The notes beneath the pieces are model-generated. The model ran no database searches and was not told the DNA's origin. It worked only from the letters and a program-made list of their open reading frames with translations. The position numbers and the translations under genes were made by a program. Below are positions 1 through 64,000 of a DNA stretch of 64,000 nt, piece after piece (positions within the stretch are counted from its first letter, which is position 1; every line of letters begins with the position of its first letter). The stretch is from Pseudomonas sp. MM223. GTDB taxonomy: Bacteria; Pseudomonadota; Gammaproteobacteria; Pseudomonadales; Pseudomonadaceae. The DNA is taken from NCBI GenBank assembly GCA_947090765.1, contig OX352322.1, positions 3,083,501-3,147,500 of the forward strand, given 5' to 3'.

Positions 1-699
1 GACCGCGGGGCCATTTATTGCACGCAAAACGGCAATTCGTGGTTTGGCACCTGGCTGATGGAAGATTGCCCGACCTATGCACTGGCCTGTAACGAGGGCA
101 TACCGGTGACCACCGCGCCATCGGCCCGCTACCCGCTGTTTACCCAGGCGCCGGCCTATGAAGACTGGCTGGGCATGAAGCCCTTGCGCCTGCGCAGTGC
201 GTTTTTCCGTGAGCTGGTGCTGTTCGACGACCAAAGTAACAACCGCAGCCGGCATGCCCGTTACCAGGCCATGGGTGACAAGTTGTTGTCCCATGTGCCA
301 CATGCGCCGCATCCTGGCGTATTCCTGCTGCGTGGCGGTGACGGCGACCTGCGCTTGTTGCGTAACGAGCTGGCGCTTGCCGAGCACCTGCGGGTTACCC
401 GTGGTTTTCGGGTCGTCAATCCGCTGAAGTCCGACCTGCCGAGTATTGTCGCGGCCTGTGCGGGAGCCAAGGTGGTGATTGGCGTGGAGGGCAGCCAGTT
501 GGTGCATGGGGTCAATGTGCTGCAGGCGGGCGGCTGCCTGCTGACATTGCAGCCGCCGAACCGCTTTGTCAGCTACTACAAGTACCTGACGGATCGTGAC
601 TACCAGCATTTTGGCTTTGTGGTCGGCATACCGGAGGGCGATGGTTTCCGGATCGATATCGGTGAGGTGGAGCGGACGCTGGACCTGTTTCCGCGGTAA
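1..699 (+). CDS. Glycosyltransferase family 61 / DUF563 protein, C-terminal part (5' end outside window)
   Basis: The frame is already open at base 1 and stops at 699, so only the last 232 residues are present. The C-terminal third carries the pattern of DUF563/GT61 enzymes: an aspartate-lysine-free VVIGVEGSQLVHG turn followed by a hydrophobic strand, LLTLQPPNRF, and a YYKYL segment, which in this family forms the nucleotide-sugar side of a GT-B-like fold. GT61 proteins transfer pentose or hexose units to glycans or cell-surface polymers. Acceptor and sugar cannot be told from this fragment. The next gene, an AraC regulator, lies 42 bases downstream on the same strand but need not be functionally linked. 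The family call is by motif impression and is moderately sure. Confidence 0.6.
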   Translation, partial: DRGAIYCTQNGNSWFGTWLMEDCPTYALACNEGIPVTTAPSARYPLFTQAPAYEDWLGMKPLRLRSAFFRELVLFDDQSNNRSRHARYQAMGDKLLSHVPHAPHPGVFLLRGGDGDLRLLRNELALAEHLRVTRGFRVVNPLKSDLPSIVAACAGAKVVIGVEGSQLVHGVNVLQAGGCLLTLQPPNRFVSYYKYLTDRDYQHFGFVVGIPEGDGFRIDIGEVERTLDLFPR

Positions 700-741
700 G
701 CGTGTAGTATCGATGCATGTGAGCGGCGAGTGGGCGAGGGG

Positions 742-1680
742 ATGATCGAGGTTTCGCGGTTCTGGCGTGACCCTGCTTTACCCTTTGTCGAAGCGCGGCG
801 GGTAGGTGACGGGCGGCAGGTGTGCTACGCCGCGCACTCCCATGAGAGCTTTTCAATCGGTGTGATCACCGGTGGGCGAAGCACCTACCTGAACGGTGAC
901 CTGGGCATCCAGGTAGGGAGCGGTTTCACGGTGCTGATGAACCCGGGTGTGGTGCATACCTGCAACCCCATCGACGGCGAGCCCTGGTCTTACCTGATGC
1001 TCTTTGTCGACTTGCCCTGGTTGCAGGCGCAAGGCTTTGAACTGCCGACGCAAACCTGGAGTGACTCGCCTGCGTTGTACCAACGGTTATTGCAAGCGTT
1101 TGCAGACCTGTTCGATGCGGGTGTGCCTGACCGGGAAGGCCGCCTGGCCGCGCTGTTCGGCTCATTGCCGGGCTTTCTCGGCGCCAATGCCCGTGTGAGT
1201 GACGATGGCCACCCACGGCTGGACGCGGCAGCAGCGTTCATACGCGCTCATCGCAGCGACCCGCTGAGCCTGGAAGATATCTGCGCAGCCTGTGGCCTGT
1301 CGCGCGCCTACCTTATTCGTGCCTTCCGCCAACATTATGGGCTGACGCCGCATGGCTATCTGCTCGACCAGCGCATTCAACTGGCCAGGGCGCAGTTGCG
1401 TCAGGGGCGGGCGATTGCCGAGGTTGCGCAGGAGGCCGGGTTTGCCGACCAGGCGCATTTGCAGCGGGCGTTTAAAAAGCATCTGGCTGCGACGCCGGGT
1501 CACTCATGCGCCAGGCTGGCGCGTAAGCCATGGCTGGCGCCGCTGCTCAGGGCGACGATGTTGACCGGGCCGGGGGAGATCGACGCCGCTAGTGCGAAGG
1601 CAGCCATGGACAGGGACAGGCTCATGAGAGGGATCCGGGTAGTTGCAGGGAGCCATGATTTTCAGCCGTTGGTTGTCTAG
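742..1680 (+). CDS. AraC-family transcriptional regulator with a chimeric C-terminal tail
   Basis: The product is about 312 residues. Residues 1-140 look like an AraC-type cupin sensor (HSHESFSIGVITGG, NPGVVHTC). Residues 165-260 hold two helix-turn-helix units (LSLEDICAACGLSRAYLIRAFRQ and IAEVAQEAGFADQAHLQRAFKKH). AraC proteins normally end a few residues after a TPG motif. Here TPG lies near base 1500 and the frame continues 58 more codons. That extra stretch is the exact antisense of the start of a lysE-type gene (see 1500-1625), so the tail is probably a deletion artefact, not a domain. Such AraC regulators often control a neighbouring LysE exporter. A GTG at 730 is an alternative start; ATG 742 gives a family-like N terminus. 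Confidence 0.8.
   Translation: MIEVSRFWRDPALPFVEARRVGDGRQVCYAAHSHESFSIGVITGGRSTYLNGDLGIQVGSGFTVLMNPGVVHTCNPIDGEPWSYLMLFVDLPWLQAQGFELPTQTWSDSPALYQRLLQAFADLFDAGVPDREGRLAALFGSLPGFLGANARVSDDGHPRLDAAAAFIRAHRSDPLSLEDICAACGLSRAYLIRAFRQHYGLTPHGYLLDQRIQLARAQLRQGRAIAEVAQEAGFADQAHLQRAFKKHLAATPGHSCARLARKPWLAPLLRATMLTGPGEIDAASAKAAMDRDRLMRGIRVVAGSHDFQPLVV
1500..1625 (-). pseudogene. LysE-family translocator, N-terminal remnant only
   Basis: On the minus strand, ATG at 1625 opens 41 codons ending at TGA 1500-1502. The peptide starts MSLSLSMAAFALAASISPGP and continues into VNIVALSSGA and HGLRASLAH. This is the first helix of RhtB/LysE exporters (the SPGP motif followed by a glycine-rich turn). A complete protein would have about 200 residues, so roughly 80% is missing. 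The remnant lies wholly inside, and antisense to, the 3' end of the AraC ORF. The simplest reading is a deletion joining the 3' end of araC to codon ~40 of a convergent lysE. The upstream region of lysE (1626-1740) appears intact. It is probably non-functional. Confidence 0.65.
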
Positions 1681-1806
1681 AGTATTGAATAAAAGTACCC
1701 AGCCAAGGCTGACCCCATGCGTTACAGGTTTTGTAATAGTTTTGCGCTATAAGGGAAACCTGCTTTGCTTGTAGGATTATTTTCCCTATTTTCTATCAAG
1801 GTCTTT

Positions 1807-1896
1807 ATGAGCACCTTCGCGGAGCCCCCGTGTTTTTGGCCACTCTGGCCATCCTCCCCCCGTCCTTGTGACGCCTCCCTCGTGAGCACCCGCTAA
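1807..1896 (+). CDS. 29-codon leader ORF overlapping the terC start (TAATG)
   Basis: ATG at 1807 is preceded by AAGG (1798-1801) at a 5-base spacing. The frame reads 29 codons and ends at TAA 1894-1896, which shares its last A with the ATG of the TerC gene. The peptide is rich in Pro, Cys and Trp (about six prolines, two tryptophans, two cysteines, with PP and PRP runs). The TerC ATG has no Shine-Dalgarno of its own (GTGAGCACCCGCTA precedes it), so translational coupling to this leader is plausible. Alternatively it could be a chance ORF. No homologue is known to me. Confidence 0.45.
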
Positions 1897-3467
1897 TGGA
1901 ATGGCTAGCTGACCCCACGGCCTGGCTAGGCCTGTTGACGCTTATCGTCCTTGAGCTGGTGCTGGGTATCGACAACCTGGTGTTCATTGCCATCCTGGCA
2001 GACAAGCTGCCACCGCATCAGCGCGACCGCGCGCGGGTGATTGGCCTGAGCCTGGCGTTGATCATGCGCCTGGGCCTGTTGGCCAGTATTTCGTGGATGG
2101 TCACCCTTACCGCACCTTTGATCGATGTGTTCGGCAAGAGCTTCTCTGGCCGTGACCTGATCATGCTGTTCGGTGGTGTGTTCCTGCTGTTCAAGGCCAC
2201 CATGGAGTTGCACGAACGCCTCGAAGGCCACGTAACTCAAGCCAGTGGCACACTGCGCCATGCGGCATTCTGGCCGATCGTCGCCCAGATCGTGGTGCTG
2301 GACGCGGTGTTCTCGCTGGATGCGGTGATCACGGCGGTGGGCATGGTCGAAGAGCTGTCGGTGATGATGATCGCTGTGATCTTCTCGATCGGTATCATGA
2401 TCGTTGCCAGCAAGCCGCTGACCCGCTTCGTCAACGCCCACCCCACAGTGATCATGCTGTGCCTGGGCTTCCTGATGATGATCGGCTTCAGCCTCACCGC
2501 CGAGGGCCTGGGCTTCCATATCCCGAAAGGCTACCTGTACGCAGCGATTGGTTTCTCGATCCTGATCGAGCTGTTCAACCAGTTGGCCCGTGCGCGCCGC
2601 AAGCGCAGCTTGCAGCAGCACCGGCCGCTGCGTGAGCGTACCGCACATGCCGTGCTGCGCCTGCTGGGCGGCCGTCGGGTCGAGGCTGACGAGGTGGGCG
2701 AGGAAATCGCCGACCTGGTCGAAGGTGGCGAGGAGCAGGTGCTGTTCGACCGCCGGGAGCGGGTGATGATCAGCGGCGTACTGAACCTTGCCGAGCGGCC
2801 GATCCGTACGGTGATGACCGCACGGGCCGAGGTCGATGTGATCGACCTGGCGCAGCCGGCCGATGCCATTACCCAGGCACTGGCCAACTCGCCATACTCG
2901 CGCCTGCCGTTGATACGTGATGGCCGTGTCGACGAGCCACTGGGCTTTGTGCACAAGAAGGAGTTGCTGAAGGAGTTGTTGTCGGGCAACCAGCCGGACC
3001 TGGAGGGCATGGCACGGGCACCCTTGAACCTGCTGGAGAGCTTCAGCATCCTCAACGCCCTGGAGCAGATGCGTGGACAGTCGACCCACATTGCCTTCGT
3101 GGTCAACGAGTTTGGTGACTTCACCGGCCTGCTGACCATGACCGACATCCTGGAGTCGATTGCCGGCGAACTGCCGGATGCCAGTGAGGTTGATGGCCCC
3201 GGCATCGTCCAGGAGGGTGAAGGCTTTGTGGTGAGCGGCGCACTGAACCTGAGCCAGGTACAGGCACGTACCGGCTTCAGTGCCCGCGCCACCGACGATT
3301 ACCAGACCCTCGCAGGCCTGGTAATGAGCCTGCTCGACCGCCTGCCGATGGTGGGTGACCGCCTGGCCTGGAATGGCTGGACGCTCACCGTGGAGGCGGT
3401 TGAAGAGCGGCGAGTGCGCCAGGTTCGGCTTATACCGAACGGCGACGCTGACGCATCAGGTGCTTGA
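1896..3467 (+). CDS. TerC-family membrane protein with CBS pair and CorC/HlyC domain (YoaE/YegH type)
   Basis: The protein has 523 residues. Residues 1-235 form a TerC domain of seven or so membrane helices, with the acidic family motifs [11 protein letters not shown] near residue 22 and [12 protein letters not shown] near 135, which place acidic residues in the membrane for metal handling. A basic linker (ARARRKRS) leads to two CBS domains (about 300-420; [27 protein letters not shown]) and a C-terminal CorC_HlyC transporter-associated domain (about 435-515). TerC proteins are linked to Mn2+/Ca2+ export, metalation of secreted proteins and tellurite resistance; the exact substrate here is unknown. 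The gene lacks its own ribosome-binding site and starts inside the stop codon of the short leader ORF. Its last 38 bases overlap the convergent rarD-like gene. Confidence 0.85.
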
Positions 3468-4317
3468 AACCTTCGAGTACCAGTACCAGCACCGCGGCCC
3501 AGATCGGCAGGTATGTCAGCCACTGATCCGGGCCGATGGTCTCGCCCAGTAGCAGCGCCACCCCTACCAGCAGCACGGGCTCGACGTAGCTGAGCAGGCC
3601 GAACAGGCTGAACGGCAGCATGCGGCTGGCCAGCACGTAGGCGATCAGGGCTGAGGCGCTGATCGCCCCAAGGACCGGGATCAAGGCATAGAGGCCTGGG
3701 TGAGCCTGCAGGTCGGCAGACGAAAGCGGGCCCTGGACCACAAAGTACAGCGCCCATGGCAGCAGCAGGCACATGTCGCACCACAGGCCACCCAGGTGGT
3801 CGGTGCGGCAACGCCGGCGCAGCACGAAGTAGATCGGGTAGCCGATCGTCACCAGCAGGGTTTCCCAGGCAAAACTGCCATTTTGGTACAGCTCGTGGCC
3901 TACGCCCAGCGCGGCGCAGGCCACGGCTACCTTCTGCAGGCGCGACAGGCGCTCGCCATACACCAGTCGCCCGGTCAGGACCATGGCCAGGGGCAGCAAG
4001 AAGTAGCCCATCGACACTTCCAGGCTGCGCCCGTGCAGGGGCGCCCAGAGGAACAGCCACAACTGCACGCCCATCAGCCACGACGTACCGACCATGCCCA
4101 GCAACAGCACTGGCGTGCGTTTTACCCTGGCCAGCAGCTCGCCTACCCGTTTCCAGTCCTTCGAGACAAGCATGAACAAGGTGAGGCAGGGCAGCGTCAG
4201 CAGGGTGCGCCAGCCAAAGATCTCTTCGCCATCGAGTGGCGTGAGCAGCGAGGTATAGAAGTACATCACAGCGAACAGACAGGACGCCATGACCGATGAA
4301 ACAATGCCTTTTGACAC
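3430..4317 (-). CDS. rarD: EamA/DMT-family transporter of the RarD type
   Basis: The product is 295 residues with about ten predicted membrane helices. It has the RarD-type N terminus ([24 protein letters not shown]) and an inner segment [17 protein letters not shown], characteristic of the chloramphenicol-sensitive RarD branch of drug/metabolite transporters in the inner membrane. Substrates of RarD proteins are not settled. The start is GTG at 4317, with GAGG five bases upstream. It follows the CSS-EAL gene on the same strand after 33 bases and may be co-transcribed. Its 3' end overlaps terC by 38 bases in convergent orientation. Confidence 0.8.
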
Positions 4318-4350
4318 GAGTGCCTCGAATAGGGGAGTTGTGCGGTTAAA

Positions 4351-5937
4351 TCAGCCGCGCATGATCTCAGGGGGCGCGCCTTGCGGCAACCGTGACGCAC
4401 CCGGATGTGCGGCCAGTGCCTCAAGGAACTGCGCCGCCGGCATGGGCCTGGCGAACAGGTAGCCTTGTTGGAAGTCCACGCCATGGCGGGCCAGGTAATC
4501 GCGCTGGGTGTCGGTTTCGACACCCTCGGCAACAATGCCGAGGCCCAACTTGGCTGACAGCTCGATGATGGTTTCGAGGATGTGCAGCGACAGCGCATCG
4601 CCGCCGATCATGGCGACAAAGCTCTGGTCGATTTTCAGGTAGTCGACCTTGAACTGGCGCAGGTAATTAAGGCTGGATTGCCCCGTGCCGAAGTCGTCGA
4701 GCGCAATCATCACACCCATGGCATGCAGCTTCTCGAAAAGCTCCAGGGTCACGGGAGTGGGCTCGATCAACTTGCGCTCGGTCAGCTCCAGGGTCAGCAC
4801 CACGCGGCCAGGCGGGAAGTGCTGCAGGAAAGTGCGGCAGTCGTCCAGCAGGCTCAAGTCGCGGCAGTGGTCGGCGGTGATGTTGACCCCGATGTGAAAA
4901 CCGTCCTCCAACAGCCCGACATACGGTGCGAGGCTCTGGGCTGTGTGCATCAACAGTGACCGGGTCATGGCGACGATCTGCCCGCTGTGTTCGGCATAGG
5001 GAATGAACAGGTCAGGGCGAACCAGGCCTTCGCGTGGGTGGTTCCAGCGCATCAACACCTCGGCACCGGCCCAGCGGTAATCGCCCTTGCGCACCACCGG
5101 CTGGAAGTACGGCAGGAATTCGTCGGCCTGCAGGGCCCGATCCAGCTCGGCGCGGGGCGAGGTGGCGCGGCGAATCTGCCAGCGGCAAACCAGCGCAGCC
5201 ACGGCACCCAGTATCAGCAGCAGGCTGAGCAGGGCAGGGTAGTGGCTGCGCAGTAGCTGGCCTTGCTTGTCGGCGCTGTAGCCGCCCTGCACGCTGAACG
5301 GGTAACGCGTCGAGCCCAGCAGTACGTTCGCGCTGGCTGCGGCAGGTGGCACGCCTTTGTTTACGACGCCGTCCTTGCCCATCCAGGCGTCACCCACGCG
5401 TATTTGCAGGTTTTCATCCGGGCCGATCAGGCGCAGTGCCGTCAGCAGGTGGTCGCCATCTACCGTGGTGATCGCGCCGTGGTCGCCGTCGCTGGCGCGG
5501 TACACCAGCAAAGGATGCCCCGGGGTGACAGAGTTGCCGTTCATCAGCCACAGCTTGCCGTCGGTGTAGTCGCTCGCATTGACCGGCTCGTCGAATTCGC
5601 CGAACAGCGACGTGCAATAAAGGTTGTTGTGCCTGAACAGGTTGGTGGAGCGCACGAACGCATTGCGGGTAACCTGGGCACGCAACGTAAGCTGGACCTG
5701 GTCGCAAGGGCTGGCAGTCAGGGGCAGCAGCGCATTGGCAGCACCGGACAGGTTGTCGAGGATGCGTTCGACGTGCTCCACCGCTTGGCGGGTGGTGGCC
5801 TGGCTGCTGGCCTGCATTTCGCGCTCGACCTGCCAGTTCATCACGGCCAGGCCGCACAATACCGGCAGCACGCCGACGACCCAGGGCAGCAGGTTGCGCC
5901 AGCCCAGGCTGGCGCGGCGTTTGGCGGTAAGAGGCAT
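4351..5937 (-). CDS. CSS-motif EAL-domain c-di-GMP phosphodiesterase
   Basis: From ATG 5937 the protein has 528 residues. One membrane helix lies near residues 12-32, then a periplasmic CSS domain with the paired cysteines (SPCDQ and LYCTS), a second helix near 230-250, and a cytoplasmic EAL domain. The EAL catalytic set is visible: AEVLMRW, the Asn of HIGVNITADH, LELTER, DDFGTG, LKIDQSF and AEGVE, so hydrolysis of c-di-GMP to pGpG is expected. In known CSS-EAL enzymes the periplasmic cysteines form a redox-sensitive disulfide that restrains activity. An upstream ATG at 6039 would add 34 residues, but that stretch is AT-rich and reads like promoter DNA. A paralogous CSS sensor without EAL lies on the other side of hpd. 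Confidence 0.85.
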   Translation of the reverse strand: MPLTAKRRASLGWRNLLPWVVGVLPVLCGLAVMNWQVEREMQASSQATTRQAVEHVERILDNLSGAANALLPLTASPCDQVQLTLRAQVTRNAFVRSTNLFRHNNLYCTSLFGEFDEPVNASDYTDGKLWLMNGNSVTPGHPLLVYRASDGDHGAITTVDGDHLLTALRLIGPDENLQIRVGDAWMGKDGVVNKGVPPAAASANVLLGSTRYPFSVQGGYSADKQGQLLRSHYPALLSLLLILGAVAALVCRWQIRRATSPRAELDRALQADEFLPYFQPVVRKGDYRWAGAEVLMRWNHPREGLVRPDLFIPYAEHSGQIVAMTRSLLMHTAQSLAPYVGLLEDGFHIGVNITADHCRDLSLLDDCRTFLQHFPPGRVVLTLELTERKLIEPTPVTLELFEKLHAMGVMIALDDFGTGQSSLNYLRQFKVDYLKIDQSFVAMIGGDALSLHILETIIELSAKLGLGIVAEGVETDTQRDYLARHGVDFQQGYLFARPMPAAQFLEALAAHPGASRLPQGAPPEIMRG

Positions 5938-6236
5938 GCTGGAATGATCTGTATGGAGGGTAACGAGAGGATAGCCGCTTGTCGGAACGAGCGGCCAACT
6001 AAAAACGCGACAAACGATTTTACGCAATGTAGAATCCATTTACGAATACAACAATAAGGTCCTTCAATACCGAAGGATCAAGCCCGCCGAGAATGGGTCC
6101 ATATGACATATCATGGGTTCAAGCTGATCATAGGTGACTTCCTCGCCCGCAGCGTGCGAGGTATCCCGTGCGCCCCGCCGTTTCTGTTCCACATCCCACG
6201 CAATCAATAATTTTCGCTGCAGATGAGGACACGAAC

Positions 6237-7313
6237 ATGGCTGATATCTTCGACAATCCAATGGGCCTGATGGGCTTCGAATTCATCGAACTGGCTTCGC
6301 CTACCCCGGGTGTACTTGAGCCGGTATTCCAGATACTGGGTTTCACCAAGGTGGCCAGCCACCGTTCCAAGGATGTGCACCTGTATCGCCAAGGTGGCAT
6401 CAACCTGATCCTGAACAACGAGCCCAAGAGCATCGCCTCGTACTTCGCTGCCGAGCACGGCCCGTCGGTGTGCGGCATGGCGTTCCGTGTGCGCAATGCC
6501 CATGAGGCCTATGCCCGCGCCCTGGAACTGGGCGCCCAGCCGGTTGAAATCGAAACCGGCCCGATGGAACTGCGCTTGCCGGCAATCAAAGGCATCGGTG
6601 GTGCGCCGCTGTACCTGATCGACCGCTTTGACGAAGGCAGCTCGATCTATGACATCGACTTCAACTTCATCGAAGGCGTAGACCGCAACCCGGTGGGTGC
6701 TGGCCTCAAGATCATCGACCACCTGACCCACAACGTTTACCGCGGGCGCATGGCCTACTGGGCCGGCTTCTACGAGAAGCTGTTCAACTTCCGTGAAATC
6801 CGCTACTTCGACATCAAGGGCGAGTATACCGGCCTGACGTCCAAGGCCATGACCGCTCCCGATGGCATGATCCGCATCCCGCTCAACGAAGAGTCGTCCA
6901 AGGGTGCCGGGCAGATCGAAGAGTTCCTGATGCAATTCAACGGTGAAGGCATCCAGCACGTGGCCTTCCTCACCGACGACCTGCTCAAGACCTGGGACGC
7001 CTTGAAGGGCTTTGGCATGCGCTTCATGACTGCGCCGCCACAAACCTACTACGAAATGCTTGAAGAGCGGCTGCCTGGTCACGGCGAGCCGGTCGACCAG
7101 TTGCAAGCACGCGGCATCCTCCTTGATGGTGCTTCGCAGCCCGAAGACAAGCGCCTGTTGTTGCAGATTTTCTCGGAAACCCTGCTCGGCCCGGTGTTCT
7201 TCGAGTTCATCCAGCGCAAGGGTGACGATGGCTTTGGTGAAGGCAACTTCAAGGCGTTGTTCGAGTCGATCGAGCGTGACCAGGTACGCCGCGGTGTGCT
7301 GAGCACCGACTGA
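6237..7313 (+). CDS. hpd: 4-Hydroxyphenylpyruvate dioxygenase
   Basis: The product is 358 residues, the usual length of the pseudomonad enzyme. It converts 4-hydroxyphenylpyruvate to homogentisate in tyrosine and phenylalanine catabolism. The three iron ligands are in place: the His of IIDHLTHNV (about 161), the His of [10 protein letters not shown] (about 240) and the Glu of [12 protein letters not shown] (about 322), within the two vicinal-oxygen-chelate modules. The start is ATG 6237 with GAGGA seven bases upstream. It stands alone between two CSS-domain genes transcribed in the opposite direction, with no homogentisate genes (hmgA, fahA, maiA) nearby. The 299 bases between the CSS-EAL start and hpd should hold its promoter; I cannot name an operator there. 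Confidence 0.97.
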
Positions 7314-7335
7314 TACCCTTTGGGTAGCGCCGCCT

Positions 7336-8142
7336 TCATACAGCGTTGGCGGCCCTATCACGCCTGCCGGAGCGTGCCCTGTACAGGCCCAGATAGACAA
7401 TCGAGCCGGTTACGATCCCCACCAGTATCAGTGAGGGCAGGATCTGCAGTATGGACTGGTGGATTTCCTGGGCGGTGTAACCTTCGGCGTAGCCGCCGTT
7501 TACCCTGTATCCATACTTGGCCGACAATGCGCTTGCCAAAAACTCGGACTGCGAGGGGCGCTGTGGGTCACGACTATCGCCTTTGCTCCAGATATAGCGG
7601 TCGCCGAATTCCAGCAGCAAGGTGAGGCCATCCTGAAAAGCATCCAGTTCGCTGCGCAGCTGTGAAGCATAGGCGGTCACGATTACGCCGCTGCCGTTGC
7701 CTTGCAGGTAGAAGTTGACCAGCAGTTTGCGGCGCTGGTCAGGTTGCCCATAGGACAGATCGACCTGTTGGCCAGACAGGGTGAAGGCAGTCAGGTATTC
7801 CAGTGAGTCTGAAGTGCTGCTGCAGTAGGCTTCATCACCCCTTACCAGGGTTAACGACCTTAGCATGGAGCGGCTCACCACCTGCTCCTGTAGAGTGCTT
7901 TTGACGCTTTCGCAGGGCTTGTCCGCAAGTGGCAGTGCGCGCTGGGCAGCTTCGTGCAGCCGATTCAGCGCCTGGTCAACGCTGAAAACCGCTTCCTGAA
8001 CGGATACGGTAGCGTTTTCCGCAAGTTTCATTTCCAGTTGAACAATCATCACCAACAAACCGGAAATCACAGGCACCAGGCCTACAGTGATGAGCAGCAG
8101 GAGCTCCCGCAGGCGGCCCCCGGCGTGCATGATTTTCAACAT
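7336..8142 (-). CDS. Orphan CSS-motif sensor protein lacking an EAL domain
   Basis: The protein has 268 residues: helix one at about 13-33, a periplasmic CSS domain with the two hallmark cysteines (DKPCESV near 75 and EAYCSS near 107), helix two at about 228-250, then only about 18 basic residues before the stop. The same domain in the CSS-EAL gene at 4351-5937 continues into a phosphodiesterase; here the effector is absent and the DNA downstream is the 3' end of hpd, so no EAL remnant remains. It may be a decoy or regulatory partner of full-length CSS-EAL proteins, or a decayed gene. The frame is intact and codon use looks normal, which argues for retention. Confidence 0.75.
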   Translation of the reverse strand: MLKIMHAGGRLRELLLLITVGLVPVISGLLVMIVQLEMKLAENATVSVQEAVFSVDQALNRLHEAAQRALPLADKPCESVKSTLQEQVVSRSMLRSLTLVRGDEAYCSSTSDSLEYLTAFTLSGQQVDLSYGQPDQRRKLLVNFYLQGNGSGVIVTAYASQLRSELDAFQDGLTLLLEFGDRYIWSKGDSRDPQRPSQSEFLASALSAKYGYRVNGGYAEGYTAQEIHQSILQILPSLILVGIVTGSIVYLGLYRARSGRRDRAANAV

Positions 8143-8275
8143 AGTGCATCAGTTCTCCGGGCAGAAGCTGTTTGTGGTGTACAGCTGAGCCCAGAGCCTA
8201 TGCATTCAATGACCGCCACGCTGTAGTCCGTGTGCGGTGTGCGCAGACGGAAAACCGAAAGGCTGATGTAAGCGT

Positions 8276-8962
8276 TTACTTACCGTTGAGTTTCGCCAGT
8301 ACTTTCTCTGCGAGCAGCGCAGTGGAGTCAGGGTTCTGCCCGGTGATCAGCCGGCCATCCTCGACCACGTAGGGTTTCCACGGGTCATCATGTTTGCTGT
8401 ACTCACCGCCGCGGCCGCCTAGCTCCTTTTCCGTCGAAAAAGGCACCACCTTGTCCAGCTCGACCAATTGTTCCTCGATATCGGAAAAGCCAGTTACTTT
8501 GCGACCCTTCACTAGAAGGCTGTTGTCGCTGAGCTTGATGTTCAGCAGCCCGGCCACGCCGTGGCAGACCGCTGCCACAATGCCGCCTTTTTCGTAGACC
8601 CTGCGCGCCAGCTCCTGCAGCGGCTTGTTCTCGGCAAAGTCGTACATCACACCATGCCCACCGGTGTAGTAGATGACGCTGTACTCGTCGGCCTTTACCT
8701 GGCCTGGGCTCAAGCTGGTGCCCAGGCGGGTCATGAAGGCCTTGTCGTCATACCATTGCCAGTCCAGGTCGGGGGCCATCTGCAGGCTGTGTGGGTCGAC
8801 AGGGACGTAGCCGCCCTGTGGGCTGACATAGTCGACCGTGTAGCCGGCCTTTTCGACTTTTTCGACAAAGTGCACCGCCTCACCCAGCCACAGCCCGGTC
8901 GCCCGTTTCAAGGTTGGGTACTTGGCTGTATTGGTCAGCACTACCAGCATTTTCTTGCTCAT
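8276..8962 (-). CDS. DJ-1/PfpI-family protein (type 1 glutamine amidotransferase-like, HchA-like)
   Basis: The protein is 228 residues from ATG 8962, which has AGGAG seven bases upstream; a GTG two codons earlier is less likely. The fold signature includes VIYYTGGHGVMYDF and the nucleophile elbow VAAVCHGVAGLL, with Cys followed by His-Gly as in DJ-1/PfpI/Hsp31 proteins. Members act as glyoxalase III, chaperone or protein deglycase-like enzymes against reactive aldehydes; the specific role here is not evident. It stands alone, with 134 bases to the orphan CSS gene. Confidence 0.85.
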   Translation of the reverse strand: MSKKMLVVLTNTAKYPTLKRATGLWLGEAVHFVEKVEKAGYTVDYVSPQGGYVPVDPHSLQMAPDLDWQWYDDKAFMTRLGTSLSPGQVKADEYSVIYYTGGHGVMYDFAENKPLQELARRVYEKGGIVAAVCHGVAGLLNIKLSDNSLLVKGRKVTGFSDIEEQLVELDKVVPFSTEKELGGRGGEYSKHDDPWKPYVVEDGRLITGQNPDSTALLAEKVLAKLNGK

Positions 8963-9186
8963 GACCACGCTCCTGTCGGCAACCTGGATGGGCCGTTGCT
9001 CCCTGGCCCGGAGAAAACCTAATCAGCATAGCTGCCAGGCGCAAGTACGCCATAGTGCACAGCGTGTGCTGTGCTAACTTGAACAAAACCTTGGGGCAAC
9101 CTCGGCACCCGGGTATCTTCGCATTGCTGGAGTAACGCAATTGGCTGTACACGGTACCCCGCGCAAACCTGCACGGCAAGCTCACC

Positions 9187-11207
9187 TTGAAAACGCCCGT
9201 ATCGGCACCGCTCGGCCAGATGAGCGAGCGCATTGCCCACTTTGACTGGGGCCGTACTTCACTTGGGCCTTTGCCGCGCTGGCCGGCCTCGTTGCGCATT
9301 GCTGTCGACATGATGCACTTGTCACCGTTTCCCTGTGCGGTGGTCTGGGGGGCCGACCTGTGCGTGGTGCACAACGATGGCTACCGGGCGCTGCGGGCAG
9401 CCACGCCGGATGCGCTGGGCAATGCGTTCGATGCGCTGTGGCGTGATCTCTGGCCGGCAATGGGGCCCTGGGTGTTCGAGGTGCTTGAGGGGCGTTCGAA
9501 CTTTGTCGAGGATCCACCCCAGCGTATCGTCTGCGGCGAAGGCAGCGATCCACTGTGGTGCGCGTTCGGTTATGCACCACTGCACGATGAGCTGGGTAAC
9601 GTGGCGGGTTTTCTGCATACGGTGATCGAGACCACAGCCAGTGTTGAGGCGCACCATCATTGGCGTGGGCAGGCGCAGGATTTTGAACGGCAGATCGAGC
9701 GGCATGTGGCCGAGCGCGAGCAGATCTGGCAGTTGTCGCGTGATGCCATGATGACGGTAACCCCTGCGCTCAAGGTCCATGCCGCCAACCCTGCCTGGTA
9801 TCGCATTCTGGGCTGGGCAGAGGAGCAGGTTCACGATGTGCCGTTACTGGAGTTCGTGCACCCGGCGGATCGCACCGAAGTACAGGTGGCAGTCTCCGGG
9901 CTCTTGCAATACCACGATGCCGAGCAAATGGAGACCCGTTTGCGTCACCGCGATGGGCACTACCACTGGTTTCGATGGAGTGCCCGGTTCGACGGCAACC
10001 TGCTGACAGCAGTTGGCCGGGATATCACTGGGGACCGCGAAGAGGCCGTGCGTCAGTCCGAAGCGCTGATGCGCAGAAGCCAACGCATGGAGGTTGTGGG
10101 CCAGTTGGCCGGGGGCATGGGCCATGAGATGAACAACCTGCTGTCTGGCATCGGTGGCAGCCTCGAACTGCTGCAGCGGCGCCTTCAGGAGGGGCGCCTG
10201 GAGCGTGTTGAAAGCTATGTGGAGGTCGCTCGCGATTCGGTGCTGCGCGCCATGGAGCTGACGCATCGCCTGTTGGCGTTCTCTCGCCATCAACCGCTGG
10301 CTCCCAAACCACTGGATTTCAATCGGCAATTGCGGCAAAGCGAGTCGCTGCTACTGAAGGCGTTGGGCGCGGAGATGCGCTTGCACTGGCAGCTGGATGT
10401 CGCACCGTGGGCGGTATGCCTTGACGTTACCCAGCTTGAAAATGCCTTGGTCAACCTCTGCGCCAATGCCCGGGAAGCTTGCCTGGAGCGTGGCAATGTC
10501 ACTGTTCGCAGCGTCAACGAGCGGTTGACGAGCAGTTTCCCGGATGCGGGTGGCCTGCCACCTGGCGATTATGTGGCCTTGCATGTCGAGGACGATGGCC
10601 ACGGCATGCCAGCGGCGGACATAGCCAGGGCTTTTGAGCCGTTTTTCACCACCAAGCCCCTTGGGCGTGGCTCCGGGCTTGGGCTGTCGATGGTGTATGG
10701 CTTTGTCGGTCAATCGGGGGGTACGCCTGGATCGAGTCGAACCCAAACCAGGGTACAAGGGTTTCCATGCTGTTCCCAAGGTGCCATGACCAAGCACCCG
10801 AAGTGCTTGAGCCCGTGCAGCGCTCCCAGCGCATGGCCAGTGGCGAGCGCCTGTTACTGGTCGATGACGAGCTCAACTTGCGTACCGTAATGCGCGAGTA
10901 CCTGACCGAACGCGGTTTTGTGGTGACCGACGCAAGTGACGCCAATACTGCACTGGAGCGCTTTCGCCTTGACGCCCCCTACGACCTGGTGATCACCGAC
11001 ATCGGTTTGCCGGGCGGCTTCAGTGGCCGGCAAGTGGCCAAGGCCATGCGTATGCAGGTTCCTGCGCAGAAGATCCTGTTCATCACCGGCTATGCTGACC
11101 ATCCTGTTGAGGCACACCTGCTGGAACAGCCGGGAACGGCATTGATGAACAAGCCGTTTTTGCTGGCGGACCTTGCCGATCAGGCGTTACTCATGCTTGA
11201 ACGATGA
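9187..11207 (+). pseudogene. Hybrid sensor histidine kinase (PAS-PAS-HisKA-HATPase-REC) split by a frameshift
   Basis: Two overlapping frames make one protein. The first (from about 9187, TTG, or ATG 9220) encodes two PAS-like sensor regions (about residues 15-150 and 180-290), a HisKA helix (GGMGHEMNNLLS) and HATPase boxes (NLCANAREA, DDGHGMP, GRGSGLGLSMVYGF). At the G6 run 10716-10721 the reading must lose one base. Adding one G gives SGGYAWIESNPNQGTRVSML and joins the second frame, which continues to 11207 with a receiver domain (LLVDDELNLR, ITDIGLPGG, MNKPF). The intact protein would have about 673 residues. As written, the kinase frame runs to 10890 with an unrelated tail. The ATG at 10767 could restart translation of a stand-alone receiver. 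It is tail to tail with a related hybrid kinase. Confidence 0.8.
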
Positions 11208-11213
11208 CAGGGC

Positions 11214-12827
11214 TCAGGGCTCACCAAGAATGTGCGTTACCTGCGCCTTCAGTTCTTTCAGTTCGAACGGTTTGCAGATCAGGTGCATGCCGGTGTCCAG
11301 AAACCCCTCGCGGGCCATGGCCGTTTCCGCGTAGCCGGTGATGAACAGCACCGGTAAATGCGGATGCAGGCTACGCGCAATTTCGGCCAGTTGCCGGCCG
11401 TTCATGCCGGGCAGGCCGACATCGCTGACCAGCAGGTCCACGGGGTGTGCAGAGCGCAGTACGTTAAGCCCCTCGTTGGCATTGGCCGCGCTGCGGCAGG
11501 GGAAACCGCTTTCGCGCAGGGCCTGACACAGTAATCGACGCACATGGGGGTCGTCCTCCACCACCAGCACATGGCGGCCCCGGCGACCTTGCACAGGTGC
11601 CGGCTTGCTCGGTTCCCGAACCTGGCCGATATGGCGCGGCAGGTAGAGGTCCACACGGGTCCCCTGGCCGACCTGGCTGTGCAAGGTGACATGCCCGTGA
11701 GACTGTTTGCTGAAGCCGTACACCATCGACAAGCCCAGGCCGATGCCCTGGCCGGTCGCCTTGGTACTGAAAAATGGCTCGAAAGCGCGCTCCAGTGTGC
11801 TCTGTGCCATGCCTTGGCCATCATCGATGATGCTCAGGCGCAGATAGTCACCCGTACACAGGCCTGCGCTGGTGAACTGCTTACTGTCGATGTGCTGGTT
11901 GCTCGCCTCGATTCGTAGCTGGCCGCCATTTGGCATGGCTTCGCAGGCATTGAGCAGCAGGTTGTCGAGGGCTTCCTGCAACTGCTTGTCATCAGCTTCT
12001 ACGGGCCACAGGCCTTTGGCGATGTGCACGTGCAAGGTTACGGCAGGCTTCAGGCAGGCCGTCAGGCGTTTCACTTCGAGCAGAGCGTGCAGGTCGACAC
12101 GCTGGCTGTTCAGCGATTGGCGGGAGGAAAAGGCCAGCAAACGGTGGGTCAGGCGGGCAGCACGCGTTACTGCTTCACGGCCCATGTGCAGCACGCTGTC
12201 CAGGCCATCGCTGCGGCCTTGCTGCAAACGCCGTTCAATCAGCTCGAAGCTGCCGCCAATGCTGGTAAGCAAGTTGTTGAAGTCATGCGCAACCCCCCCG
12301 GCCAATTGGCCAATGGCCTCCATCTTGCGTGCCTGGTAGCGGGCAAACTCGTTGTGTTCTTTTTCCTGCTCTGGCAGTGAAGCCTGCGTGTCCAGGCGCT
12401 GCTGCAGGTCCTGCAACTGGTCGCGTGCGGCATACTGCCGGCGCCGGTTGCGCAGGGCAGATTGGGTCATGTGCAACAGTTGTTCGTTCTCGAACGGGGC
12501 GACCAGCAGTAAAAGATTGCCCACCGGGTGGTTGCCTGCGCCCGTGGCCGACCAGGCGCCCTGAATGAGCAGCACGATGGGCAAGTCCGACCAGCTCTGT
12601 TGCTGGTCGATGAATGCCTGCAGCAATGCACTTGGGCCTTGGCTGAACACTTGCTCGGCAATGATTGCCAGGCCTGCACCTTCAGTCAGGCAGCTTTGCA
12701 GGTTAGCCAGGTCGACGGCGCACAGGCTTTCAATGCCTGCGGAGGCGAGCAGGCGCGAGGTGTCCGCCGCCAAGGGCGGGGGTGCCAGGATCAAGGCACG
12801 TTCATCCAGCGCCAATGAATGGGCCAA
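11214..12827 (-). CDS. Hybrid sensor histidine kinase with N-terminal pseudo-receiver and C-terminal REC
   Basis: From TTG 12827 (AGGAG seven bases upstream) the product is 537 residues; a longer ATG at 12860 covers that ribosome-binding site and is less likely. Residues 1-125 resemble a degenerate receiver (LILAPPPLAADTSRLL, DLPIVLLIQGAW). A coiled coil (about 128-165) follows, then HisKA (GGVAHDFNNLLTSIGGSFELI), HATPase (LNACEAMPNGG, DDGQGMA, GQGIGLGLSMVYGF) and a complete receiver (VLVVEDDPHVRR, VSDVGLPGMNG, CKPFELKEL). No membrane helices are evident, so it is a soluble sensor. It shares the H-box and G-box wording with the convergent kinase at 9187-11207, six bases away. It follows the TPR gene on the same strand after 79 bases. 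Confidence 0.85.
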   Translation of the reverse strand: MAHSLALDERALILAPPPLAADTSRLLASAGIESLCAVDLANLQSCLTEGAGLAIIAEQVFSQGPSALLQAFIDQQQSWSDLPIVLLIQGAWSATGAGNHPVGNLLLLVAPFENEQLLHMTQSALRNRRRQYAARDQLQDLQQRLDTQASLPEQEKEHNEFARYQARKMEAIGQLAGGVAHDFNNLLTSIGGSFELIERRLQQGRSDGLDSVLHMGREAVTRAARLTHRLLAFSSRQSLNSQRVDLHALLEVKRLTACLKPAVTLHVHIAKGLWPVEADDKQLQEALDNLLLNACEAMPNGGQLRIEASNQHIDSKQFTSAGLCTGDYLRLSIIDDGQGMAQSTLERAFEPFFSTKATGQGIGLGLSMVYGFSKQSHGHVTLHSQVGQGTRVDLYLPRHIGQVREPSKPAPVQGRRGRHVLVVEDDPHVRRLLCQALRESGFPCRSAANANEGLNVLRSAHPVDLLVSDVGLPGMNGRQLAEIARSLHPHLPVLFITGYAETAMAREGFLDTGMHLICKPFELKELKAQVTHILGEP

Positions 12828-12863
12828 AACGACTCTCCTGTAAGGTGGCCTGATATCCACTGG

Positions 12864-12885
12864 ACCCTGGGCACATGCCCAGGGT
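12864..12885. repeat. 10-bp perfect inverted repeat between TPR gene and hybrid kinase
   Basis: ACCCTGGGCA and TGCCCAGGGT are separated by two bases. The repeat lies between the stop of the TPR gene (12907) and the TTG start of the kinase (12827). There is no T-run on either side, so it is a poor intrinsic terminator. It could be an operator or an attenuating hairpin in the transcript. Confidence 0.5.
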
Positions 12886-12906
12886 TCAACAATATTCAGG
12901 TGTTAC

Positions 12907-13962
12907 CTACAGGCCTTGCTGCAGTACGGGGTCGTCAGGGTTCTGGCGCTCCAGCTCGGCCAGCAGCACTTGTACGTTCTGCAATTGCCCGGTCTCTTTC
13001 CAGTACTGGATCAGCAGCACCCGCGCCCGGCGGTTGGCCGGCTGACGGCTAAGTACGGTTTCGAGCTGCTTTTGCGCAGCGTCGAGTTGTTCAAGCTGGT
13101 GCAGGGTGACTGCCAGTGTATAGCGGTAGTCGGCGTTGTCCGGTTCCAGCTCGACGGCGCGGGACAAGGCCAGCAAGGCGTATTCGCGCTGCTCGTGGCG
13201 GATCAGCCAAAGCCCCAGTTCGTATTGCAGAAACGCTGAGTCGGGGCTGAGCGCCAAGGCTTTGCCCAAGACCTGGCGCGAGGCATCGTGGTGGCCCTGG
13301 CGCTCCAGCAGACGCACCTGGGTGGCCAGGGCATCGAGGTTGCCGGGTGCTACATCCAGCGCCCGCTGCAGGGCAGTGGCAGCCTGGGCGTAGTCGTTTT
13401 CGTGCAGGTACAGGCGCGCCAGGTGTACCTGAGCGTCGGCATCCTCCGGTTGTTGCTCAAGGGCCTGCTGGTATTGCTCAAGGGCTGCCTGCAGCGGGCC
13501 GAAGTACAGGCCGATAGCGTCGGGGTCGAGGCCTAGCAGGGAGTCCACGGCAGCAAAGCGCACGCTTTGCTCCTGGTCGTCCAGCAGCGGGCCGAGCACC
13601 AGGCTGCGCTGGGCCGCTGGCAGCAGGCGGCGTATACCGGCAATGGCTGCACGGCGCACAAGCGGGTCGCCATGCTCCAGGTCCTGGCGGGCGAGTTTCA
13701 ATGCCTGGGGCGAGGGGTAGTTGGGTAACTCGGCATAGAGTGCCGCGCGGCGGACAGGCGGCAGGTCGTTGCGTTGCAGTTGCTGGTACAGCACGCGCGC
13801 AGCGCCGGGTTGGCCGTCATGGGCCTGGCGCAGGGCCTTGGCGTAGCTGTGTGCAGGCAAGGTCGGCGGGGCTGGCCGGTCGTCGCGCCACAGGTAGCTG
13901 AACAGGGCCGATACCAGGATCAACAGCAGCAGGGCGATCAGGTAGCGGTTGCGTCTGTGCAT
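12907..13962 (-). CDS. Membrane-anchored HEAT/TPR repeat protein
   Basis: The 351-residue protein begins with a single signal-anchor helix (about 7-24, YLIALLLLILVSALFSYLW). Residues 35-140 contain HEAT-like helical pairs (PLVRRAAIAGIRRLL, SVRFAAVDSLLGL). From about 155 on there are five to six TPR units (ADAQVHLARLYLHENDYAQAA, FLQYELGLWLIRHEQREYAL, ADYRYTLAVTLHQLEQ). The repeats should face the periplasm and serve as a protein-interaction scaffold; partner unknown. Combined HEAT plus TPR architectures in this size class occur with cytochrome c or secretion genes, but none are adjacent here. The following gene on the same strand is a hybrid kinase. Confidence 0.75.
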   Translation of the reverse strand: MHRRNRYLIALLLLILVSALFSYLWRDDRPAPPTLPAHSYAKALRQAHDGQPGAARVLYQQLQRNDLPPVRRAALYAELPNYPSPQALKLARQDLEHGDPLVRRAAIAGIRRLLPAAQRSLVLGPLLDDQEQSVRFAAVDSLLGLDPDAIGLYFGPLQAALEQYQQALEQQPEDADAQVHLARLYLHENDYAQAATALQRALDVAPGNLDALATQVRLLERQGHHDASRQVLGKALALSPDSAFLQYELGLWLIRHEQREYALLALSRAVELEPDNADYRYTLAVTLHQLEQLDAAQKQLETVLSRQPANRRARVLLIQYWKETGQLQNVQVLLAELERQNPDDPVLQQGL

Positions 13963-14113
13963 CGGACGGTCCGTGGCTGCGGGAAGGGCAGAGCTTGGGC
14001 TAGCCGGTAAGCAAATGCAACCTTGAGCGAGGCATACGCGCAGGCTGCCGTGCCACCTGCATCAGGGCTGTTGCGCAGCCCCCATGATGCAGTGGCAAAT
14101 GCGGCCTTTGGGG

Positions 14114-14926
14114 TCAGCCAAGCTCCAGCCAGATCGGAGCATGGTCCGACGGCTTTTCCATGCCGCGCAGTTCATAGTCCACGCCCGCTGCCTTGATCCG
14201 CGGCACCAAATGCTGCGAGGCCATGATCAGGTCAATGCGCAGGCCACGTTTGGGGTCGTCCTCGAAACCACGGCTGCGGTAGTCGAACCAGCTGAAACGG
14301 TCGTTTACGTCCGGGTGCAAGTGGCGGAAGCTATCAACCAGGCCCCAGCCTTTCAAACGTTCCATCCACTCACGCTCTTCCGGCAGGAAGCTGCACTTGC
14401 CGGTCTTCAGCCAGCGCTTGGCGTTGTCCGGGCCGATACCGATATCGCAGTCCTGCGGCGAGATGTTCATGTCGCCCATGACCAGCAGTGGCTGGTCGTT
14501 GCGGAACTGGCCTTCCAGCAGTGCCTGCAGGTCGCTGTAAAAGCGCTGCTTGGCCGGGAACTTGGTGGGGTGGTCGCGGCTTTCGCCCTGGGGGAAGTAG
14601 CCGTTCATGATGGTGATCGGGCTGCCATCGGCATCGGCGAAAGTACCCCAGATGAAACGGCGCTGAGCGTCTTCTTCATCGGTGGCAAAGCCCTTGTGCA
14701 GGCTCAGCGGTGCCTGGCGTGACAGCAGGGCCACGCCGTAGTGGCCTTTTTGGCCGTGGTAGTGCACGTGGTAACCCAGCGCCTGTACGTCGGCCAGCGG
14801 GAACTGATCGTCGCTGACCTTGGTTTCCTGCAGGCCGATCACGTCTGGCTGGTGCTTTTCGATCAGTGCTGCCAGCTGGTGCGGGCGCGCCCGCAAGCCG
14901 TTGATGTTGAAACAGACGATCTTCAT
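14114..14926 (-). CDS. xthA: Exodeoxyribonuclease III (AP endonuclease)
   Basis: The 270-residue product has the usual length. It shows the endonuclease/exonuclease/phosphatase catalytic residues: the Asn of FNINGLR, Glu of LQETK (about 34), Asp and Asn of [12 protein letters not shown] (about 151-153), Asp in FSWFDYRS and His in the final SDHAPIW (about 259). It removes 3'-blocking groups and cuts abasic sites in base-excision repair in the cytoplasm. It is a single gene. The 151 bases on its 3' side and 162 bases on its 5' side contain no other gene that I can support. Confidence 0.95.
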
Positions 14927-15088
14927 GGAAAGACAATCCCGGTAAAAGGCGGGATGCTAGCCGACATCGCCCCACATCACCAGCGTGGCGGCTTCTGGAG
15001 CCTGCTGCTAACGTGCTGTAGGGGGTGAACGAAGCGCGGTGGAGCACCTCCAAGGCAATGTACGCCCATTCCAGGAGGTCTGCCCGCA

Positions 15089-15739
15089 ATGCCCGAAACC
15101 ACTGCCGCACCGGCCCATGTGTGCCTGCTTGATGATGGCTACAGCCGCGAGGCGCGTTCGCTGTTGTACAACGCCTACCGACACGAACCCACCTTTGCCT
15201 ATATCTTCGAAGCCCAGCGCCCGGGGTATGAGCGACGCTTGCGGGTAATGGTACGCGAGTGGGTGCGCCAGCATTTCTATCTGCAGTTACCTGCCATTGG
15301 CTTGCTGGTGGATGATCGCCTGATTGCCCTGGCCCTGATCGTACCACCGCAGCGCCGGTTGGGCGTGGCCGACAGCTGGGCCTGGCGTATGCGCATGATC
15401 CTGGGTACCGGCTTGCGCTGCACGCGGCGCTACATGGACTACCAGGCGGCCCTGGCCACTTGCCTGCCAACCGATCAGGTGCATGTATTGCCGTTGCTGG
15501 GGGTACACCCGCAATTTCAGGGCAAGCACTACGGTGAGCAATTGTTACAGGCTGTGCACGACTGGTGCGCGGACGACCCAGGCACTCAAGGCGTGGTACT
15601 GGACACCGGCAACGAGCACTACCTGGCCTTCTATCAGCGTCAGGGCTATGAAGAAATTGGCGAGGTGGCTGTAGGGCCGATTCGCGAGCGGGTGTTTTTC
15701 CATCCCAATCCAGCCTCTTCGACCTCCACTTTTGCCTGA
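15089..15739 (+). CDS. GNAT-family N-acetyltransferase
   Basis: The 216-residue protein starts at ATG 15089 behind a strong AGGAGG. The acetyl-CoA binding motif A is visible as LLGVHPQFQGKHYGEQLL (about residues 132-149), followed by a motif-B-like VVLDTGNEHYLAFYQRQGYEE. The N-terminal part (ARSLLYNAYRHEPTFAYIFE) matches the layout of GNAT proteins of the Acetyltransf_1 type. Substrate unknown. It is divergent from xthA and followed after 52 bases by tamA on the same strand. Confidence 0.8.
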   Translation: MPETTAAPAHVCLLDDGYSREARSLLYNAYRHEPTFAYIFEAQRPGYERRLRVMVREWVRQHFYLQLPAIGLLVDDRLIALALIVPPQRRLGVADSWAWRMRMILGTGLRCTRRYMDYQAALATCLPTDQVHVLPLLGVHPQFQGKHYGEQLLQAVHDWCADDPGTQGVVLDTGNEHYLAFYQRQGYEEIGEVAVGPIRERVFFHPNPASSTSTFA

Positions 15740-15791
15740 ACATCCCGCCAGGCGGCTCCCTTGAGCGCCTGGCTCTGGTAGCATTCGCCGC

Positions 15792-17534
15792 ATGACGTAT
15801 TCAGGAAGATTGACCTGGGGCCTGGTTTTCTGGGTCGCCAGTTTCGCAGCATGGGGCCAGAGCGAGTTGCTGGTGAAGGTAAAACCAGCCAACAAGGCGC
15901 TCAAGGCCAATGTCGAAGGCTATATAGGCACCCTGGGTGACCGTGATGAAGAAGCATTGTTACGCTTCAGTCGCGGGGCAGAGGAGCAGGCGCGCAAAGC
16001 CGCGCAGGCACTTGGCTACTACCAGGCGCAAATCGATACAGAGGTAAAGCCCCCCAAAGATGCAGACCATTCCCCGCAACTGATCATCAGCATCAACCCG
16101 GGCGAGCCGATTCGCCTGCGCAACGTGACCGTGCGTATCGAAGGCCCGGCCAGCGAAATGAAGGCCTTTCGCGTACCCGACAGCAAGGCGCTGCGTGCAG
16201 GCGAACAGCTGAACCACGGTAGTTACGAGGATGCCAAACGGCTGATCCAGAACCAGGCATCACGCTACGGCTTTTTCAGTGGCCGCTTCAGCCGTCAACG
16301 CCTGGCGGTCGACCCACAGGCCGGTGTGGCCGACATCGAACTGGTCTACCAGAGCGGCCCGCGCTATCACCTGGGTGCCGTCACCTTCGGCGGCGACACG
16401 CCGCTGGACGACGACCTGCTACAGCGCATGGTTTCGTTCAAGCCAGGCACCCCCTACGACTCGGAATTGATCGCCGAACTGAACAACGACCTGCAATCAA
16501 GCGGCTATTTCGAAGGTGTGCGGGTGGATGCTGCGCCCACCGCCGCCGTGGGTGAAGAAATCCCGGTGGATGTCCGCCTGGAAACCCGCAAACCACGCAC
16601 CATGGGGTTAGGCCTGGGCTTCTCGACCGACGTCGGGCCGCGCGGCAAGGCCAACTGGACCCGCCATTGGGTCAACCCGCAGGGCCACAGCTACGGCTGG
16701 GAAACCGAGCTGTCCGCACCCAGGCAGAACGTTGGCCTGTGGTACGACATCCCCCTTGACCCGCCACTGACCGACAAGTTGCGCTTCGCCGGCGGTTACC
16801 AGAACGAGGAGCTTGCCGGTACCGATACCCTCAGCAAACTGCTGACTGTCGGCCCCGAGTGGCACAGCAAGCTGCCCAGCGGCTGGCAGCGAGTCATTTC
16901 GCTCAAGTACCAGCGCGAGGAGTATCGGCTGGGTGACGACTCCGGGTTGAGCAACCTGCTGATGCCTGGCGTGAGCTATTCGTTCCTGCGCAGTGACAAC
17001 CGCATCGACCCGCACAACGGCTACCGCCTGCAGTTCGATGTACAGGGGGCCAAGGAAGGGCTGGTTTCCGACACCAACCTGTTGCACGGCAACGTATTGC
17101 TCAAGGGCCTGACCACGCTTGGGCACAACCACCGCCTGCTCGGTCGCGTGCAGTTCGGTGGCAGTGCGACCAATGGCTTCAAGAACAACATTCCGCCGTC
17201 GCTGCGCTTCTTCGCCGGTGGCGACCAGAGCGTGCGTGGCTACGACTACCAGACCCTGTCGCCGAAAAACAGCGACGGCGACCGCATCGGCGGGCGCTAC
17301 ATGGTGGCCGGCAGTGTCGAGTACCAGTATTCGCTGACCGAAAAGTGGCGCATCGCGACCTTTGTCGACCAAGGTAACTCGTTCAACAACCTTGAGCTGC
17401 CCAGCCTCAAGACCGGTGTCGGTTTTGGTGTGCGCTGGGTATCGCCGGTCGGGCCGCTGCGCCTGGACCTGGCCAAAGCGCTGGATGACGAAGGGGGCAT
17501 TCGCCTGCACTTTTCCATGGGGCCTGAGCTGTGA
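15792..17534 (+). CDS. tamA: Translocation and assembly module subunit TamA (Omp85 family)
   Basis: The 580-residue protein has a signal peptide (about 1-24, ending near WGQS), three POTRA domains (about 25-270) and a 16-strand Omp85 barrel (about 280-580). The barrel contains the family lid-loop motif as SLRFFAGGDQSVRGYDYQ. The last residue region, GGIRLHFSMGPEL, is the terminal strand. TamA sits in the outer membrane and works with TamB in autotransporter insertion and phospholipid traffic to the outer membrane. Its TGA overlaps the GTG of tamB (GTGA), so the two are translationally coupled. Confidence 0.95.
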   Translation: MTYSGRLTWGLVFWVASFAAWGQSELLVKVKPANKALKANVEGYIGTLGDRDEEALLRFSRGAEEQARKAAQALGYYQAQIDTEVKPPKDADHSPQLIISINPGEPIRLRNVTVRIEGPASEMKAFRVPDSKALRAGEQLNHGSYEDAKRLIQNQASRYGFFSGRFSRQRLAVDPQAGVADIELVYQSGPRYHLGAVTFGGDTPLDDDLLQRMVSFKPGTPYDSELIAELNNDLQSSGYFEGVRVDAAPTAAVGEEIPVDVRLETRKPRTMGLGLGFSTDVGPRGKANWTRHWVNPQGHSYGWETELSAPRQNVGLWYDIPLDPPLTDKLRFAGGYQNEELAGTDTLSKLLTVGPEWHSKLPSGWQRVISLKYQREEYRLGDDSGLSNLLMPGVSYSFLRSDNRIDPHNGYRLQFDVQGAKEGLVSDTNLLHGNVLLKGLTTLGHNHRLLGRVQFGGSATNGFKNNIPPSLRFFAGGDQSVRGYDYQTLSPKNSDGDRIGGRYMVAGSVEYQYSLTEKWRIATFVDQGNSFNNLELPSLKTGVGFGVRWVSPVGPLRLDLAKALDDEGGIRLHFSMGPEL

Positions 17535-20500
17535 AACGCGTGATCAAGTACATTTTTCTGGGCTTGCTCGGGGTGGTCGCGAGCCTGGGCCTGGTGCTGG
17601 GCCTGCTGCTGGGGACCGAGGCTGGCAGCCGCTGGGCGCTGGGCAAGGTGCCCGGGCTTGAGGTGGCCGATTTCCAGGGCCGCCTGGCAGGCAGCTGGCA
17701 GGCCAGCATGCTGCGCTGGGCCGACGGCGGCAGCACGGTAGAGGTACAGGCACCACGACTGGCCTGGTCGCCTGCCTGTCTGCTACGCGCCACCCTGTGC
17801 ATTGACCGGTTGCAGGCTCAACGCATCGACATGGCCTTTGCGCCAAGTGCCGAGCCAGCCGACAGCAGCCCACTGCAGTTGCCAGCGCTGCGCTTGCCGC
17901 TGGCTATCGAACTGGGTGAGGTCAAGGTCGGCCAGTTGCGGCTGGATGGCAGCGACCTGCTGGGTGACCTGCAACTGGCGGCGCACTGGACCGGTACCGG
18001 GATGCGCATCGACAGCCTGCACCTGCAGCGCGATGACCTGCAATTGAACCTGCAGGGCGACCTGCAGCCCGAAGGTGATTGGCCAGTGCAACTCCAGGCG
18101 CAGCTGCAACTGCCGGCCGTAGACGGCAAACCCTGGCAGCTGGCACTGACCGCCACCGGCGAATTGCAAAAGACCCTGACGCTTGCCGGCACCAGCAGCG
18201 GTTACCTCGACGCCACCCTGAGCGGGCAGTTGCAGGCGTTGGTCGAGCACCTGCCGGCGACCCTGCAAATCCGTTCAGAGGCGTTCAAGCCGACGGGCTC
18301 GTTGCCTGATACCTTGCAACTGAATCAGCTCAAACTTGATGCCAAGGGCGATCTGCTCAAGGGTTATCAGCTGTCAGGAACGGCCAGCCTGCCGGCTGAG
18401 CAGTCGCCGATCGCGTTGGCGTTGTCCGGGTTGGTCGACAGCAAAGGCGCCAGGCTCGATGCCCTTGACCTCACTGCCAGCGAGACCCAGCACGTCAAGC
18501 TGCAGGCCTCGGCCGACTGGCAGCAAGGCCTGTCCGCCGACGCGCAACTGGACTGGCAGGACTTCCCGTGGTTGCGCCTGTACCCGCTGGAGACGCCGCC
18601 CGAGGTCACCCTCAAACGTTTCAACACCCAGGTGCATTATCGCGATGGCAATTACCAGGGCACGTTCAAAGGCGACCTGGACGGGCCGGCAGGGGCGTTC
18701 AGCCTGGCCAGCCCGTTCGAGGGTGACCTGAGCCAGGTCAAACTGCCGCAACTGGCGCTGACCGCCGGGCAAGGCAAAGCCGCCGGCAGTGTTGCCGTGC
18801 GCTTTGCCGATACCCTGGCCTGGGATGTCGACTTGCAGCTTTCGGCGCTCGACCCGGCCTATTGGCTGGCGGAGCTGCCGGGCACCTTGGCGGGGCCACT
18901 GCGCAGCAAAGGCGAGATGAAGGGCGATGTACTTACCCTCGATGCCCAGCTTGACCTCAAGGGCCGCTTGCGCGGCCAGCCGGCCGTGTTCAAGGCCGAG
19001 GCCCAGGGCGCGGGGCAGAGCTGGACCCTCGGCGCCCTGGCGATCCAGCTGGGTGACAACCGTATCAACGGCAGCGGCAGCTTGCAGCAGCGCCTGGCCG
19101 GGCGAATCGACCTTGACCTGCCGCGCCTGGGCCAGCTGTGGCCGAGGCTACAGGGCCAGGTCAAGGGCCGGCTGGATGTTGCCGGCACCTTGCAGGCCCC
19201 GCAAGGCACGCTGACCTTGCAAGGCCAGCGCTTGGCCCAGGCCGAAAACCGGCTGCAACAACTGGACCTGGACGCCCACCTGGATAACGCCCAGCGCGGC
19301 GTGATCGAACTGAAGGCCGCTGGCATCCAGCTGGGGGACACGGCGTTGGGTACGTTGCAGGCCAACGGCAAGGGGGACATTCGCCAGCAAGCCCTGACCC
19401 TGGCGCTGGATGGCCCGCAACTCAAGCTTGACCTCGGCCTGGATGGCCAGTTGAACAAGGGGGACTGGCGTGGGCGTCTGGCGAGTGGGCGTATTCAGGC
19501 CGGGGGCCAGGACTGGCAGTTGCAAGCGCCGGCACGCGTGCAGCGCTTGGCCAGTGGGCAGCTGGATTTCGGTGCTCATTGCTGGCGCTCCGGCCAGGCC
19601 AGCCTGTGTGGTGACGACCAGCGCCTGGCGCCCGAGCCACGCCTGCGCTACCACCTCAAGCAGTTCCCGCTCGACAGCCTTGCCCAGTGGTTGCCAAAGG
19701 ACTTTGCCTGGCAGGGCCTGCTCAATGCCGATATCAATCTGGACATCCCGGCCAGTGGCCCCAAAGGCAGCATTGTCATTGATGCCAGTGGCGGCACGCT
19801 GCGCGTGCGCGACAAAGGCCGCTGGGTCGATTTCCCTTACCAGGCCCTGCGCGTCGACAGCACGTTGGCACCACGGCGGATCGATACCCGCCTGGCCTTC
19901 CGTGGCGAGCGCCTGGGCGAACTGAACGTCAACACGCGCCTGGACCCGCTAGGCAAGAACAAACCGTTGTCGGGAGATTTCCGCCTGGCCGGGCTGGACC
20001 TGTCGGTGGCCCGTCCATTCGTGCCGATGGTGGAGCGCCTGGCTGGGCAACTCAACGGCAGTGGTCGGCTTTCAGGCACACTGTTGGCACCACAGGTCAA
20101 TGGCAACCTGGTGCTCAGCGGTGGCGAGGTGAGTGGCGCCGAGTTGCCGGCCAGCCTTGAGGGCTTGTCATTGCAGGCGCTGATCGCTGGCGAGCAGGTG
20201 CAACTCAATGGCAGCTGGCGCAGTGGCGATGCAGGGCGTGGCCAGTTGAGTGGCAACCTCACGTGGGGGCAGGCGCTGGGCATGGACCTGCGCCTGCAAG
20301 GGCAGCAACTGCCTGTCACGGTGGAGCCCTATGCAACGCTTGAGGTGGCCCCGGACCTGACCTTGCGCCTGATCGACGACAAGCTGGCGGTTACCGGCAA
20401 AGTGCAGGTGCCCAAAGGCAAGATCACAGTACGCGAACTGCCACCGTCAACCGTGAAGGTATCGGATGACACGGTCATCGTCGGTCACCAGACCGAAGAG

Positions 20501-21262
20501 GGCAAACCGCCCATGGCGATGGCCATGGACATCGATGTCGAAGTGGGCCGCGACAAGTTGTCGTTCAGTGGCTTTGGCTTGACTGCCAACTTGCTCGGCC
20601 ACGTGCACATTGGCGACAACCTCGATACCCGTGGCGAATTGAGCCTGGCCGACGGCCGCTACCGTGCCTACGGCCAGCGCCTGACCATCCGCCGCGCGCG
20701 CTTGCTGTTCGCCGGGCCGATCGACCAGCCGTACCTGGACATCGAAGCCATCCGTACCGTCGATGACGTGATTGCCGGTATCCGCCTGAGCGGCAGTGCC
20801 GAACAACCCACCACCAAGGTGTTTTCGGAACCGGCCATGAGCCAGGAGCAGGCGCTGTCGTACCTCGTACTGGGGCGGCCGCTGGGCAACTCTGGCGAGG
20901 ACAACAACATGCTTGCCGAGGCGGCGCTTGGCCTGGGGCTGGCGGGTAGCGCCGGCATTACCGGCAGCCTGGCATCGAGCCTGGGTATTGATGACTTCCA
21001 GCTGGACACCGAGGGCTCAGGCAACAGCACCAGCGTTGTCGCCAGCGGCAATATCACTGAGAAGCTGAGCCTGCGTTACGGCGTGGGTGTGTTCGAGCCT
21101 GCCAATACCATCGCGTTGCGATACAAGTTGAGCAAGAAGGTGTACCTGGAGGCTGCCAGTGGGCTGGCCAGCCACTGGACATCTTCTACAAGCGCGATTT
21201 CTGAAGGGGCGGGGCCATCAACGGACGGTGGCCGCCTCGATGAATTCGTTGGTGTCGGGTGA
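17531..21262 (+). CDS. tamB: Translocation and assembly module subunit TamB, C terminus altered by a frameshift
   Basis: The product is 1243 residues as read. A GTG start overlaps the tamA stop. An N-terminal signal anchor (about 7-30) is followed by a long AsmA-like beta-rich lipid groove and the C-terminal DUF490/TamB domain (from about 900; MAMDIDVEVGRDKLSFSGFGL, YRAYGQRLTIRRARLLFAGP, ISEP-type PTTKVFSEPAMSQEQALSYLVLG). The frame is broken just before the end. Inserting one base near 21171 turns ASHWTSST into AS-x-LDIFYKRDF with a stop at 21202-21204, the normal TamB ending and about 1224 residues. As sequenced, the last ten residues are replaced by a 28-residue tail that runs into the convergent DUF2589 gene. 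The terminal Tyr/Phe-rich strand is thought to matter for docking to TamA. Confidence 0.92.
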   Translation: MKRVIKYIFLGLLGVVASLGLVLGLLLGTEAGSRWALGKVPGLEVADFQGRLAGSWQASMLRWADGGSTVEVQAPRLAWSPACLLRATLCIDRLQAQRIDMAFAPSAEPADSSPLQLPALRLPLAIELGEVKVGQLRLDGSDLLGDLQLAAHWTGTGMRIDSLHLQRDDLQLNLQGDLQPEGDWPVQLQAQLQLPAVDGKPWQLALTATGELQKTLTLAGTSSGYLDATLSGQLQALVEHLPATLQIRSEAFKPTGSLPDTLQLNQLKLDAKGDLLKGYQLSGTASLPAEQSPIALALSGLVDSKGARLDALDLTASETQHVKLQASADWQQGLSADAQLDWQDFPWLRLYPLETPPEVTLKRFNTQVHYRDGNYQGTFKGDLDGPAGAFSLASPFEGDLSQVKLPQLALTAGQGKAAGSVAVRFADTLAWDVDLQLSALDPAYWLAELPGTLAGPLRSKGEMKGDVLTLDAQLDLKGRLRGQPAVFKAEAQGAGQSWTLGALAIQLGDNRINGSGSLQQRLAGRIDLDLPRLGQLWPRLQGQVKGRLDVAGTLQAPQGTLTLQGQRLAQAENRLQQLDLDAHLDNAQRGVIELKAAGIQLGDTALGTLQANGKGDIRQQALTLALDGPQLKLDLGLDGQLNKGDWRGRLASGRIQAGGQDWQLQAPARVQRLASGQLDFGAHCWRSGQASLCGDDQRLAPEPRLRYHLKQFPLDSLAQWLPKDFAWQGLLNADINLDIPASGPKGSIVIDASGGTLRVRDKGRWVDFPYQALRVDSTLAPRRIDTRLAFRGERLGELNVNTRLDPLGKNKPLSGDFRLAGLDLSVARPFVPMVERLAGQLNGSGRLSGTLLAPQVNGNLVLSGGEVSGAELPASLEGLSLQALIAGEQVQLNGSWRSGDAGRGQLSGNLTWGQALGMDLRLQGQQLPVTVEPYATLEVAPDLTLRLIDDKLAVTGKVQVPKGKITVRELPPSTVKVSDDTVIVGHQTEEGKPPMAMAMDIDVEVGRDKLSFSGFGLTANLLGHVHIGDNLDTRGELSLADGRYRAYGQRLTIRRARLLFAGPIDQPYLDIEAIRTVDDVIAGIRLSGSAEQPTTKVFSEPAMSQEQALSYLVLGRPLGNSGEDNNMLAEAALGLGLAGSAGITGSLASSLGIDDFQLDTEGSGNSTSVVASGNITEKLSLRYGVGVFEPANTIALRYKLSKKVYLEAASGLASHWTSSTSAISEGAGPSTDGGRLDEFVGVG

Positions 21263-21772
21263 GGGCAGTGGGCTGGGGGCGCGTACCGGGGTGATCAGGC
21301 TGGTGTATTCCTCGATCAACCGGTTCAGGGCTTCGGGTGGTTCGCTGGCCTGGAACTGCATGCGGATCTGTACTTCGTCAGGGTCGCGGCTTTCGCCCTG
21401 GCGGCCCTGGCCGCCGATGGTGACCTTGAAGCTCGCAGCCTTGGTGTCGCCTGCGTTCAGCAGTGCCTGCTGGGCTTCGGTACCTTTGACCCGAACCGAC
21501 AGGTCCACCTGCATGCGTTCCAGCGCCAGGCCTTTGGGTGAAACCAAGGCAAAGAGGGGCACGCGCATGATGTGCTGCCCATCCATGGCTACTTCGACCA
21601 TCTTGGCTTTCATGGGGGCGCCAAGGTCGCTGGTGTCGCACTCGAAAAACTGGTCGAACAGGTTGATGTATTGCTGTGCAATCAGGCTGTTGGTGGCACT
21701 GGCGGCTTCTTGCAGGCCACGGGTGATCTCTCGCAGGTCGAGGGACGTCATGGGGGCAGGGGGCTTTTGCAA
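21218..21772 (-). CDS. DUF2589 domain-containing protein, second paralogue
   Basis: About 184 residues from TTG 21772, which has AGGAG eight bases upstream; an ATG at 21751 is the alternative. The body matches the neighbouring DUF2589 protein in layout: an N-terminal helical part (LIAQQYINLFDQFFEC), a VPLFALVSPKGLALERMQVDLSV beta stretch, and the shared ending SEPPEALNRLIEEYTSLITP. No signal peptide or membrane helix is seen. The function of DUF2589 is unknown. It is the last gene of a three-gene cassette after the Mor-like gene and the longer DUF2589 gene (76 bases upstream). Confidence 0.7.
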   Translation of the reverse strand: MQKPPAPMTSLDLREITRGLQEAASATNSLIAQQYINLFDQFFECDTSDLGAPMKAKMVEVAMDGQHIMRVPLFALVSPKGLALERMQVDLSVRVKGTEAQQALLNAGDTKAASFKVTIGGQGRQGESRDPDEVQIRMQFQASEPPEALNRLIEEYTSLITPVRAPSPLPSPDTNEFIEAATVR

Positions 21773-21848
21773 TTGTTCCACTCCTCAAGCCAGATTGGGC
21801 CCCTCCCATGGCCAGTCAGGAGGGGCTGTTGTGCGCGGTGCTAGCGCC

Positions 21849-22493
21849 TCACGGGGCCGGCGGGTTTTGGGACTCAGGCCCTTTTAACCTGTCTGCCTGG
21901 GAAATCTCGTCCGGGCTTTCCAGTTCGGCGGTTTTGATGACGGTTGGCTTGGTCGCAGCGTCGGTCAGGAACTCGATCACCCTCATCATCGCTTCAGGCG
22001 GTTCCTGGCGCCTCATTGTCGTGTTGAAGGCGTAGCGGGCGCGGGTGTCGGTCTTGCGTGTCTGGGAGGACTTGTGGCTGACGCTGCCCTTTACGTTCAG
22101 CTTGAACGGCCCCCAGCCCAGCGAGCCGGTCACCTCTGCCCCCATTTCCGTGCTGGAGTTGTCTTCCGACATCTGATTGATGATCAGCTCGAACTCGACA
22201 GTACCTTCATCGATGGAAATGTTCGGATGGGTGATGGCCGCCAGCAGCGGCACCTTCATGGTCTTGCTGACCACCCCCTTGTATTCACCCTGTTCGTCGA
22301 CAATGGTCTCGTCGTAGTCGAACTGGATGGCTACGGCCTTGCCGTCCTGCACGCACACTTGCATCAGGAAGTCGGCGTACGATTTGCTGGCGGTTACCTG
22401 TGCCTGAACCATGGCTTGCAGGGGGCCTGCGATCATGCGGTCCATCGGCAAGGCGTTGATCACGGACCCTATGAGGCTGTTATCTATCGACAT
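21849..22493 (-). CDS. DUF2589 domain-containing protein, first paralogue
   Basis: 214 residues from ATG 22493 (an upstream in-frame start at 22535 is less likely). An N-terminal helix region (IAGPLQAMVQAQVTASKSYADFL) leads to beta-rich segments with VPLLAAITHPNISIDEGTVEFEL, and to a C-terminal MRRQEPPEAMMRVIEFLTDA that parallels the EPPEA-x-x-R motif of the next gene. It is acidic, soluble and without signal sequence. The function is not known. The two DUF2589 proteins are diverged tandem paralogues and may form a hetero-oligomer. The gene lies 63 bases after the Mor-like gene on the same strand. Confidence 0.7.
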   Translation of the reverse strand: MSIDNSLIGSVINALPMDRMIAGPLQAMVQAQVTASKSYADFLMQVCVQDGKAVAIQFDYDETIVDEQGEYKGVVSKTMKVPLLAAITHPNISIDEGTVEFELIINQMSEDNSSTEMGAEVTGSLGWGPFKLNVKGSVSHKSSQTRKTDTRARYAFNTTMRRQEPPEAMMRVIEFLTDAATKPTVIKTAELESPDEISQADRLKGPESQNPPAP

Positions 22494-22556
22494 GCTTGAT
22501 TGCTCTTTGTTGTTGTGGGAAAGGTGGCCACCCATGGCGGCCTGAGGGCTTGGTCG

Positions 22557-22937
22557 TCAGCGTGCGCAGGTTTCCTGGCGGCGGATGTTGCCGATCTGGC
22601 GCAGGCTCAGGCCGTACTTGTTGGCCAGCAGGCTGCGTGAAAGGCCATTGGCGCTTTCTTTCTGGATCTGCTGGTTGCGCAGTTGGCGCAGGAAGTGGTC
22701 AGCCTTGGGTATCTCCAGGGCTACCCCGGCAAAGCGCTTGATCAGTGCGTCGAGTGCTTCGGGTGGCAGAACGTCGGCGAGCTTGGTGCGCTCGCGGTGC
22801 TTGGGGATGTACTTTGGCCTGCCGCCGTACGCGCAGGTCAGCTGGTAGGCGTTGTCTATACCGATACAGTCGACCAGGGCCTGCAGCGAGTGTGGCAGTT
22901 GACTGATATCGATGAGGCTCAAGTCTGGTAATTCCAT
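22557..22937 (-). CDS. Mor transcription activator family protein
   Basis: 126 residues from ATG 22937, with AAGGAG six bases upstream. It has an N-terminal dimerisation part (LPHSLQALVDCIGIDNAYQL), a conserved GGRPKYIPKH patch and a C-terminal helix-turn-helix (GLSRSLLANKYGLSLRQIGNIRR), the layout of phage Mu Mor/C activators. No other phage genes are near, so it is probably a domesticated or free-standing regulator of the DUF2589 genes that follow it. A 15-bp palindrome lies 93 bases upstream of its start. Confidence 0.75.
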   Translation of the reverse strand: MELPDLSLIDISQLPHSLQALVDCIGIDNAYQLTCAYGGRPKYIPKHRERTKLADVLPPEALDALIKRFAGVALEIPKADHFLRQLRNQQIQKESANGLSRSLLANKYGLSLRQIGNIRRQETCAR

Positions 22938-23029
22938 ATGGCGCTCCTTCGGGATGGGGGAATGTGCGACCCGATCACCAGCGGCGTGATGTCGACGGTG
23001 TGAGCAAATTCTGTGTGACAGCCCCGGTG

Positions 23030-23044
23030 TGTCGCTAGGCGACA
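23030..23044. promoter_or_regulatory. 15-bp palindrome upstream of the Mor-like gene, possible operator
   Basis: TGTCGC-TAG-GCGACA is a perfect dyad in the 250-base gap between the Mor-like start (22937) and the end of the secreted-protein gene (23188). It is a candidate operator for autoregulation. No other structure stood out in that gap. Confidence 0.35.
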
Positions 23045-23187
23045 TATGGGTTGCGGTTTGTAGCCTCGGTGAACAGCGATTGCAGGCAGCGATATCCTGC
23101 GTTGTAGGAAAGGCCTTCAAGATGTGGCTGTGGCGGTTGATTTCCCATCAGGGCGCTCCGCTCGTCGAATGAAGGGGTTGGGTACCC

Positions 23188-23646
23188 TCATTTGCAGGGG
23201 TAGCTGCTCAGCAGGCTGACACTGCGCAGGTAGGCCTGGGGCGCGTCGAGCATGCCTTGCGGCAGCGTCCGCCAGTCGACCAGCAGGCACAGGGCATGCA
23301 ATGGTTGCGCGCCGCGCTGGCCGATGACCATGTCGGAAAAGCTGCGGCGGTACAGTGCCTGGGTCTGGTACAACGCCTGCACCTGATCGGCTTGGGCCAA
23401 GGTCTGCCGGGCCAGCTCGGGCAACTGGGCCATGGGGACGGTGAAATGCACCGGCGCACCATGTGCCTGCAGGTAGCCGGCCTGACGCACACGCTGCCAC
23501 AGTTGCTGCCACTGGCTGGCACCGGCATGGCGTTCCAGGTCGCGGCCAAGCTCAAGCAGTTGCGCCGCAGGTACTTGACGGGTGTCCAGTGCGTGAAGGG
23601 AAAGCGGGGTCAAAATCAGGGACGCGAACAGCAGGGGTTTGTACAT
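23188..23646 (-). CDS. Hypothetical exported protein
   Basis: 152 residues beginning with a classical signal peptide (MYKPLLFASLILTPLSLHA, cleavage after about residue 19). ATG 23646 has GGAGG four bases upstream. The mature part is helical and Gln/Leu-rich, with two cysteines (LHALCLLVDW and the final SSYPCK) that could form a disulfide. I do not recognise a family. It lies between the Mor/DUF2589 cassette and a divergent small membrane protein. Confidence 0.6.
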   Translation of the reverse strand: MYKPLLFASLILTPLSLHALDTRQVPAAQLLELGRDLERHAGASQWQQLWQRVRQAGYLQAHGAPVHFTVPMAQLPELARQTLAQADQVQALYQTQALYRRSFSDMVIGQRGAQPLHALCLLVDWRTLPQGMLDAPQAYLRSVSLLSSYPCK

Positions 23647-23796
23647 GATGCCTCCGGCATGGGTGCTTGGAGCCCCATGCTTTCAGGCAGTCGCCACCCT
23701 GGGCAGCAGGAAATGCAGCGCCGGGCCCTATGGGCGTTGTATCATTGCCACGGCTCGTTGCGAGCCATTTGCCCCTGATGTTGCAAGGAACTTTCG

Positions 23797-23985
23797 ATGA
23801 CACACGTGCAGCGCCTCAAATATTCCCTCCTGATCATCCTGGTGGTACTGGGCCTGATGCTGGGCCTGTCCCACCTGCAGAAGCAGGGCACGATCAGTGA
23901 GCAGACCTTCCAGATGCTGGCCATTGCCATCGCCGTGGTGGTCGTGGTGATCAACGGCATTCTGCGGCGCAAGGTCAAGCCCTGA
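23797..23985 (+). CDS. Small two-helix membrane protein
   Basis: 62 residues from ATG 23797 with AAGGA seven bases upstream. There are two predicted membrane helices (about 9-26, SLLIILVVLGLMLGLSHL, and 40-55, MLAIAIAVVVVVINGI) and a basic tail (RRKVKP). No family is recognised. The good ribosome-binding site and clean hydrophobic pattern support a real gene. Confidence 0.6.
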   Translation: MTHVQRLKYSLLIILVVLGLMLGLSHLQKQGTISEQTFQMLAIAIAVVVVVINGILRRKVKP

Positions 23986-24021
23986 CCCGTGCGGGCCGGC
24001 CAGGTGTGGCCGGCCATGCGC

Positions 24022-24396
24022 TCAGCGCGTGTGCGTCTGCTCCAGTACGGCGCGCGCCTGGGGGTTCAGGCTGTAGCATTTGTCGCTGCCCAACTCGATC
24101 ACACCTTCGGTGCACAGCCGCTTGAGCACCTCGCGCACGCTGAGGAACGACAGCGGAATATCCAGCTGTTCCAGCTGTGCATGCACGCCGCGTACGCCAA
24201 TGCTGCGGCCATTGCGGTCGGCGGCGTGCAAGGCGTCGATTACCTTGAGCCGGATCAGGCTGGTACGCAGGCCGAAGGTGCGCAGCAGCTCACGGATCTG
24301 TTCGTTGCCGACGCGTTCTTCAGAAAAAACGCCCTGTCCATTGGGCGCTTTGCCTGGGACGCGCCCGGCTTGGGTCGAGGGTTGCGGGTTGTACAT
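24022..24396 (-). CDS. Fur-like winged-helix protein without metal-binding domain
   Basis: 124 residues; ATG 24396 has AAGGAG seven bases upstream. The region NEQIRELLRTFGLRTSLIRLKVIDAL through LSFLSVREVLKRLCTEGVIEL resembles the N-terminal DNA-binding winged helix of Fur/Zur proteins. The C-terminal dimerisation and metal-binding domain (His/Cys-rich) is absent: only about 15 residues follow. Similar short proteins in Pseudomonas are annotated as Fe2+/Zn2+ uptake regulators, but metal sensing is not supported by the sequence. It is divergent from pvdQ across a 196-base gap. Confidence 0.65.
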   Translation of the reverse strand: MYNPQPSTQAGRVPGKAPNGQGVFSEERVGNEQIRELLRTFGLRTSLIRLKVIDALHAADRNGRSIGVRGVHAQLEQLDIPLSFLSVREVLKRLCTEGVIELGSDKCYSLNPQARAVLEQTHTR

Positions 24397-24533
24397 GTGA
24401 ATGCTCCTTTTCGTGGACGAACCCGAAATGTGGTTGCCTCACTTACTAGGACGAATGAGAACGCAAAAACTGCAACCCACTCGTAAAAAAAATGCCTGTT
24501 CCTCTTCAAGACGTTCCATCGCCTTGTAATACG

Positions 24534-24557
24534 TAAAATTTTCACCTGGCCATTCGT
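24534..24557 (+). promoter_or_regulatory. Candidate iron-starvation (PvdS-type sigma) promoter for pvdQ
   Basis: TAAAA (24534-24538), 16 bases, then CGT (24555-24557) closely fits the IS-box TAAAT-N16-CGT that I recall for PvdS/PfrI-dependent promoters. It lies 35 bases before the pvdQ start, on the correct strand. One mismatch is present at the fifth base of the first block. Confidence 0.45.
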
Positions 24558-24592
24558 CTGATCGGGATAAGCCCCGAACCCGAGGAGTGCCC

Positions 24593-26897
24593 GTGTTTCC
24601 ACTTTCCCGTCCCATGACTTGCGCAGGCCTGGCCGCTGCGCTGGTGGCCTTCAGCGTTGCCGTGCAGGCACAACCCGCCGCCGATGCCAGCGCGCAGATT
24701 CGTCGAACCAGTTACGGGGTGCCGCATATCGTGGCCAAGGATGAGCGCGGCTTGGGCTATGGCGTAGGTTACGCCTACGCCCAGGACAACCTGTGCCTGT
24801 TGGCCAACGAGGTGTTGACCGTGAGCGGTGAGCGTTCACGCCATTTCGGTGCCAAGGGCAAGACCTTGGAGCAGCGTGACAACCTGGCCAGCGACCTGTT
24901 CTTCACCTGGCTCAACAGCCCAACGGCGGTTGATGCGTTCCTGCAGGCGCAACCGGCGCAGGTGCAGGCACTGCTGGCGGGTTATGCCAGCGGCTATAAC
25001 CGGGCGCTGGTGGAGCGCCGCCGCGAAGGCTTGCCTGCCGAGTGTGGTAACGGTGAGTGGTTGCGGCCGATCACCAGCCAGGACCTGGTCAAGCTGACCC
25101 GCAGGCTATTGGCCGAGGGGGGTAGGGCAGTTCGTCGAGGCACTGGCCGGCGCGCAACCACCTGCGCAGGCCAGCCAGCAGGCCCCGGCAGGCTTCGCTG
25201 CGGCGCTGGCGCGGCAAGAGCGCTTTGCCACGGAGCGCGGCAGCAATGCGGTGGCCGTGGGGGCGCAGCGTTCGGCCAATGGCCGCGGCCTGTTGTTGGC
25301 CAACCCGCACTTCCCCTGGATGGGCGGCATGCGCTTCTATCAGATGCAGCTGACCATCCCCGGCCAGCTCGATGTGATGGGCGCGGCATTGCCGGGCCTG
25401 CCGGTAGTCAATATTGGCTTCAACAGGCACCTGGCCTGGACGCACACCGTTGACACCTCCAACCACTTCACCTTGTACCGCCTTCAGCTTGACCCCAAGG
25501 ACCCGACCCGTTACCTGCTGGATGGCAAGTCGCTGCCATTGGCGCAGCAAACCATCAGCGTTACCGTCAAGGCCGACAATGGCAGCCTGAGCCAGGTAGA
25601 GCGGCAGGTCTACAGTTCGCAATTCGGCCCGGTGGTGCAATGGCCCGGGCGGCTGGATTGGGATGCACACGTAGCTTACAGCTTGCGTGACGCCAACCTG
25701 GACAACACCCGGGTGTTGCAGCAGTGGTACCAGATCAATCGAGCCGACAGCCTGGCAGCGTTGAAAGGCTCGGTCGAAACGTTGCAGGGCATCCCCTGGG
25801 TCAACACCCTGGCCGTGGACCAGGGCGGTGGGGCTTTGTACCTGAACCAATCGGTTGTGCCGTATGTCGACCAGCAACTGCTGGGCGCTTGCAGCAACCC
25901 GCAAGGGCAAGGGCGCATGGTAGTGCTTGATGGCTCGCGCAGTGCGTGTCAGTGGAAGGTCGACGCGCAAGCTGCGCAACCGGGTATCTTTCCTGCGCGA
26001 CTGCTGCCCAGCCTTGAGCGCCAGGATTTCGTGCAGAACTCCAACGACCCGGCCTGGATGGCCAACCCGGCGCAGCCGCTGACCGGCTATTCACCCTTGG
26101 TCAGCCGCAGTGACCAGCCGCTGGGCATGCGCAGCCGCTTTGCCCTGCAGCGCCTGCAGGGCACGGCGAGGCTGGGCGTGGATGACCTGCAGCGCATGGT
26201 GACCGACGACGAGGTCTACCTGGCCAGCCTGGTGCTGCCAGACCTGCTGCAATGGTGCAAGGGCGCAGGCGCGGATGTACAGGCCGTGTGCAGCAGCCTG
26301 GCCGCCTGGAATGGCAAGGCCGACCTCGACAGTGGCATTGGCCTGGTGCATTTCCAGAACCTGTTCAATGCACTGGCCGGGTACCCGGAAAGCTGGCGAG
26401 TGGCCTTCAACCCGGCCGACCCGCAGCACACGCCGCGTGGTTTGGCGGTGGAGCAGGCGGCCGTGCGCAAGCTGGTACATGAGGCAGCGCTGGCGTCGCT
26501 CAAGCAGGTGAATGACAGCGGTGTAGCGGGGGAGGCGCGTTGGGGGCAGGTGCAGCAGGCACTCGATGGCACGCCGGTACCGGGTGGCCCGCAGGCGCTG
26601 GGCGTGTACAACGCGATGTACAGTGTGCCGCATGGGCAGGGCAAGCGGCTGGTGGTCAGCGGCACCAGCTACCTGCAACTGGTCAGCTTCACCGACAAAG
26701 GGCCAGAGGCTCGTGGGTTGCTGGCGTTTTCCCAGTCGAGCGAAGCGGCTTCGGCGCATGCCAGTGACCAGACCAAGGCCTTTGCCGCCAAGCAGCTGGC
26801 GGTGATTCCGTTTACCGAGGCGCAGATCAAGGCTGACCCGGCGTATCGGGAAGTGGTGATCAGTGAAGGGGACAAGGGGGTAGTGGCTCAGCAATAA
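24593..26897 (+). pseudogene. pvdQ: Acyl-homoserine-lactone / pyoverdine acylase PvdQ, frameshifted
   Basis: An Ntn-hydrolase of the penicillin acylase family. The first frame (GTG 24593, AGGAG five bases upstream) gives the signal peptide (to about VQAQPA), the alpha chain and LLAEGG. At the G6 run 25117-25122 one extra base shifts it. Dropping one G restores EGVGQFVEALAGA and joins the frame ending at 26897, giving about 767 residues. The beta chain starts at the processed Ser of ERGSNAVAVG, followed by GLLLANPHFPW and NIGFNRHLAWTHT. PvdQ acts in the periplasm to remove the fatty acid from pyoverdine precursors and also cleaves long-chain AHLs. As sequenced, the first frame runs to 25453 with a wrong tail. 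A candidate IS-box lies upstream. Confidence 0.85.
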
Positions 26898-26903
26898 GGC
26901 ATT

Positions 26904-26982
26904 GCGGCCTCTTCGCGGGTAAACCCGCTCCTACAGGGCTTGCGTACCATTGTAGGAGCGGGTTTACCCGCGAAAGGGCCGG
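26904..26982. repeat. REP inverted pair (CGCGGGTAAACCCGCTCC type)
   Basis: Two nearly identical 30-base arms (26906-26935 and 26951-26980) face each other across 15 bases. Each carries the internal palindrome CGCGGGT-AA-ACCCGC and the CTCCTACA tail typical of P. putida REP elements. It lies between the convergent pvdQ and lpxH genes and can fold into a strong hairpin. Confidence 0.85.
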
Positions 26983-27001
26983 TGCTGCCAACCCTGTAAT
27001 G

Positions 27002-27724
27002 TCAGGAAAACTCGAACGGCGCCAGCTGAAACCCTTGCTCATCTACCTGCAAGGCCCAACCGCGGCGGTCCCAGTCGCCCAGCACAATGCGCCGTGCCGG
27101 TTCGCCATCGACCACCAGCTTGTGAATCGCCGGCCGGTGGGTATGGCCATGCACCAATGTGCGCACGCCATGCGCCGCCATCACCTTGGGCACTTCCTCG
27201 GGCGTGACGTCGACAATTTCGGTGGACTTCATCCGCGTTTGCGTGCGGCTTTCGCTGCGCAACTTGCGCGCCAGCTTGTAGCGGGCTGACAGCGGCAGGT
27301 GACGCAAAATCCACAAGCTCAGCGGGTTGCGCAGCAAGCGGCGCATTTTCATGTAACCCAGGTCGCGGGTGCACAACGTGTCGCCATGCATCAGCAGTAC
27401 CTGCTCACCGCCCAATTCGATCACGCTGGGGTCGCTCAGCATCGTGCAGCCCGCGGCGTCGCAGAACGCCTGGCCAATCAGGAAGTCACGGTTGCCATGC
27501 ATCAGGAAGATGGCCGTACCGCTGTCGCTCAGCCGGCGCATGGCCTGGCAGATCGACTGCTGGAAGGGGGTCATGGCATCGTCGCCGATCCAGGCTTCGA
27601 AAAAGTCGCCCAGGATGTACAGCGCCTTGGCGTGGCGGGCACGGCCGTCGAGCAGATCAAGAAACGCCCGGGAAATGTCCGGGCGCTCTTCTTGCAAATG
27701 CAGATCAGAGATCAGCAGTATCAC
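27002..27724 (-). CDS. lpxH: UDP-2,3-diacylglucosamine diphosphatase LpxH
   Basis: The 240-residue product has the calcineurin-like metallophosphatase motifs of LpxH: ISDLHLQ at the N terminus, [11 protein letters not shown] (about 37-47), HGNRDFLIG (about 76-84), [11 protein letters not shown] and the final [11 protein letters not shown]. It removes UMP from UDP-2,3-diacylglucosamine to form lipid X in lipid A synthesis at the inner membrane. The start is GTG 27724, which overlaps the TGA of ppiB (GTGA), so the pair is coupled. Confidence 0.95.
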
Positions 27725-28224
27725 CCAATGATCTCGGCTTTCTCGATGATCACGTCTTCTTTTGGCACGTCCTGGTGGCCGGACTTGGAACCAGTGGCGA
27801 CTTTCTCGATGGCATCAACCACTTCACGGCCTTCGATCACTTCGCCGAATACCGCGTAGCCCCAGCCCTGTACGTTCTTGCCGCTGTGGTTGAGGAAGTC
27901 GTTGTCCGAGGCGTTGATGAAGAACTGCGCCGAAGCAGAGTGCGGCTCCATGGTGCGGGCCATGGCGATGGTGTACTTGGCGTTTTTCAGGCCGTTGTCA
28001 GCTTCGTTCTGGATGCTGGCACGCTTGTCACGCTTTTCGTTCATGCCTGGCTCGAAACCGCCGCCCTGAATCATGAAGCCCTTGATCACACGGTGGAACA
28101 CGGTGTTCGAGTAGTGGCCGGCTTCAACGTAGGCCAGGAAGTTGGCAACGGTCAGTGGGGCTTTTTCGGCGTTCAGTTGGAGAACGATATCGCCGTGGTT
28201 GGTGCTCAGTTTGACTTTGGACAT
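27721..28224 (-). CDS. ppiB: Peptidyl-prolyl cis-trans isomerase B (cyclophilin)
   Basis: 167 residues from ATG 28224. It carries the cyclophilin active-site series: [18 protein letters not shown], the SASAQFFIN segment and the VFGEVIEG loop near the C terminus. The Trp of the cyclosporin site of eukaryotic homologues is not conserved, as usual for bacterial PpiB. It lacks a signal peptide and is cytoplasmic. It precedes lpxH with a 4-base overlap and is divergent from glnS. Confidence 0.95.
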
Positions 28225-28471
28225 GCTGAAATTCGCTCTTTCAAGGCATTTTGGAATCGGGTGCGCAGATGCGCGTATTGTCACCTGACGCTGGATCGGG
28301 CGGCCGCGACACACATGCGCGGCGGCCATTTTGCCAGGCTTGGGCAAAAAGCCGTGATAAATCACGCCAGTTTGTCCGGGCCCGACTGTCAGCAGCTTGA
28401 CTGCTTCGGCTATGATAGGCCCTTTGATTCAATCGGCCTACCCAGGCCGGACACGTGCATTCAAGGATCCT

Positions 28472-30175
<1,704 letters not shown>

Positions 30176-30184
30176 GGAACCGCC

Positions 30185-31567
30185 GTGCTTAACATCTACA
30201 ACACGCTGAGCAAAACCAAGGAAGCCTTCAAGCCGCTGGATGGCAACAAGGTGCGCATGTACGTGTGCGGCATGACCGTATACGACTACTGCCACCTGGG
30301 CCATGGCCGCAGCATGGTGGCCTTCGACCTGGTTACCCGCTGGCTGCGCAAGAGCGGCTACGAGCTGACCTATGTGCGCAACATCACCGACATCGATGAC
30401 AAGATCATCAACCGGGCCAACGAGAACGGCGAAACCTTCGACGCGTTGACCGCCCGCATGATCGACGCGATGCACGAAGACGAGCGCCGCCTGAACATCC
30501 TGCCGCCAGACCAGGAGCCGCGTGCCACCGACCATATCGCCGGCATGCACGCGATGATCCAGACCCTGATCGACAAGGGTTACGCCTATGCCCCGGGCAA
30601 TGGCGACGTGTACTACCGCGTCGGCAAGTTCGTGGGCTACGGCAAGCTGTCGCGCAAGAAGATCGAAGACCTGCGCATCGGTGCACGCATCGAGGTCGAC
30701 GAAGCCAAGCAGGACCCGCTGGACTTCGTGCTGTGGAAGGGCGTCAAGCCGGGCGAGCCAAGCTGGGAATCGCCATGGGGCCCGGGCCGTCCGGGCTGGC
30801 ATATCGAATGCTCGGTGATGTCCACCTGCTGCCTGGGTGAGAGCTTCGACATTCACGGCGGCGGCAGCGACCTGGAGTTCCCGCACCACGAGAACGAGAT
30901 TGCCCAAAGCGAAGCGGCCACTGGCAAGCAGTACGCCAACGCCTGGATGCACTGCGGCATGATCCGTATCAACGGCGAGAAGATGTCGAAGTCGTTGAAC
31001 AACTTCTTCACCATCCGCGACGTACTCGAGAAGTACCACCCGGAAGTGGTGCGATACCTGTTGGTGGCCAGCCACTACCGCAGCGCGATCAACTACTCCG
31101 AAGACAGCCTGCGTGACGCCAAAAGCGCGCTGGAACGCTTCTACCACGCCCTGCGCGGCTTGCCTCGTGTGGCGGCCGAGGGCGGCGAAGCGTTCGTTGA
31201 GCGCTTCAGCGTGGCGATGAACGACGACTTCGGCACCCCAGAAGCGTGCGCCGTGCTGTTCGACCTGGTGCGCGAGATCAACCGCCTGCGCGACAGCGAC
31301 CCGCAGGCGGCTGCTGGCCTGGCTGGCCGCCTGCGCGAGTTGGGTGAGGTGCTGGGTGTGTTGCAACTGGACGCCGATGACTTCCTGCGTGCCGGTGCCG
31401 AAGGCAAGGTTGATGCAGCCGAAGTTGAAAGCCTGATCCAGGCGCGGCTGCAAGCGCGTACGGACAAGAACTGGGCCGAGTCGGACCGTATTCGCGACCA
31501 GCTCACTGCCATGGGTGTGGTGCTGGAAGACAGCAAAGGGACGACTACCTGGCGTCTGGCTGACTGA
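30185..31567 (+). CDS. cysS: Cysteinyl-tRNA synthetase
   Basis: 460 residues, full length. The zinc ligands are seen in VCGMTVYD (Cys 28), HIECSVMS (Cys about 209) and [10 protein letters not shown] (His/Glu about 234-238). HLGHGR is the HIGH motif and KMSKSLNN the KMSKS loop. The GTG start at 30185 reads [12 protein letters not shown] after the initiator. It attaches cysteine to tRNA-Cys. A REP pair between its stop and the convergent sensor kinase may help end transcription. Confidence 0.97.
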
Positions 31568-31579
31568 TCGGCGTACTGG

Positions 31580-31680
31580 GGCTGCTTTGCAGCCCTTTCG
31601 CGGCACAAGGCCGCTCCTACATGGGACCACGTACCTCTGTAGGAGCGGCCTTGTGCCGCGAAAGGGCCGCAAAGCGGCCC
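31580..31680. repeat. REP inverted pair between cysS and the sensor kinase
   Basis: Arms at about 31581-31621 and 31638-31679 contain TTTCGCGGCACAAGGCCGCTCCTACA in opposite orientation, framed by GCTTTGCAGCCC and GGGCCGCAAAGC. It is the same REP family as the element at 26904, with a different internal palindrome (GCGGCACAAGGCCGC). It lies between convergent genes. Confidence 0.85.
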
Positions 31681-31686
31681 CGGCTT

Positions 31687-33078
31687 TTACTTGCCAAACC
31701 CCGCAAGCGGGCAATGCAGCACTAGCTTCGCTCCACCCAACTCACTTTCGCCAATCTCCAGCCCGAACCCATGCAGGTCGACGATCGCCGCAACGATCGA
31801 CAACCCCAGCCCGAACCCGGCATGGCGGTGGCCTTCATCGCTGCGATAGAACCGCTTCAGCACCGCAGTCCGCTCTGCTTCGGGGATACCCGGCCCGCTG
31901 TCCTCGATGGCCAGGTGCACGCCAGTATCGTCCTGTGTCGCGTTAATCCGCACTTGCCCACCCTCGGGGGTGAACTTGATACCGTTGCCCACCAGGTTGG
32001 CCAGTGCCTCGAACAGCAGTTCGCGGTCACCATGCAGCGCTGGCAATTGCGCGGGCTGGTGCAATGCCAGATGGATGCCGCCATCCTCGGCCAACGGCAG
32101 GTAGAAGTCGTGCAGTTCGACCAGCAGTTCGTGCGGGTCAAGCTGGACGAAGCCGGCCCGGCGCTGGCGATCTTCCAGTTCGCTGATGCGTAGCAACCCG
32201 CGAAAACGCGCCATCAGGGTGTCGGTTTCGCCGATGGCCTGGTCCAGCGCTTCGGCTTGGGCGGAGTCGACGTCGCTCTGCTGGCGGATCCGGTACAGCT
32301 GGGCCCGCAGGCGTGTAAGTGGGGTGCGCAAGTCATGGGCAATGTTGTCGCACACGCCCTTGACCTCATGCATCAGCCTCTCGATGCGGTCGAGCATGGC
32401 GTTGACGATGGCAGCCAGCATGTCCAGCTCGTCGCGCCGGGCCGACAACGGCAGGCGGTGGGTCAGGTCGCCGGCGACGATCAGCTCGGCCTGGGCCTGG
32501 ATCGCGCGGATTCGCTTTAGCGGCCGGCGGCGCAACAAATACCAGCCGGCAAAGCCTGGGATCAGCGTCAAGGAGATACCCCAGAGCAGGGCGTCGAGAA
32601 TAATCCGGGTAACCACGAACAGTGAGCCGTTATCGCGGAACAGTACCAGCCAGCGGCCATCTTGCACTTTGATCGCCACCGCATCGCAGCTGTCGCGGGG
32701 CAGGTGTGGGTCGTCGGCATCCAGGCAGCGTTTCAACTCGTGGATCTTGCCGTCCAGCTTGAGCTCTGGGGGCAGGGCACGCACAGTGCCGCCCATTGGG
32801 TTGAGCTGGGCGTCAAACAGGCCATAGGCGTCAAAGCTGCGCTCTTCGAAGGCCTGGCTGGCGATCAGGGCGTCGTCCAGCTGCTTGCCGCTCATGTGGG
32901 CGAACAGGTGCTGGCGCTGCAGCATGGAATGGCGGGTGAGTTTGTTCAGGTAGCTGGACACCTCGAAGTACAGCACGCCCATGAGGATGCTGCTCCAGGC
33001 CACGAACAGAAAGCTGTACAGCGCCAGCAGGCGGCTGGTGGACGAGCTCCAGCCCTTAGACGGGTTCAGCAATGGCAT
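31687..33078 (-). CDS. Two-component sensor histidine kinase (HAMP, HisKA, HATPase)
   Basis: 463 residues. A membrane helix lies at about 17-38, a periplasmic sensor of about 120 residues follows with two cysteines (KRCLDADD, RDSCDAV), then a second helix at about 163-183, HAMP (about 185-240), the phospho-acceptor His in NIAHDLRTPLTRL (about 248), and HATPase boxes (LANLVGNGIKFTPEGG, IEDSGPGIP, HAGFGLGLSIVAAIV). It overlaps its response regulator by 23 bases. The ligand is unknown. In P. aeruginosa a two-component system also lies near lpxH-ppiB-glnS-cysS, but I cannot establish orthology. Confidence 0.88.
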   Translation of the reverse strand: MPLLNPSKGWSSSTSRLLALYSFLFVAWSSILMGVLYFEVSSYLNKLTRHSMLQRQHLFAHMSGKQLDDALIASQAFEERSFDAYGLFDAQLNPMGGTVRALPPELKLDGKIHELKRCLDADDPHLPRDSCDAVAIKVQDGRWLVLFRDNGSLFVVTRIILDALLWGISLTLIPGFAGWYLLRRRPLKRIRAIQAQAELIVAGDLTHRLPLSARRDELDMLAAIVNAMLDRIERLMHEVKGVCDNIAHDLRTPLTRLRAQLYRIRQQSDVDSAQAEALDQAIGETDTLMARFRGLLRISELEDRQRRAGFVQLDPHELLVELHDFYLPLAEDGGIHLALHQPAQLPALHGDRELLFEALANLVGNGIKFTPEGGQVRINATQDDTGVHLAIEDSGPGIPEAERTAVLKRFYRSDEGHRHAGFGLGLSIVAAIVDLHGFGLEIGESELGGAKLVLHCPLAGFGK

Positions 33079-33736
33079 AGCCGGAGCCCCGTACCGTACG
33101 GATCAGCGGCGACTGGCCGGGGGAGTCGATTTTTTTGCGCAGGCGGCCGATGTGTACGTCGATCAGGTTGGTGCCAGGGTCGAAGTGGTAGCCCCAGACT
33201 TCTTCGAAAATCATCATCCGCGTGATCACCTGGCCGCTGTGACGCATCAGGTACTCCAGCAGCTTGTATTCGGTGGGCAGCAAGTTGAGCGTATTGTCAC
33301 CGCGGCGCGCCTCGTGGCTGATCAGGTCCAGTTGCAGGTCGGCGACTTGCAGGCGTGTCTGGGTCATGGGCACGCTGTTGCGGCGTAGCAATACCTCGAC
33401 CCTTGCGGCCATCTCGTCGGAGGCAAACGGCTTGGTCAGGTAGTCGTCACCGCCGGCACGCAGGCCGCGCACCCGTTCGTCGACGTCGGAGAGGGCACTG
33501 ATCATCAGGATCGGCGTGGCGATCTTGAGGCTGCGCAGGGTGGTGACGATGGTCAGGCCATCGACCTCGGGCAGCATGCGGTCCAGGGTGATCAGGTCGT
33601 AGCCACCGGCAATGGCCTTGGCCAGGCCTTCACGGCCGTTGTCGGCCCAATCCACCTCCAGGCCGTGGCTGGTAAGTTCGGCGACGATTTCCTGGCCGGT
33701 GACGGCGTCGTCTTCGATGGTCAGTACGCGAGGCAT
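33056..33736 (-). CDS. OmpR/PhoB-family response regulator
   Basis: 226 residues from ATG 33736 with AGGA six bases upstream. The receiver (1-118) has the acidic pair (TIEDD), phospho-acceptor in ITLDRMLPEVDG (about Asp 53) and YLTKPF. The winged-helix domain (about 128-222) has LLPTEYKLLEYLMRHSGQV and DVHIGRLRKKID and the RGSGYAI hairpin. It is the partner of the following overlapping kinase. Target genes are not evident; no metal-efflux or porin genes are adjacent. Confidence 0.9.
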   Translation of the reverse strand: MPRVLTIEDDAVTGQEIVAELTSHGLEVDWADNGREGLAKAIAGGYDLITLDRMLPEVDGLTIVTTLRSLKIATPILMISALSDVDERVRGLRAGGDDYLTKPFASDEMAARVEVLLRRNSVPMTQTRLQVADLQLDLISHEARRGDNTLNLLPTEYKLLEYLMRHSGQVITRMMIFEEVWGYHFDPGTNLIDVHIGRLRKKIDSPGQSPLIRTVRGSGYAIAEPV

Positions 33737-33829
33737 GCTGGTTCCTGGGCATCTAATAGAGATTTGATTGTGCCAAAGAATAGACAACCGGCGATTTAAG
33801 AAAAATTCATCTAGCGCCCATCGCTTGCA

Positions 33830-33925
33830 CCGGCCCTATCGCCGGCAAGCCAGCCCCCACATGTAATGTGCTGCCCTCGGGCCCTATGAGGTCTCTGTGG
33901 GAGCTGGCTTGCCGGCGATAGGGCC
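33830..33925. repeat. REP inverted pair (ATCGCCGGCAAGCCAGC type)
   Basis: Arms at 33830-33860 and 33895-33925 read GGCCCTATCGCCGGCAAGCC and its complement, with AGCTCCCACA tails. It fills most of the 210-base gap between the response regulator start and the csiR stop. The rest of the gap shows nothing else beyond a likely promoter for the two-component genes. Confidence 0.85.
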
Positions 33926-33946
33926 CTGACTGGTAAAAGCCGCTTA

Positions 33947-34642
33947 TCAACGAGCCCCAATCCCTTCGGCATGCATGATCTGCGCGATGATTGGCACCGG
34001 CGTCATCAGGTGCGAGCGCATCATGCTGCTGGCGCGCTTGGCATCACGCGCGAGAATCACCTCGACCAGCGCCGCATGTTCCTGGCGCTTGAGTTCCAGG
34101 GCCTGCTCGGAAAACACCGTTTGCGTCAACCACAAGTGGCGGTAGCGTTCGGCCTGGTCAAACAGGTAGGTGCGCGCCTGCAGCAAGTGCTTGGAGCCGC
34201 AGCCCGCGGCAATGGCGGTGTGAAACGCCTTGTGCCGTTCGTCCCACACATCCAGGCGCTGCTCGCGGGTTTTCACTTCTACCACTTTGGCCAGGGTATG
34301 CGAGTGGGCCAGCACCGACGCCTCCCAGGTGTCGTCACCGCGCTCGATGGCCAGGGCGATGATCATCGCCTCCAGGTTGGCGCGGGCATCGTAGATGTCG
34401 TTCATCTCGTCCAGCGACATGGGCGCCACCCGGTAGCCTTTCTGGCTGATCGCGTTGACCAGGTGCTCGGCCACCAGTTGCGACAGTGCTTCGCGTAGCG
34501 GGCCCACACCCAGGTCGTAGCGTTCTTTCAGGGCGCTCATCAACAGTTTTTCACCGGGCTTGAACACGCCACGGATGATGTCCTTCTTGAGCCTCTCATA
34601 CCCGCTGAATGCTGAGTTTTGTCGGGGGGCGAGCGCGTCCAA
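33947..34642 (-). CDS. csiR: GntR/FCD-family repressor of glutarate catabolism, CsiR (GlaR)
   Basis: The homologous part starts at FSGYERLKKDIIRG, so I place the start at TTG 34642 (231 residues); the open frame extends to 34747 but that part reads like promoter DNA. The winged helix contains ALKERYDLGVGPLREALSQL, and the C-terminal FCD domain contains YDARANLEAMIIALAIERGDD and RHKAFHTAIAAGCGS, very close in wording to E. coli CsiR. CsiR represses csiD-lhgO-gab genes and is released by 2-hydroxyglutarate or glutarate, depending on species. It is divergent from csiD, with a candidate operator between them. Confidence 0.85.
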   Translation of the reverse strand: MDALAPRQNSAFSGYERLKKDIIRGVFKPGEKLLMSALKERYDLGVGPLREALSQLVAEHLVNAISQKGYRVAPMSLDEMNDIYDARANLEAMIIALAIERGDDTWEASVLAHSHTLAKVVEVKTREQRLDVWDERHKAFHTAIAAGCGSKHLLQARTYLFDQAERYRHLWLTQTVFSEQALELKRQEHAALVEVILARDAKRASSMMRSHLMTPVPIIAQIMHAEGIGAR

Positions 34643-34734
34643 GATCCTGTTCCTCAAAACGTTTTGGCGATCATACCGAAACCGCCTGCTGACGAAAAAC
34701 AATGGATAAACAGGCAAAGTATCGTTCAAACATA

Positions 34735-34750
34735 AAAATGTAGACATTTT
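34735..34750. promoter_or_regulatory. Candidate CsiR operator in the csiR-csiD gap
   Basis: AAAATGT-AG-ACATTTT is a perfect 16-bp dyad. It contains ATGT-N5-TTTT on both strands, which matches the CsiR half-site I recall from E. coli. It lies 87 bases before csiD and 93 before the chosen csiR start. Confidence 0.5.
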
Positions 34751-34836
34751 GATTTAGTGGCGATATTTTTACTCCGCCCGCACTGATCCAGGTCATGACC
34801 GGACGGCGCTCTCCACTTTTTTGCCAGGACACTGCC

Positions 34837-35814
34837 ATGAATGCCTTTACGCAGATCGACGAACTTGTGATGCCACTGCCGCTCGAGCCACGTGGTTACA
34901 CCATCGCCCCTTCGAAACAGTCGCCGCGCCTGCTTGAACTGACCTTCGCCCGCGAAACCGTCGAAGCGTTCGTCCAGGCTGTAGCCGAGTGGCCGGTGCA
35001 GGCGCTGGAGTACAAGTCGTTCCTGCGCTTCCGGTTGGGCGAAATCCTTGACGAGCTGTGCCAGGGCACCCTGCGCCCGGTGCTGCTCAACACCATCCTC
35101 GATCGCGCCACCGGTGGCATGCTGATTACCCCGCTGGGCCTGGATGACGTGAGCCAGGCCGAGGACATGGTCAAGTTCACAACCGCCTGCGCGCACCTGA
35201 TCGGCCGCTCCAACTACGACGCCATGAGCGGCCAGTTCTATGCGCGTTTCGTAGTGGTCAACTCCGACAACTCCGACAGCTACCTGCGCCAGCCGCATCG
35301 GGTTATGGAACTGCACAACGATGGCACCTTCGTGAACCAGATCACCGATTACGTGCTGATGCTGAAGATTGACGAAAAGAACATGGAAGGCGGTAACTCG
35401 CTGCTGCTGCACCTGGACGACTGGGAGCAGTGCGAGGAATTCTTCCGCCACCCTATGGCCCGCCGCGAAATGCGCTGGACTGCACCACCCAGCAAGAAAG
35501 TGGCCGAAGATGTATTCCATTCCGTTTTCGACACAGACGGCGAAGGCCGCCCGACCATGCGCTACATTGACCAGTTCGTGCAGCCGGAAAACTACGAGGA
35601 AGGCATCTGGTTGAACGCCCTGTCCGATTCGCTGGAAGGCAGCGAGCAGAAGGTTTCGGTACCGGTGGCGGTGGGCAGCTTCCTGTTGATCAACAACCTG
35701 TTCTGGCTGCATGGTCGTGACCGCTTCACCCCACACGAGGGCTTGCGTCGTGAACTGATGCGCCAGCGTGGTTACGTCGCCTTCCCCAAACCGCTGTACC
35801 AGCGCGGGCAATAA
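34837..35814 (+). CDS. csiD: Glutarate 2-hydroxylase (Fe(II)/2-oxoglutarate dioxygenase CsiD/GlaH)
   Basis: 325 residues from ATG 34837 with AGGA seven bases upstream. The metal-binding facial triad is visible as [12 protein letters not shown] (His-x-Asp near 163-165) and the distal His in [10 protein letters not shown] (about 295), with Arg two to three residues on for 2-oxoglutarate. CsiD hydroxylates glutarate to L-2-hydroxyglutarate, consuming O2 and 2-oxoglutarate. The next gene, lhgO, returns the product to 2-oxoglutarate, so the two together route lysine-derived glutarate into central metabolism. Confidence 0.95.
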
Positions 35815-35928
35815 TGACAGGGCGCAGGGCGGGTACCCGCCCATGCGTCTGTGCAAAAAATGATGCCACCCGGGCCCTCGCAGGCCTTGGTGAGCGAGCC
35901 AGGCAATGCCTGCGTGTGAGGTAAGGCT

Positions 35929-37179
35929 GTGTACGATTTCATCATTATTGGCGGTGGCATTGTGGGCATGTCCACGGCCATGCACCTGATCAAGGTGTAC
36001 CCGGACGCGAAGATTCTCTTGTTGGAGAAGGAGTCCGGCCCGGCCCGCCACCAGACCGGGCACAACAGTGGCGTGATCCACGCTGGCGTGTATTACACCC
36101 CCGGCAGCCTAAAGGCGCGCTTCTGCCTGGAAGGCAACAAGGCCACCAAGGCCTTCTGCACCCAGCATGGCATCCGCTTCGATGAGTGCGGCAAGCTGCT
36201 GGTAGCCACCAACGCGCTGGAAATGCAGCGCATGAAGGCGCTGTGGGAGCGTACCGCAGCCAACGGCCTGGAGCGCCACTGGCTGTCGGCAGACGAGTTG
36301 CGCGAGCGCGAGCCTAATATCGTGGGCATGGGGGGCATCTTCGTGCCGTCCAGTGGCATCGTCAATTACGCCGAAGTCACCGCTGCAATGGGCGCAGAGT
36401 TCCAGCGTGCCGGCGGCGAAATCCGTTATGGTGCAGAGGTGGTCGGCCTGCAGGAGCAAGCCAGCGAAGTGATCGTGCGCACTCAGCGCGACGAGTTCCG
36501 TAGCCGTTTCCTGGTGACCTGCTCGGGCCTGATGGCCGACCGCGTGGTGAGCATGCTGGGCCTGCGCACCGAATTTGTCATCTGCCCGTTCCGGGGCGAG
36601 TACTACTTGTTGCCCAAGCAGCACAACCAGATCGTCAACCACCTGATCTACCCGATTCCCGACCCGTCGATGCCGTTTTTGGGTGTGCACCTGACCCGCA
36701 TGATCGACGGCACCGTCACGGTTGGCCCTAACGCCGTACTGGCGATGAAGCGCGAGGGTTACCGCAAGACCGACGTCAGCCCCAGCGACTTGTTCCAGAC
36801 CCTGACCACCCCCGGCATTCTCAAGGTATTGGCGAAAAACTTCCGCCCGGGCCTGATCGAGATGAAAAACTCGCTGTTCAAGGGTGGCTATCTCAAGCAG
36901 GTGCAGAAGTACTGCCCGAGCATCACCAAGGCCGACCTCACACCTTACCCGGCCGGCGTGCGCGCCCAGGCGGTGTCGCGCGACGGCAAGCTGATCGACG
37001 ACTTCCTGTTCGTCAACACCGCGCGCAGCGTCAACGTGTGCAACGCACCGTCGCCAGCCGCCACCTCGGCCATCCCGATCGGCGCCTACATCGTCGAGAA
37101 GGTGTGTGAGCAGGTCACTCGTGCAGGTGGCAGTGTCCCCAAGGCGGACTTGGCGGCCAGCCAGCGGGCGGCCAGCTGA
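35929..37179 (+). CDS. lhgO: L-2-hydroxyglutarate oxidase/dehydrogenase LhgO
   Basis: 416 residues from GTG 35929. It has an N-terminal FAD-binding dinucleotide fold (YDFIIIGGGIVGMSTAMHL), the DAO-family GHNSGVIHAGVYY segment near residue 45, and the C-terminal FLFVNTARSVNVCNAPSPAATSA loop typical of LhgO. It oxidises L-2-hydroxyglutarate to 2-oxoglutarate with electrons passed to the respiratory quinone pool. It follows csiD by 114 bases on the same strand and is followed by gabP. Confidence 0.95.
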   Translation: MYDFIIIGGGIVGMSTAMHLIKVYPDAKILLLEKESGPARHQTGHNSGVIHAGVYYTPGSLKARFCLEGNKATKAFCTQHGIRFDECGKLLVATNALEMQRMKALWERTAANGLERHWLSADELREREPNIVGMGGIFVPSSGIVNYAEVTAAMGAEFQRAGGEIRYGAEVVGLQEQASEVIVRTQRDEFRSRFLVTCSGLMADRVVSMLGLRTEFVICPFRGEYYLLPKQHNQIVNHLIYPIPDPSMPFLGVHLTRMIDGTVTVGPNAVLAMKREGYRKTDVSPSDLFQTLTTPGILKVLAKNFRPGLIEMKNSLFKGGYLKQVQKYCPSITKADLTPYPAGVRAQAVSRDGKLIDDFLFVNTARSVNVCNAPSPAATSAIPIGAYIVEKVCEQVTRAGGSVPKADLAASQRAAS

Positions 37180-37223
37180 TACCGCCGTAATACCTTCTGC
37201 GGTTTCCTTTTACTCAACCCGAA

Positions 37224-37260
37224 CTGCCCTACTCACCATTTAGGGCAGGGCGGGCTTTTT
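37224..37260 (+). terminator. Possible intrinsic terminator after lhgO
   Basis: Eight-base arms CTGCCCTA (37224-37231) and TAGGGCAG (37241-37248) are followed by GGCGGGC and five T (37256-37260). It lies in the 152-base lhgO-gabP gap, so it could separate gabP from the csiD-lhgO transcript or only attenuate it. Confidence 0.4.
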
Positions 37261-37331
37261 CGCGCCTGCGTCGGTGATCGTGCTCGCCGACGGCCCCTTC
37301 GCGGGCATTACAAAAACAACAAGGTAGCGTC

Positions 37332-38723
37332 ATGCAAACCCACAAGAACAATTTGAGTCATGGATTGAAATCACGGCATGTCACCATGCTGTCCATTGCC
37401 GGCGTGATCGGTGCCGGGCTGTTCGTCGGCTCCGGCCGCGCCATCGCCGAAGCAGGGCCGGCCACCATCCTGGCCTATATCCTGGCCGGTGGCCTGGTGG
37501 TGCTGGTGATGCGCATGCTGGCCGAAATGGCCGTTGCCTCGCCGGATACCGGGTCGTTTTCCACCTATGCCGACCTCGCCATCGGCAAATGGGCCGGCTA
37601 TACCATCGGCTGGTTGTACTGGTGGTTCTGGGTGCTGATCATCCCGATCGAAGCCAACATCGCCGCTACCATCATCAATTCCTGGGTCCCGCAGCTGGAG
37701 ATCTGGGTTTTGTCGTTGGTGATCACCTTGCTGTTGACCGCCACCAACCTGTTCAGCGTGAAAAACTACGGCGAGTTCGAGTTCTGGTTGGCACTGGTGA
37801 AAGTGGTGGCTATCGTCAGTTTCATTGCACTGGGTGTTTGCGCAATTTTCGGCCTGCTGCCCGGCTCCGGGGTCAGCGGTGTTTCACGCCTTTGGGACAC
37901 TGGCGGCTTCATGCCCAATGGTTTCGGTGCGGTGCTGAGCGCCATGTTGATCACCATGTTCTCGTTCCTTGGGGCTGAGGTGGTGACCATCGCTGCCGCC
38001 GAGTCCGATGAGGCGGGCAAGCATATTTCCAAGGCCACCAATTCGGTGATCTGGCGGATCACCTTGTTTTATATCCTGTCGATCTTCATCGTCATCGCGC
38101 TGGTGCCGTGGACCGACCCGCGTCTGGCCGCCGAGGGTTCCTACTTCGCAGTGCTGGACACCCTCGGTGTGTCGAACGCCAAGGCCATCATCGATTTTGT
38201 AGTGTTGACATCGGTGACCAGTTGCCTCAATTCGTCGCTGTATACCGCTTCGCGCATGGTTTACTCGCTGAGCCGCCGCGGTGATGCACCGGCCTGCGCC
38301 CAGGTGACCAGCCGCAGTGGCACGCCCGTGGTGGCTGTACTGCTGTCTACCGGTGCAGCGTTTTTGGCAGTGATCGCCAATTACCTGGTGCCTGCCAAGG
38401 TGTTCGGCTTCCTGATGGCCAGTTCGGGCGCCATCGCGCTGCTGGTCTATCTGGTCATCGCCATTTCCCAGCTGCGCCTGCGCCAGCGCCTGACCGCACA
38501 GGGCAAGACCCTGGGTTACCGCATGTGGCTGTTCCCGTGGCTTACCTGGGGTGTGATCGTGTTCATCTGCAGCGTGCTGGTGGTGATGCTGTTCCGTCCA
38601 GACCACCGCGTGGAAGTGGTGTCGACCATGGTGCTGGCGGTGTTGGTGGTATGTTCCGGCTTGCTGGTCACGCGTCGACGGGCGCGCGCGGTGCCGGTTG
38701 GCGCCGTAGGGCAGGGCGTTTGA
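37332..38723 (+). CDS. gabP: Amino acid permease, GabP type (APC superfamily)
   Basis: 463 residues with twelve predicted helices. The N terminus carries the family motif GLKSRHVTMLSIAGVIGAGLFVGSG (helix 1), followed by AGPATILAYILAGGLVVLVMRMLAEMAV. This wording is typical of GABA permease GabP and related AAT permeases. ATG 37332 has AAGG seven bases upstream. Its place after csiD-lhgO suggests uptake of GABA or 5-aminovalerate, the C4/C5 omega-amino acids feeding this pathway; substrate is inferred from context. It is not preceded by other gab genes here. Confidence 0.85.
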   Translation: MQTHKNNLSHGLKSRHVTMLSIAGVIGAGLFVGSGRAIAEAGPATILAYILAGGLVVLVMRMLAEMAVASPDTGSFSTYADLAIGKWAGYTIGWLYWWFWVLIIPIEANIAATIINSWVPQLEIWVLSLVITLLLTATNLFSVKNYGEFEFWLALVKVVAIVSFIALGVCAIFGLLPGSGVSGVSRLWDTGGFMPNGFGAVLSAMLITMFSFLGAEVVTIAAAESDEAGKHISKATNSVIWRITLFYILSIFIVIALVPWTDPRLAAEGSYFAVLDTLGVSNAKAIIDFVVLTSVTSCLNSSLYTASRMVYSLSRRGDAPACAQVTSRSGTPVVAVLLSTGAAFLAVIANYLVPAKVFGFLMASSGAIALLVYLVIAISQLRLRQRLTAQGKTLGYRMWLFPWLTWGVIVFICSVLVVMLFRPDHRVEVVSTMVLAVLVVCSGLLVTRRRARAVPVGAVGQGV

Positions 38724-38810
38724 TCGGCCTGGGCTGAAGACAGACAAGCAAGTCGCTCCCGGCTGTGAGAGGATGTCCCCCATCACAGCCAGGACCCCGA
38801 ACACAGCCTG

Positions 38811-39704
38811 ATGAAGACACCCAAAAGAATCGAACCCCTGATCGAAGACGGCCTGGTCGACGAAGTACTGCGGCCGTTGATGAGTGGCAAGGAAGCCGCC
38901 GTGTACGTGGTGCGCTGCGGCAACCAGGTGCGCTGTGCCAAGGTCTATAAAGAAGCCAACAAGCGCAGCTTCCGCCAGGCCGCTGAGTACCAGGAAGGCC
39001 GCAAAGTGCGCAACAGCCGTCAGGCCCGGGCCATGGCCAAAGGCAGCAAGTTCGGCCGTAAAGAAGCCGAAGATGCCTGGCAGAACGCCGAAGTTGCGGC
39101 GTTGTTCCGCCTGGCCAGTGCGGGTGTGAGGGTACCCAAGCCCTACGACTTCCAGGACGGCGTGCTGTTGATGGAGCTGGTGACCGATGCCGATGGCGAC
39201 GCCGCACCACGCCTGAACGATGTGCACCTGGAAGCCGAGGATGCCCGCACCTTCCACGCCTTTGTCATTCGCCAGATCGTACTGATGCTATGTGCGGGGC
39301 TGGTGCATGGCGACCTGTCCGAATTCAACGTGCTGCTCGGCCCGGACGGGCCGGTGATCATCGACTTGCCGCAGGCTGTGGATGCAGCCGCCAACAACCA
39401 CGCTTTCAACATGTTGCAGCGCGATGTAGACAACATGGCGCATTACTTCGGGCGCTTTGCCCCAGAGCTGAAAAGCACTCGCTATGCGCAGGAGATGTGG
39501 GCGTTGTTCGAGGCCGGCGATTTGCTTCCCGACAGCCCGTTGACGGGGGTGTTCGCGGATGACGAACATGAAGCTGACGTGTCCGGGGTAATGCGCGAGA
39601 TCGATGCCGCCCGGCTGGATGACGCCCGCCGCCGTGCTGCACGCGCTGAGGCCGAGCATGGGCCGGCCAAGGCAGAAGAGCCCACGCCGCCCTGGTTGCA
39701 GTGA
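38811..39704 (+). CDS. RIO1-family serine protein kinase
   Basis: 297 residues. Kinase features in order: the nucleotide loop SGKEAAVYVVRCG (about 26-38), the Lys of CAKVYKEANK (about 45), the catalytic loop LVHGDLSEFNVLL (His-x-Asp-x5-Asn, about 163-175) and the metal-binding IIDLPQAV (about 182). The segment FRQAAEYQEGRKVRNSRQARAMAKGSKFGRKEAEDAW is the RIO flexible loop. RIO kinases act in ribosome maturation in archaea and eukaryotes; bacterial targets are poorly known. It stands alone; a REP pair follows its stop. Confidence 0.85.
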   Translation: MKTPKRIEPLIEDGLVDEVLRPLMSGKEAAVYVVRCGNQVRCAKVYKEANKRSFRQAAEYQEGRKVRNSRQARAMAKGSKFGRKEAEDAWQNAEVAALFRLASAGVRVPKPYDFQDGVLLMELVTDADGDAAPRLNDVHLEAEDARTFHAFVIRQIVLMLCAGLVHGDLSEFNVLLGPDGPVIIDLPQAVDAAANNHAFNMLQRDVDNMAHYFGRFAPELKSTRYAQEMWALFEAGDLLPDSPLTGVFADDEHEADVSGVMREIDAARLDDARRRAARAEAEHGPAKAEEPTPPWLQ

Positions 39705-39732
39705 GGGGACGGTTTCAGTCAGATCAGTAATT

Positions 39733-39850
39733 GGGGCCGCTTTGCGGCCCATCGCAGGCAAGCCAGCTCCCACAGGTACTGCGCAGTTCTTCAGCATTGC
39801 GCGATCCTTGTGGGGGCTGGCTTGCCTGCGATGGGCTGCAAAGCAGCCCT
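39733..39850. repeat. REP inverted pair after the RIO kinase
   Basis: Arms at 39733-39774 and 39809-39850 contain GGCCGCTTTGCGGCCCATCG and CAGGCAAGCCAGCTCCCACA in opposite orientation. Between convergent genes (RIO kinase and TetR regulator). Confidence 0.85.
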
Positions 39851-39877
39851 AAACTGGCATTAGGGGCTGAGGGCCGA

Positions 39878-40519
39878 TCAGCCCGCTGCAGGCACATAGC
39901 CGTTGCGCTGATAGAACCGTTCCAGCTCATGGGCTGCCGGCTCTTCCCCGGTGAAGATGCGCAGGTACTCGGGAATGAAGCGCATGCGGTATTCCAGCGG
40001 CTCTACAGTCTTCATGCTGATGTAGCCGATCTGCGCCAGGTAGATCGAGCGGGCACGTGTGGCGGCGGCATCTTCGCTGAAGCCGAAGCGGTCGAACATT
40101 TGCTTGAGGGCGTTCATGCGCACGCTGTCAGCCTGCTTGATCTCTTCGGCCACCTGCTCTGACTGCAGGGCCCAACTGCGCATGGCGAATTCGCACTGCG
40201 AGTCGAACAGCGCACTGTTCAGCCAGCAGTCGAAGACATTGAGGATTGCCTCGGTGATCGAGGCAGCATAGGCCTGCGTCTGGTTTACCAGGTTGTGGGT
40301 GTTCTTGTGCTTCCACTGCTCAATCAGCGCTGCCAGCAAGGCTTCGCGGTCTTCGAAGTACCAGTAAAAACTGGTACGGGCAAGGTTGAGCTTTTTCGCC
40401 AGTGGTAACACGCGCACCGCATCCACCCCCGATTCCTTGAGGGCTTCGAAGGCCGCATTCAGCCAGCTTTCGATCGAGCCGCGGGCGCTGCTTTCTGGTG
40501 GGTTCGTGGTCATGTTCAT
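39878..40519 (-). CDS. TetR-family transcriptional regulator of the adjacent catabolic cluster
   Basis: About 213 residues from ATG 40519; ATG 40513 is an alternative, and the open frame to 40570 would run into the operator region. The N-terminal helix-turn-helix is VRVLPLAKKLNLARTSFYWYFEDREALLAALI (about 35-66), the TetR signature. The rest is a helical ligand-binding domain. It is divergent from the flavoprotein gene, with a long imperfect palindrome between them that overlaps a strong -35 box, the usual arrangement for a local repressor. The effector is probably the compound degraded or imported by the cluster. Confidence 0.85.
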   Translation of the reverse strand: MNMTTNPPESSARGSIESWLNAAFEALKESGVDAVRVLPLAKKLNLARTSFYWYFEDREALLAALIEQWKHKNTHNLVNQTQAYAASITEAILNVFDCWLNSALFDSQCEFAMRSWALQSEQVAEEIKQADSVRMNALKQMFDRFGFSEDAAATRARSIYLAQIGYISMKTVEPLEYRMRFIPEYLRIFTGEEPAAHELERFYQRNGYVPAAG

Positions 40520-40560
40520 AGGCGCATTGTTCCGTATCCATGGGGGCCTGGCAAGCTCAA

Positions 40561-40610
40561 TGTACACCACTGTCTAATTTATTGACACCTGTGTACATGA
40601 TGGCTAATGT
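40561..40610 (+). promoter_or_regulatory. Promoter and operator of the demethylase/DddP-like cluster
   Basis: An imperfect dyad spans 40561-40597: TGTACAC at one end and GTGTACA at the other, with inner TGTC/GACA, centred on TAATTTATT. The consensus -35 TTGACA (40582-40587) lies in its right half. A 17-base spacer leads to a weaker -10 TAATGT (40605-40610), 36 bases before the flavoprotein ATG. Binding of the divergent TetR protein here would block the promoter. Confidence 0.55.
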
Positions 40611-40645
40611 CGATTTTGCCTGATGACCTGAATGCGAGAACGACC

Positions 40646-42682
40646 ATGTCCAATGATCCGTTGCTTCAGCCGTACCAACTCAAGCACCTCACCTTGCGTA
40701 ACCGCATCATTACCACCTCCCACGAACCGGCCTACCCGGAAGAGGGCATGCCCAAGCAGCTGTACCGCGCTTACCATGTGGAGCGGGCCAAGGCCGGCGT
40801 GGCCATGACCATGACGGCGGGTTCCGCCGCTATCTCCCGCGACAGCCCACCCGTGTTCAACAACGTACTGGCCTACAAGGATGAAGTGGTCGGCTGGATG
40901 AAAGACCTGACCGACGAATGCCACGAACATGGCGCGGCGGTGATGATCCAGCTCACCCACCTGGGCCGCCGTACGCGCTGGGACAAAGGGGACTGGCTGC
41001 CGGTGGTATCGCCGTCGCACAACCAGGAGCCTGCGCACCGGGCTTTCCCCAAACGCCTGGAAATCTGGGACATCGAGCGCATCGTCAAGGACTACGCCGA
41101 TGCCGCCGAGCGCATGCAAGCCGCCGGGCTGGATGGCATCGAGCTGCAGGCATACGGCCACCTGATGGACCAGTTCTGGTCGCCGCTGACCAACGAGTTG
41201 CAGAACGTTTACGGTGGCTCGCTGGAAAACCGCCTGCGCTTCACCTTTGAAGTGCTCACGGCCATTCGCCAGCGGGTGGGCAATGAATTCATCGTCGGTA
41301 TCCGCTACACCGGCGATGAAGTGCTGGCCGGTGGCCTGACCAAGGACGAAGGTTTGCAGGTTTCGCAGCTGTTGAAGAACAGCGGCATGATCGACTTCCT
41401 CAACGTGATCCGCGGCAACATCGCGACGGATGCCGGCCTGACCGACATCATCCCGATACAAGGCATGCGCAATGCGCCGCACCTGGACTTTGCCGGCGAA
41501 ATCCGCTCGTTGACCGGCTTCCCCACGTTCCATGCGGCAAAGATCCCGGATGTGGCCACCGCCCGGCATGCCATTGCCGCAGGCAAGGTGGACATGGTCG
41601 GCATGACCCGTGCGCACATGACCGACCCGCATATCGTGCGCAAGATCATCGAAGGCCGCGAAGATGATATCCGCCCCTGTGTCGGCGCCAACTACTGCCT
41701 GGACCGCATCTACCATGGCGGCGCTGCCTATTGCATCCACAATGCCGCCACCGGTCGCGAAACCACCATGCCGCACGAGATACCCAAGGCGGCGCATCGG
41801 CGCAAGGTGGTTATCGTCGGCGCCGGCCCGGCGGGCCTGGAGGCGGCGCGGGTGGCGGGCGAGCGTGGCCACGAGGTGGTGGTGTACGAGGTGGCTGACA
41901 AGGCCGGTGGGCAGGTTCGCCTGACCGCGCAATCGGAGCGGCGCAAGGAGATGATCAGCATCATCGACTGGCGCCTGGCCCAGTGTGAACGCCTGGGTGT
42001 GACGTTTCACTACAACGTCTGGGCTGACAGCCAGATCATCCTTGATGAAGCCCCGGATGTAGTCATCGTGGCCACGGGCGGCCTGCCGCACACCGAGGTG
42101 CTGGAGCAGGGCAACGAACTGGTGGTGTCGAGCTGGGACATCATCTCCGGCGACGTCAAGCCCGGGCGCAACGTGCTGGTGTACGACGATGCCGGCGACC
42201 ATGCCGCACTGCAAGCCGCAGAGTTCATTGCGCAGAGCGGCGCACGCACCGAGATCATGACCCCCGACCGCACTTTCTCGCCCGAAGTCATGGGCATGAA
42301 CCTGGTGCCCTACATGCGTGCCCTGCAGCAGCTCGATACCACCTTCACCGTGACCTGGCGGCTCAAAGCGGTGAGCAGGACCGAACAAGGCTTGCTGGCG
42401 ACCATCGGCACCGACTACAGCGAGCTGCGCCAGACACGCCTGGTCGACCAGGTGGTGGTCAACCACGGCACCCGGCCACTGGACGAGCTGTATTTCCAGC
42501 TGTGCCCGCTGTCGAGCAATGAAGGCGCGGTGCAGTACCTGGACTTGATCGCAGGCCGCCCGCAGGCCTTGGTACGCCGCGACGATGGCCGCTTCCAGCT
42601 GTTCCGCATCGGTGATGCGGTGGCCTCACGCAACACCCATGCGGCCATCTATGACGCCTTGCGGTTGGTCAAGGACCTGTGA
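40646..42682 (+). CDS. NADH:flavin oxidoreductase / N-methyl-amino-acid demethylase-like flavoprotein (DgcA/StcD/TMADH family)
   Basis: 678 residues. An N-terminal old-yellow-enzyme TIM barrel (1-370) has QLTHLGRRTRW, GIELQAYGHLMDQFWSP and NVYGGSLENRLRF. Then comes the iron-sulfur region CVGANYC...YCIHNAATGRE, and a C-terminal dinucleotide fold (VVIVGAGPAGLEAARVAGERGHEV, about 390-415) with a second nucleotide site. Trimethylamine dehydrogenase has four Cys in C-x2-C-x2-C-x11(12)-C; here the second position is Ala (CVGA), leaving three. I recall the same wording in dimethylglycine and N-methylproline demethylases. The likely reaction is oxidative N-demethylation. It is the first gene of a cluster with a DddP-like enzyme and an ABC importer. 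Confidence 0.8.
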   Translation: MSNDPLLQPYQLKHLTLRNRIITTSHEPAYPEEGMPKQLYRAYHVERAKAGVAMTMTAGSAAISRDSPPVFNNVLAYKDEVVGWMKDLTDECHEHGAAVMIQLTHLGRRTRWDKGDWLPVVSPSHNQEPAHRAFPKRLEIWDIERIVKDYADAAERMQAAGLDGIELQAYGHLMDQFWSPLTNELQNVYGGSLENRLRFTFEVLTAIRQRVGNEFIVGIRYTGDEVLAGGLTKDEGLQVSQLLKNSGMIDFLNVIRGNIATDAGLTDIIPIQGMRNAPHLDFAGEIRSLTGFPTFHAAKIPDVATARHAIAAGKVDMVGMTRAHMTDPHIVRKIIEGREDDIRPCVGANYCLDRIYHGGAAYCIHNAATGRETTMPHEIPKAAHRRKVVIVGAGPAGLEAARVAGERGHEVVVYEVADKAGGQVRLTAQSERRKEMISIIDWRLAQCERLGVTFHYNVWADSQIILDEAPDVVIVATGGLPHTEVLEQGNELVVSSWDIISGDVKPGRNVLVYDDAGDHAALQAAEFIAQSGARTEIMTPDRTFSPEVMGMNLVPYMRALQQLDTTFTVTWRLKAVSRTEQGLLATIGTDYSELRQTRLVDQVVVNHGTRPLDELYFQLCPLSSNEGAVQYLDLIAGRPQALVRRDDGRFQLFRIGDAVASRNTHAAIYDALRLVKDL

Positions 42683-42786
42683 CCCGCACGAAGTAAAACA
42701 ATAAAAAACAGCAACGCCTGATTTTCGCTTCCTTGTTACTGCCCTGGCTCCAACAACGACAACGATATCCAGTGGAGAGTGTAACC

Positions 42787-44079
42787 ATGCACATCGGTAC
42801 CCGACCGAGCCCTGCGCCGTCCTTGCAGTTTCGTGATGATTCCAGTGTAACCAGCCATGTTCTGGCCCCGGTGGACTGCGAGTTGCTTGCCGCCCAGGCC
42901 GCGATCGACCGTAAAGCCCTGCGCCGTTACCGCCTTGGCCGCATTCGCCAGCAGCTGCGTGCCCATGACTATGGCGGCATCCTGCTTGCCGACCCGATCA
43001 ACATCCGCTACGCCACCGACACCAACAATCTCGGCCTGTGGGTCATGCATTCGCCCAGCCGTTATGTGTTCGTCCCAACCGAGGGGCCGGTGGTGCTGTT
43101 CGAGTTCACCAGCAGCCGACACAACAGCGAGCATGTCGAAACCATTGACGAGATCCGCCCGGCGCTGCCCTGGCTGTACTTTCTTGCGGGCCCTCGGGTG
43201 GATGAAAAGGCCGCGTTGTGGGCGGCAGAAGTGGCCGAACTGATGGTCCGCCACAGCGGTGGCAATCGCCGTCTGGCCGTAGACCGTTGCGACCCTTGGG
43301 GCGCAGAAAAACTCAAGGCCAGGGGCATCGAACTGTTCGACGCACAACCCTTGATGGAGCAGGCCCGACTGATCAAGTCGGCCGAGGAAGTCACCAGCCA
43401 CCGGGTGTCGATGGCCGTCTGCGACCTGGCTATCGCTCGCATGCGTGCAAGCTTGCAGCCAGGCATCACCGAGAACCAGCTGTGGAGCATCCTGCACGGC
43501 ACCAACGTGGCCCAGGGTGGCGAGTGGGCCGAGAGCCGGCTGCTGAGCTCTGGCCAGCGCACCAACCCGTGGTTCCAGGATGCGACCGACAAGGTCATCG
43601 AAGCAGGTGAAATGGTGTGCTTTGACACCGACATGGTAGGCCCCGGAGGTTACCTGTCGGACATCTCGCGCAGTTTCGTCTGCCCCGGCAAGCCAGTGAC
43701 AGCGGCCCAGCGCGAGCTGCTCGACATCGCCAGCCGGCAAATAAGCCATAACGTCGAGCTGCTGCGCCCGGGGTTGTCGTTCCGCGAGTTTGCCGAGCGT
43801 TGCTGGCCGGTGCCGCAAAAGTACGAGCACAACCGCTACATGATGATGCTGCACGGCGTCGGCCTGGTCGATGAATACCCCAGCGTGGCCTATGCCGTGG
43901 ACTTTGCCGAATGGGGCTATGACGGCCTGTTCGAGGAAAACATGGTGGTATCAGTAGAAAGCTACATCGGCGAGCGCGGTGGGCGCGAAGGGGTGAAGCT
44001 GGAAGAGCAGGTGCTGATCACTGCCCAGGGCGCGGTCAAGCTGTCGAGCACACCCTTGGTCGATGACCAGCGGTCTTGA
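42787..44079 (+). CDS. M24-family metalloenzyme resembling DMSP lyase DddP
   Basis: 430 residues from ATG 42787 with GGAG upstream. The N-terminal creatinase-like domain includes DYGGILLADPINIRYATDTNN, and the C-terminal pita-bread fold has GGEWAESRLLSSGQRTNPWFQ. Metal ligands are complete: Asp-x-Asp in CFDTDMVG, Asp in LSDISRSF, His in LHGVGLVDE, Glu in VSVESYIG and Glu in VKLEEQVLIT. The Asp six residues after the His (HGVGLVD) matches the catalytic Asp I recall in DddP. P. putida creatinase lacks the metal ligands, and ectoine hydrolases differ in the His motif. It may cleave DMSP or a similar onium compound; an amidohydrolase or peptidase role cannot be excluded. It sits between the flavoprotein and the ABC transporter. 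Confidence 0.75.
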   Translation: MHIGTRPSPAPSLQFRDDSSVTSHVLAPVDCELLAAQAAIDRKALRRYRLGRIRQQLRAHDYGGILLADPINIRYATDTNNLGLWVMHSPSRYVFVPTEGPVVLFEFTSSRHNSEHVETIDEIRPALPWLYFLAGPRVDEKAALWAAEVAELMVRHSGGNRRLAVDRCDPWGAEKLKARGIELFDAQPLMEQARLIKSAEEVTSHRVSMAVCDLAIARMRASLQPGITENQLWSILHGTNVAQGGEWAESRLLSSGQRTNPWFQDATDKVIEAGEMVCFDTDMVGPGGYLSDISRSFVCPGKPVTAAQRELLDIASRQISHNVELLRPGLSFREFAERCWPVPQKYEHNRYMMMLHGVGLVDEYPSVAYAVDFAEWGYDGLFEENMVVSVESYIGERGGREGVKLEEQVLITAQGAVKLSSTPLVDDQRS

Positions 44080-44094
44080 GTGGAGGGCCTGCAC

Positions 44095-44895
44095 ATGAAA
44101 CCAATGAGTGTTCCCTTGCGCCAGGTGCCACCCATGCCTGCACCTGAACCCGCATTCCTGCGCCTGGAGTCGATCCACAAGCAGTTCGGCCCGTACGAGG
44201 TGTTGCACGACGTCAACTTTGAAATGAGCAAAGGAGAGGTGGTGGCCATTATCGGGCCCAGCGGCTCGGGCAAGAGCACCCTGTTGCGTTGCATCAACCA
44301 GCTGGAACCACCGACTCGCGGGCGTATCCGCCTGGACGAGCTGGACATCGACGCCGCCACTCCGTTGCTGCGCGCCGACCTGCTGAAGCTGCGCCGGCGC
44401 ATTGGCATGGTGTTCCAGTCGTTCAACCTCTTCCCTCATATGACCGTGCTGCGCAATGTCAGCCTGGCGCAAGTCCGTACGCTCGGGCGCAGCCAGCGTG
44501 AGGCCGATGCGCGCTCCATGCAGCTGCTGGAACGGGTGGGCCTGGCCGACAAGGCCGGGCATTACCCGGCACGTTGTTCGGGTGGCCAGCAGCAGCGAAT
44601 CGCCATTGCCCGCGCGCTGGCGCTGGAGCCCGAACTGATGTTGTTCGACGAACCCACTTCGGCGCTGGACCCGGAGTTGGGCCTGGAGGTGCTGGCGGTC
44701 ATGAAGGAGCTGGCTGCCGAGGGCATGTCGATGATCGTTGTCACCCATGAAATGCACTTTGCCGAGACGGTGTCTGACCGCGTGGTGGTGATGGCCGACG
44801 GGCGCATCCTCGAGCAGGGGCCAAGCGCACAGGTGATGCGACAGCCGCGTCACGAGCGGGTGGTGAAGTTTCTCCAGGCCGTGAGGGACCGCTGA
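44095..44895 (+). CDS. Amino-acid-type ABC transporter, ATP-binding protein
   Basis: 266 residues from ATG 44095 (GGAGG eight bases upstream; a GTG at 44080 is possible). Walker A GPSGSGKST, Q-loop MVFQSFNLFPHMTV, signature CSGGQQQR, Walker B LMLFDEPTSALDPE and the switch VVTHEMHF are all present. The signature has Cys in place of the usual Leu. The sequence belongs to the polar amino acid (GlnQ/HisP) class. Its TGA overlaps the ATG of the first permease (TGATG). Confidence 0.93.
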   Translation: MKPMSVPLRQVPPMPAPEPAFLRLESIHKQFGPYEVLHDVNFEMSKGEVVAIIGPSGSGKSTLLRCINQLEPPTRGRIRLDELDIDAATPLLRADLLKLRRRIGMVFQSFNLFPHMTVLRNVSLAQVRTLGRSQREADARSMQLLERVGLADKAGHYPARCSGGQQQRIAIARALALEPELMLFDEPTSALDPELGLEVLAVMKELAAEGMSMIVVTHEMHFAETVSDRVVVMADGRILEQGPSAQVMRQPRHERVVKFLQAVRDR

Positions 44896-45536
44896 TGAAC
44901 GACATACTGCTGATGTTGCTTGCCGGTGTGCCGTGGACGCTGGGGGTGACCGTGTGTGCTTTCGCGACCGGCGTGGTGCTGGGCTTTCCACTGTGTGCGC
45001 TGCGCATGGCCAAGGTGCGCGGGCTGGCGGCGCTGGGGGCTGCCATCGTGATGACCTTGCGCTCGATCCCGCCCATTGTCTGGCTGTTTTTCATCTTCTT
45101 CGGCATTGGTGGCGGCTATATCGCCCTGTCACCGTTCGTGGCGGCCACGGTGGGCCTGGGCCTGATCACGGCGGCACAGATGGCTGAAGTGTACCGCGGC
45201 GCTTTTGCGGCAATCCCCGATGGCCAGTACGAAGCCGCGCATGTACTCAACCTGTCACCGGCACAACGCTTTTTCGATGTGGTGCTGCCGCAACTGACGC
45301 GTATCTCCATCCCTACGGCAGCCACCTATGCCATCGGCCTGCTCAAGGACTCGGCGGTGGCATCGACACTGGGCGTGGCGGACATTAGCTTCCAGGCCTA
45401 CCAGGTCTCGCAGCAGACCTTCCAGGGGCTGGGTGTGTACAGCGCCGCAGCGCTGGTGTACCTGCTGCTGAGCGTGCCGGTGGCAATGGCTTCGCGCTGG
45501 TTGTCCGGCACCTTGCAACGGAGGATCAGCCTGTGA
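44895..45536 (+). CDS. Amino-acid-type ABC transporter, permease 1
   Basis: 213 residues with about five helices. The EAA loop is seen as AEVYRGAFAAIPDGQYEAAHVLNLSPAQRFFDVVLPQ. It overlaps the ATPase stop and the next permease start (GTGA), so the three genes are coupled. It belongs to the HisM/GlnP class, which forms heterodimers in the inner membrane. Confidence 0.92.
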   Translation: MNDILLMLLAGVPWTLGVTVCAFATGVVLGFPLCALRMAKVRGLAALGAAIVMTLRSIPPIVWLFFIFFGIGGGYIALSPFVAATVGLGLITAAQMAEVYRGAFAAIPDGQYEAAHVLNLSPAQRFFDVVLPQLTRISIPTAATYAIGLLKDSAVASTLGVADISFQAYQVSQQTFQGLGVYSAAALVYLLLSVPVAMASRWLSGTLQRRISL

Positions 45537-46201
45537 GCGAACTACTGAGCCTGTGGGCCGAATGGTTTCCGGAGTTGTGGAAGGGCTTTGTGCTGTCGTT
45601 GCAGGTAACCGCCATCAGCCTGGTACTCGGTATAGGGCTTGGCCTGCTGCTGGCCCTGGGCGTCAGCGCCAAGGGCAGGGCGCTGCGCTACCCGGCTCTG
45701 GTGATCGTCGAACTGGGGCGTGGTGCACCGGCCTTGATCCTGCTGCAGTACTTCTACTTCGGCTTGCCCTCGGCAAACCTGACGCTGAGCGCGTTCTGGG
45801 CCGCGGCACTGGCGTTGGCCTACTGCACCGCGGCGTACACCAGCGAAATCATTCGGGGCGGCCTGGAGGCGGTTGCCCGTGGCCAGCACGAAGCCGCCGA
45901 GGTGATTGGCCTGGACCGTATCGATGCACTGCGCTACGTGATCCTGCCCCAGGCCCTGCGGGTGGCACTGCCGTCGCTGCTGGGCTTTTCGATCATGATG
46001 TTCCAGGCCTCTTCTCTGTGTTTCACCATCGCCTTGCCCGAAATTGTCAGCCGCGCGTCGGCCATTGGCTCCTCGACCTTCCAGTACATGCCGGTACTGG
46101 TGTTGGCGGGGCTGATGTATGCGGCTGTCTGCGCACCGGCAAGCCTGGGGGTGGCCGCCCTGGAAAGAAGACTGGCACCCGGCCAGCACGCAAGCTCCTG
46201 A
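45533..46201 (+). CDS. Amino-acid-type ABC transporter, permease 2
   Basis: 222 residues from GTG 45533. About five membrane helices; EAA loop SEIIRGGLEAVARGQHEAAEVIGLDRIDALRYVILPQ. It pairs with permease 1. The substrate-binding protein gene follows after 36 bases. Confidence 0.92.
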   Translation: MSELLSLWAEWFPELWKGFVLSLQVTAISLVLGIGLGLLLALGVSAKGRALRYPALVIVELGRGAPALILLQYFYFGLPSANLTLSAFWAAALALAYCTAAYTSEIIRGGLEAVARGQHEAAEVIGLDRIDALRYVILPQALRVALPSLLGFSIMMFQASSLCFTIALPEIVSRASAIGSSTFQYMPVLVLAGLMYAAVCAPASLGVAALERRLAPGQHASS

Positions 46202-46237
46202 ACCCTGCCTGCCCTCAACATTGCATAGGTACCCGTG

Positions 46238-47068
46238 ATGAAACCATTCAAGCGTGTCACCCGTTGGTTGGCCCTCTGCGCCGCCGTTGCCGGCAGCGCC
46301 CAGGCCATGGCCGAGTGCAAGCCCAGCCACAGTTTCGAAACCCTTACGCCCGGTGTACTGACCGTGGCTGCGTGGGTGTTCCCGCCTTACTCCGTGCCTG
46401 GCCCGAATCAGGAGCTGGGCGGGGTGGACGGGGAGATCATCAAGCAGATTGCTGCCCGTGAGTGCCTGACCATCAAGGCCAGCGTGCTCGACCCGGCAGC
46501 GGCGATTCAGTCGGTGGTCACCCGCCGCGCCGACGTGGTCATCGGCGACTGGTACCGCACGGTGGAGCGCGGCAAGGTGCTGGGGCTGTCGGCGCCGCTG
46601 TACCTGGATGTGATGGGCATCATCTCCAAGCCGGGTTATGCCACGGTCGGTGAACTGGAGGGCAAAAGAGTGGGCACCGTGCAAGGCTACCTGTGGGTCA
46701 ACGACCTGAAGAAGGTGCTGGGCGACAACCTGGTGCTGTACCCCAACCCGGTGGCCATGGCCCAGGACCTGGCGTCCGGGCGCATCGAGGCCGGCATCGA
46801 CAGCCATGCAGTGGCGGTGGTGTCGCAGCAGAAGGGGGCCTACCAAGGGGCGAGTATCAAGGTGTCTGCGCCCGATGCGCGGGTGAAGGCTACCGAGCAG
46901 CCAGGGCAGACGGCGATTCCGTACATGCTGAGCAATGCCGATCTGGGCAAGGCACTGGATGGCAACATCCAGGCGTTGCATGACAGTGGCGAGATCGCGC
47001 GGATTCTCGAAGCCCACGGGCTGGACCGGCAGGCGGCCGAAGTGGGGGCGCCGCGGTTGGTAGAATGA
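46238..47068 (+). CDS. Amino-acid-type ABC transporter, periplasmic substrate-binding protein
   Basis: 276 residues from ATG 46238. A signal peptide ends near AQAMA (about 26). The mature protein is an SBP_bac_3 two-lobe binding protein (GVLTVAAWVFPPYS, DGEIIKQIAARECL, RADVVIGDWYRTVERGKVLGLS, GKRVGTVQGYLWVNDLKKVLG). The ligand Arg and Asp positions common in amino-acid binders are not clearly present: GDWYRT replaces the usual (M/I)xxTxER, although ERGKVL follows it. It may therefore bind an atypical zwitterion such as a betaine. It is last in the operon; a strong hairpin follows. Confidence 0.88.
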   Translation: MKPFKRVTRWLALCAAVAGSAQAMAECKPSHSFETLTPGVLTVAAWVFPPYSVPGPNQELGGVDGEIIKQIAARECLTIKASVLDPAAAIQSVVTRRADVVIGDWYRTVERGKVLGLSAPLYLDVMGIISKPGYATVGELEGKRVGTVQGYLWVNDLKKVLGDNLVLYPNPVAMAQDLASGRIEAGIDSHAVAVVSQQKGAYQGASIKVSAPDARVKATEQPGQTAIPYMLSNADLGKALDGNIQALHDSGEIARILEAHGLDRQAAEVGAPRLVE

Positions 47069-47074
47069 GGTTGA

Positions 47075-47122
47075 CCTGTGCCGGCCCCTTCGCGGGTTCG
47101 CCCGCGAAGGGGCCGGCACAGG
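47075..47122 (+). terminator. 22-bp perfect hairpin with TTCG loop after the ABC operon
   Basis: Arms 47075-47096 and 47101-47122 are perfect complements, with the tetraloop TTCG. The stem includes GGCCCCTTCGCGGG, a REP-type core. There is no T-run directly after it, so it may act as a REP hairpin or a processive-transcription and mRNA-decay barrier rather than a classical terminator. Confidence 0.6.
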
Positions 47123-47231
47123 CAAAACCCGGCCATTGCCATTGATGCAAGACACAATCTCGTCATTTAGCCTTTTCACTGGCGCGCGACAGGCATAAGG
47201 TATACGCCGTTCAAAATGCCCTGGAGCTGTC

Positions 47232-48206
47232 ATGTCCAACCAATTCCCGTCCGTTCGTCCACGCCGCCTGCGCCAGAACGAGTCCCTGCGCACGATCTTC
47301 CAGGAAACCGAATTCCGCCTGGAAGACCTGATCCTGCCGATCTTCGTCGAAGAGGGCATCGATGACTTCGTGCCGATCACCAGCATGCCTGGGGTCAACC
47401 GCATCCCTGAGAAACTGCTGGCCCAGGAAATCGAGCGTTATGCCCGTGCCGGTATCAAGTCGGTCATGACGTTTGGCGTTTCGCATAACCTGGACGCCAC
47501 TGGCAGCGATACCTGGAACGAAAACGGCCTGGTCGCGCGCATGTCGCGCATCTGCAAGGACACCGTGCCGGAAATGGTGGTGATGTCCGACACTTGCTTC
47601 TGCGAATACACCAGCCACGGCCACTGCGGCGTGTTGCATGACCATGGCGTGGACAACGATGCCACCTTGGCCAACCTGGGCAAGCAGGCGGTCATTGCCG
47701 CCGCTGCCGGTGCCGACTTCATCGCCCCGTCGGCGGCAATGGACGGCCAGGTACAGGCCATCCGTAGCGCGCTGGATGGTGCCGGTTTCCATGACACCGC
47801 GATCATGGCCTACTCCACCAAGTTCGCCTCGTCGCTGTATGGCCCGTTCCGTGAAGCCGGTGGTACCGCGCTGAAGGGCGACCGCAAGAGCTACCAGATG
47901 AACCCGATGAACCGCCGCGAAGCCGTGCGCGAGTCGCTGCTGGACGAGCAGGAGGGGGCTGATGTGTTGATGGTCAAGCCGGCCGGCGCCTACCTTGACG
48001 TGATTGCCGACATCCGCGCCGCTTCGCGCCTGCCGCTGGCGGCGTATCAGGTGAGTGGCGAGTACGCGATGATCAAGTTCGGCGGCCTGGCCGGCGCCAT
48101 CGATGAAGGCCGGGTGGTGCGTGAAAGCATCGGCGCGATCAAGCGTGCCGGTGCCGACCTGATCCTGACCTATTTCGCCATGGACCTGGCCCGCGAAGGT
48201 ATCTGA
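47232..48206 (+). CDS. hemB: Delta-aminolevulinic acid dehydratase (porphobilinogen synthase), zinc type
   Basis: 324 residues from ATG 47232 with GGAG five bases upstream. It condenses two 5-aminolevulinate molecules to porphobilinogen in haem synthesis. Active-site lysines lie in AYSTKFASS (about 196) and [10 protein letters not shown] (about 249). The catalytic metal site is the cysteine type, [15 protein letters not shown] (Cys-x-Cys-x7-Cys), as in E. coli. The P. aeruginosa enzyme, as I recall it, has Asp/Ala there and uses magnesium. It is a single gene bounded by hairpins on both sides. Confidence 0.95.
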
Positions 48207-48230
48207 TTGCAAAGCGCGCCGCGTTGCGGC

Positions 48231-48322
48231 GCATCGCCGGCAAGCCAGCTCCCACAGGTACTGAACAGCCTTCAACGCCAGCGCTGTGCTTGTGGGAGCT
48301 GGCTTGCCGGCGATAGGGCCGG
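48231..48322. repeat. REP inverted pair between hemB and the MFS gene
   Basis: Arms at 48231-48256 and 48291-48322 contain ATCGCCGGCAAGCCAGCTCC and its complement, the same family as 33830 and 54228. It lies between convergent genes. Confidence 0.85.
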
Positions 48323-48357
48323 AACAGGCTGAAGCAATGCCTGCTCCGGTTACGCCT

Positions 48358-49692
48358 TTACAAGGCTGCCGCTTCCTGCAGGCTCATCGATTTGGTCTCC
48401 GGTGCCAGTACCAACGACACCGCCAGCCCCATCATGGTGATAGCCGCGGCGGCGAACATCGTGTTGGCAATGCCATAGTGCTCCAGCGAAATCGGCACCA
48501 GCCAGGTGCCGATGGCCGGCTCGAACGCCGCCAGCGAGGCACCCATACCCACCGCGAAAGCGCGGATTTCGGTGGGGAACAGCTCGTTCGGGTAGACGAA
48601 CTCCAGCACCTGGGCACCGCCGATGAACAGCGCGTAGGCACCGAACAGCGACAGCACTACCCAGCCTTGTGCATCCGGGAACAGTCCCAACCCCAGCAGC
48701 GCCAGCCCCGACCACAGGAAACTGTGGAGGATGATGGTGCGCCGGCCCAGGTAGTTGATCAGCCAGGTGGCGATGATGCAGCCAAGCACCAGGATCAGGG
48801 TAATGCCCATCGAGCCTAAGGCCGCCAGGTTGCCGGTCAACTGCAGCGCCTGGAACAGCTTGGGCACGAAGGCATACACGGCAAACAGCGGGATGACCGC
48901 GCAGGCCCAGAACATCACCACGAACAGGATGCGCTTGCCGTAGCCGGCGCGCAGGGCGCCGATGAACGACATGGTTTGGCCCGAGGCGCTGTCATCGCTG
49001 ATGTTGCGCAGCGAGAAACCCTGGCCATACACCTTGCGGATCACCTGCTCGGCCTCTGTGCGTCGGCCTTTGCTCAGTAGCCAGCGCGGCGACTCGGGTG
49101 TGCCCAGGCGGACCAGCAACAGCAAGCCGGCAATGATGGCCGGGCTAGCCATGACTGTACGCCATTGCTCGGGGCCGGCGTCGGCCAGCATGAAGTTGCC
49201 GGCAATGTAGGCCAGCGCGGCACCGACGAACCACAACACCGTCAGCAGCGACAGCCGCGACCCCCGGGATTTCTGCGGAATGAACTCGGTCAGCAGCGAG
49301 CCGGCGGCGGTGTACTCGATGCCGACTGCAAGCCCGCACAGCAGGCGCAGTACCGATAAGGTCAGCGGATCCTGCACCCACAGCATGCCGACCGAGGCCA
49401 GCATGACAATAGCCGGGGCGACGAAAAACAGCTTCTGTCGGCCCACGCGGTCGGTTAGCCAACCGCCGAAGAAGCCCCCTGCGAATACGCCAAGCAGGGC
49501 CATGGCAGCGATCATGCCTTGCCAGAAGCCGCTCAGTTGCAGCGAAGCGGACATGGGGAGGGTGGCGACGCCGATGATGCTGAGGATGTAACCGACCATC
49601 ACCCAGCCCAGCCCGGTACGCAGGGTGAGCAGTTGATGGAAGCTGTTGATTTCAACGTCGTCGATCATGACGGGTTGGGCAGTGGAACGCAT
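48358..49692 (-). CDS. MFS transporter (sugar-porter-like)
   Basis: 444 residues from ATG 49692, preceded by AAGAG. Twelve predicted helices. The MFS motif GGWLTDRVGRQKLF lies between helices 2 and 3, GIEYTAAGSLLTEFIPQKSRGSRL in the helix 4-5 region, and TPESPRWLLSKGR before the central loop, which is the sugar-porter signature also seen in aromatic-acid and niacin porters. The substrate is unknown. It follows the FAD oxidase gene on the same strand after 64 bases, so uptake of the oxidase substrate is a reasonable guess. Confidence 0.85.
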   Translation of the reverse strand: MRSTAQPVMIDDVEINSFHQLLTLRTGLGWVMVGYILSIIGVATLPMSASLQLSGFWQGMIAAMALLGVFAGGFFGGWLTDRVGRQKLFFVAPAIVMLASVGMLWVQDPLTLSVLRLLCGLAVGIEYTAAGSLLTEFIPQKSRGSRLSLLTVLWFVGAALAYIAGNFMLADAGPEQWRTVMASPAIIAGLLLLVRLGTPESPRWLLSKGRRTEAEQVIRKVYGQGFSLRNISDDSASGQTMSFIGALRAGYGKRILFVVMFWACAVIPLFAVYAFVPKLFQALQLTGNLAALGSMGITLILVLGCIIATWLINYLGRRTIILHSFLWSGLALLGLGLFPDAQGWVVLSLFGAYALFIGGAQVLEFVYPNELFPTEIRAFAVGMGASLAAFEPAIGTWLVPISLEHYGIANTMFAAAAITMMGLAVSLVLAPETKSMSLQEAAAL

Positions 49693-49756
49693 GTTTTTCT
49701 CTTGATCTGTTAATAGTGCCACACAAGGCAGGTGGCGGGCCTGGCAGCCCGCGCGG

Positions 49757-51076
49757 TCAAACTTCGAGGCCGGCGCGGAACTGGCCCCACTTGAGCACCG
49801 AGTTCACGCCAATGGACAGAAACGGCTGCGGCGGGGTCTTGTTCGGGCCTGGCGACGACAGCAGGAAGTCGATGTGCTCGTTATGCTCGCCGGCCAGCCA
49901 GTCCGCCAGCAGCTTGCCGGTGGCAGTACCGCGGGTGATGCCCAGGCCGTTGCAGCACAGGGCGCCGTAAACGTTCGGGGCCAGTTGGCCGAAGAAGCCT
50001 TCGTGGTTTTCCGACAGGCAGATGGCGCCGCTCCAGGAATATTCGAACTCGACATTGCCGAGCATCGGGAAGCGCCGCTCGAATGACTTGCGGTGGGTGG
50101 GCAGGTGGCTTTGCAAGGCACTGCTGCGCGGGCGGCCGTCCGGGTAGAAGTTGAAGCTGTTGCGGATCAGGATGCGGTTGTCGGCGGTGCGGCGCACGGT
50201 GCTGCCGAACGGGTGCGCAGGGATTACCCCCCATACCGGCTGGCCACCCAGGCGGGCCTGTTCTTCGGCGGTAAGCTGACGGCTCAGGCTGGCGTACAGG
50301 AACGTCGGCAGCAGGCGGCCCTTGAGGAAGCCGAACGCCGAGGCAAAGCCATTGTTGGCGAGTATCAGCTTGTCGGTGACGATGGTGCCACGGTCATGCA
50401 CCAAGGTGATCTTGTCGCCCTGGTCGATCGAGGTGATCGGCGTGTGCTCGTACAGGGTGACGTTGGCCGGCAGGCTGTCGGCCAGGCCTTTTACCAGGGC
50501 CGATGGCTGTAGCAACAGGGTACCGGGGATGTGCAAGGCTTTCTTGTAGTACGAGGTGCCGATGTGCGCTGGCAGGTCTTGCTCGTCAATCAGGGTGGCG
50601 CTGCAGCCGATTTTCTCCAGGCCACTGCGGTAGGCCTCGAGGATGGCAATGCCCTTGGCGCCGACGGCGGCCTGGTACTTGCCAGAGGCGGACATCTGGC
50701 AGTCGATGCCGTTGCGCTCGACGATGTCGCGCAGGTAGTCCTGGCCGAGGGTGTTCAGGCGCAGAACCCTGGTTGCAGCGGTAACGTCGCCGATGTAGTC
50801 CTTGGCACCGATGTCGTGCGGCACGTCGATGGCGAAGCCGGCATTGCGGCCGGCGGAGCCAAAGCCGACTTCCTGGGCTTCGACCAGCACGATCTCTTCA
50901 TTGGGGAAGTTCAACGCCATCTGGCGCGCCGCAGCCAAACCGGTCAGGCCAGCGCCGATGATGGTCCAGCGCGCTTGCTTGCGACCCGAATGGCCTGGGC
51001 ACGGCTGACGCTTGGGGCTGGTGTGGTACCAGCCCGGACGGGCGTCATCGCCAGGCAACGAAGTGACTTTTTGCAT
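49757..51076 (-). CDS. FAD-dependent amine oxidoreductase, PuuB/DadA family
   Basis: 439 residues from ATG 51076 with GGAG seven bases upstream. It has the N-terminal DARPGWYHTS segment, the FAD fold RWTIIGAGLTGLAAARQMA (about 40-58), GSAGRNAGFA, the central substrate domain, and the C-terminal GLGITRGTATGKLLADWLAG typical of gamma-glutamylputrescine oxidase-like enzymes. Such flavoproteins oxidise primary or secondary amines or amino acids. No other putrescine genes are near, so the substrate is open. It is co-oriented with the MFS gene that follows, and its promoter region carries two ATTGTCTA repeats. Confidence 0.85.
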   Translation of the reverse strand: MQKVTSLPGDDARPGWYHTSPKRQPCPGHSGRKQARWTIIGAGLTGLAAARQMALNFPNEEIVLVEAQEVGFGSAGRNAGFAIDVPHDIGAKDYIGDVTAATRVLRLNTLGQDYLRDIVERNGIDCQMSASGKYQAAVGAKGIAILEAYRSGLEKIGCSATLIDEQDLPAHIGTSYYKKALHIPGTLLLQPSALVKGLADSLPANVTLYEHTPITSIDQGDKITLVHDRGTIVTDKLILANNGFASAFGFLKGRLLPTFLYASLSRQLTAEEQARLGGQPVWGVIPAHPFGSTVRRTADNRILIRNSFNFYPDGRPRSSALQSHLPTHRKSFERRFPMLGNVEFEYSWSGAICLSENHEGFFGQLAPNVYGALCCNGLGITRGTATGKLLADWLAGEHNEHIDFLLSSPGPNKTPPQPFLSIGVNSVLKWGQFRAGLEV

Positions 51077-51152
51077 TTTTATACTCCGGTTAACGATCTT
51101 GCGGGGTGGCATGTGGCAGCGGCACATCGGCCTTGAAGTGCGACATTCTTTC

Positions 51153-51182
51153 ATTGTCTATTTGCATTATACAAATTGTCTA
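51153..51182 (-). promoter_or_regulatory. Promoter with direct repeats upstream of the FAD oxidase
   Basis: ATTGTCTA occurs at 51153-51160 and again at 51175-51182, 22 bases apart (two helical turns), on the plus-strand reading. Between them is the dyad ATTTG-CATTATA-CAAAT (51160-51176). Read on the minus strand its core is a consensus -10, TATAAT (51166-51171), about 90 bases before the oxidase ATG. The layout suggests a regulator that binds direct repeats across the promoter. No regulator gene is adjacent. Confidence 0.45.
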
Positions 51183-51308
51183 CTATTCGTTGCTGCCGAA
51201 TAAGCCCAAATGCAAGCAAGCCCACGCACAAAAAATCAGTAAGCGCTGAATTATTTAGTGTCCCGTTGTATCTGAACCCTTAGAGCATTCATCGACAGGG
51301 ATAACGGC

Positions 51309-52811
51309 ATGAAACCTCGCAAGAAACGCGTCCAGCCAATCGGCCTGAAGGACATCACCATCGTCGACGACGCCAAGATGAAAAAGGCCATTACCGCCGC
51401 TGCGCTGGGCAATGCCATGGAGTGGTTCGACTTTGGCGTGTACGGCTTCGTGGCTTACGCCTTGGGCAAGGTGTTTTTCCCCAACGCCGACCCTAGCGTG
51501 CAGATGATCGCGGCGCTGGCCACGTTTTCGGTGCCGTTCCTGATCCGGCCACTGGGCGGGCTGTTCTTCGGTGCTTTGGGCGACAAGTTCGGGCGGCAGA
51601 AAATCCTCGCCGCGACCATCGTCATCATGTCGCTCAGCACCTTCGCCATCGGCCTGATACCGTCCTATGCCAGCATCGGCATCTGGGCACCGATCCTGTT
51701 GTTGCTGGCCAAGATGGCCCAAGGTTTTTCGGTGGGCGGCGAGTACACCGGCGCCTCGATCTTCGTTGCCGAATACGCCCCCGACCGCAAACGCGGTTTC
51801 CTCGGTAGCTGGCTGGACTTTGGCTCGATTGCGGGCTTTGTGCTAGGCGCGGGGGTGGTGGTGCTGATTTCCACCATTCTGGGTGAAGAAAAATTCCTTG
51901 AATGGGGCTGGCGCCTGCCGTTCTTCCTGGCCCTGCCGTTAGGCATCATCGGCCTGTACCTGCGCCATGCGCTGGAAGAAACACCTGCGTTCCAGCAGCA
52001 TGTCGACAAGTTGGAGCAGGGCGACCGCGAAGGCCTGGCCTCCGGGCCCAAGGTGTCGTTCAAGGAAGTGGCCACACAGCACTGGCGCAGCCTGGTGACT
52101 TGCATCGGCGTGGTGATTGCCACCAACGTCACCTACTACATGCTGCTCACCTACATGCCCAGCTACCTGTCGCACAACCTGCATTACAGCGAAGACCATG
52201 GCGTGCTGATCATCATCGCGATCATGGTCGGCATGCTGTTCGTGCAGCCGGTGATTGGCTTGCTCAGCGACAAGTTCGGCCGCCGGCCGTTCATCATCGT
52301 CGGCAGTGTCGGCCTGTTCGCCCTGGCCATTCCGGCGTTCATGCTGATTAACAGCGGCGTGCTGGGGGTGATTTTTGCCGGGCTGCTGATCATTGCCGTG
52401 CTGCTGAATTTCTTCATCGGCGTGATGGCCTCGACGCTGCCGGCGATGTTCCCAACACACATCCGCTACAGCGCCTTGGCGGCTGCTTTCAACATTTCGG
52501 TGCTGATCGCCGGGCTTACTCCGACCCTCACTGCCTGGCTGGTGGAGAGCACGGGCGACCTGTACATGCCGGCCTACTACCTGATGGTGATCGCCGCCAT
52601 TGGCCTGCTGACCGGGTTGACCATGAAGGAAACCGCCAACAAGCCGCTGCGCGGCGCTGCACCGGCGGCATCGGACATCGAGGAAGCGCGTGAGCTGCTG
52701 CAGGAGCACCACGACAACATCGAGCAGAAGATCGAGGACATCGATGCGCAGATCGCCGAGCTGGAAGCCAAGCGCGAGACGTTGGCACAGCAACACCCGC
52801 GCATCGATTGA
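51309..52811 (+). CDS. proP: ProP-type MFS symporter with C-terminal coiled coil
   Basis: 500 residues. The MHS-family start GNAMEWFDFGVYGFVAYALGK and motif GALGDKFGRQKILAATI are followed by twelve helices. The tail, residues about 450-498 (EEARELLQEHHDNIEQKIEDIDAQIAELEAKRET), is a heptad coiled coil like that of E. coli ProP, which senses osmolality. It probably takes up proline, glycine betaine or similar osmoprotectants with protons. ATG 51309 has GGGA upstream. Its stop abuts the convergent YoaK gene with no gap. Confidence 0.85.
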   Translation: MKPRKKRVQPIGLKDITIVDDAKMKKAITAAALGNAMEWFDFGVYGFVAYALGKVFFPNADPSVQMIAALATFSVPFLIRPLGGLFFGALGDKFGRQKILAATIVIMSLSTFAIGLIPSYASIGIWAPILLLLAKMAQGFSVGGEYTGASIFVAEYAPDRKRGFLGSWLDFGSIAGFVLGAGVVVLISTILGEEKFLEWGWRLPFFLALPLGIIGLYLRHALEETPAFQQHVDKLEQGDREGLASGPKVSFKEVATQHWRSLVTCIGVVIATNVTYYMLLTYMPSYLSHNLHYSEDHGVLIIIAIMVGMLFVQPVIGLLSDKFGRRPFIIVGSVGLFALAIPAFMLINSGVLGVIFAGLLIIAVLLNFFIGVMASTLPAMFPTHIRYSALAAAFNISVLIAGLTPTLTAWLVESTGDLYMPAYYLMVIAAIGLLTGLTMKETANKPLRGAAPAASDIEEARELLQEHHDNIEQKIEDIDAQIAELEAKRETLAQQHPRID

Positions 52812-53513
52812 TCAACGTGGCATGTAGCCACGCTGCCAGGCGCGCGGGATGAACCGCGACACCAGGGCCAGCACACAGGCCAGCGCGCAGCTGCCAGCCA
52901 GTGCCTGCAGGCCCAGGCGCTGCTGCAACCAGGCGCCCAATGCGGCCCCCAGCAGCATGCCGGCCCAGGGCACCAGCTGCACCCGCCAGCCGTTGCGCCG
53001 TTCACCCATCAGCCAACGCCCCAGGCCACGGCCGAAGCGGGACAGGGCACCGGTGACGTAAGTGAGGCCGATGGGCAGGCCGTTCACCTGTTCAACCACG
53101 GCATTGATCATGCCCATGGCCAGCGTGGCGGCGAGCAATGCCGGGAAGGTGGCCGCAAACGGCCACGCGGCCGCAAACGCCAGCAGCACGGCAACCATCA
53201 GCAACACGGGCCAGGCCCGGCGGCGCAAGCCTCGCGCCAGCAGCACGCCCAGCGCATTGCCGGCGACGAAGCCCAGTATCGCGCCACTCAGGCGCAGCAC
53301 CAGGGCAAGGTCTGCCTCGCTGATGGCCACGGCCAGGCGTGTGGTATTGCCACTCATGAACGACACGAAGTCGCCCAGTGCCAGCAGGCCGATGGCATCG
53401 GTCATGCCGGCCAGCACCGACAAACCAGCGACCAGACCAAGGCCGACACGGCCACGCAACACTTGCAGACGTAGCCGCCTGGCCGTGCGCGCGGGAAGGG
53501 CGTTGGGCAGCAT
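52812..53513 (-). CDS. YoaK/DUF1275 family membrane protein
   Basis: 233 residues with about six helices. The DUF1275 wording GMTDAIGLLALGDFVSFMSGNTTRLA (about 36-61) and VNGLPIGLTYVTGALSRFGR (about 140-160) is clear. The function is unknown. ATG 53513 uses a GAGG that overlaps the TGA of ribE (nine bases upstream), so the two are probably translationally coupled. Confidence 0.85.
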   Translation of the reverse strand: MLPNALPARTARRLRLQVLRGRVGLGLVAGLSVLAGMTDAIGLLALGDFVSFMSGNTTRLAVAISEADLALVLRLSGAILGFVAGNALGVLLARGLRRRAWPVLLMVAVLLAFAAAWPFAATFPALLAATLAMGMINAVVEQVNGLPIGLTYVTGALSRFGRGLGRWLMGERRNGWRVQLVPWAGMLLGAALGAWLQQRLGLQALAGSCALACVLALVSRFIPRAWQRGYMPR

Positions 53514-53522
53514 GGGCAGGCC

Positions 53523-54153
53523 TCAGGGCAGCAGTTTCTCGCGGGCCAGGGTGCCTTTGATGGTGCGTTCCACCACATCGACCAGCACCATGGTCTGGTG
53601 ATCAACCTCGATATTGAGCCATTCGCCGGCCTTGTAGCTGGCAAAAGTAGTTTGGCGCAGGGTTTCCGGGATCAGGTTGATGGTGATGACGTTGTCGTCG
53701 ACATCGGCGACGGTGAGGCTGCAGCCATTGATCCCGATGAAACCGCGCGGGGAACACGTACTTGCCCCATTCAGGCGGCATGCGGAACTTGATGAAGGCG
53801 CCGGTTTCCTTGATCGACAGTTCGACGATTTCGGCGGTGGTGGCGATGTGGCCGGCCATCAGGTGGCCACCGACCTCGGCATTCATTTTGGCCGAACGTT
53901 CGATGTTGACCCCCTGGCCGGCCTTGAAGAAGCACAGGTTGGTGCGCTCGAGGGTGGCGGTCATGGCGTCGAACTTGACTTGGGTGCCGACGATTTCGGT
54001 GACCGACAGGCAGGTGCCTTCGACACTGACGCTGGCGCCGATCTTCAGTTCGTCGAGCAGTTCCGGGGTGAGGTCGATGGTGAACTGGTTGTGGCCCGGG
54101 TAGGTGGTCACATCAAGCAGAGGGCGGACGGCCTGGACGATGCCGGTGTACAT
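53523..54153 (-). pseudogene. ribE: Riboflavin synthase alpha subunit, frameshifted
   Basis: ATG 54153 has AGGAG seven bases upstream. The frame encodes MYTGIVQAVRPL, the first lumazine-binding repeat (GASVSVEGTCLSVTEI) and the second as far as EWGKYVFP. One extra base near 53748 then breaks it; dropping it gives VFPRGFIGINGCSLT and the remaining frame through TLRQTTFASYKAGEWLNIE to TGA 53523-53525, for 209 residues. As sequenced, the first frame stops at 53602. The enzyme dismutates two 6,7-dimethyl-8-ribityllumazine into riboflavin. It stands away from other rib genes, so it may be a second copy. Confidence 0.85.
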
Positions 54154-54227
54154 GGAGTTGCTCCTGGGCACAAAAAGAAATCACCCGAAAGCTATGCTTC
54201 TGAGGCCTCAAAAGCAAGGTTGCAATA

Positions 54228-54324
54228 CCGGCCTCATCGCCGGCAAGCCAGCTCCCACAGGGACTGTACAATCCTGAAGGCCTGTGAGGGCCTGTGGGAG
54301 CTGGCTTGCCGGCGATGAGGCCGG
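54228..54324. repeat. REP inverted pair between autotransporter and ribE
   Basis: Arms 54228-54260 and 54292-54324 are perfect 33-base complements containing CCGGCCTCATCGCCGGCAAG and AGCTCCCACAG. It is the best-preserved REP pair in the window. It lies downstream of the autotransporter and upstream of ribE. Confidence 0.9.
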
Positions 54325-54340
54325 ATCAGGCGGTAGAGAC

Positions 54341-57325
54341 CTAGAACTTCAACTGCCATTGCCCAACCACCGCATGGTTGCGGCTGTTGCTGCCCAGTTC
54401 CCCGCTGTACCCCAGGCCAATGCTCTGCCGCGCACTCAACCCCAGGTCCAGCCCGGCTTCGACCAGCAAACTGTCCCGATCAATCGCGCTGCCTTCGACA
54501 CTGAATGCATCCCCGCCCGCGATAAACGCCTGCCGTGTACGGGTGTCGATGCTGCCGTAGGTGTGCCGCCAGCCCAGCGTTGCCCGGGGTGTCAGGCTCA
54601 TACCGTTGTCCAGCTGCCCCAAGTGGGCCAGGCGCACGCCGAAGGTGCTGCTGAAGTTGTCCTGGGTATCGGCATCCACCGCCAGTGCCGCGTCGCCACC
54701 TTGTTCGCGGTAGCTGTCACGGTGGTAGCGCTGGTAGCCGAGGTTGGCGAACGGTTCTGCATTCAGGCGGCCGCTGCCCATGGCGTAGCCCAGTTCGACA
54801 AAGGCTTGCTGGCTGTCGGCATCGTAGTCACCCTTGAGGCGCTCGTTGAAACCGGCAAAGGCCACATCGCGCTTGTTGTCACCATCATGGCTGCTGTACG
54901 CCGCGCCCAGGCGCAAGGCCAGCGGGCCACGCTGGTGCTGGGCGTACACCCCGGCGTGCCAGCTGCGCACGGTGCCATCCAGGCCGCTGCTGTCCAGGCG
55001 TGTGCGCGAGTAACCACCCAGCACGCCCAGGCGCCAGTCACCGCCCAATGCCCAGTCGACACCCAGCACACCACCCCCGGTGCGCTGCTCCAGCGCACTG
55101 GCGCCGTGGCTGCCATCCACTTTGCCGTAGCTGCCCAGCGCCTGTGCCCAGACACGCCCTTGAGCGTTCGGGTCGTTAAGGTTGCGCGCTTCGCGCGGCA
55201 CGCCAGTGGCGGCCAAGGCAGGGCCGTCGCTGTCGTTCAGGCCCACTTGCAGGCTTCCGGCACTGGTCATCGCTTGCATGGCACCGAGCATGGTGCTGCC
55301 GACCTGCGACGTGCCAGCCAGGGTGGCGGCCGCCAGGTTGGCGGTGTTGCTGGCCGACAGCTGTTCGATGGCATTGCCGGCGCCGGCCGTGGTAGTGCCA
55401 AGCACGGCATTGTAAAGGTTGCTGTTTTGCCCCAGGCCAGCCAGGCTGCGCGCAGCACCCGCGGCGTTACCAGACGGCGCGTAATGCTCGAAGGCAACGT
55501 CGTTGCGGTCGTAGGCCAGGCCCACCGAATTGCTGATGTAGCTCAGCGTGGGAGTGAGGAAGGCATAGTCGCTGGTCACCTGGGCGAAAGTGCCATTGAC
55601 TGCAGTGGCCGTCAGCACGGTGTACTGGCTTTGCCACGGATACTCGCCGGGGGTGGGCTGCACGCGCAGGGTGGCGTTATTGAGGTTGGCCGTGCCGCTG
55701 ACGTTGATCGGTGCGCTGCTGCCATCGGCGTTCACGCCATACACCAGGCTGGAACCCTGGCTGAAGCTCAGGTCGCCAGCGACCGTAGCCACACCCAAGC
55801 CAGTGTTGGTCAGCAGGGTGCCTTCTACTTGCAGCCCGCCGACCGAGCCACCACCGGCGTAGGTGGCGCCTTGCTCGATCAGCATCTGGCCGAGGATGCT
55901 GCCCTGGTTGATCAACGTGGCGCCTGAAGTTACCACGCCGCCCTGGCTGAAGTCGTCGATGCTGCTCAGGGTCCAGCTGCCGCCGCTGACCGTGAGGGTT
56001 TCAAAGTGGGTGCTGTTGCCGAAGCTGCCGGTGCCGTCCAGGGTAACGTTATCGACGCCGTCGCCACCATCGACCAGGCCGTTGAAAACGCCGCCGGTCA
56101 GCACCGTCAGGTTGTCGTTGCCGGCACCCATGCTCAGTGCCAGGCCATTGCCGCCACGGATGGTGCCGCTGTTGACTAGCGTGTCGTCGTATTCACCGAT
56201 CAGCTTGATGCCAAAACCGCCGTCGCCCTCGATGCGCCCGGCATTGTGGATGGTGGTGGCAGCCACCCCGGCACCTTCGGCGCCGTCATCTACCAGGATA
56301 CCGTTGTCGACGCTGCGAATTACCCCGGTGGCAGTGTTGACGATGCTGCCGCCGCCCATGGCAATGCCTTCGCTGCCGTTTGCTCGGCCGCCACTGTCGA
56401 CGCCCTTGGCGCCCAGGCCCTGGATGGTACCGGCGTTGTACACATCGCCGATATTGTCGATATCCACGCCGTCACCGTCGCCATTGATCTTGCCGTCGGC
56501 GATTGCACCGGTGATGGTGCCCCAGTTGTATACCGTGCCGCTGCCGTCGGAGCCGAAGCCCGAACCGTTGCGCCCGGTAACGCTGGCACCCTCGTAGTTG
56601 TAGAGCGTGGCATCGGTCTTCAGGTCGACGCCATGGCGGTCGGCGCTGATGGTGCCATGGTTGTACACGGTGACGCCGGTGGAGGTGCCGATCTTGATGC
56701 CATCGTACTTCTGGTCCAGGCCGTTCTTGTCCTGCGGAGCGGTGTCGGTTTGGATCAGCCCGTAGTTGGTGATCGTGGTGTTGGAGCCGGTCTTGATCGC
56801 GTCGTTGCCAACGGCATGGATCACCCCCGTGGCCTGGTTGACCAGGGTGGTGGTGAAGGCCGGGTTGTTCAGGGTTTCCAGGTCGATGGCCTGGCCTTCG
56901 ACCGTGGACGCGATGGTGCCTGCGTTGACGATATTCAGGCTGCCACCCGCAGTGGGGTTGGTCTGGAAACGCAATCCGTCGTTGGTGCCCTGAATCAGCG
57001 CCCCAACCTGGTTGGTGATCACGTAGTGGCTGAGGTCTTCGCCGTCATCCTTGGTGTCGATGCCGCGGCCGTCGGTGGAGCGGATGATGCCCGCGTTGTC
57101 GACGCTCACGGTGGCGCCACTGGTGTGCTTGGGCAGAATCACGCCGTCGTCGTCACCGGCCACGATGCTACCGGTCGATGTCACCTTCAAGGTGTCGGCC
57201 TTCTTCAGCTCCAGGGTATCGGTGCTGGCATTGGTTATCAGGTAATCCTTGGCGAAGGCAACGGGGGCGAAGGCGGCGCAGGCCAGGGCGATGCACAGGG
57301 CCAGGCGGTTGGGCGTGAATGGCAT
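54341..57325 (-). CDS. Type Va autotransporter with beta-helix passenger
   Basis: 994 residues. A signal peptide (about 1-25, ending AFA) is followed by a passenger (about 26-640) of repeated turns with short N-x-G-T-I strands (VYNAGTIQG, ITNYGLIQT, LVNSGTIRGGNG), the mark of a beta-helix surface domain. Then come a linker (about 650-720) and an autotransporter barrel (about 725-994, starting near RVWAQALGSYG) that ends in Phe (VGQWQLKF), the Bam recognition signal. The passenger is Asp/Gly/Asn-rich with no protease or esterase motif, so adhesin or biofilm roles are more likely than enzymatic ones. Low Cys content is typical. TamA-TamB encoded earlier could assist its assembly. Confidence 0.88.
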   Translation of the reverse strand: MPFTPNRLALCIALACAAFAPVAFAKDYLITNASTDTLELKKADTLKVTSTGSIVAGDDDGVILPKHTSGATVSVDNAGIIRSTDGRGIDTKDDGEDLSHYVITNQVGALIQGTNDGLRFQTNPTAGGSLNIVNAGTIASTVEGQAIDLETLNNPAFTTTLVNQATGVIHAVGNDAIKTGSNTTITNYGLIQTDTAPQDKNGLDQKYDGIKIGTSTGVTVYNHGTISADRHGVDLKTDATLYNYEGASVTGRNGSGFGSDGSGTVYNWGTITGAIADGKINGDGDGVDIDNIGDVYNAGTIQGLGAKGVDSGGRANGSEGIAMGGGSIVNTATGVIRSVDNGILVDDGAEGAGVAATTIHNAGRIEGDGGFGIKLIGEYDDTLVNSGTIRGGNGLALSMGAGNDNLTVLTGGVFNGLVDGGDGVDNVTLDGTGSFGNSTHFETLTVSGGSWTLSSIDDFSQGGVVTSGATLINQGSILGQMLIEQGATYAGGGSVGGLQVEGTLLTNTGLGVATVAGDLSFSQGSSLVYGVNADGSSAPINVSGTANLNNATLRVQPTPGEYPWQSQYTVLTATAVNGTFAQVTSDYAFLTPTLSYISNSVGLAYDRNDVAFEHYAPSGNAAGAARSLAGLGQNSNLYNAVLGTTTAGAGNAIEQLSASNTANLAAATLAGTSQVGSTMLGAMQAMTSAGSLQVGLNDSDGPALAATGVPREARNLNDPNAQGRVWAQALGSYGKVDGSHGASALEQRTGGGVLGVDWALGGDWRLGVLGGYSRTRLDSSGLDGTVRSWHAGVYAQHQRGPLALRLGAAYSSHDGDNKRDVAFAGFNERLKGDYDADSQQAFVELGYAMGSGRLNAEPFANLGYQRYHRDSYREQGGDAALAVDADTQDNFSSTFGVRLAHLGQLDNGMSLTPRATLGWRHTYGSIDTRTRQAFIAGGDAFSVEGSAIDRDSLLVEAGLDLGLSARQSIGLGYSGELGSNSRNHAVVGQWQLKF

Positions 57326-57414
57326 TGGGCGACCACGGGTTATTGTTCAGGGGCGCCCAATATGGCCATTCGATATTACGATTTGATTGATCGTGCAGGT
57401 GTTTTCATCGCCAA

Positions 57415-59481
57415 TTACACATGTGCGCTGCTGTTTACGATACGCAGGCACAGCGCCTCGTAAGGGTCCAGGTTCACCAGCAATCGCCCGTCCTCGGTCA
57501 GGTCCCCTTCGACCGTTTCGTTGATCATGTCCACGACTGTCCCGGGCGTGAACCCGGTCAGCTGTAATTCCTCGGCAATCACTGCCTGGCCAAAGTTCAG
57601 GGCGCTTATCTGGATACCGCGCCCGGCTGGCAGTTCGTGCACCATCACCAGCAACCCCGGGCTGCTGACCTCTGGCACCAGCACCTGGCGGCTGGTGGCG
57701 ATGCCATATGCCTGCCGCACCGCCAGCAGTTTTTTCACCTTGCAGGCAAATGAATCAGCGTTTTCCAGCTGGCTATCGAGGCTGCCATACAATGCCCGGG
57801 CCCTTCGCATGCCACGCACTGATACCTCGGCCTGCGGGTCGAGCCCGGCCAGGTCGTAACCACCCCGGTGAATCCAGCGGGTATCGCCATCCAGCATGCG
57901 TTCGGCAACGGCTTCGGCAGGTAAGGGCAGGGAGCCAACCAGATCCCAGCCAGACAGGGCAACCACACCTGGCTGCATGGCGTTGTACATGACCAGCAGC
58001 AGGTGCACTTTCTGGATCAGCTCGATGTCTGCTGCACCGATATGCTCAAGGTCGCGGATGCCCAGTGCCGCAGCGATCAGGCTGGCCGTGGTACAGGCGA
58101 TGCCGTTGGTCACGAAGCGCAGGTTGTAAGGCGCGTGCTCGCCCGAAAGCCGTTCGTAGATCTCTTCCCGGATATGCTCGCGCAGGATGCTCCCGGGCAA
58201 GGTCTGGCCCTTGTACAGGTACATGTCATGGGCGTGCAGGGTCCAGAAGTGCACCAGTTCCACGGTCAGTTCGTCGTGGTTTTGAAGGGCATGGATCAAC
58301 GAGGCCGGGTCGATGCCGAAGGTGTGCATTTCCTTGAGCATCAGGCGCAGGAACTCGGTGTCACCGGTCAACAGCGCATGCTGATAAGCCGGCCGGGTAA
58401 TGAAGTCATAGGACAGGTCGGCCCCGCCCTTGGACATCTGCGCGATGTCGTCCAGGGTCAGGTTCAGTTCCTGGAAGCTGAAGCCGCCTGCTTTGCGGAT
58501 CATGCCGCCGATCAACTGGTTGCCGACGATCGACAGGGGGTGGCTTTCTGACCAGGCAGTGCCGCTGGCCCGTGTTTCCACACCTAGAAACCCGTTGGCG
58601 TCCAGGCGCAGGCCGCGTGCGCCCAAGCAGTCCAGAGCGTGCAGGGCATCGCCAATGATCATTTGCTGGGCAGCGAAGGTTGGGTCCAGCCAGTTTAGCG
58701 AGGGCTGGCCGTCCTTGAAGTAATGCAGGTAGACCCAGCGACGGGTTTTGCCGTCGACACCCGTGATCGGCGGCGTGGCGCTCCAGTCGGTTTCCTTTAC
58801 ACCGGGCTCGAAGAAGATCACCCGTTGCAACTGGCCGACGATGTAATGGCGGGCTTTGAGCTCGTCGCACTGGGCCGGTAGCAGGTTGACCGAATCGCGG
58901 CCGTTGGGCACTTCCGGCAATAGCGGCCAGTCCTCTTCGCGGATTTCGACCATGTGGTACAGCCCCGGGTAAGGCCCGTGGGCCATCTCGGCCAAGCGGA
59001 AGTCAGCGCCTTTGCCGGTGTGCGACGGGATCAGGTCGTCGATGGTCACGGCATTGTGTGCGGCGGCCATGCGGCTCATCTGCACCAGCTCCTGTTCGCT
59101 GCCGTACAGCGGGTCGATATCGAAGCTGATGCGGTCGAAGTTGCCGTCCACGCTGGGGGTGAGCTCACGGCCGCGAACCCCGCCAGACAACTTGATCGGG
59201 CCAGTGTGCAGGCCTTGGATGCCGATCTCCGACAGGCGCTTCCACAGCGCTTCGTGGGCCAGGGCACCGAGGACGGAGCAGTCTTGCGGGGCGATGATGG
59301 CGTCGGGGTAGACGGTCAACCAGACCGAGGCGATTTCGGTGGCGCGGCGGGGCTGGGCTTCGGCGTAGGGCTGCTGCCACAGGCGTGACTGGCCTGAATA
59401 CAGGCTGGCGCGCGCCTGGGAAGCCTTGAGCATGGCGCGGTCTTCGAGCCATTTGACGTATGACGGGTCGGGCTGGGTCAT
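57415..59481 (-). CDS. treS: Trehalose synthase (maltose alpha-D-glucosyltransferase), GH13
   Basis: 688 residues; ATG 59481 has AGAGGA upstream. It is close in length and wording to the P. stutzeri CJ38 trehalose synthase as I remember it ([44 protein letters not shown]). GH13 landmarks: the nucleophile Asp in [10 protein letters not shown], the acid Glu in [11 protein letters not shown] and the third acid in LQNHDELT. It interconverts maltose and trehalose, an osmoprotectant route. It has no maltokinase fusion, unlike the long TreS forms. It is a single gene, with a short hairpin upstream. Confidence 0.9.
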
Positions 59482-59560
59482 TTCGCGTCCTCTTTGCGTG
59501 TCGGCACCGGCTCAGGTTATGACGGCATTGCAGCCTGATCGTTCGGCTGGGGCCTGTAAT

Positions 59561-59592
59561 GGCCTCTTCGCGGGTTTACCCGCGAAGAGGCC
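59561..59592. repeat. Single REP-like hairpin between treS and the LysR gene
   Basis: GGCCTCTTCGCGGGT (59561-59575) and ACCCGCGAAGAGGCC (59578-59592) form a perfect 15-bp stem. Its core equals half of the REP at 26904. There is no partner copy nearby. It lies just after the LysR stop on the minus strand. Confidence 0.7.
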
Positions 59593-59610
59593 GGACCTGC
59601 CAAGGCATTT

Positions 59611-60528
59611 TCAACGTCGGGCCGACAACTGCTGCGGCGCCAGAAACGCATCATGGAAGTAGTTGCGCACGGCCTGCATCGCCGGGCTGAACGCCCGTTC
59701 CCGGTGCCAGGCGAGCCCCACGCTCATGGGCGTGACCGGGTCGCTGATCGTCACTGTCTCGATACGTTTGCCCTCCAGTGACCAAGGCCTGTGCACCAGG
59801 TCTGACAAGATCGCCACACCACTGCCATTGGCAACCATGCTGCGCACCGCCTCCACTGAGCTGGTCCGCACCCGCACGCTCGGGCGTTGCCCGGCCTGCT
59901 CCCAATAGCGCATGGCGCTCTGTTCGGCCTCGTCAACGGTCAGCAGGATGAACGGTTCGCGGGCCACATCCTCCAGGCTTACCGCCGAGCGTTCGCACAG
60001 CGGGTGGTGGCCAGGCAGCCACAGTCGGCGCTCGGAGTTGAACAGTGTTTCCGAGACGATGTCGGGGTGGGTGAGGTTGGCCGTGAGCACGACCGCCATG
60101 TCGAAACGCCCCTCCAGCAAGCCTTGCTCGATGGCACTGCGCTCCTGCTCGTATAGCTCCAGGGTCACATCCGGGTGCCAGTGTTCCAGGCGCTGCAGGT
60201 GGTGTGGCAGGAAGTAGCCGATTACCGTGTAGCTTGCCGCCAGGCGCAGCAGGCCGCTGGCGCGCACGTTCGGCAGCGGGCTGTTCAGCGCGTCGTCGAC
60301 ACTGCGCAGGATCACGTAGGCGCGGTTCAGGAAATGCCGGCCGGCTTCGGTCAGGCTCATACCCTGGGCCGAGCGCTGGAACAGCAGCACGCCAAGCATG
60401 GCTTCCAGTTCCTTGATTGCCGTGGTCACCGCCGACTGGGAGATATTCAGGTGGATGGCTGCCTGGGAAATCTGGCCGATCTCGGCGGTGGCAACGAAGT
60501 AGCGTACCTGGCGCAGGGTCAGTGACAC
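59611..60528 (-). CDS. LysR-family regulator divergent from pxpABC
   Basis: 305 residues from GTG 60528, which has CAGGAG six bases upstream; a GTG at 60564 covers that site and is less likely. The winged helix LTLRQVRYFVATAEIGQISQAAIHLNISQSAVTTAIKELEAML fills residues 2-45. The rest is a two-lobe effector domain (GLLRLAASYTVIGYFLPHHL, MVANGSGVAILSDLV). Divergence from pxpA over 120 bases makes it the probable regulator of the 5-oxoprolinase genes. Confidence 0.9.
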   Translation of the reverse strand: MSLTLRQVRYFVATAEIGQISQAAIHLNISQSAVTTAIKELEAMLGVLLFQRSAQGMSLTEAGRHFLNRAYVILRSVDDALNSPLPNVRASGLLRLAASYTVIGYFLPHHLQRLEHWHPDVTLELYEQERSAIEQGLLEGRFDMAVVLTANLTHPDIVSETLFNSERRLWLPGHHPLCERSAVSLEDVAREPFILLTVDEAEQSAMRYWEQAGQRPSVRVRTSSVEAVRSMVANGSGVAILSDLVHRPWSLEGKRIETVTISDPVTPMSVGLAWHRERAFSPAMQAVRNYFHDAFLAPQQLSARR

Positions 60529-60566
60529 GGTTGGCTCCTGGGGTATCTGAATTTCCGAAGACACCC

Positions 60567-60582
60567 TATCTGTTTATAGATC
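60567..60582. promoter_or_regulatory. Possible LysR-type site in the LysR-pxpA gap
   Basis: ATCT-GTTTAT-AGAT (60568-60581) is a short dyad of the T-N11-A kind, about 70 bases before pxpA and 40 before the LysR start. It is weak evidence based on position and symmetry only. Confidence 0.3.
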
Positions 60583-60648
60583 TTCCCAAGGGGTTAAGGA
60601 GAATCTAACGTGGCTTGCATGCAGTCACAAGCACCAGGAGAGACAGTC

Positions 60649-61407
60649 ATGCAGGTGGTGGATTTCAACTCGGACATGGGTGAGGGGTTTGGTCCGTGGA
60701 CCATTGGCGACGGTGTCGACAACGAGCTGATGGGCTACATAAGCACGGCGAACATTGCCACGGGTTTTCATGCTGGCGACCCCGGCACCATGCGCCGCAC
60801 CGTCGAGCGAGCCAAGGCACTGGGCGTGGCGGTGGGCGCCCATCCGGGCTTTCGGGACCTTGTCGGCTTTGGCCGCCGGCATATCAACGCCCCAGCCCAG
60901 GAGCTGGTTGACGACATGCTCTACCAGCTGGGCGCACTGCGCGAAATCGCCCGTGCCCAGGGCGTGCGCCTGCAACACATCAAGCCGCACGGGGCGCTGT
61001 ACATGCACCTGGCGCGTGACGAAGAAGCTGCCCGCCTGCTGGTGGAAAACCTGCGGGTGATCGAGCCGGAGTTGTTGCTGTACTGCATGCCGGGCTCGGT
61101 GATCTGCCGCATTGCCCAGGAACTTGGCCAGCCGGTGGTTCGTGAGTTCTACGCCGACCGCGAGTACGACCTGAGCGGCTCGATCGTGTTCACCCGCAAT
61201 GTGCGGGGCCATGAGCCCAAGGCGGTCGCAGAACGTGTATTGCGGGCATGCCAGCAAGGCGTGGTGCGTACGGTCGAGGGGCAGGACCTGGCCATCGAAT
61301 TCGATTCCATCTGCCTGCACAGTGACACCCCCGGTGCGCTCGACCTGGTGGAGGCCACGCGCAGGGCGCTGGACGCGGCCGGTATTGTGGTGCGCGCGCC
61401 ACGCTAA
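60649..61407 (+). CDS. pxpA: 5-Oxoprolinase subunit A (LamB/YcsF family)
   Basis: 252 residues from ATG 60649 with AGGAG eight bases upstream. The N terminus [12 protein letters not shown] and the motifs [22 protein letters not shown] and [12 protein letters not shown] are the LamB/YcsF signature. With PxpB and PxpC it forms the ATP-dependent prokaryotic 5-oxoprolinase, which opens pyroglutamate to glutamate in the cytoplasm. The PxpB gene follows after 90 bases. Confidence 0.93.
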
Positions 61408-61497
61408 GCCCGTGAGGCATCCGGCAGGTACAAGCCGGAGCCCGTGTATGTTGTTTTCGCCTGCCTTTCTATAAAGATTCCAAGAAAAGGAACAGTC

Positions 61498-62385
61498 ATG
61501 GCCGAACCGCTTGCTACAACCCCGATCCGCTACAGCTTCGGCGCCGATGAGCACCTGTTTGCCGAGGTCAGCGAAAGCATGTCGCTGGAAGCCTTTTTCA
61601 AGGGCATGGCCGTCACCCGCGCCGTGGAGCGGCTGGCGCTGGATGGCGTGCTGGACGTGTGCCTGGCCAATGCCTCGTTCCAGATCCGCTTCGACCCGGA
61701 CCGTATCGCGCCGCAGGCGCTGCTTGAAGCGGTACAAGGTGCCGAGGCCCAGGCCGTGGCCGAACGCTCGTTGCAGACGCGGATCATCGAGATCCCGGTG
61801 CTGTACAACGACCCCTGGACCCATGAAACCCTGATGCGTTTCCGCGACCGCCATCAGGACCCGGCCAGCACCGACCTTGAATACGCAGCGCGCATCAACG
61901 GCCTGGCCGATGTGGACGCATTCATCGCTGCCCACAGTGGTGCGCCCTGGTTCGTGTCGATGGTCGGCTTTGTGGCCGGCCTGCCGTTCATGTTCCAGAT
62001 GGTCGAGCGTGAGCGCCAGTTGCAGGTGCCTAAATACCTGCGTCCGCGTACCGACACGCCCAAGCTCACCCTGGGCCATGGCGGTTGCTTCGGTTGCATC
62101 TACTCGGTGCGCGGCGCAGGGGGCTACCAGATGTTCGGGGTTACCCCGGCACCGATCTATGACCCTGAGCAAACATTGAACTACCTGAAAGCGCACATGG
62201 TGTTCTTCCGCCCGGGTGACATCGTGCAGTTCAAGCCCATTGATCGCAGGGCCTACGACCAGGCAGTGGCGGATGTGGAGGAGGGCCGCTTCGACTTGCG
62301 TATCCGACCGGTCGAATTCTCCCTGGATGCCTTCCTTGCCGACCCGGTCGGTTACCCCAAGTCGTTGCAGGAGGTGCTGGCATGA
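61498..62385 (+). CDS. pxpB: 5-Oxoprolinase subunit B (KipI/allophanate hydrolase subunit 1 family)
   Basis: 295 residues from ATG 61498 with AAGGA six bases upstream. KipI-family features: PIRYSFGADEHLFAEV, IPVLYNDPWTHETLMRF, the FVAGLPFMFQM segment and the GAGGYQMFGVTPAPIYD segment. It is longer than the usual 210-240-residue KipI: about 60 residues in the middle and a C-terminal part are extra, as in acyl-type PxpB of some proteobacteria. Its TGA overlaps the ATG of pxpC (ATGA). Confidence 0.9.
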   Translation: MAEPLATTPIRYSFGADEHLFAEVSESMSLEAFFKGMAVTRAVERLALDGVLDVCLANASFQIRFDPDRIAPQALLEAVQGAEAQAVAERSLQTRIIEIPVLYNDPWTHETLMRFRDRHQDPASTDLEYAARINGLADVDAFIAAHSGAPWFVSMVGFVAGLPFMFQMVERERQLQVPKYLRPRTDTPKLTLGHGGCFGCIYSVRGAGGYQMFGVTPAPIYDPEQTLNYLKAHMVFFRPGDIVQFKPIDRRAYDQAVADVEEGRFDLRIRPVEFSLDAFLADPVGYPKSLQEVLA

Positions 62386-63353
62386 TCAAGGTACTCAAAC
62401 CCGGCCTGGCCACTTCGGTGCAGGACCTGGGCCGTGAAGGTTACTATCACCTGGGCATTCCGCCGTCCGGTGCACTCGACCAGTACGCCTTGCGCGCGGC
62501 CAACCACCTGGTGGGTAACCCGGCCGGCGCAGCAGCCCTTGAGTGTGCACTGGTGGGGCCAGAGCTGGAGTTCCAGCACGATGCGCTGGTGGCGGTTTGC
62601 GGTGCACAGATGCCAGCGTTGCTGGATGGCCGCGAGCAGCGCCCCGACACGGCATTTGCCGTACGTGCCGGGCAGGTGTTGCGCTTCGGTTTTCCCACGG
62701 CGGGCGCCCGTGCCTACCTGGCGGTGGCCGGTGGCATTGATGTACCGGAGGTGCTCGGCAGCCGTTCCACCTACGCGCTGGGTGCATTGGGCGGGTTTCA
62801 GGGGCGCAAGCTGATGGCTGGCGACTTGCTGCCGGTCGGTGTGCCCAGCGGCAAGACCCGCGCCGGCGCGAGCCTGCCCATGGCCCTGCGCCAGGCCTTG
62901 GGTGGCGAGGTGGTGGTGCGGGTAGTGCCGGGGCTGTACTTCCATCGCCTGACCGAAGCCGCAGCGCAAAGCTTCTTTACCCAGGCCTGGACAGTCGGCT
63001 CCGAAGCGGACCGTATCGGCTACCGCTACAAAGGCGGCAGTGCCTTGAGCTTCCAGCCGCGGGAGCAACCTTTCGGCGCTGGTTCGGACCCCTCGAACAT
63101 TGTCGACAGCTGCTACCCGATCGGTTCGATCCAGGTGCCGGCAGGGTTGGAGCCGATCATCCTGCACCGTGATGCGGTGTCGGGTGGCGGTTACGCCATG
63201 ATCGGCACGGTGATCAGCGCCGACCTCGACCTGATTGGCCAGATGCAGCCTAACCAGCAGGCAAGGTTTCTGGCGGTGAGCCTGGAGCAAGCGCTGGAAG
63301 CGCGGCGTTCGTACAAGAAGAAGCTGGCTTGCCTGGCCCGGCTTTTCGGTTAG
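62382..63353 (+). CDS. pxpC: 5-Oxoprolinase subunit C (biotin-dependent carboxyltransferase/KipA family)
   Basis: 323 residues, ATG inside the pxpB stop. The CT-domain signature is clear: VLKPGLATSVQDLGREGYYHLGIPPSGALDQYALRAAN, ALECALVGPELEF, GARAYLAVAGGIDVPEVLGSRSTY and the end VSLEQALEA. It completes the PxpABC enzyme. The 217 bases after it hold a REP fragment and a T6SS leader. Confidence 0.92.
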   Translation: MIKVLKPGLATSVQDLGREGYYHLGIPPSGALDQYALRAANHLVGNPAGAAALECALVGPELEFQHDALVAVCGAQMPALLDGREQRPDTAFAVRAGQVLRFGFPTAGARAYLAVAGGIDVPEVLGSRSTYALGALGGFQGRKLMAGDLLPVGVPSGKTRAGASLPMALRQALGGEVVVRVVPGLYFHRLTEAAAQSFFTQAWTVGSEADRIGYRYKGGSALSFQPREQPFGAGSDPSNIVDSCYPIGSIQVPAGLEPIILHRDAVSGGGYAMIGTVISADLDLIGQMQPNQQARFLAVSLEQALEARRSYKKKLACLARLFG

Positions 63354-63381
63354 GTGCGGCGCGCCTCTGGAAGGTTGTGCA

Positions 63382-63420
63382 ACCCCTGCAGGCGCGGGCA
63401 AACCCGCGTCTACAGGGCGC
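63382..63420. repeat. Partial REP element
   Basis: GCGCGGGCAAACCCGCGTCTACAGGGCGC resembles one REP arm (palindrome CGCGGG-CAAA-CCCGCG) but has diverged and lacks a partner. It lies after pxpC. Confidence 0.45.
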
Positions 63421-63439
63421 TATCCTTTAGCAAGATGTT

Positions 63440-63570
63440 GCCGGGGAAACGTTTGGAAACCTGACGTAGAGACGGATCCTACACGCATTTAGGAAGCCCC
63501 AGACTCCTTGGAGAATTGATTCCCCGATAGTGTTCCTGTCTTCAGTTTGTTGGAAGACAAGGAACTCTTC
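63440..63570 (+). promoter_or_regulatory. Leader of the T6SS gene with many GGA motifs, possible RsmA/CsrA target
   Basis: Seven GGA triplets occur between 63445 and 63563, several in small dyads: GTTT-GG-AAAC (63451-63460), CTCC-TT-GGAG (63505-63514 region) and GTCTTC-N9-GAAGAC (63538-63558). The last triplet lies in the AAGGA ribosome-binding site. GGA in loops and in the ribosome-binding site is the recognition pattern of RsmA/CsrA repressors. Confidence 0.3.
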
Positions 63571-64000
63571 ATGCCCGGCCCATCCGATCTGCCTCCGGTA
63601 AAACCCGAGGGCGCTGCCGATGCCCATGACGTATCAGAACGCAGCGTCTATGCGATGCTCGAAGTGCCCGAGGGTACTGATTCACCCTATCCGCTCGACC
63701 AGGGCCAGCGTGCAGATGCCCCGGACTTCGAAGGCTACCCGGCCGACCCGGAATTCCAGCTACGCGGTGGCTTCGAAAACCTGATGCTCGACGCGGCAAG
63801 CCCGCTGTTCGGCCTGGTCATTCGCCTGCGTACGCTGGATGACCTGCCCAACATCGCTTACGTGCACAAAACCGTGCAGAACCAGGTCAGCAACATCCGC
63901 GAAGAAATCCAGCAGCACGGCTACCCCATCGCGCAGCAGGAAGTCTATTCCTACGCCCTGTGCCTGTACCTGGACGAAGCCGTGATGAGCCGCCCCTGGG
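63571..64000 (+). CDS. tssL: Type VI secretion protein TssL/IcmH (DotU family), N-terminal part
   Basis: ATG 63571 has AAGGA seven bases upstream. The frame runs off the window after 143 codons. The residues LRGGFENLMLDAASPLFGLVIRLRTL and QQHGYPIAQQEVYSYALCLYLDEAVMSRPWG are the DotU cytoplasmic domain; YALC-x-LDEA-x-PWG is its signature. A 70-residue Pro/Asp-rich N-terminal extension precedes it. TssL anchors the T6SS trans-envelope complex at the inner membrane. The remaining T6SS genes should lie to the right of the window. Confidence 0.88.
   Translation, partial: MPGPSDLPPVKPEGAADAHDVSERSVYAMLEVPEGTDSPYPLDQGQRADAPDFEGYPADPEFQLRGGFENLMLDAASPLFGLVIRLRTLDDLPNIAYVHKTVQNQVSNIREEIQQHGYPIAQQEVYSYALCLYLDEAVMSRPW

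Follow-up and report, generated by a model that had tools for sequence, protein, structure and literature searches.

A conserved Pseudomonas gene cluster pairing a DddP-like M24 enzyme with an N-demethylase-type flavoprotein

Within a 64,000-nt stretch of Pseudomonas sp. MM223 (contig OX352322.1), here called the window, we found a seven-gene cluster at 39878..47068 encoding a TetR regulator, a flavoprotein, an M24 enzyme related to the DMSP lyase DddP, and a four-gene amino-acid-type ABC importer (ORF map, Pfam and NCBIfam). We favor, with a probability of roughly 0.55, the view that it is a regulated cassette for breaking down an N-methylated amino acid or betaine, with a cyclic compound (proline or pipecolate type) as the most likely substrate, through uptake, a DddP-type step, and flavin N-demethylation. 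The substrate is probably a betaine or methylated amino acid and not DMSP, because a DddP relative is paired with an enzyme of N-demethylase type and because M24 relatives elsewhere often lie beside unrelated demethylases.

Gene content and distribution

All seven genes were found in the order and at the positions given by the original prediction, with Pfam and NCBIfam calls, in gene order, of TetR_N, Oxidored_FMN plus Pyr_redox_2, Peptidase_M24 plus Creatinase_N, ABC_tran, BPD_transp_1 (twice), and SBP_bac_3.

39878..40570, minus strand: TetR regulator (PF00440, 36.3 bits), transcribed away from the flavoprotein gene, with its start probably near 40519
40571..40606, no strand: intergenic region separating the TetR and flavoprotein genes; its length becomes 87 bp with a TetR start at 40519
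40607..42682, plus strand: FMN/FAD flavoprotein of StcD type, putative N-methyl amino acid demethylase (PF00724, 177 bits; PF07992)
42733..44079, plus strand: DddP-like M24 enzyme (open reading frame from TTG 42733; ATG 42787 is the preferred start)
43039..43041, plus strand: codon of the proposed onium-binding Trp, aligned with 4RZY residue 95 (W in 30/30 window-clade and 17/17 over-cut-off DddP rows)
43624..43662, plus strand: three metal-ligand Asp codons (RdDddP D295, D297, D307; 30/30 window-clade rows)
43837..43872, plus strand: codons of Tyr (Y366), metal His (H371), and the proposed base Asp (D377) (30/30 window-clade rows each)
43957..44004, plus strand: two metal-ligand Glu codons (E406, E421; 30/30 window-clade rows each)
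44080..44895, plus strand: ABC ATPase, polar amino acid type (GlnQ model 306 bits, cut-off 379; EhuA 292, cut-off 345)
44895..45536, plus strand: ABC permease 1 (TIGR01726 68.7 bits, cut-off 42.2; best full model EhuC 128, cut-off 197)
45533..46201, plus strand: ABC permease 2 (TIGR01726 87 bits, cut-off 42.2; best full model EhuD 131, cut-off 205)
46235..47068, plus strand: family 3 periplasmic binding protein (PF00497, 53 bits)

The importer genes are joined as originally described: the ATPase and permease 1 genes share one base, and those of permeases 1 and 2 overlap by four. Their assignment to the amino acid type holds as well, with both permeases above the TIGR01726 cut-off and a binding protein of family 3, itself distant from solved structures (best relative, 54 bits). 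Importers of this polar amino acid (HAAT) type are not the usual carriers of betaines, which weighs against the main reading.

A contig search using only the M24 protein as query returned 30 loci, 27 of which carry the flavoprotein, M24 enzyme, ATPase, both permeases, and binding protein together; because this set recurs around a single query, the grouping is not due to chance. TetR is also present in 26 of the 27, the exception being L034, where the contig ends inside the flavoprotein gene, and three loci (L042, L044, L045) lack the cluster. TetR lies divergent from, and fewer than 900 bases off, the flavoprotein gene in 48 of 61 loci that have both, some of them repeat retrievals of one place. 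A palindrome scan of the window intergenic region found no operator; partial palindromes are present in the intergenic regions of some relatives.

The cluster is flanked by a RIO-type kinase gene and hemB in L016, L017, and L020, and by hemB only in L018; neither was found at >45% identity in the remaining retrieved stretches. GC content is 0.597–0.645 across 36000–51000, and on base composition we rejected a foreign island. Given these varying flanks and this GC range, the cluster looks like a transferable cassette rather than recently acquired DNA of odd composition. Within the window, no Rfam match reached gathering score, and none of the titles and abstracts listed in our literature search gives an account of such a cluster.

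The description of the island as self-contained is not supported, since an imine-reductase-like gene is added in 8 of the 9 Burkholderiaceae clusters that are complete, and a MarR-like gene (by eye) follows in L032 and L039; gene names outside the profile-scanned loci were assigned by eye. The added gene belongs to the ornithine-cyclodeaminase (OCD) family (best model Pyr2C/Pip2C reductase, 256 bits, cut-off 322), and has no counterpart in L040 or the Pseudomonas clusters; the best match found in the rest of this genome is not close (31% over part). As judged from its family, it is consistent with a cyclic imine intermediate. Further hints of a cyclic imine are ProC-like genes alongside StcD (170 and 167 bits, cut-off 197) and a 4-hydroxyproline epimerase in the L167 stretch (569 bits, cut-off 376). 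All imine-reductase-like and ProC-like matches fall below their cut-offs, a point against the main reading.

The M24 enzyme and its clade

The kinship with DddP put forward by the original prediction is supported by model scores and by neighbor rankings. The M24 protein scores 352.8 bits with the NCBIfam DddP model, below the 600-bit cut-off, and 22.5 bits with the DoeA model (cut-off 575); a single profile gives DddP 360 bits and creatinase chains 23–33. Its nearest neighbor in both sequence and structure is DddP, not the peptidases. The placement among Xaa-Pro peptidases that would have refuted the original prediction was looked for and not observed. In a quick tree of 70 rows (17 near copies or repeats were put on a drop list), all 16 over-cut-off DddP rows fall in one 19-row branch (SH-aLRT 100), together with L049, L050, and L083, which were not grouped as over cut-off, and 15 of these 16 rows also share a branch that contains no others. 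The row of the window protein sits in a separate 22-row branch (SH-aLRT 100), outside that of authentic DddP; rooting is uninformative because the outgroup branches are about 9 long. We know of no substrate or activity for the window clade. Six other M24 places exist in this genome, two matching the window M24 at ~15 bits and four not at all, and a separate creatinase-like gene (by eye) lies elsewhere in it (L102).

Alignment bears out the predicted Asp in HGVGLVD as well as all six metal ligands. The DddP residue set (six metal ligands, Asp377, Tyr366; RdDddP numbering from the available text of PMC4108388) is complete in the M24 protein, in which Asp361 corresponds to D377 and Tyr350 is a second candidate base, and 30/30 window-clade rows retain the six ligands along with the Asp, Tyr, Trp, and Phe of DddP. 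According to the part of PMC5395565 available to us, Trp and Tyr bind the sulfonium in DddP, with no residue number stated there; residue 95 was counted from our alignment to 4RZY, and the position is Y or F in 13/13 rows of a clade with Gly in place of the Asp. The same text gives the two substrate-binding His of M24 peptidases as Asp and Phe in DddP, and Asp and Phe occupy these positions in 30/30 window-clade rows. Positions 82, 286, 289, and 299 hold residues unseen in the other clades aligned (Q to G, Y to G, C to L, and G to P relative to DddP, the last three near the metal loop).

Demethylase-type partners

The flavoprotein contains both the FMN TIM barrel and the FAD/NAD domain (PF00724, PF07992). 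Its predicted N-demethylase kinship is backed by the names that sources give to close relatives: 678-aa proteins of 88–95% identity are called N-methylproline demethylase, a name carried by some of the 120 matches listed (including P0134, P0161, P0163, P0192, and P0222), while many others are called NADH:flavin oxidoreductase, and the names are probably automatic. The likeness to StcD, the N-methylproline demethylase of stachydrine catabolism in Sinorhizobium meliloti, is drawn from these names. With the DgcA-like protein of the same genome (a call made by eye from its neighbors), likened to the dimethylglycine demethylase DgcA, the flavoprotein has in common the motif CVGANYC, with Ala at one Fe-S ligand position, but only 42% identity. 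An unusual loss of an Fe-S ligand was rejected: in an alignment that includes several repeat retrievals, 85 of the 89 other rows read CVGA-x-x-C (one reads CVGV-x-x-C, and three distant rows have Cys), so the missing Cys is a family trait. In the loop compared with the active-site His/Asn pair of old yellow enzyme ene-reductases, the flavoprotein reads QAYGHL. Relatives of 678 aa are found near Rieske, Etf, ProU, or ProC genes.

Across 398 genomes, a DddP-like M24 occurs in 41 and an StcD-like flavoprotein in 39, with both in 27 (Fisher p = 1.5e-22, including this genome and authentic DddP carriers and uncorrected for kinship); the flavoprotein set was transcribed manually and comprises the 39 of 64 genomes with 51% identity or higher. 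By genus, the figures are 29 and 26 of 212, with 18 having both (Fisher p = 6e-13, likewise uncorrected).

Among 23 other loci in which the M24 protein retains the Asp, 12 have a demethylase-type enzyme (Rieske, corrinoid, folate-type, StcD, or NtaA/DmoA) in the retrieved stretch; the corresponding counts are 1 of 20 for control stretches and 1 of 14 for loci with an M24 protein that carries Gly in place of the Asp. The p value of 0.0009 is flattering, because the enzyme categories were picked after many loci had been examined and L046–L048 are one cluster counted three times; the last queries to be included were NtaA/DmoA and the second GcvT, and p values are descriptive. The loci were chosen by us: from 14 listed places, ten stretches, of which eight had distant M24 places, one the split gene of this genome, and one a further cluster; from two other lists, 17 of 56 and 10 of 19 places; and 18 flavoprotein stretches. 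L045, a fragment, was left out of the counts and the truncated-contig L034 out of the demethylase count, and Asp retention in L223–L232 was checked after the count. Controls were arbitrary coordinates in genomes already used, two of them with betaine-type genes (L193, L202).

These demethylase-type enzymes belong to unrelated families: Rieske in L046–L050 and L167, MttB plus a GcvT-type protein in L173, L224, and L232, StcD with ProU and ProC in L225, and NtaA/DmoA in L044 and L223. The M24 gene begins ~20 bp after MttB in L224 and ~10 bp after the GcvT-type gene in L173. In 11 of the 23 loci there is no demethylase-type match, and 9 lack a quaternary-amine transporter as well. The idea that the cluster degrades an onium or N-methyl compound therefore stands at the level of class, with demethylase-type neighbors in about half of the other relatives; its N-methyl branch is the better supported and its sulfonium branch weak.

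In line with the main reading, formaldehyde genes (by eye) include frmA/fghA-like genes within the L040 cluster and FdhA-like genes adjoining the M24 gene in L169 and ~4 kb from it in L049. The surroundings of one authentic DddP (L175) contain a BCCT match. In L042 the M24 gene adjoins a Dpp-type ATPase gene, which would suit a peptide and speaks against the main reading. Choline-dehydrogenase-like, betaine-aldehyde-dehydrogenase-like, and ProU-type genes lie by the M24 gene in L044, all below cut-offs. Beta-alanine betaine (homocholine route), the nitrogen analog of DMSP, is a candidate substrate only; among the titles in our literature search, we recognized no work on homocholine-route genes.

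Proposed pathway and alternatives

In the pathway we propose, the importer would take up the substrate and the M24 protein, as a dinuclear-metal enzyme of the DddP superfamily, would hold its carboxylate through the metals and its methylated onium group in a Trp/Tyr cradle. Asp361 would then remove the alpha proton, most likely in an elimination as in DMSP lyase, and the StcD-type flavoprotein may subsequently oxidize an N-methyl group, with formaldehyde released. TetR, judging from its co-inheritance with the flavoprotein, would sense the substrate or an intermediate. Against this reading, the window cluster lacks an enzyme known to take the first methyl off a quaternary nitrogen.

We consider it unlikely that the M24 protein instead acts as an amidase or amidinase, a hydrolase resembling creatinase or ectoine hydrolase, which would cut an imported conjugate to an N-methyl amino acid for the flavoprotein to demethylate, as creatine yields sarcosine. 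Two M24 enzymes, creatinase and DoeA, do hydrolyze small nitrogen compounds; the creatinase route (creatine to sarcosine to glycine) likewise places N-demethylation after an M24 enzyme; and the ectoine cluster (EhuABCD, EutC, EutD/DoeA) is matched by the Ehu-like HAAT importer and the M24 enzyme, to which most Burkholderiaceae clusters add an OCD-family gene that recalls EutC (90 bits, cut-off 472). However, creatinase is a distant relative by the profile that favors DddP, the DoeA score is far below its cut-off, and the peptidase His pair is replaced as in DddP.

Less probable still is a 2-epimerase of betaines or N-methyl amino acids, which would take the alpha proton off and return it on the other face, with no leaving group at the beta carbon. 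Its first step is that proposed for DMSP lyase, and Asp361 and Tyr350 offer two candidate bases. To our knowledge there is no M24 epimerase, and the pathway has no obvious need of one, since the natural L form is the expected substrate of StcD. The L167 M24 gene has 4-hydroxyproline epimerase, Rieske, and ProU genes in its vicinity, and the available text of PMC5144071 mentions proline-betaine racemase and hydroxyproline-betaine 2-epimerase activities for another superfamily.

A simple lyase system for DMSP or another sulfonium in a soil bacterium is highly improbable. The DddP metal ligands and catalytic residues are retained, and in L044 and L223 the M24 gene has NtaA/DmoA-family monooxygenase genes nearby, DmoA being an enzyme that acts on dimethyl sulfide. 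Yet compared with DddP (RdDddP, 4B28; RlDddP, 4RZY), the window protein reaches 353 of 600 bits, falls in a separate clade, and differs at the four clade-specific positions, and its partner is of N-demethylase type. No acrylate gene was recognized in the cluster (ORFs, Pfam and NCBIfam), a point that the original prediction had also raised against simple DMSP use. A peptidase of minor role in a coincidental neighborhood is the least probable of all, even though sources call relatives Xaa-Pro aminopeptidase: we rejected this identity, since DddP is nearest, the His pair is lost, the genome's other M24 places hardly match, the arrangement is kept in 27 of 30 loci, and no activity on Val-Pro could be measured for the related RlDddP (available text of PMC5395565).

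A wider reading is possible but doubtful: Asp-keeping DddP-like M24 proteins may make up a wide superfamily that acts on betaines and N-methyl amino acids as lyases or epimerases, each within one of several unrelated demethylase modules (Rieske, flavin, corrinoid, folate-type, FMN monooxygenase), with marine DddP as one sulfonium-specialized branch and the window cassette as an undescribed pathway with a DddP-type step before flavin N-demethylation. One example of such a step would be the conversion of a 3-substituted N-methylproline to a cyclic imine by beta-elimination.

Among DMSP lyase genes surveyed in marine bacteria, DddP is described as the most widely distributed, yet the enzyme has a Km for DMSP of 14–17 mM (both in the available text of PMC5395565). 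A sister clade with the same catalytic residues and a link to N-demethylase-type enzymes suggests, from sequence comparison, an ancestral role of DddP-type enzymes on methylated nitrogen compounds. If true, the cassette would represent a new betaine or N-methyl amino acid pathway for Pseudomonas and Burkholderiaceae, similarity-based DddP calls in soil genomes may be wrong, and the evolutionary origin of DddP would be directly testable through the window clade.

Composition and distribution of the cluster

The seven genes named in the original prediction were confirmed in place and in family by gene positions and family searches.

39878 to 47068: cluster of seven genes

They encode a TetR regulator, an FMN/FAD flavoprotein of the old-yellow-enzyme superfamily, an M24 enzyme and a polar-amino-acid ABC importer consisting of an ATPase, two permeases and a binding protein. 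The host genome is 6.73 Mb, and the nearest named relatives are Pseudomonas. When M24 alone was used to search named genomes, 30 loci were found, of which 27 (17 Pseudomonas, 10 Burkholderiaceae) hold the flavoprotein, M24 and four importer genes in conserved order; this arrangement was absent at L042, L044 and L045. TetR accompanies 26 of these clusters; the other one, L034, is truncated. Because flanking genes are conserved in the closest relatives only, the unit behaves as a cassette. Among 198 sampled genomes of the family, M24 matched at E 1e-60 in 12 and at 80% identity or above in five (this genome counted), all five of which also hold the flavoprotein at 84% or above. The flavoprotein itself was detected at E 1e-200 in 11 of the 198, so six carry it without this M24. 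Among the papers listed in the literature searches (12 of 1385 in the largest), none describes the combination of flavoprotein, M24 and importer.

An ornithine cyclodeaminase (OCD)-family gene occurs in eight of nine complete Burkholderiaceae clusters; the best model for that of L032 is Pyr2C/Pip2C reductase (256 bits, below the cut-off of 322). The exception, L040, has genes assigned by eye to formaldehyde dehydrogenase, S-formylglutathione hydrolase and a GlxA-type regulator between flavoprotein and M24.

In the window, transporter and FAD oxidoreductase genes 3′ of hemB (48358-51058) resemble by eye those of L046, L167 and L169; at >45% identity they lie near the cluster in L016 and L017 only.

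The flavoprotein and its regulator

Among the 120 closest flavoprotein relatives listed, several bear the source-given name N-methylproline demethylase and others NADH:flavin oxidoreductase. PMC12239276 describes Sinorhizobium StcD as an N-methylproline demethylase with a part in stachydrine catabolism. In some genomes the flavoprotein of the window cluster (75-80% identical) was found without this M24 adjoining it; its neighbours there are genes for a Rieske oxygenase and an electron-transfer flavoprotein (L145, L146), ProX-like genes (L147, L148), or genes resembling ProC and ProU (L161, L162), with formaldehyde genes as well in L162. TetR is divergent and <900 bases from the flavoprotein at 48 of 61 loci with both, some being repeat fetches, with TetR identities of 44-100%; at L146 and L148 it adjoins the flavoprotein convergently. 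The pair therefore looks like an older module that M24 and the importer joined later.

A DgcA-like protein encoded elsewhere in this genome (L106 7974-10034) is only 42% identical to the window flavoprotein and has Ala at one Fe-S ligand position, as is common in the StcD-like family. Because Ala replaces this ligand, the Fe-S cluster of DgcA-like and StcD-like flavoproteins may be altered or absent.

Neighbourhoods of DddP-like M24 proteins

Gene surroundings were compared across the DddP-like superfamily with self-hits removed, counting as demethylase-type the Rieske oxygenase, MttB, GcvT-type dehydrogenase, StcD and NtaA/DmoA monooxygenase categories, which were set after the loci were read. 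Of 23 other loci with an M24 checked to retain the proposed catalytic Asp, 12 have such an enzyme in the fetched stretch; one is found at 1 of 14 loci with Gly-for-Asp M24 and in just 1 of the 20 control stretches (12/23 vs 1/20, Fisher p 0.0009, with post hoc categories and with L046-L048 representing one cluster in three genomes). StcD is present in 26/26 complete window-type clusters, which were picked for having it. Quaternary-amine transporters occur at 10 of the 23 Asp-keeping loci vs 2 of 20 controls, and nine of the 23 stretches (L042, L174, L176 and L226 to L231) contain neither feature. MttB ends ~20 bp ahead of M24 in L224, a GcvT-type gene lies ~10 bp ahead in L173, and a Rieske reductase ~45 bp ahead in L167, whose stretch also holds 4-hydroxyproline epimerase and ProU. 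L225 encodes TetR, ProC, ProU and StcD, with M24 ~760 bp downstream of StcD, and in L044 choline-dehydrogenase-like, betaine-aldehyde-dehydrogenase-like, ProU and NtaA/DmoA monooxygenase genes lie near M24.

The neighbours of an alphaproteobacterial M24 (L223 9190-14477, 64% identical) are genes for caprolactamase-like subunits (297 and 539 bits; cut-off 1000) and an NtaA/DmoA-family monooxygenase (513 bits; cut-off 280). A sister clade within the DddP-like M24 proteins (L051-L053, L163-L166, L168, L170-L172, L178, L179) has Gly at the catalytic Asp position and Tyr or Phe at the Trp position in 13/13, and 10/13 loci match a PhyH-like gene of another locus; a different, possibly undescribed, chemistry is suggested. 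This genome also carries, elsewhere, a creatinase-like M24 gene (L102, named by eye) and a frameshifted gene closer to authentic DddP (L054 12298-13601, G000:C1:2790297-2791600), split into pieces of 405.8 and 191.3 bits, with an OprD-like porin gene (named by eye) in the vicinity. The nearest tree rows of the frameshifted gene are L049 and L050, whose stretches hold ProU and Rieske genes.

Classification and predicted function

From its residues, the window M24 should have a DddP-type mode of action. The name DddP should nevertheless not be given to it, because it scores below the curated DddP threshold and falls outside DddP in the tree. The proposal that the cluster degrades an onium or N-methylated compound holds at class level; of its two branches the N-methyl one is favoured, and the sulfonium one is weak.

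M24 is constant across loci while the methyl-removing partner changes. On the simplest reading, in which all reactions are predicted, the substrate of M24 would be a methylated onium carboxylate, whose carbon skeleton it would attack by alpha-proton abstraction, as proposed for DddP, and the partner would strip methyl groups off nitrogen. As the window partner is an StcD-type flavoprotein, the compound or its product would be an N-methyl amine acceptable to StcD. Elimination is our first choice for the predicted M24 reaction, followed by hydrolysis and then epimerisation. Proline- or pipecolate-type compounds are the predicted substrates, given the hints of cyclic imines (OCD-family gene, ProC, hydroxyproline epimerase).
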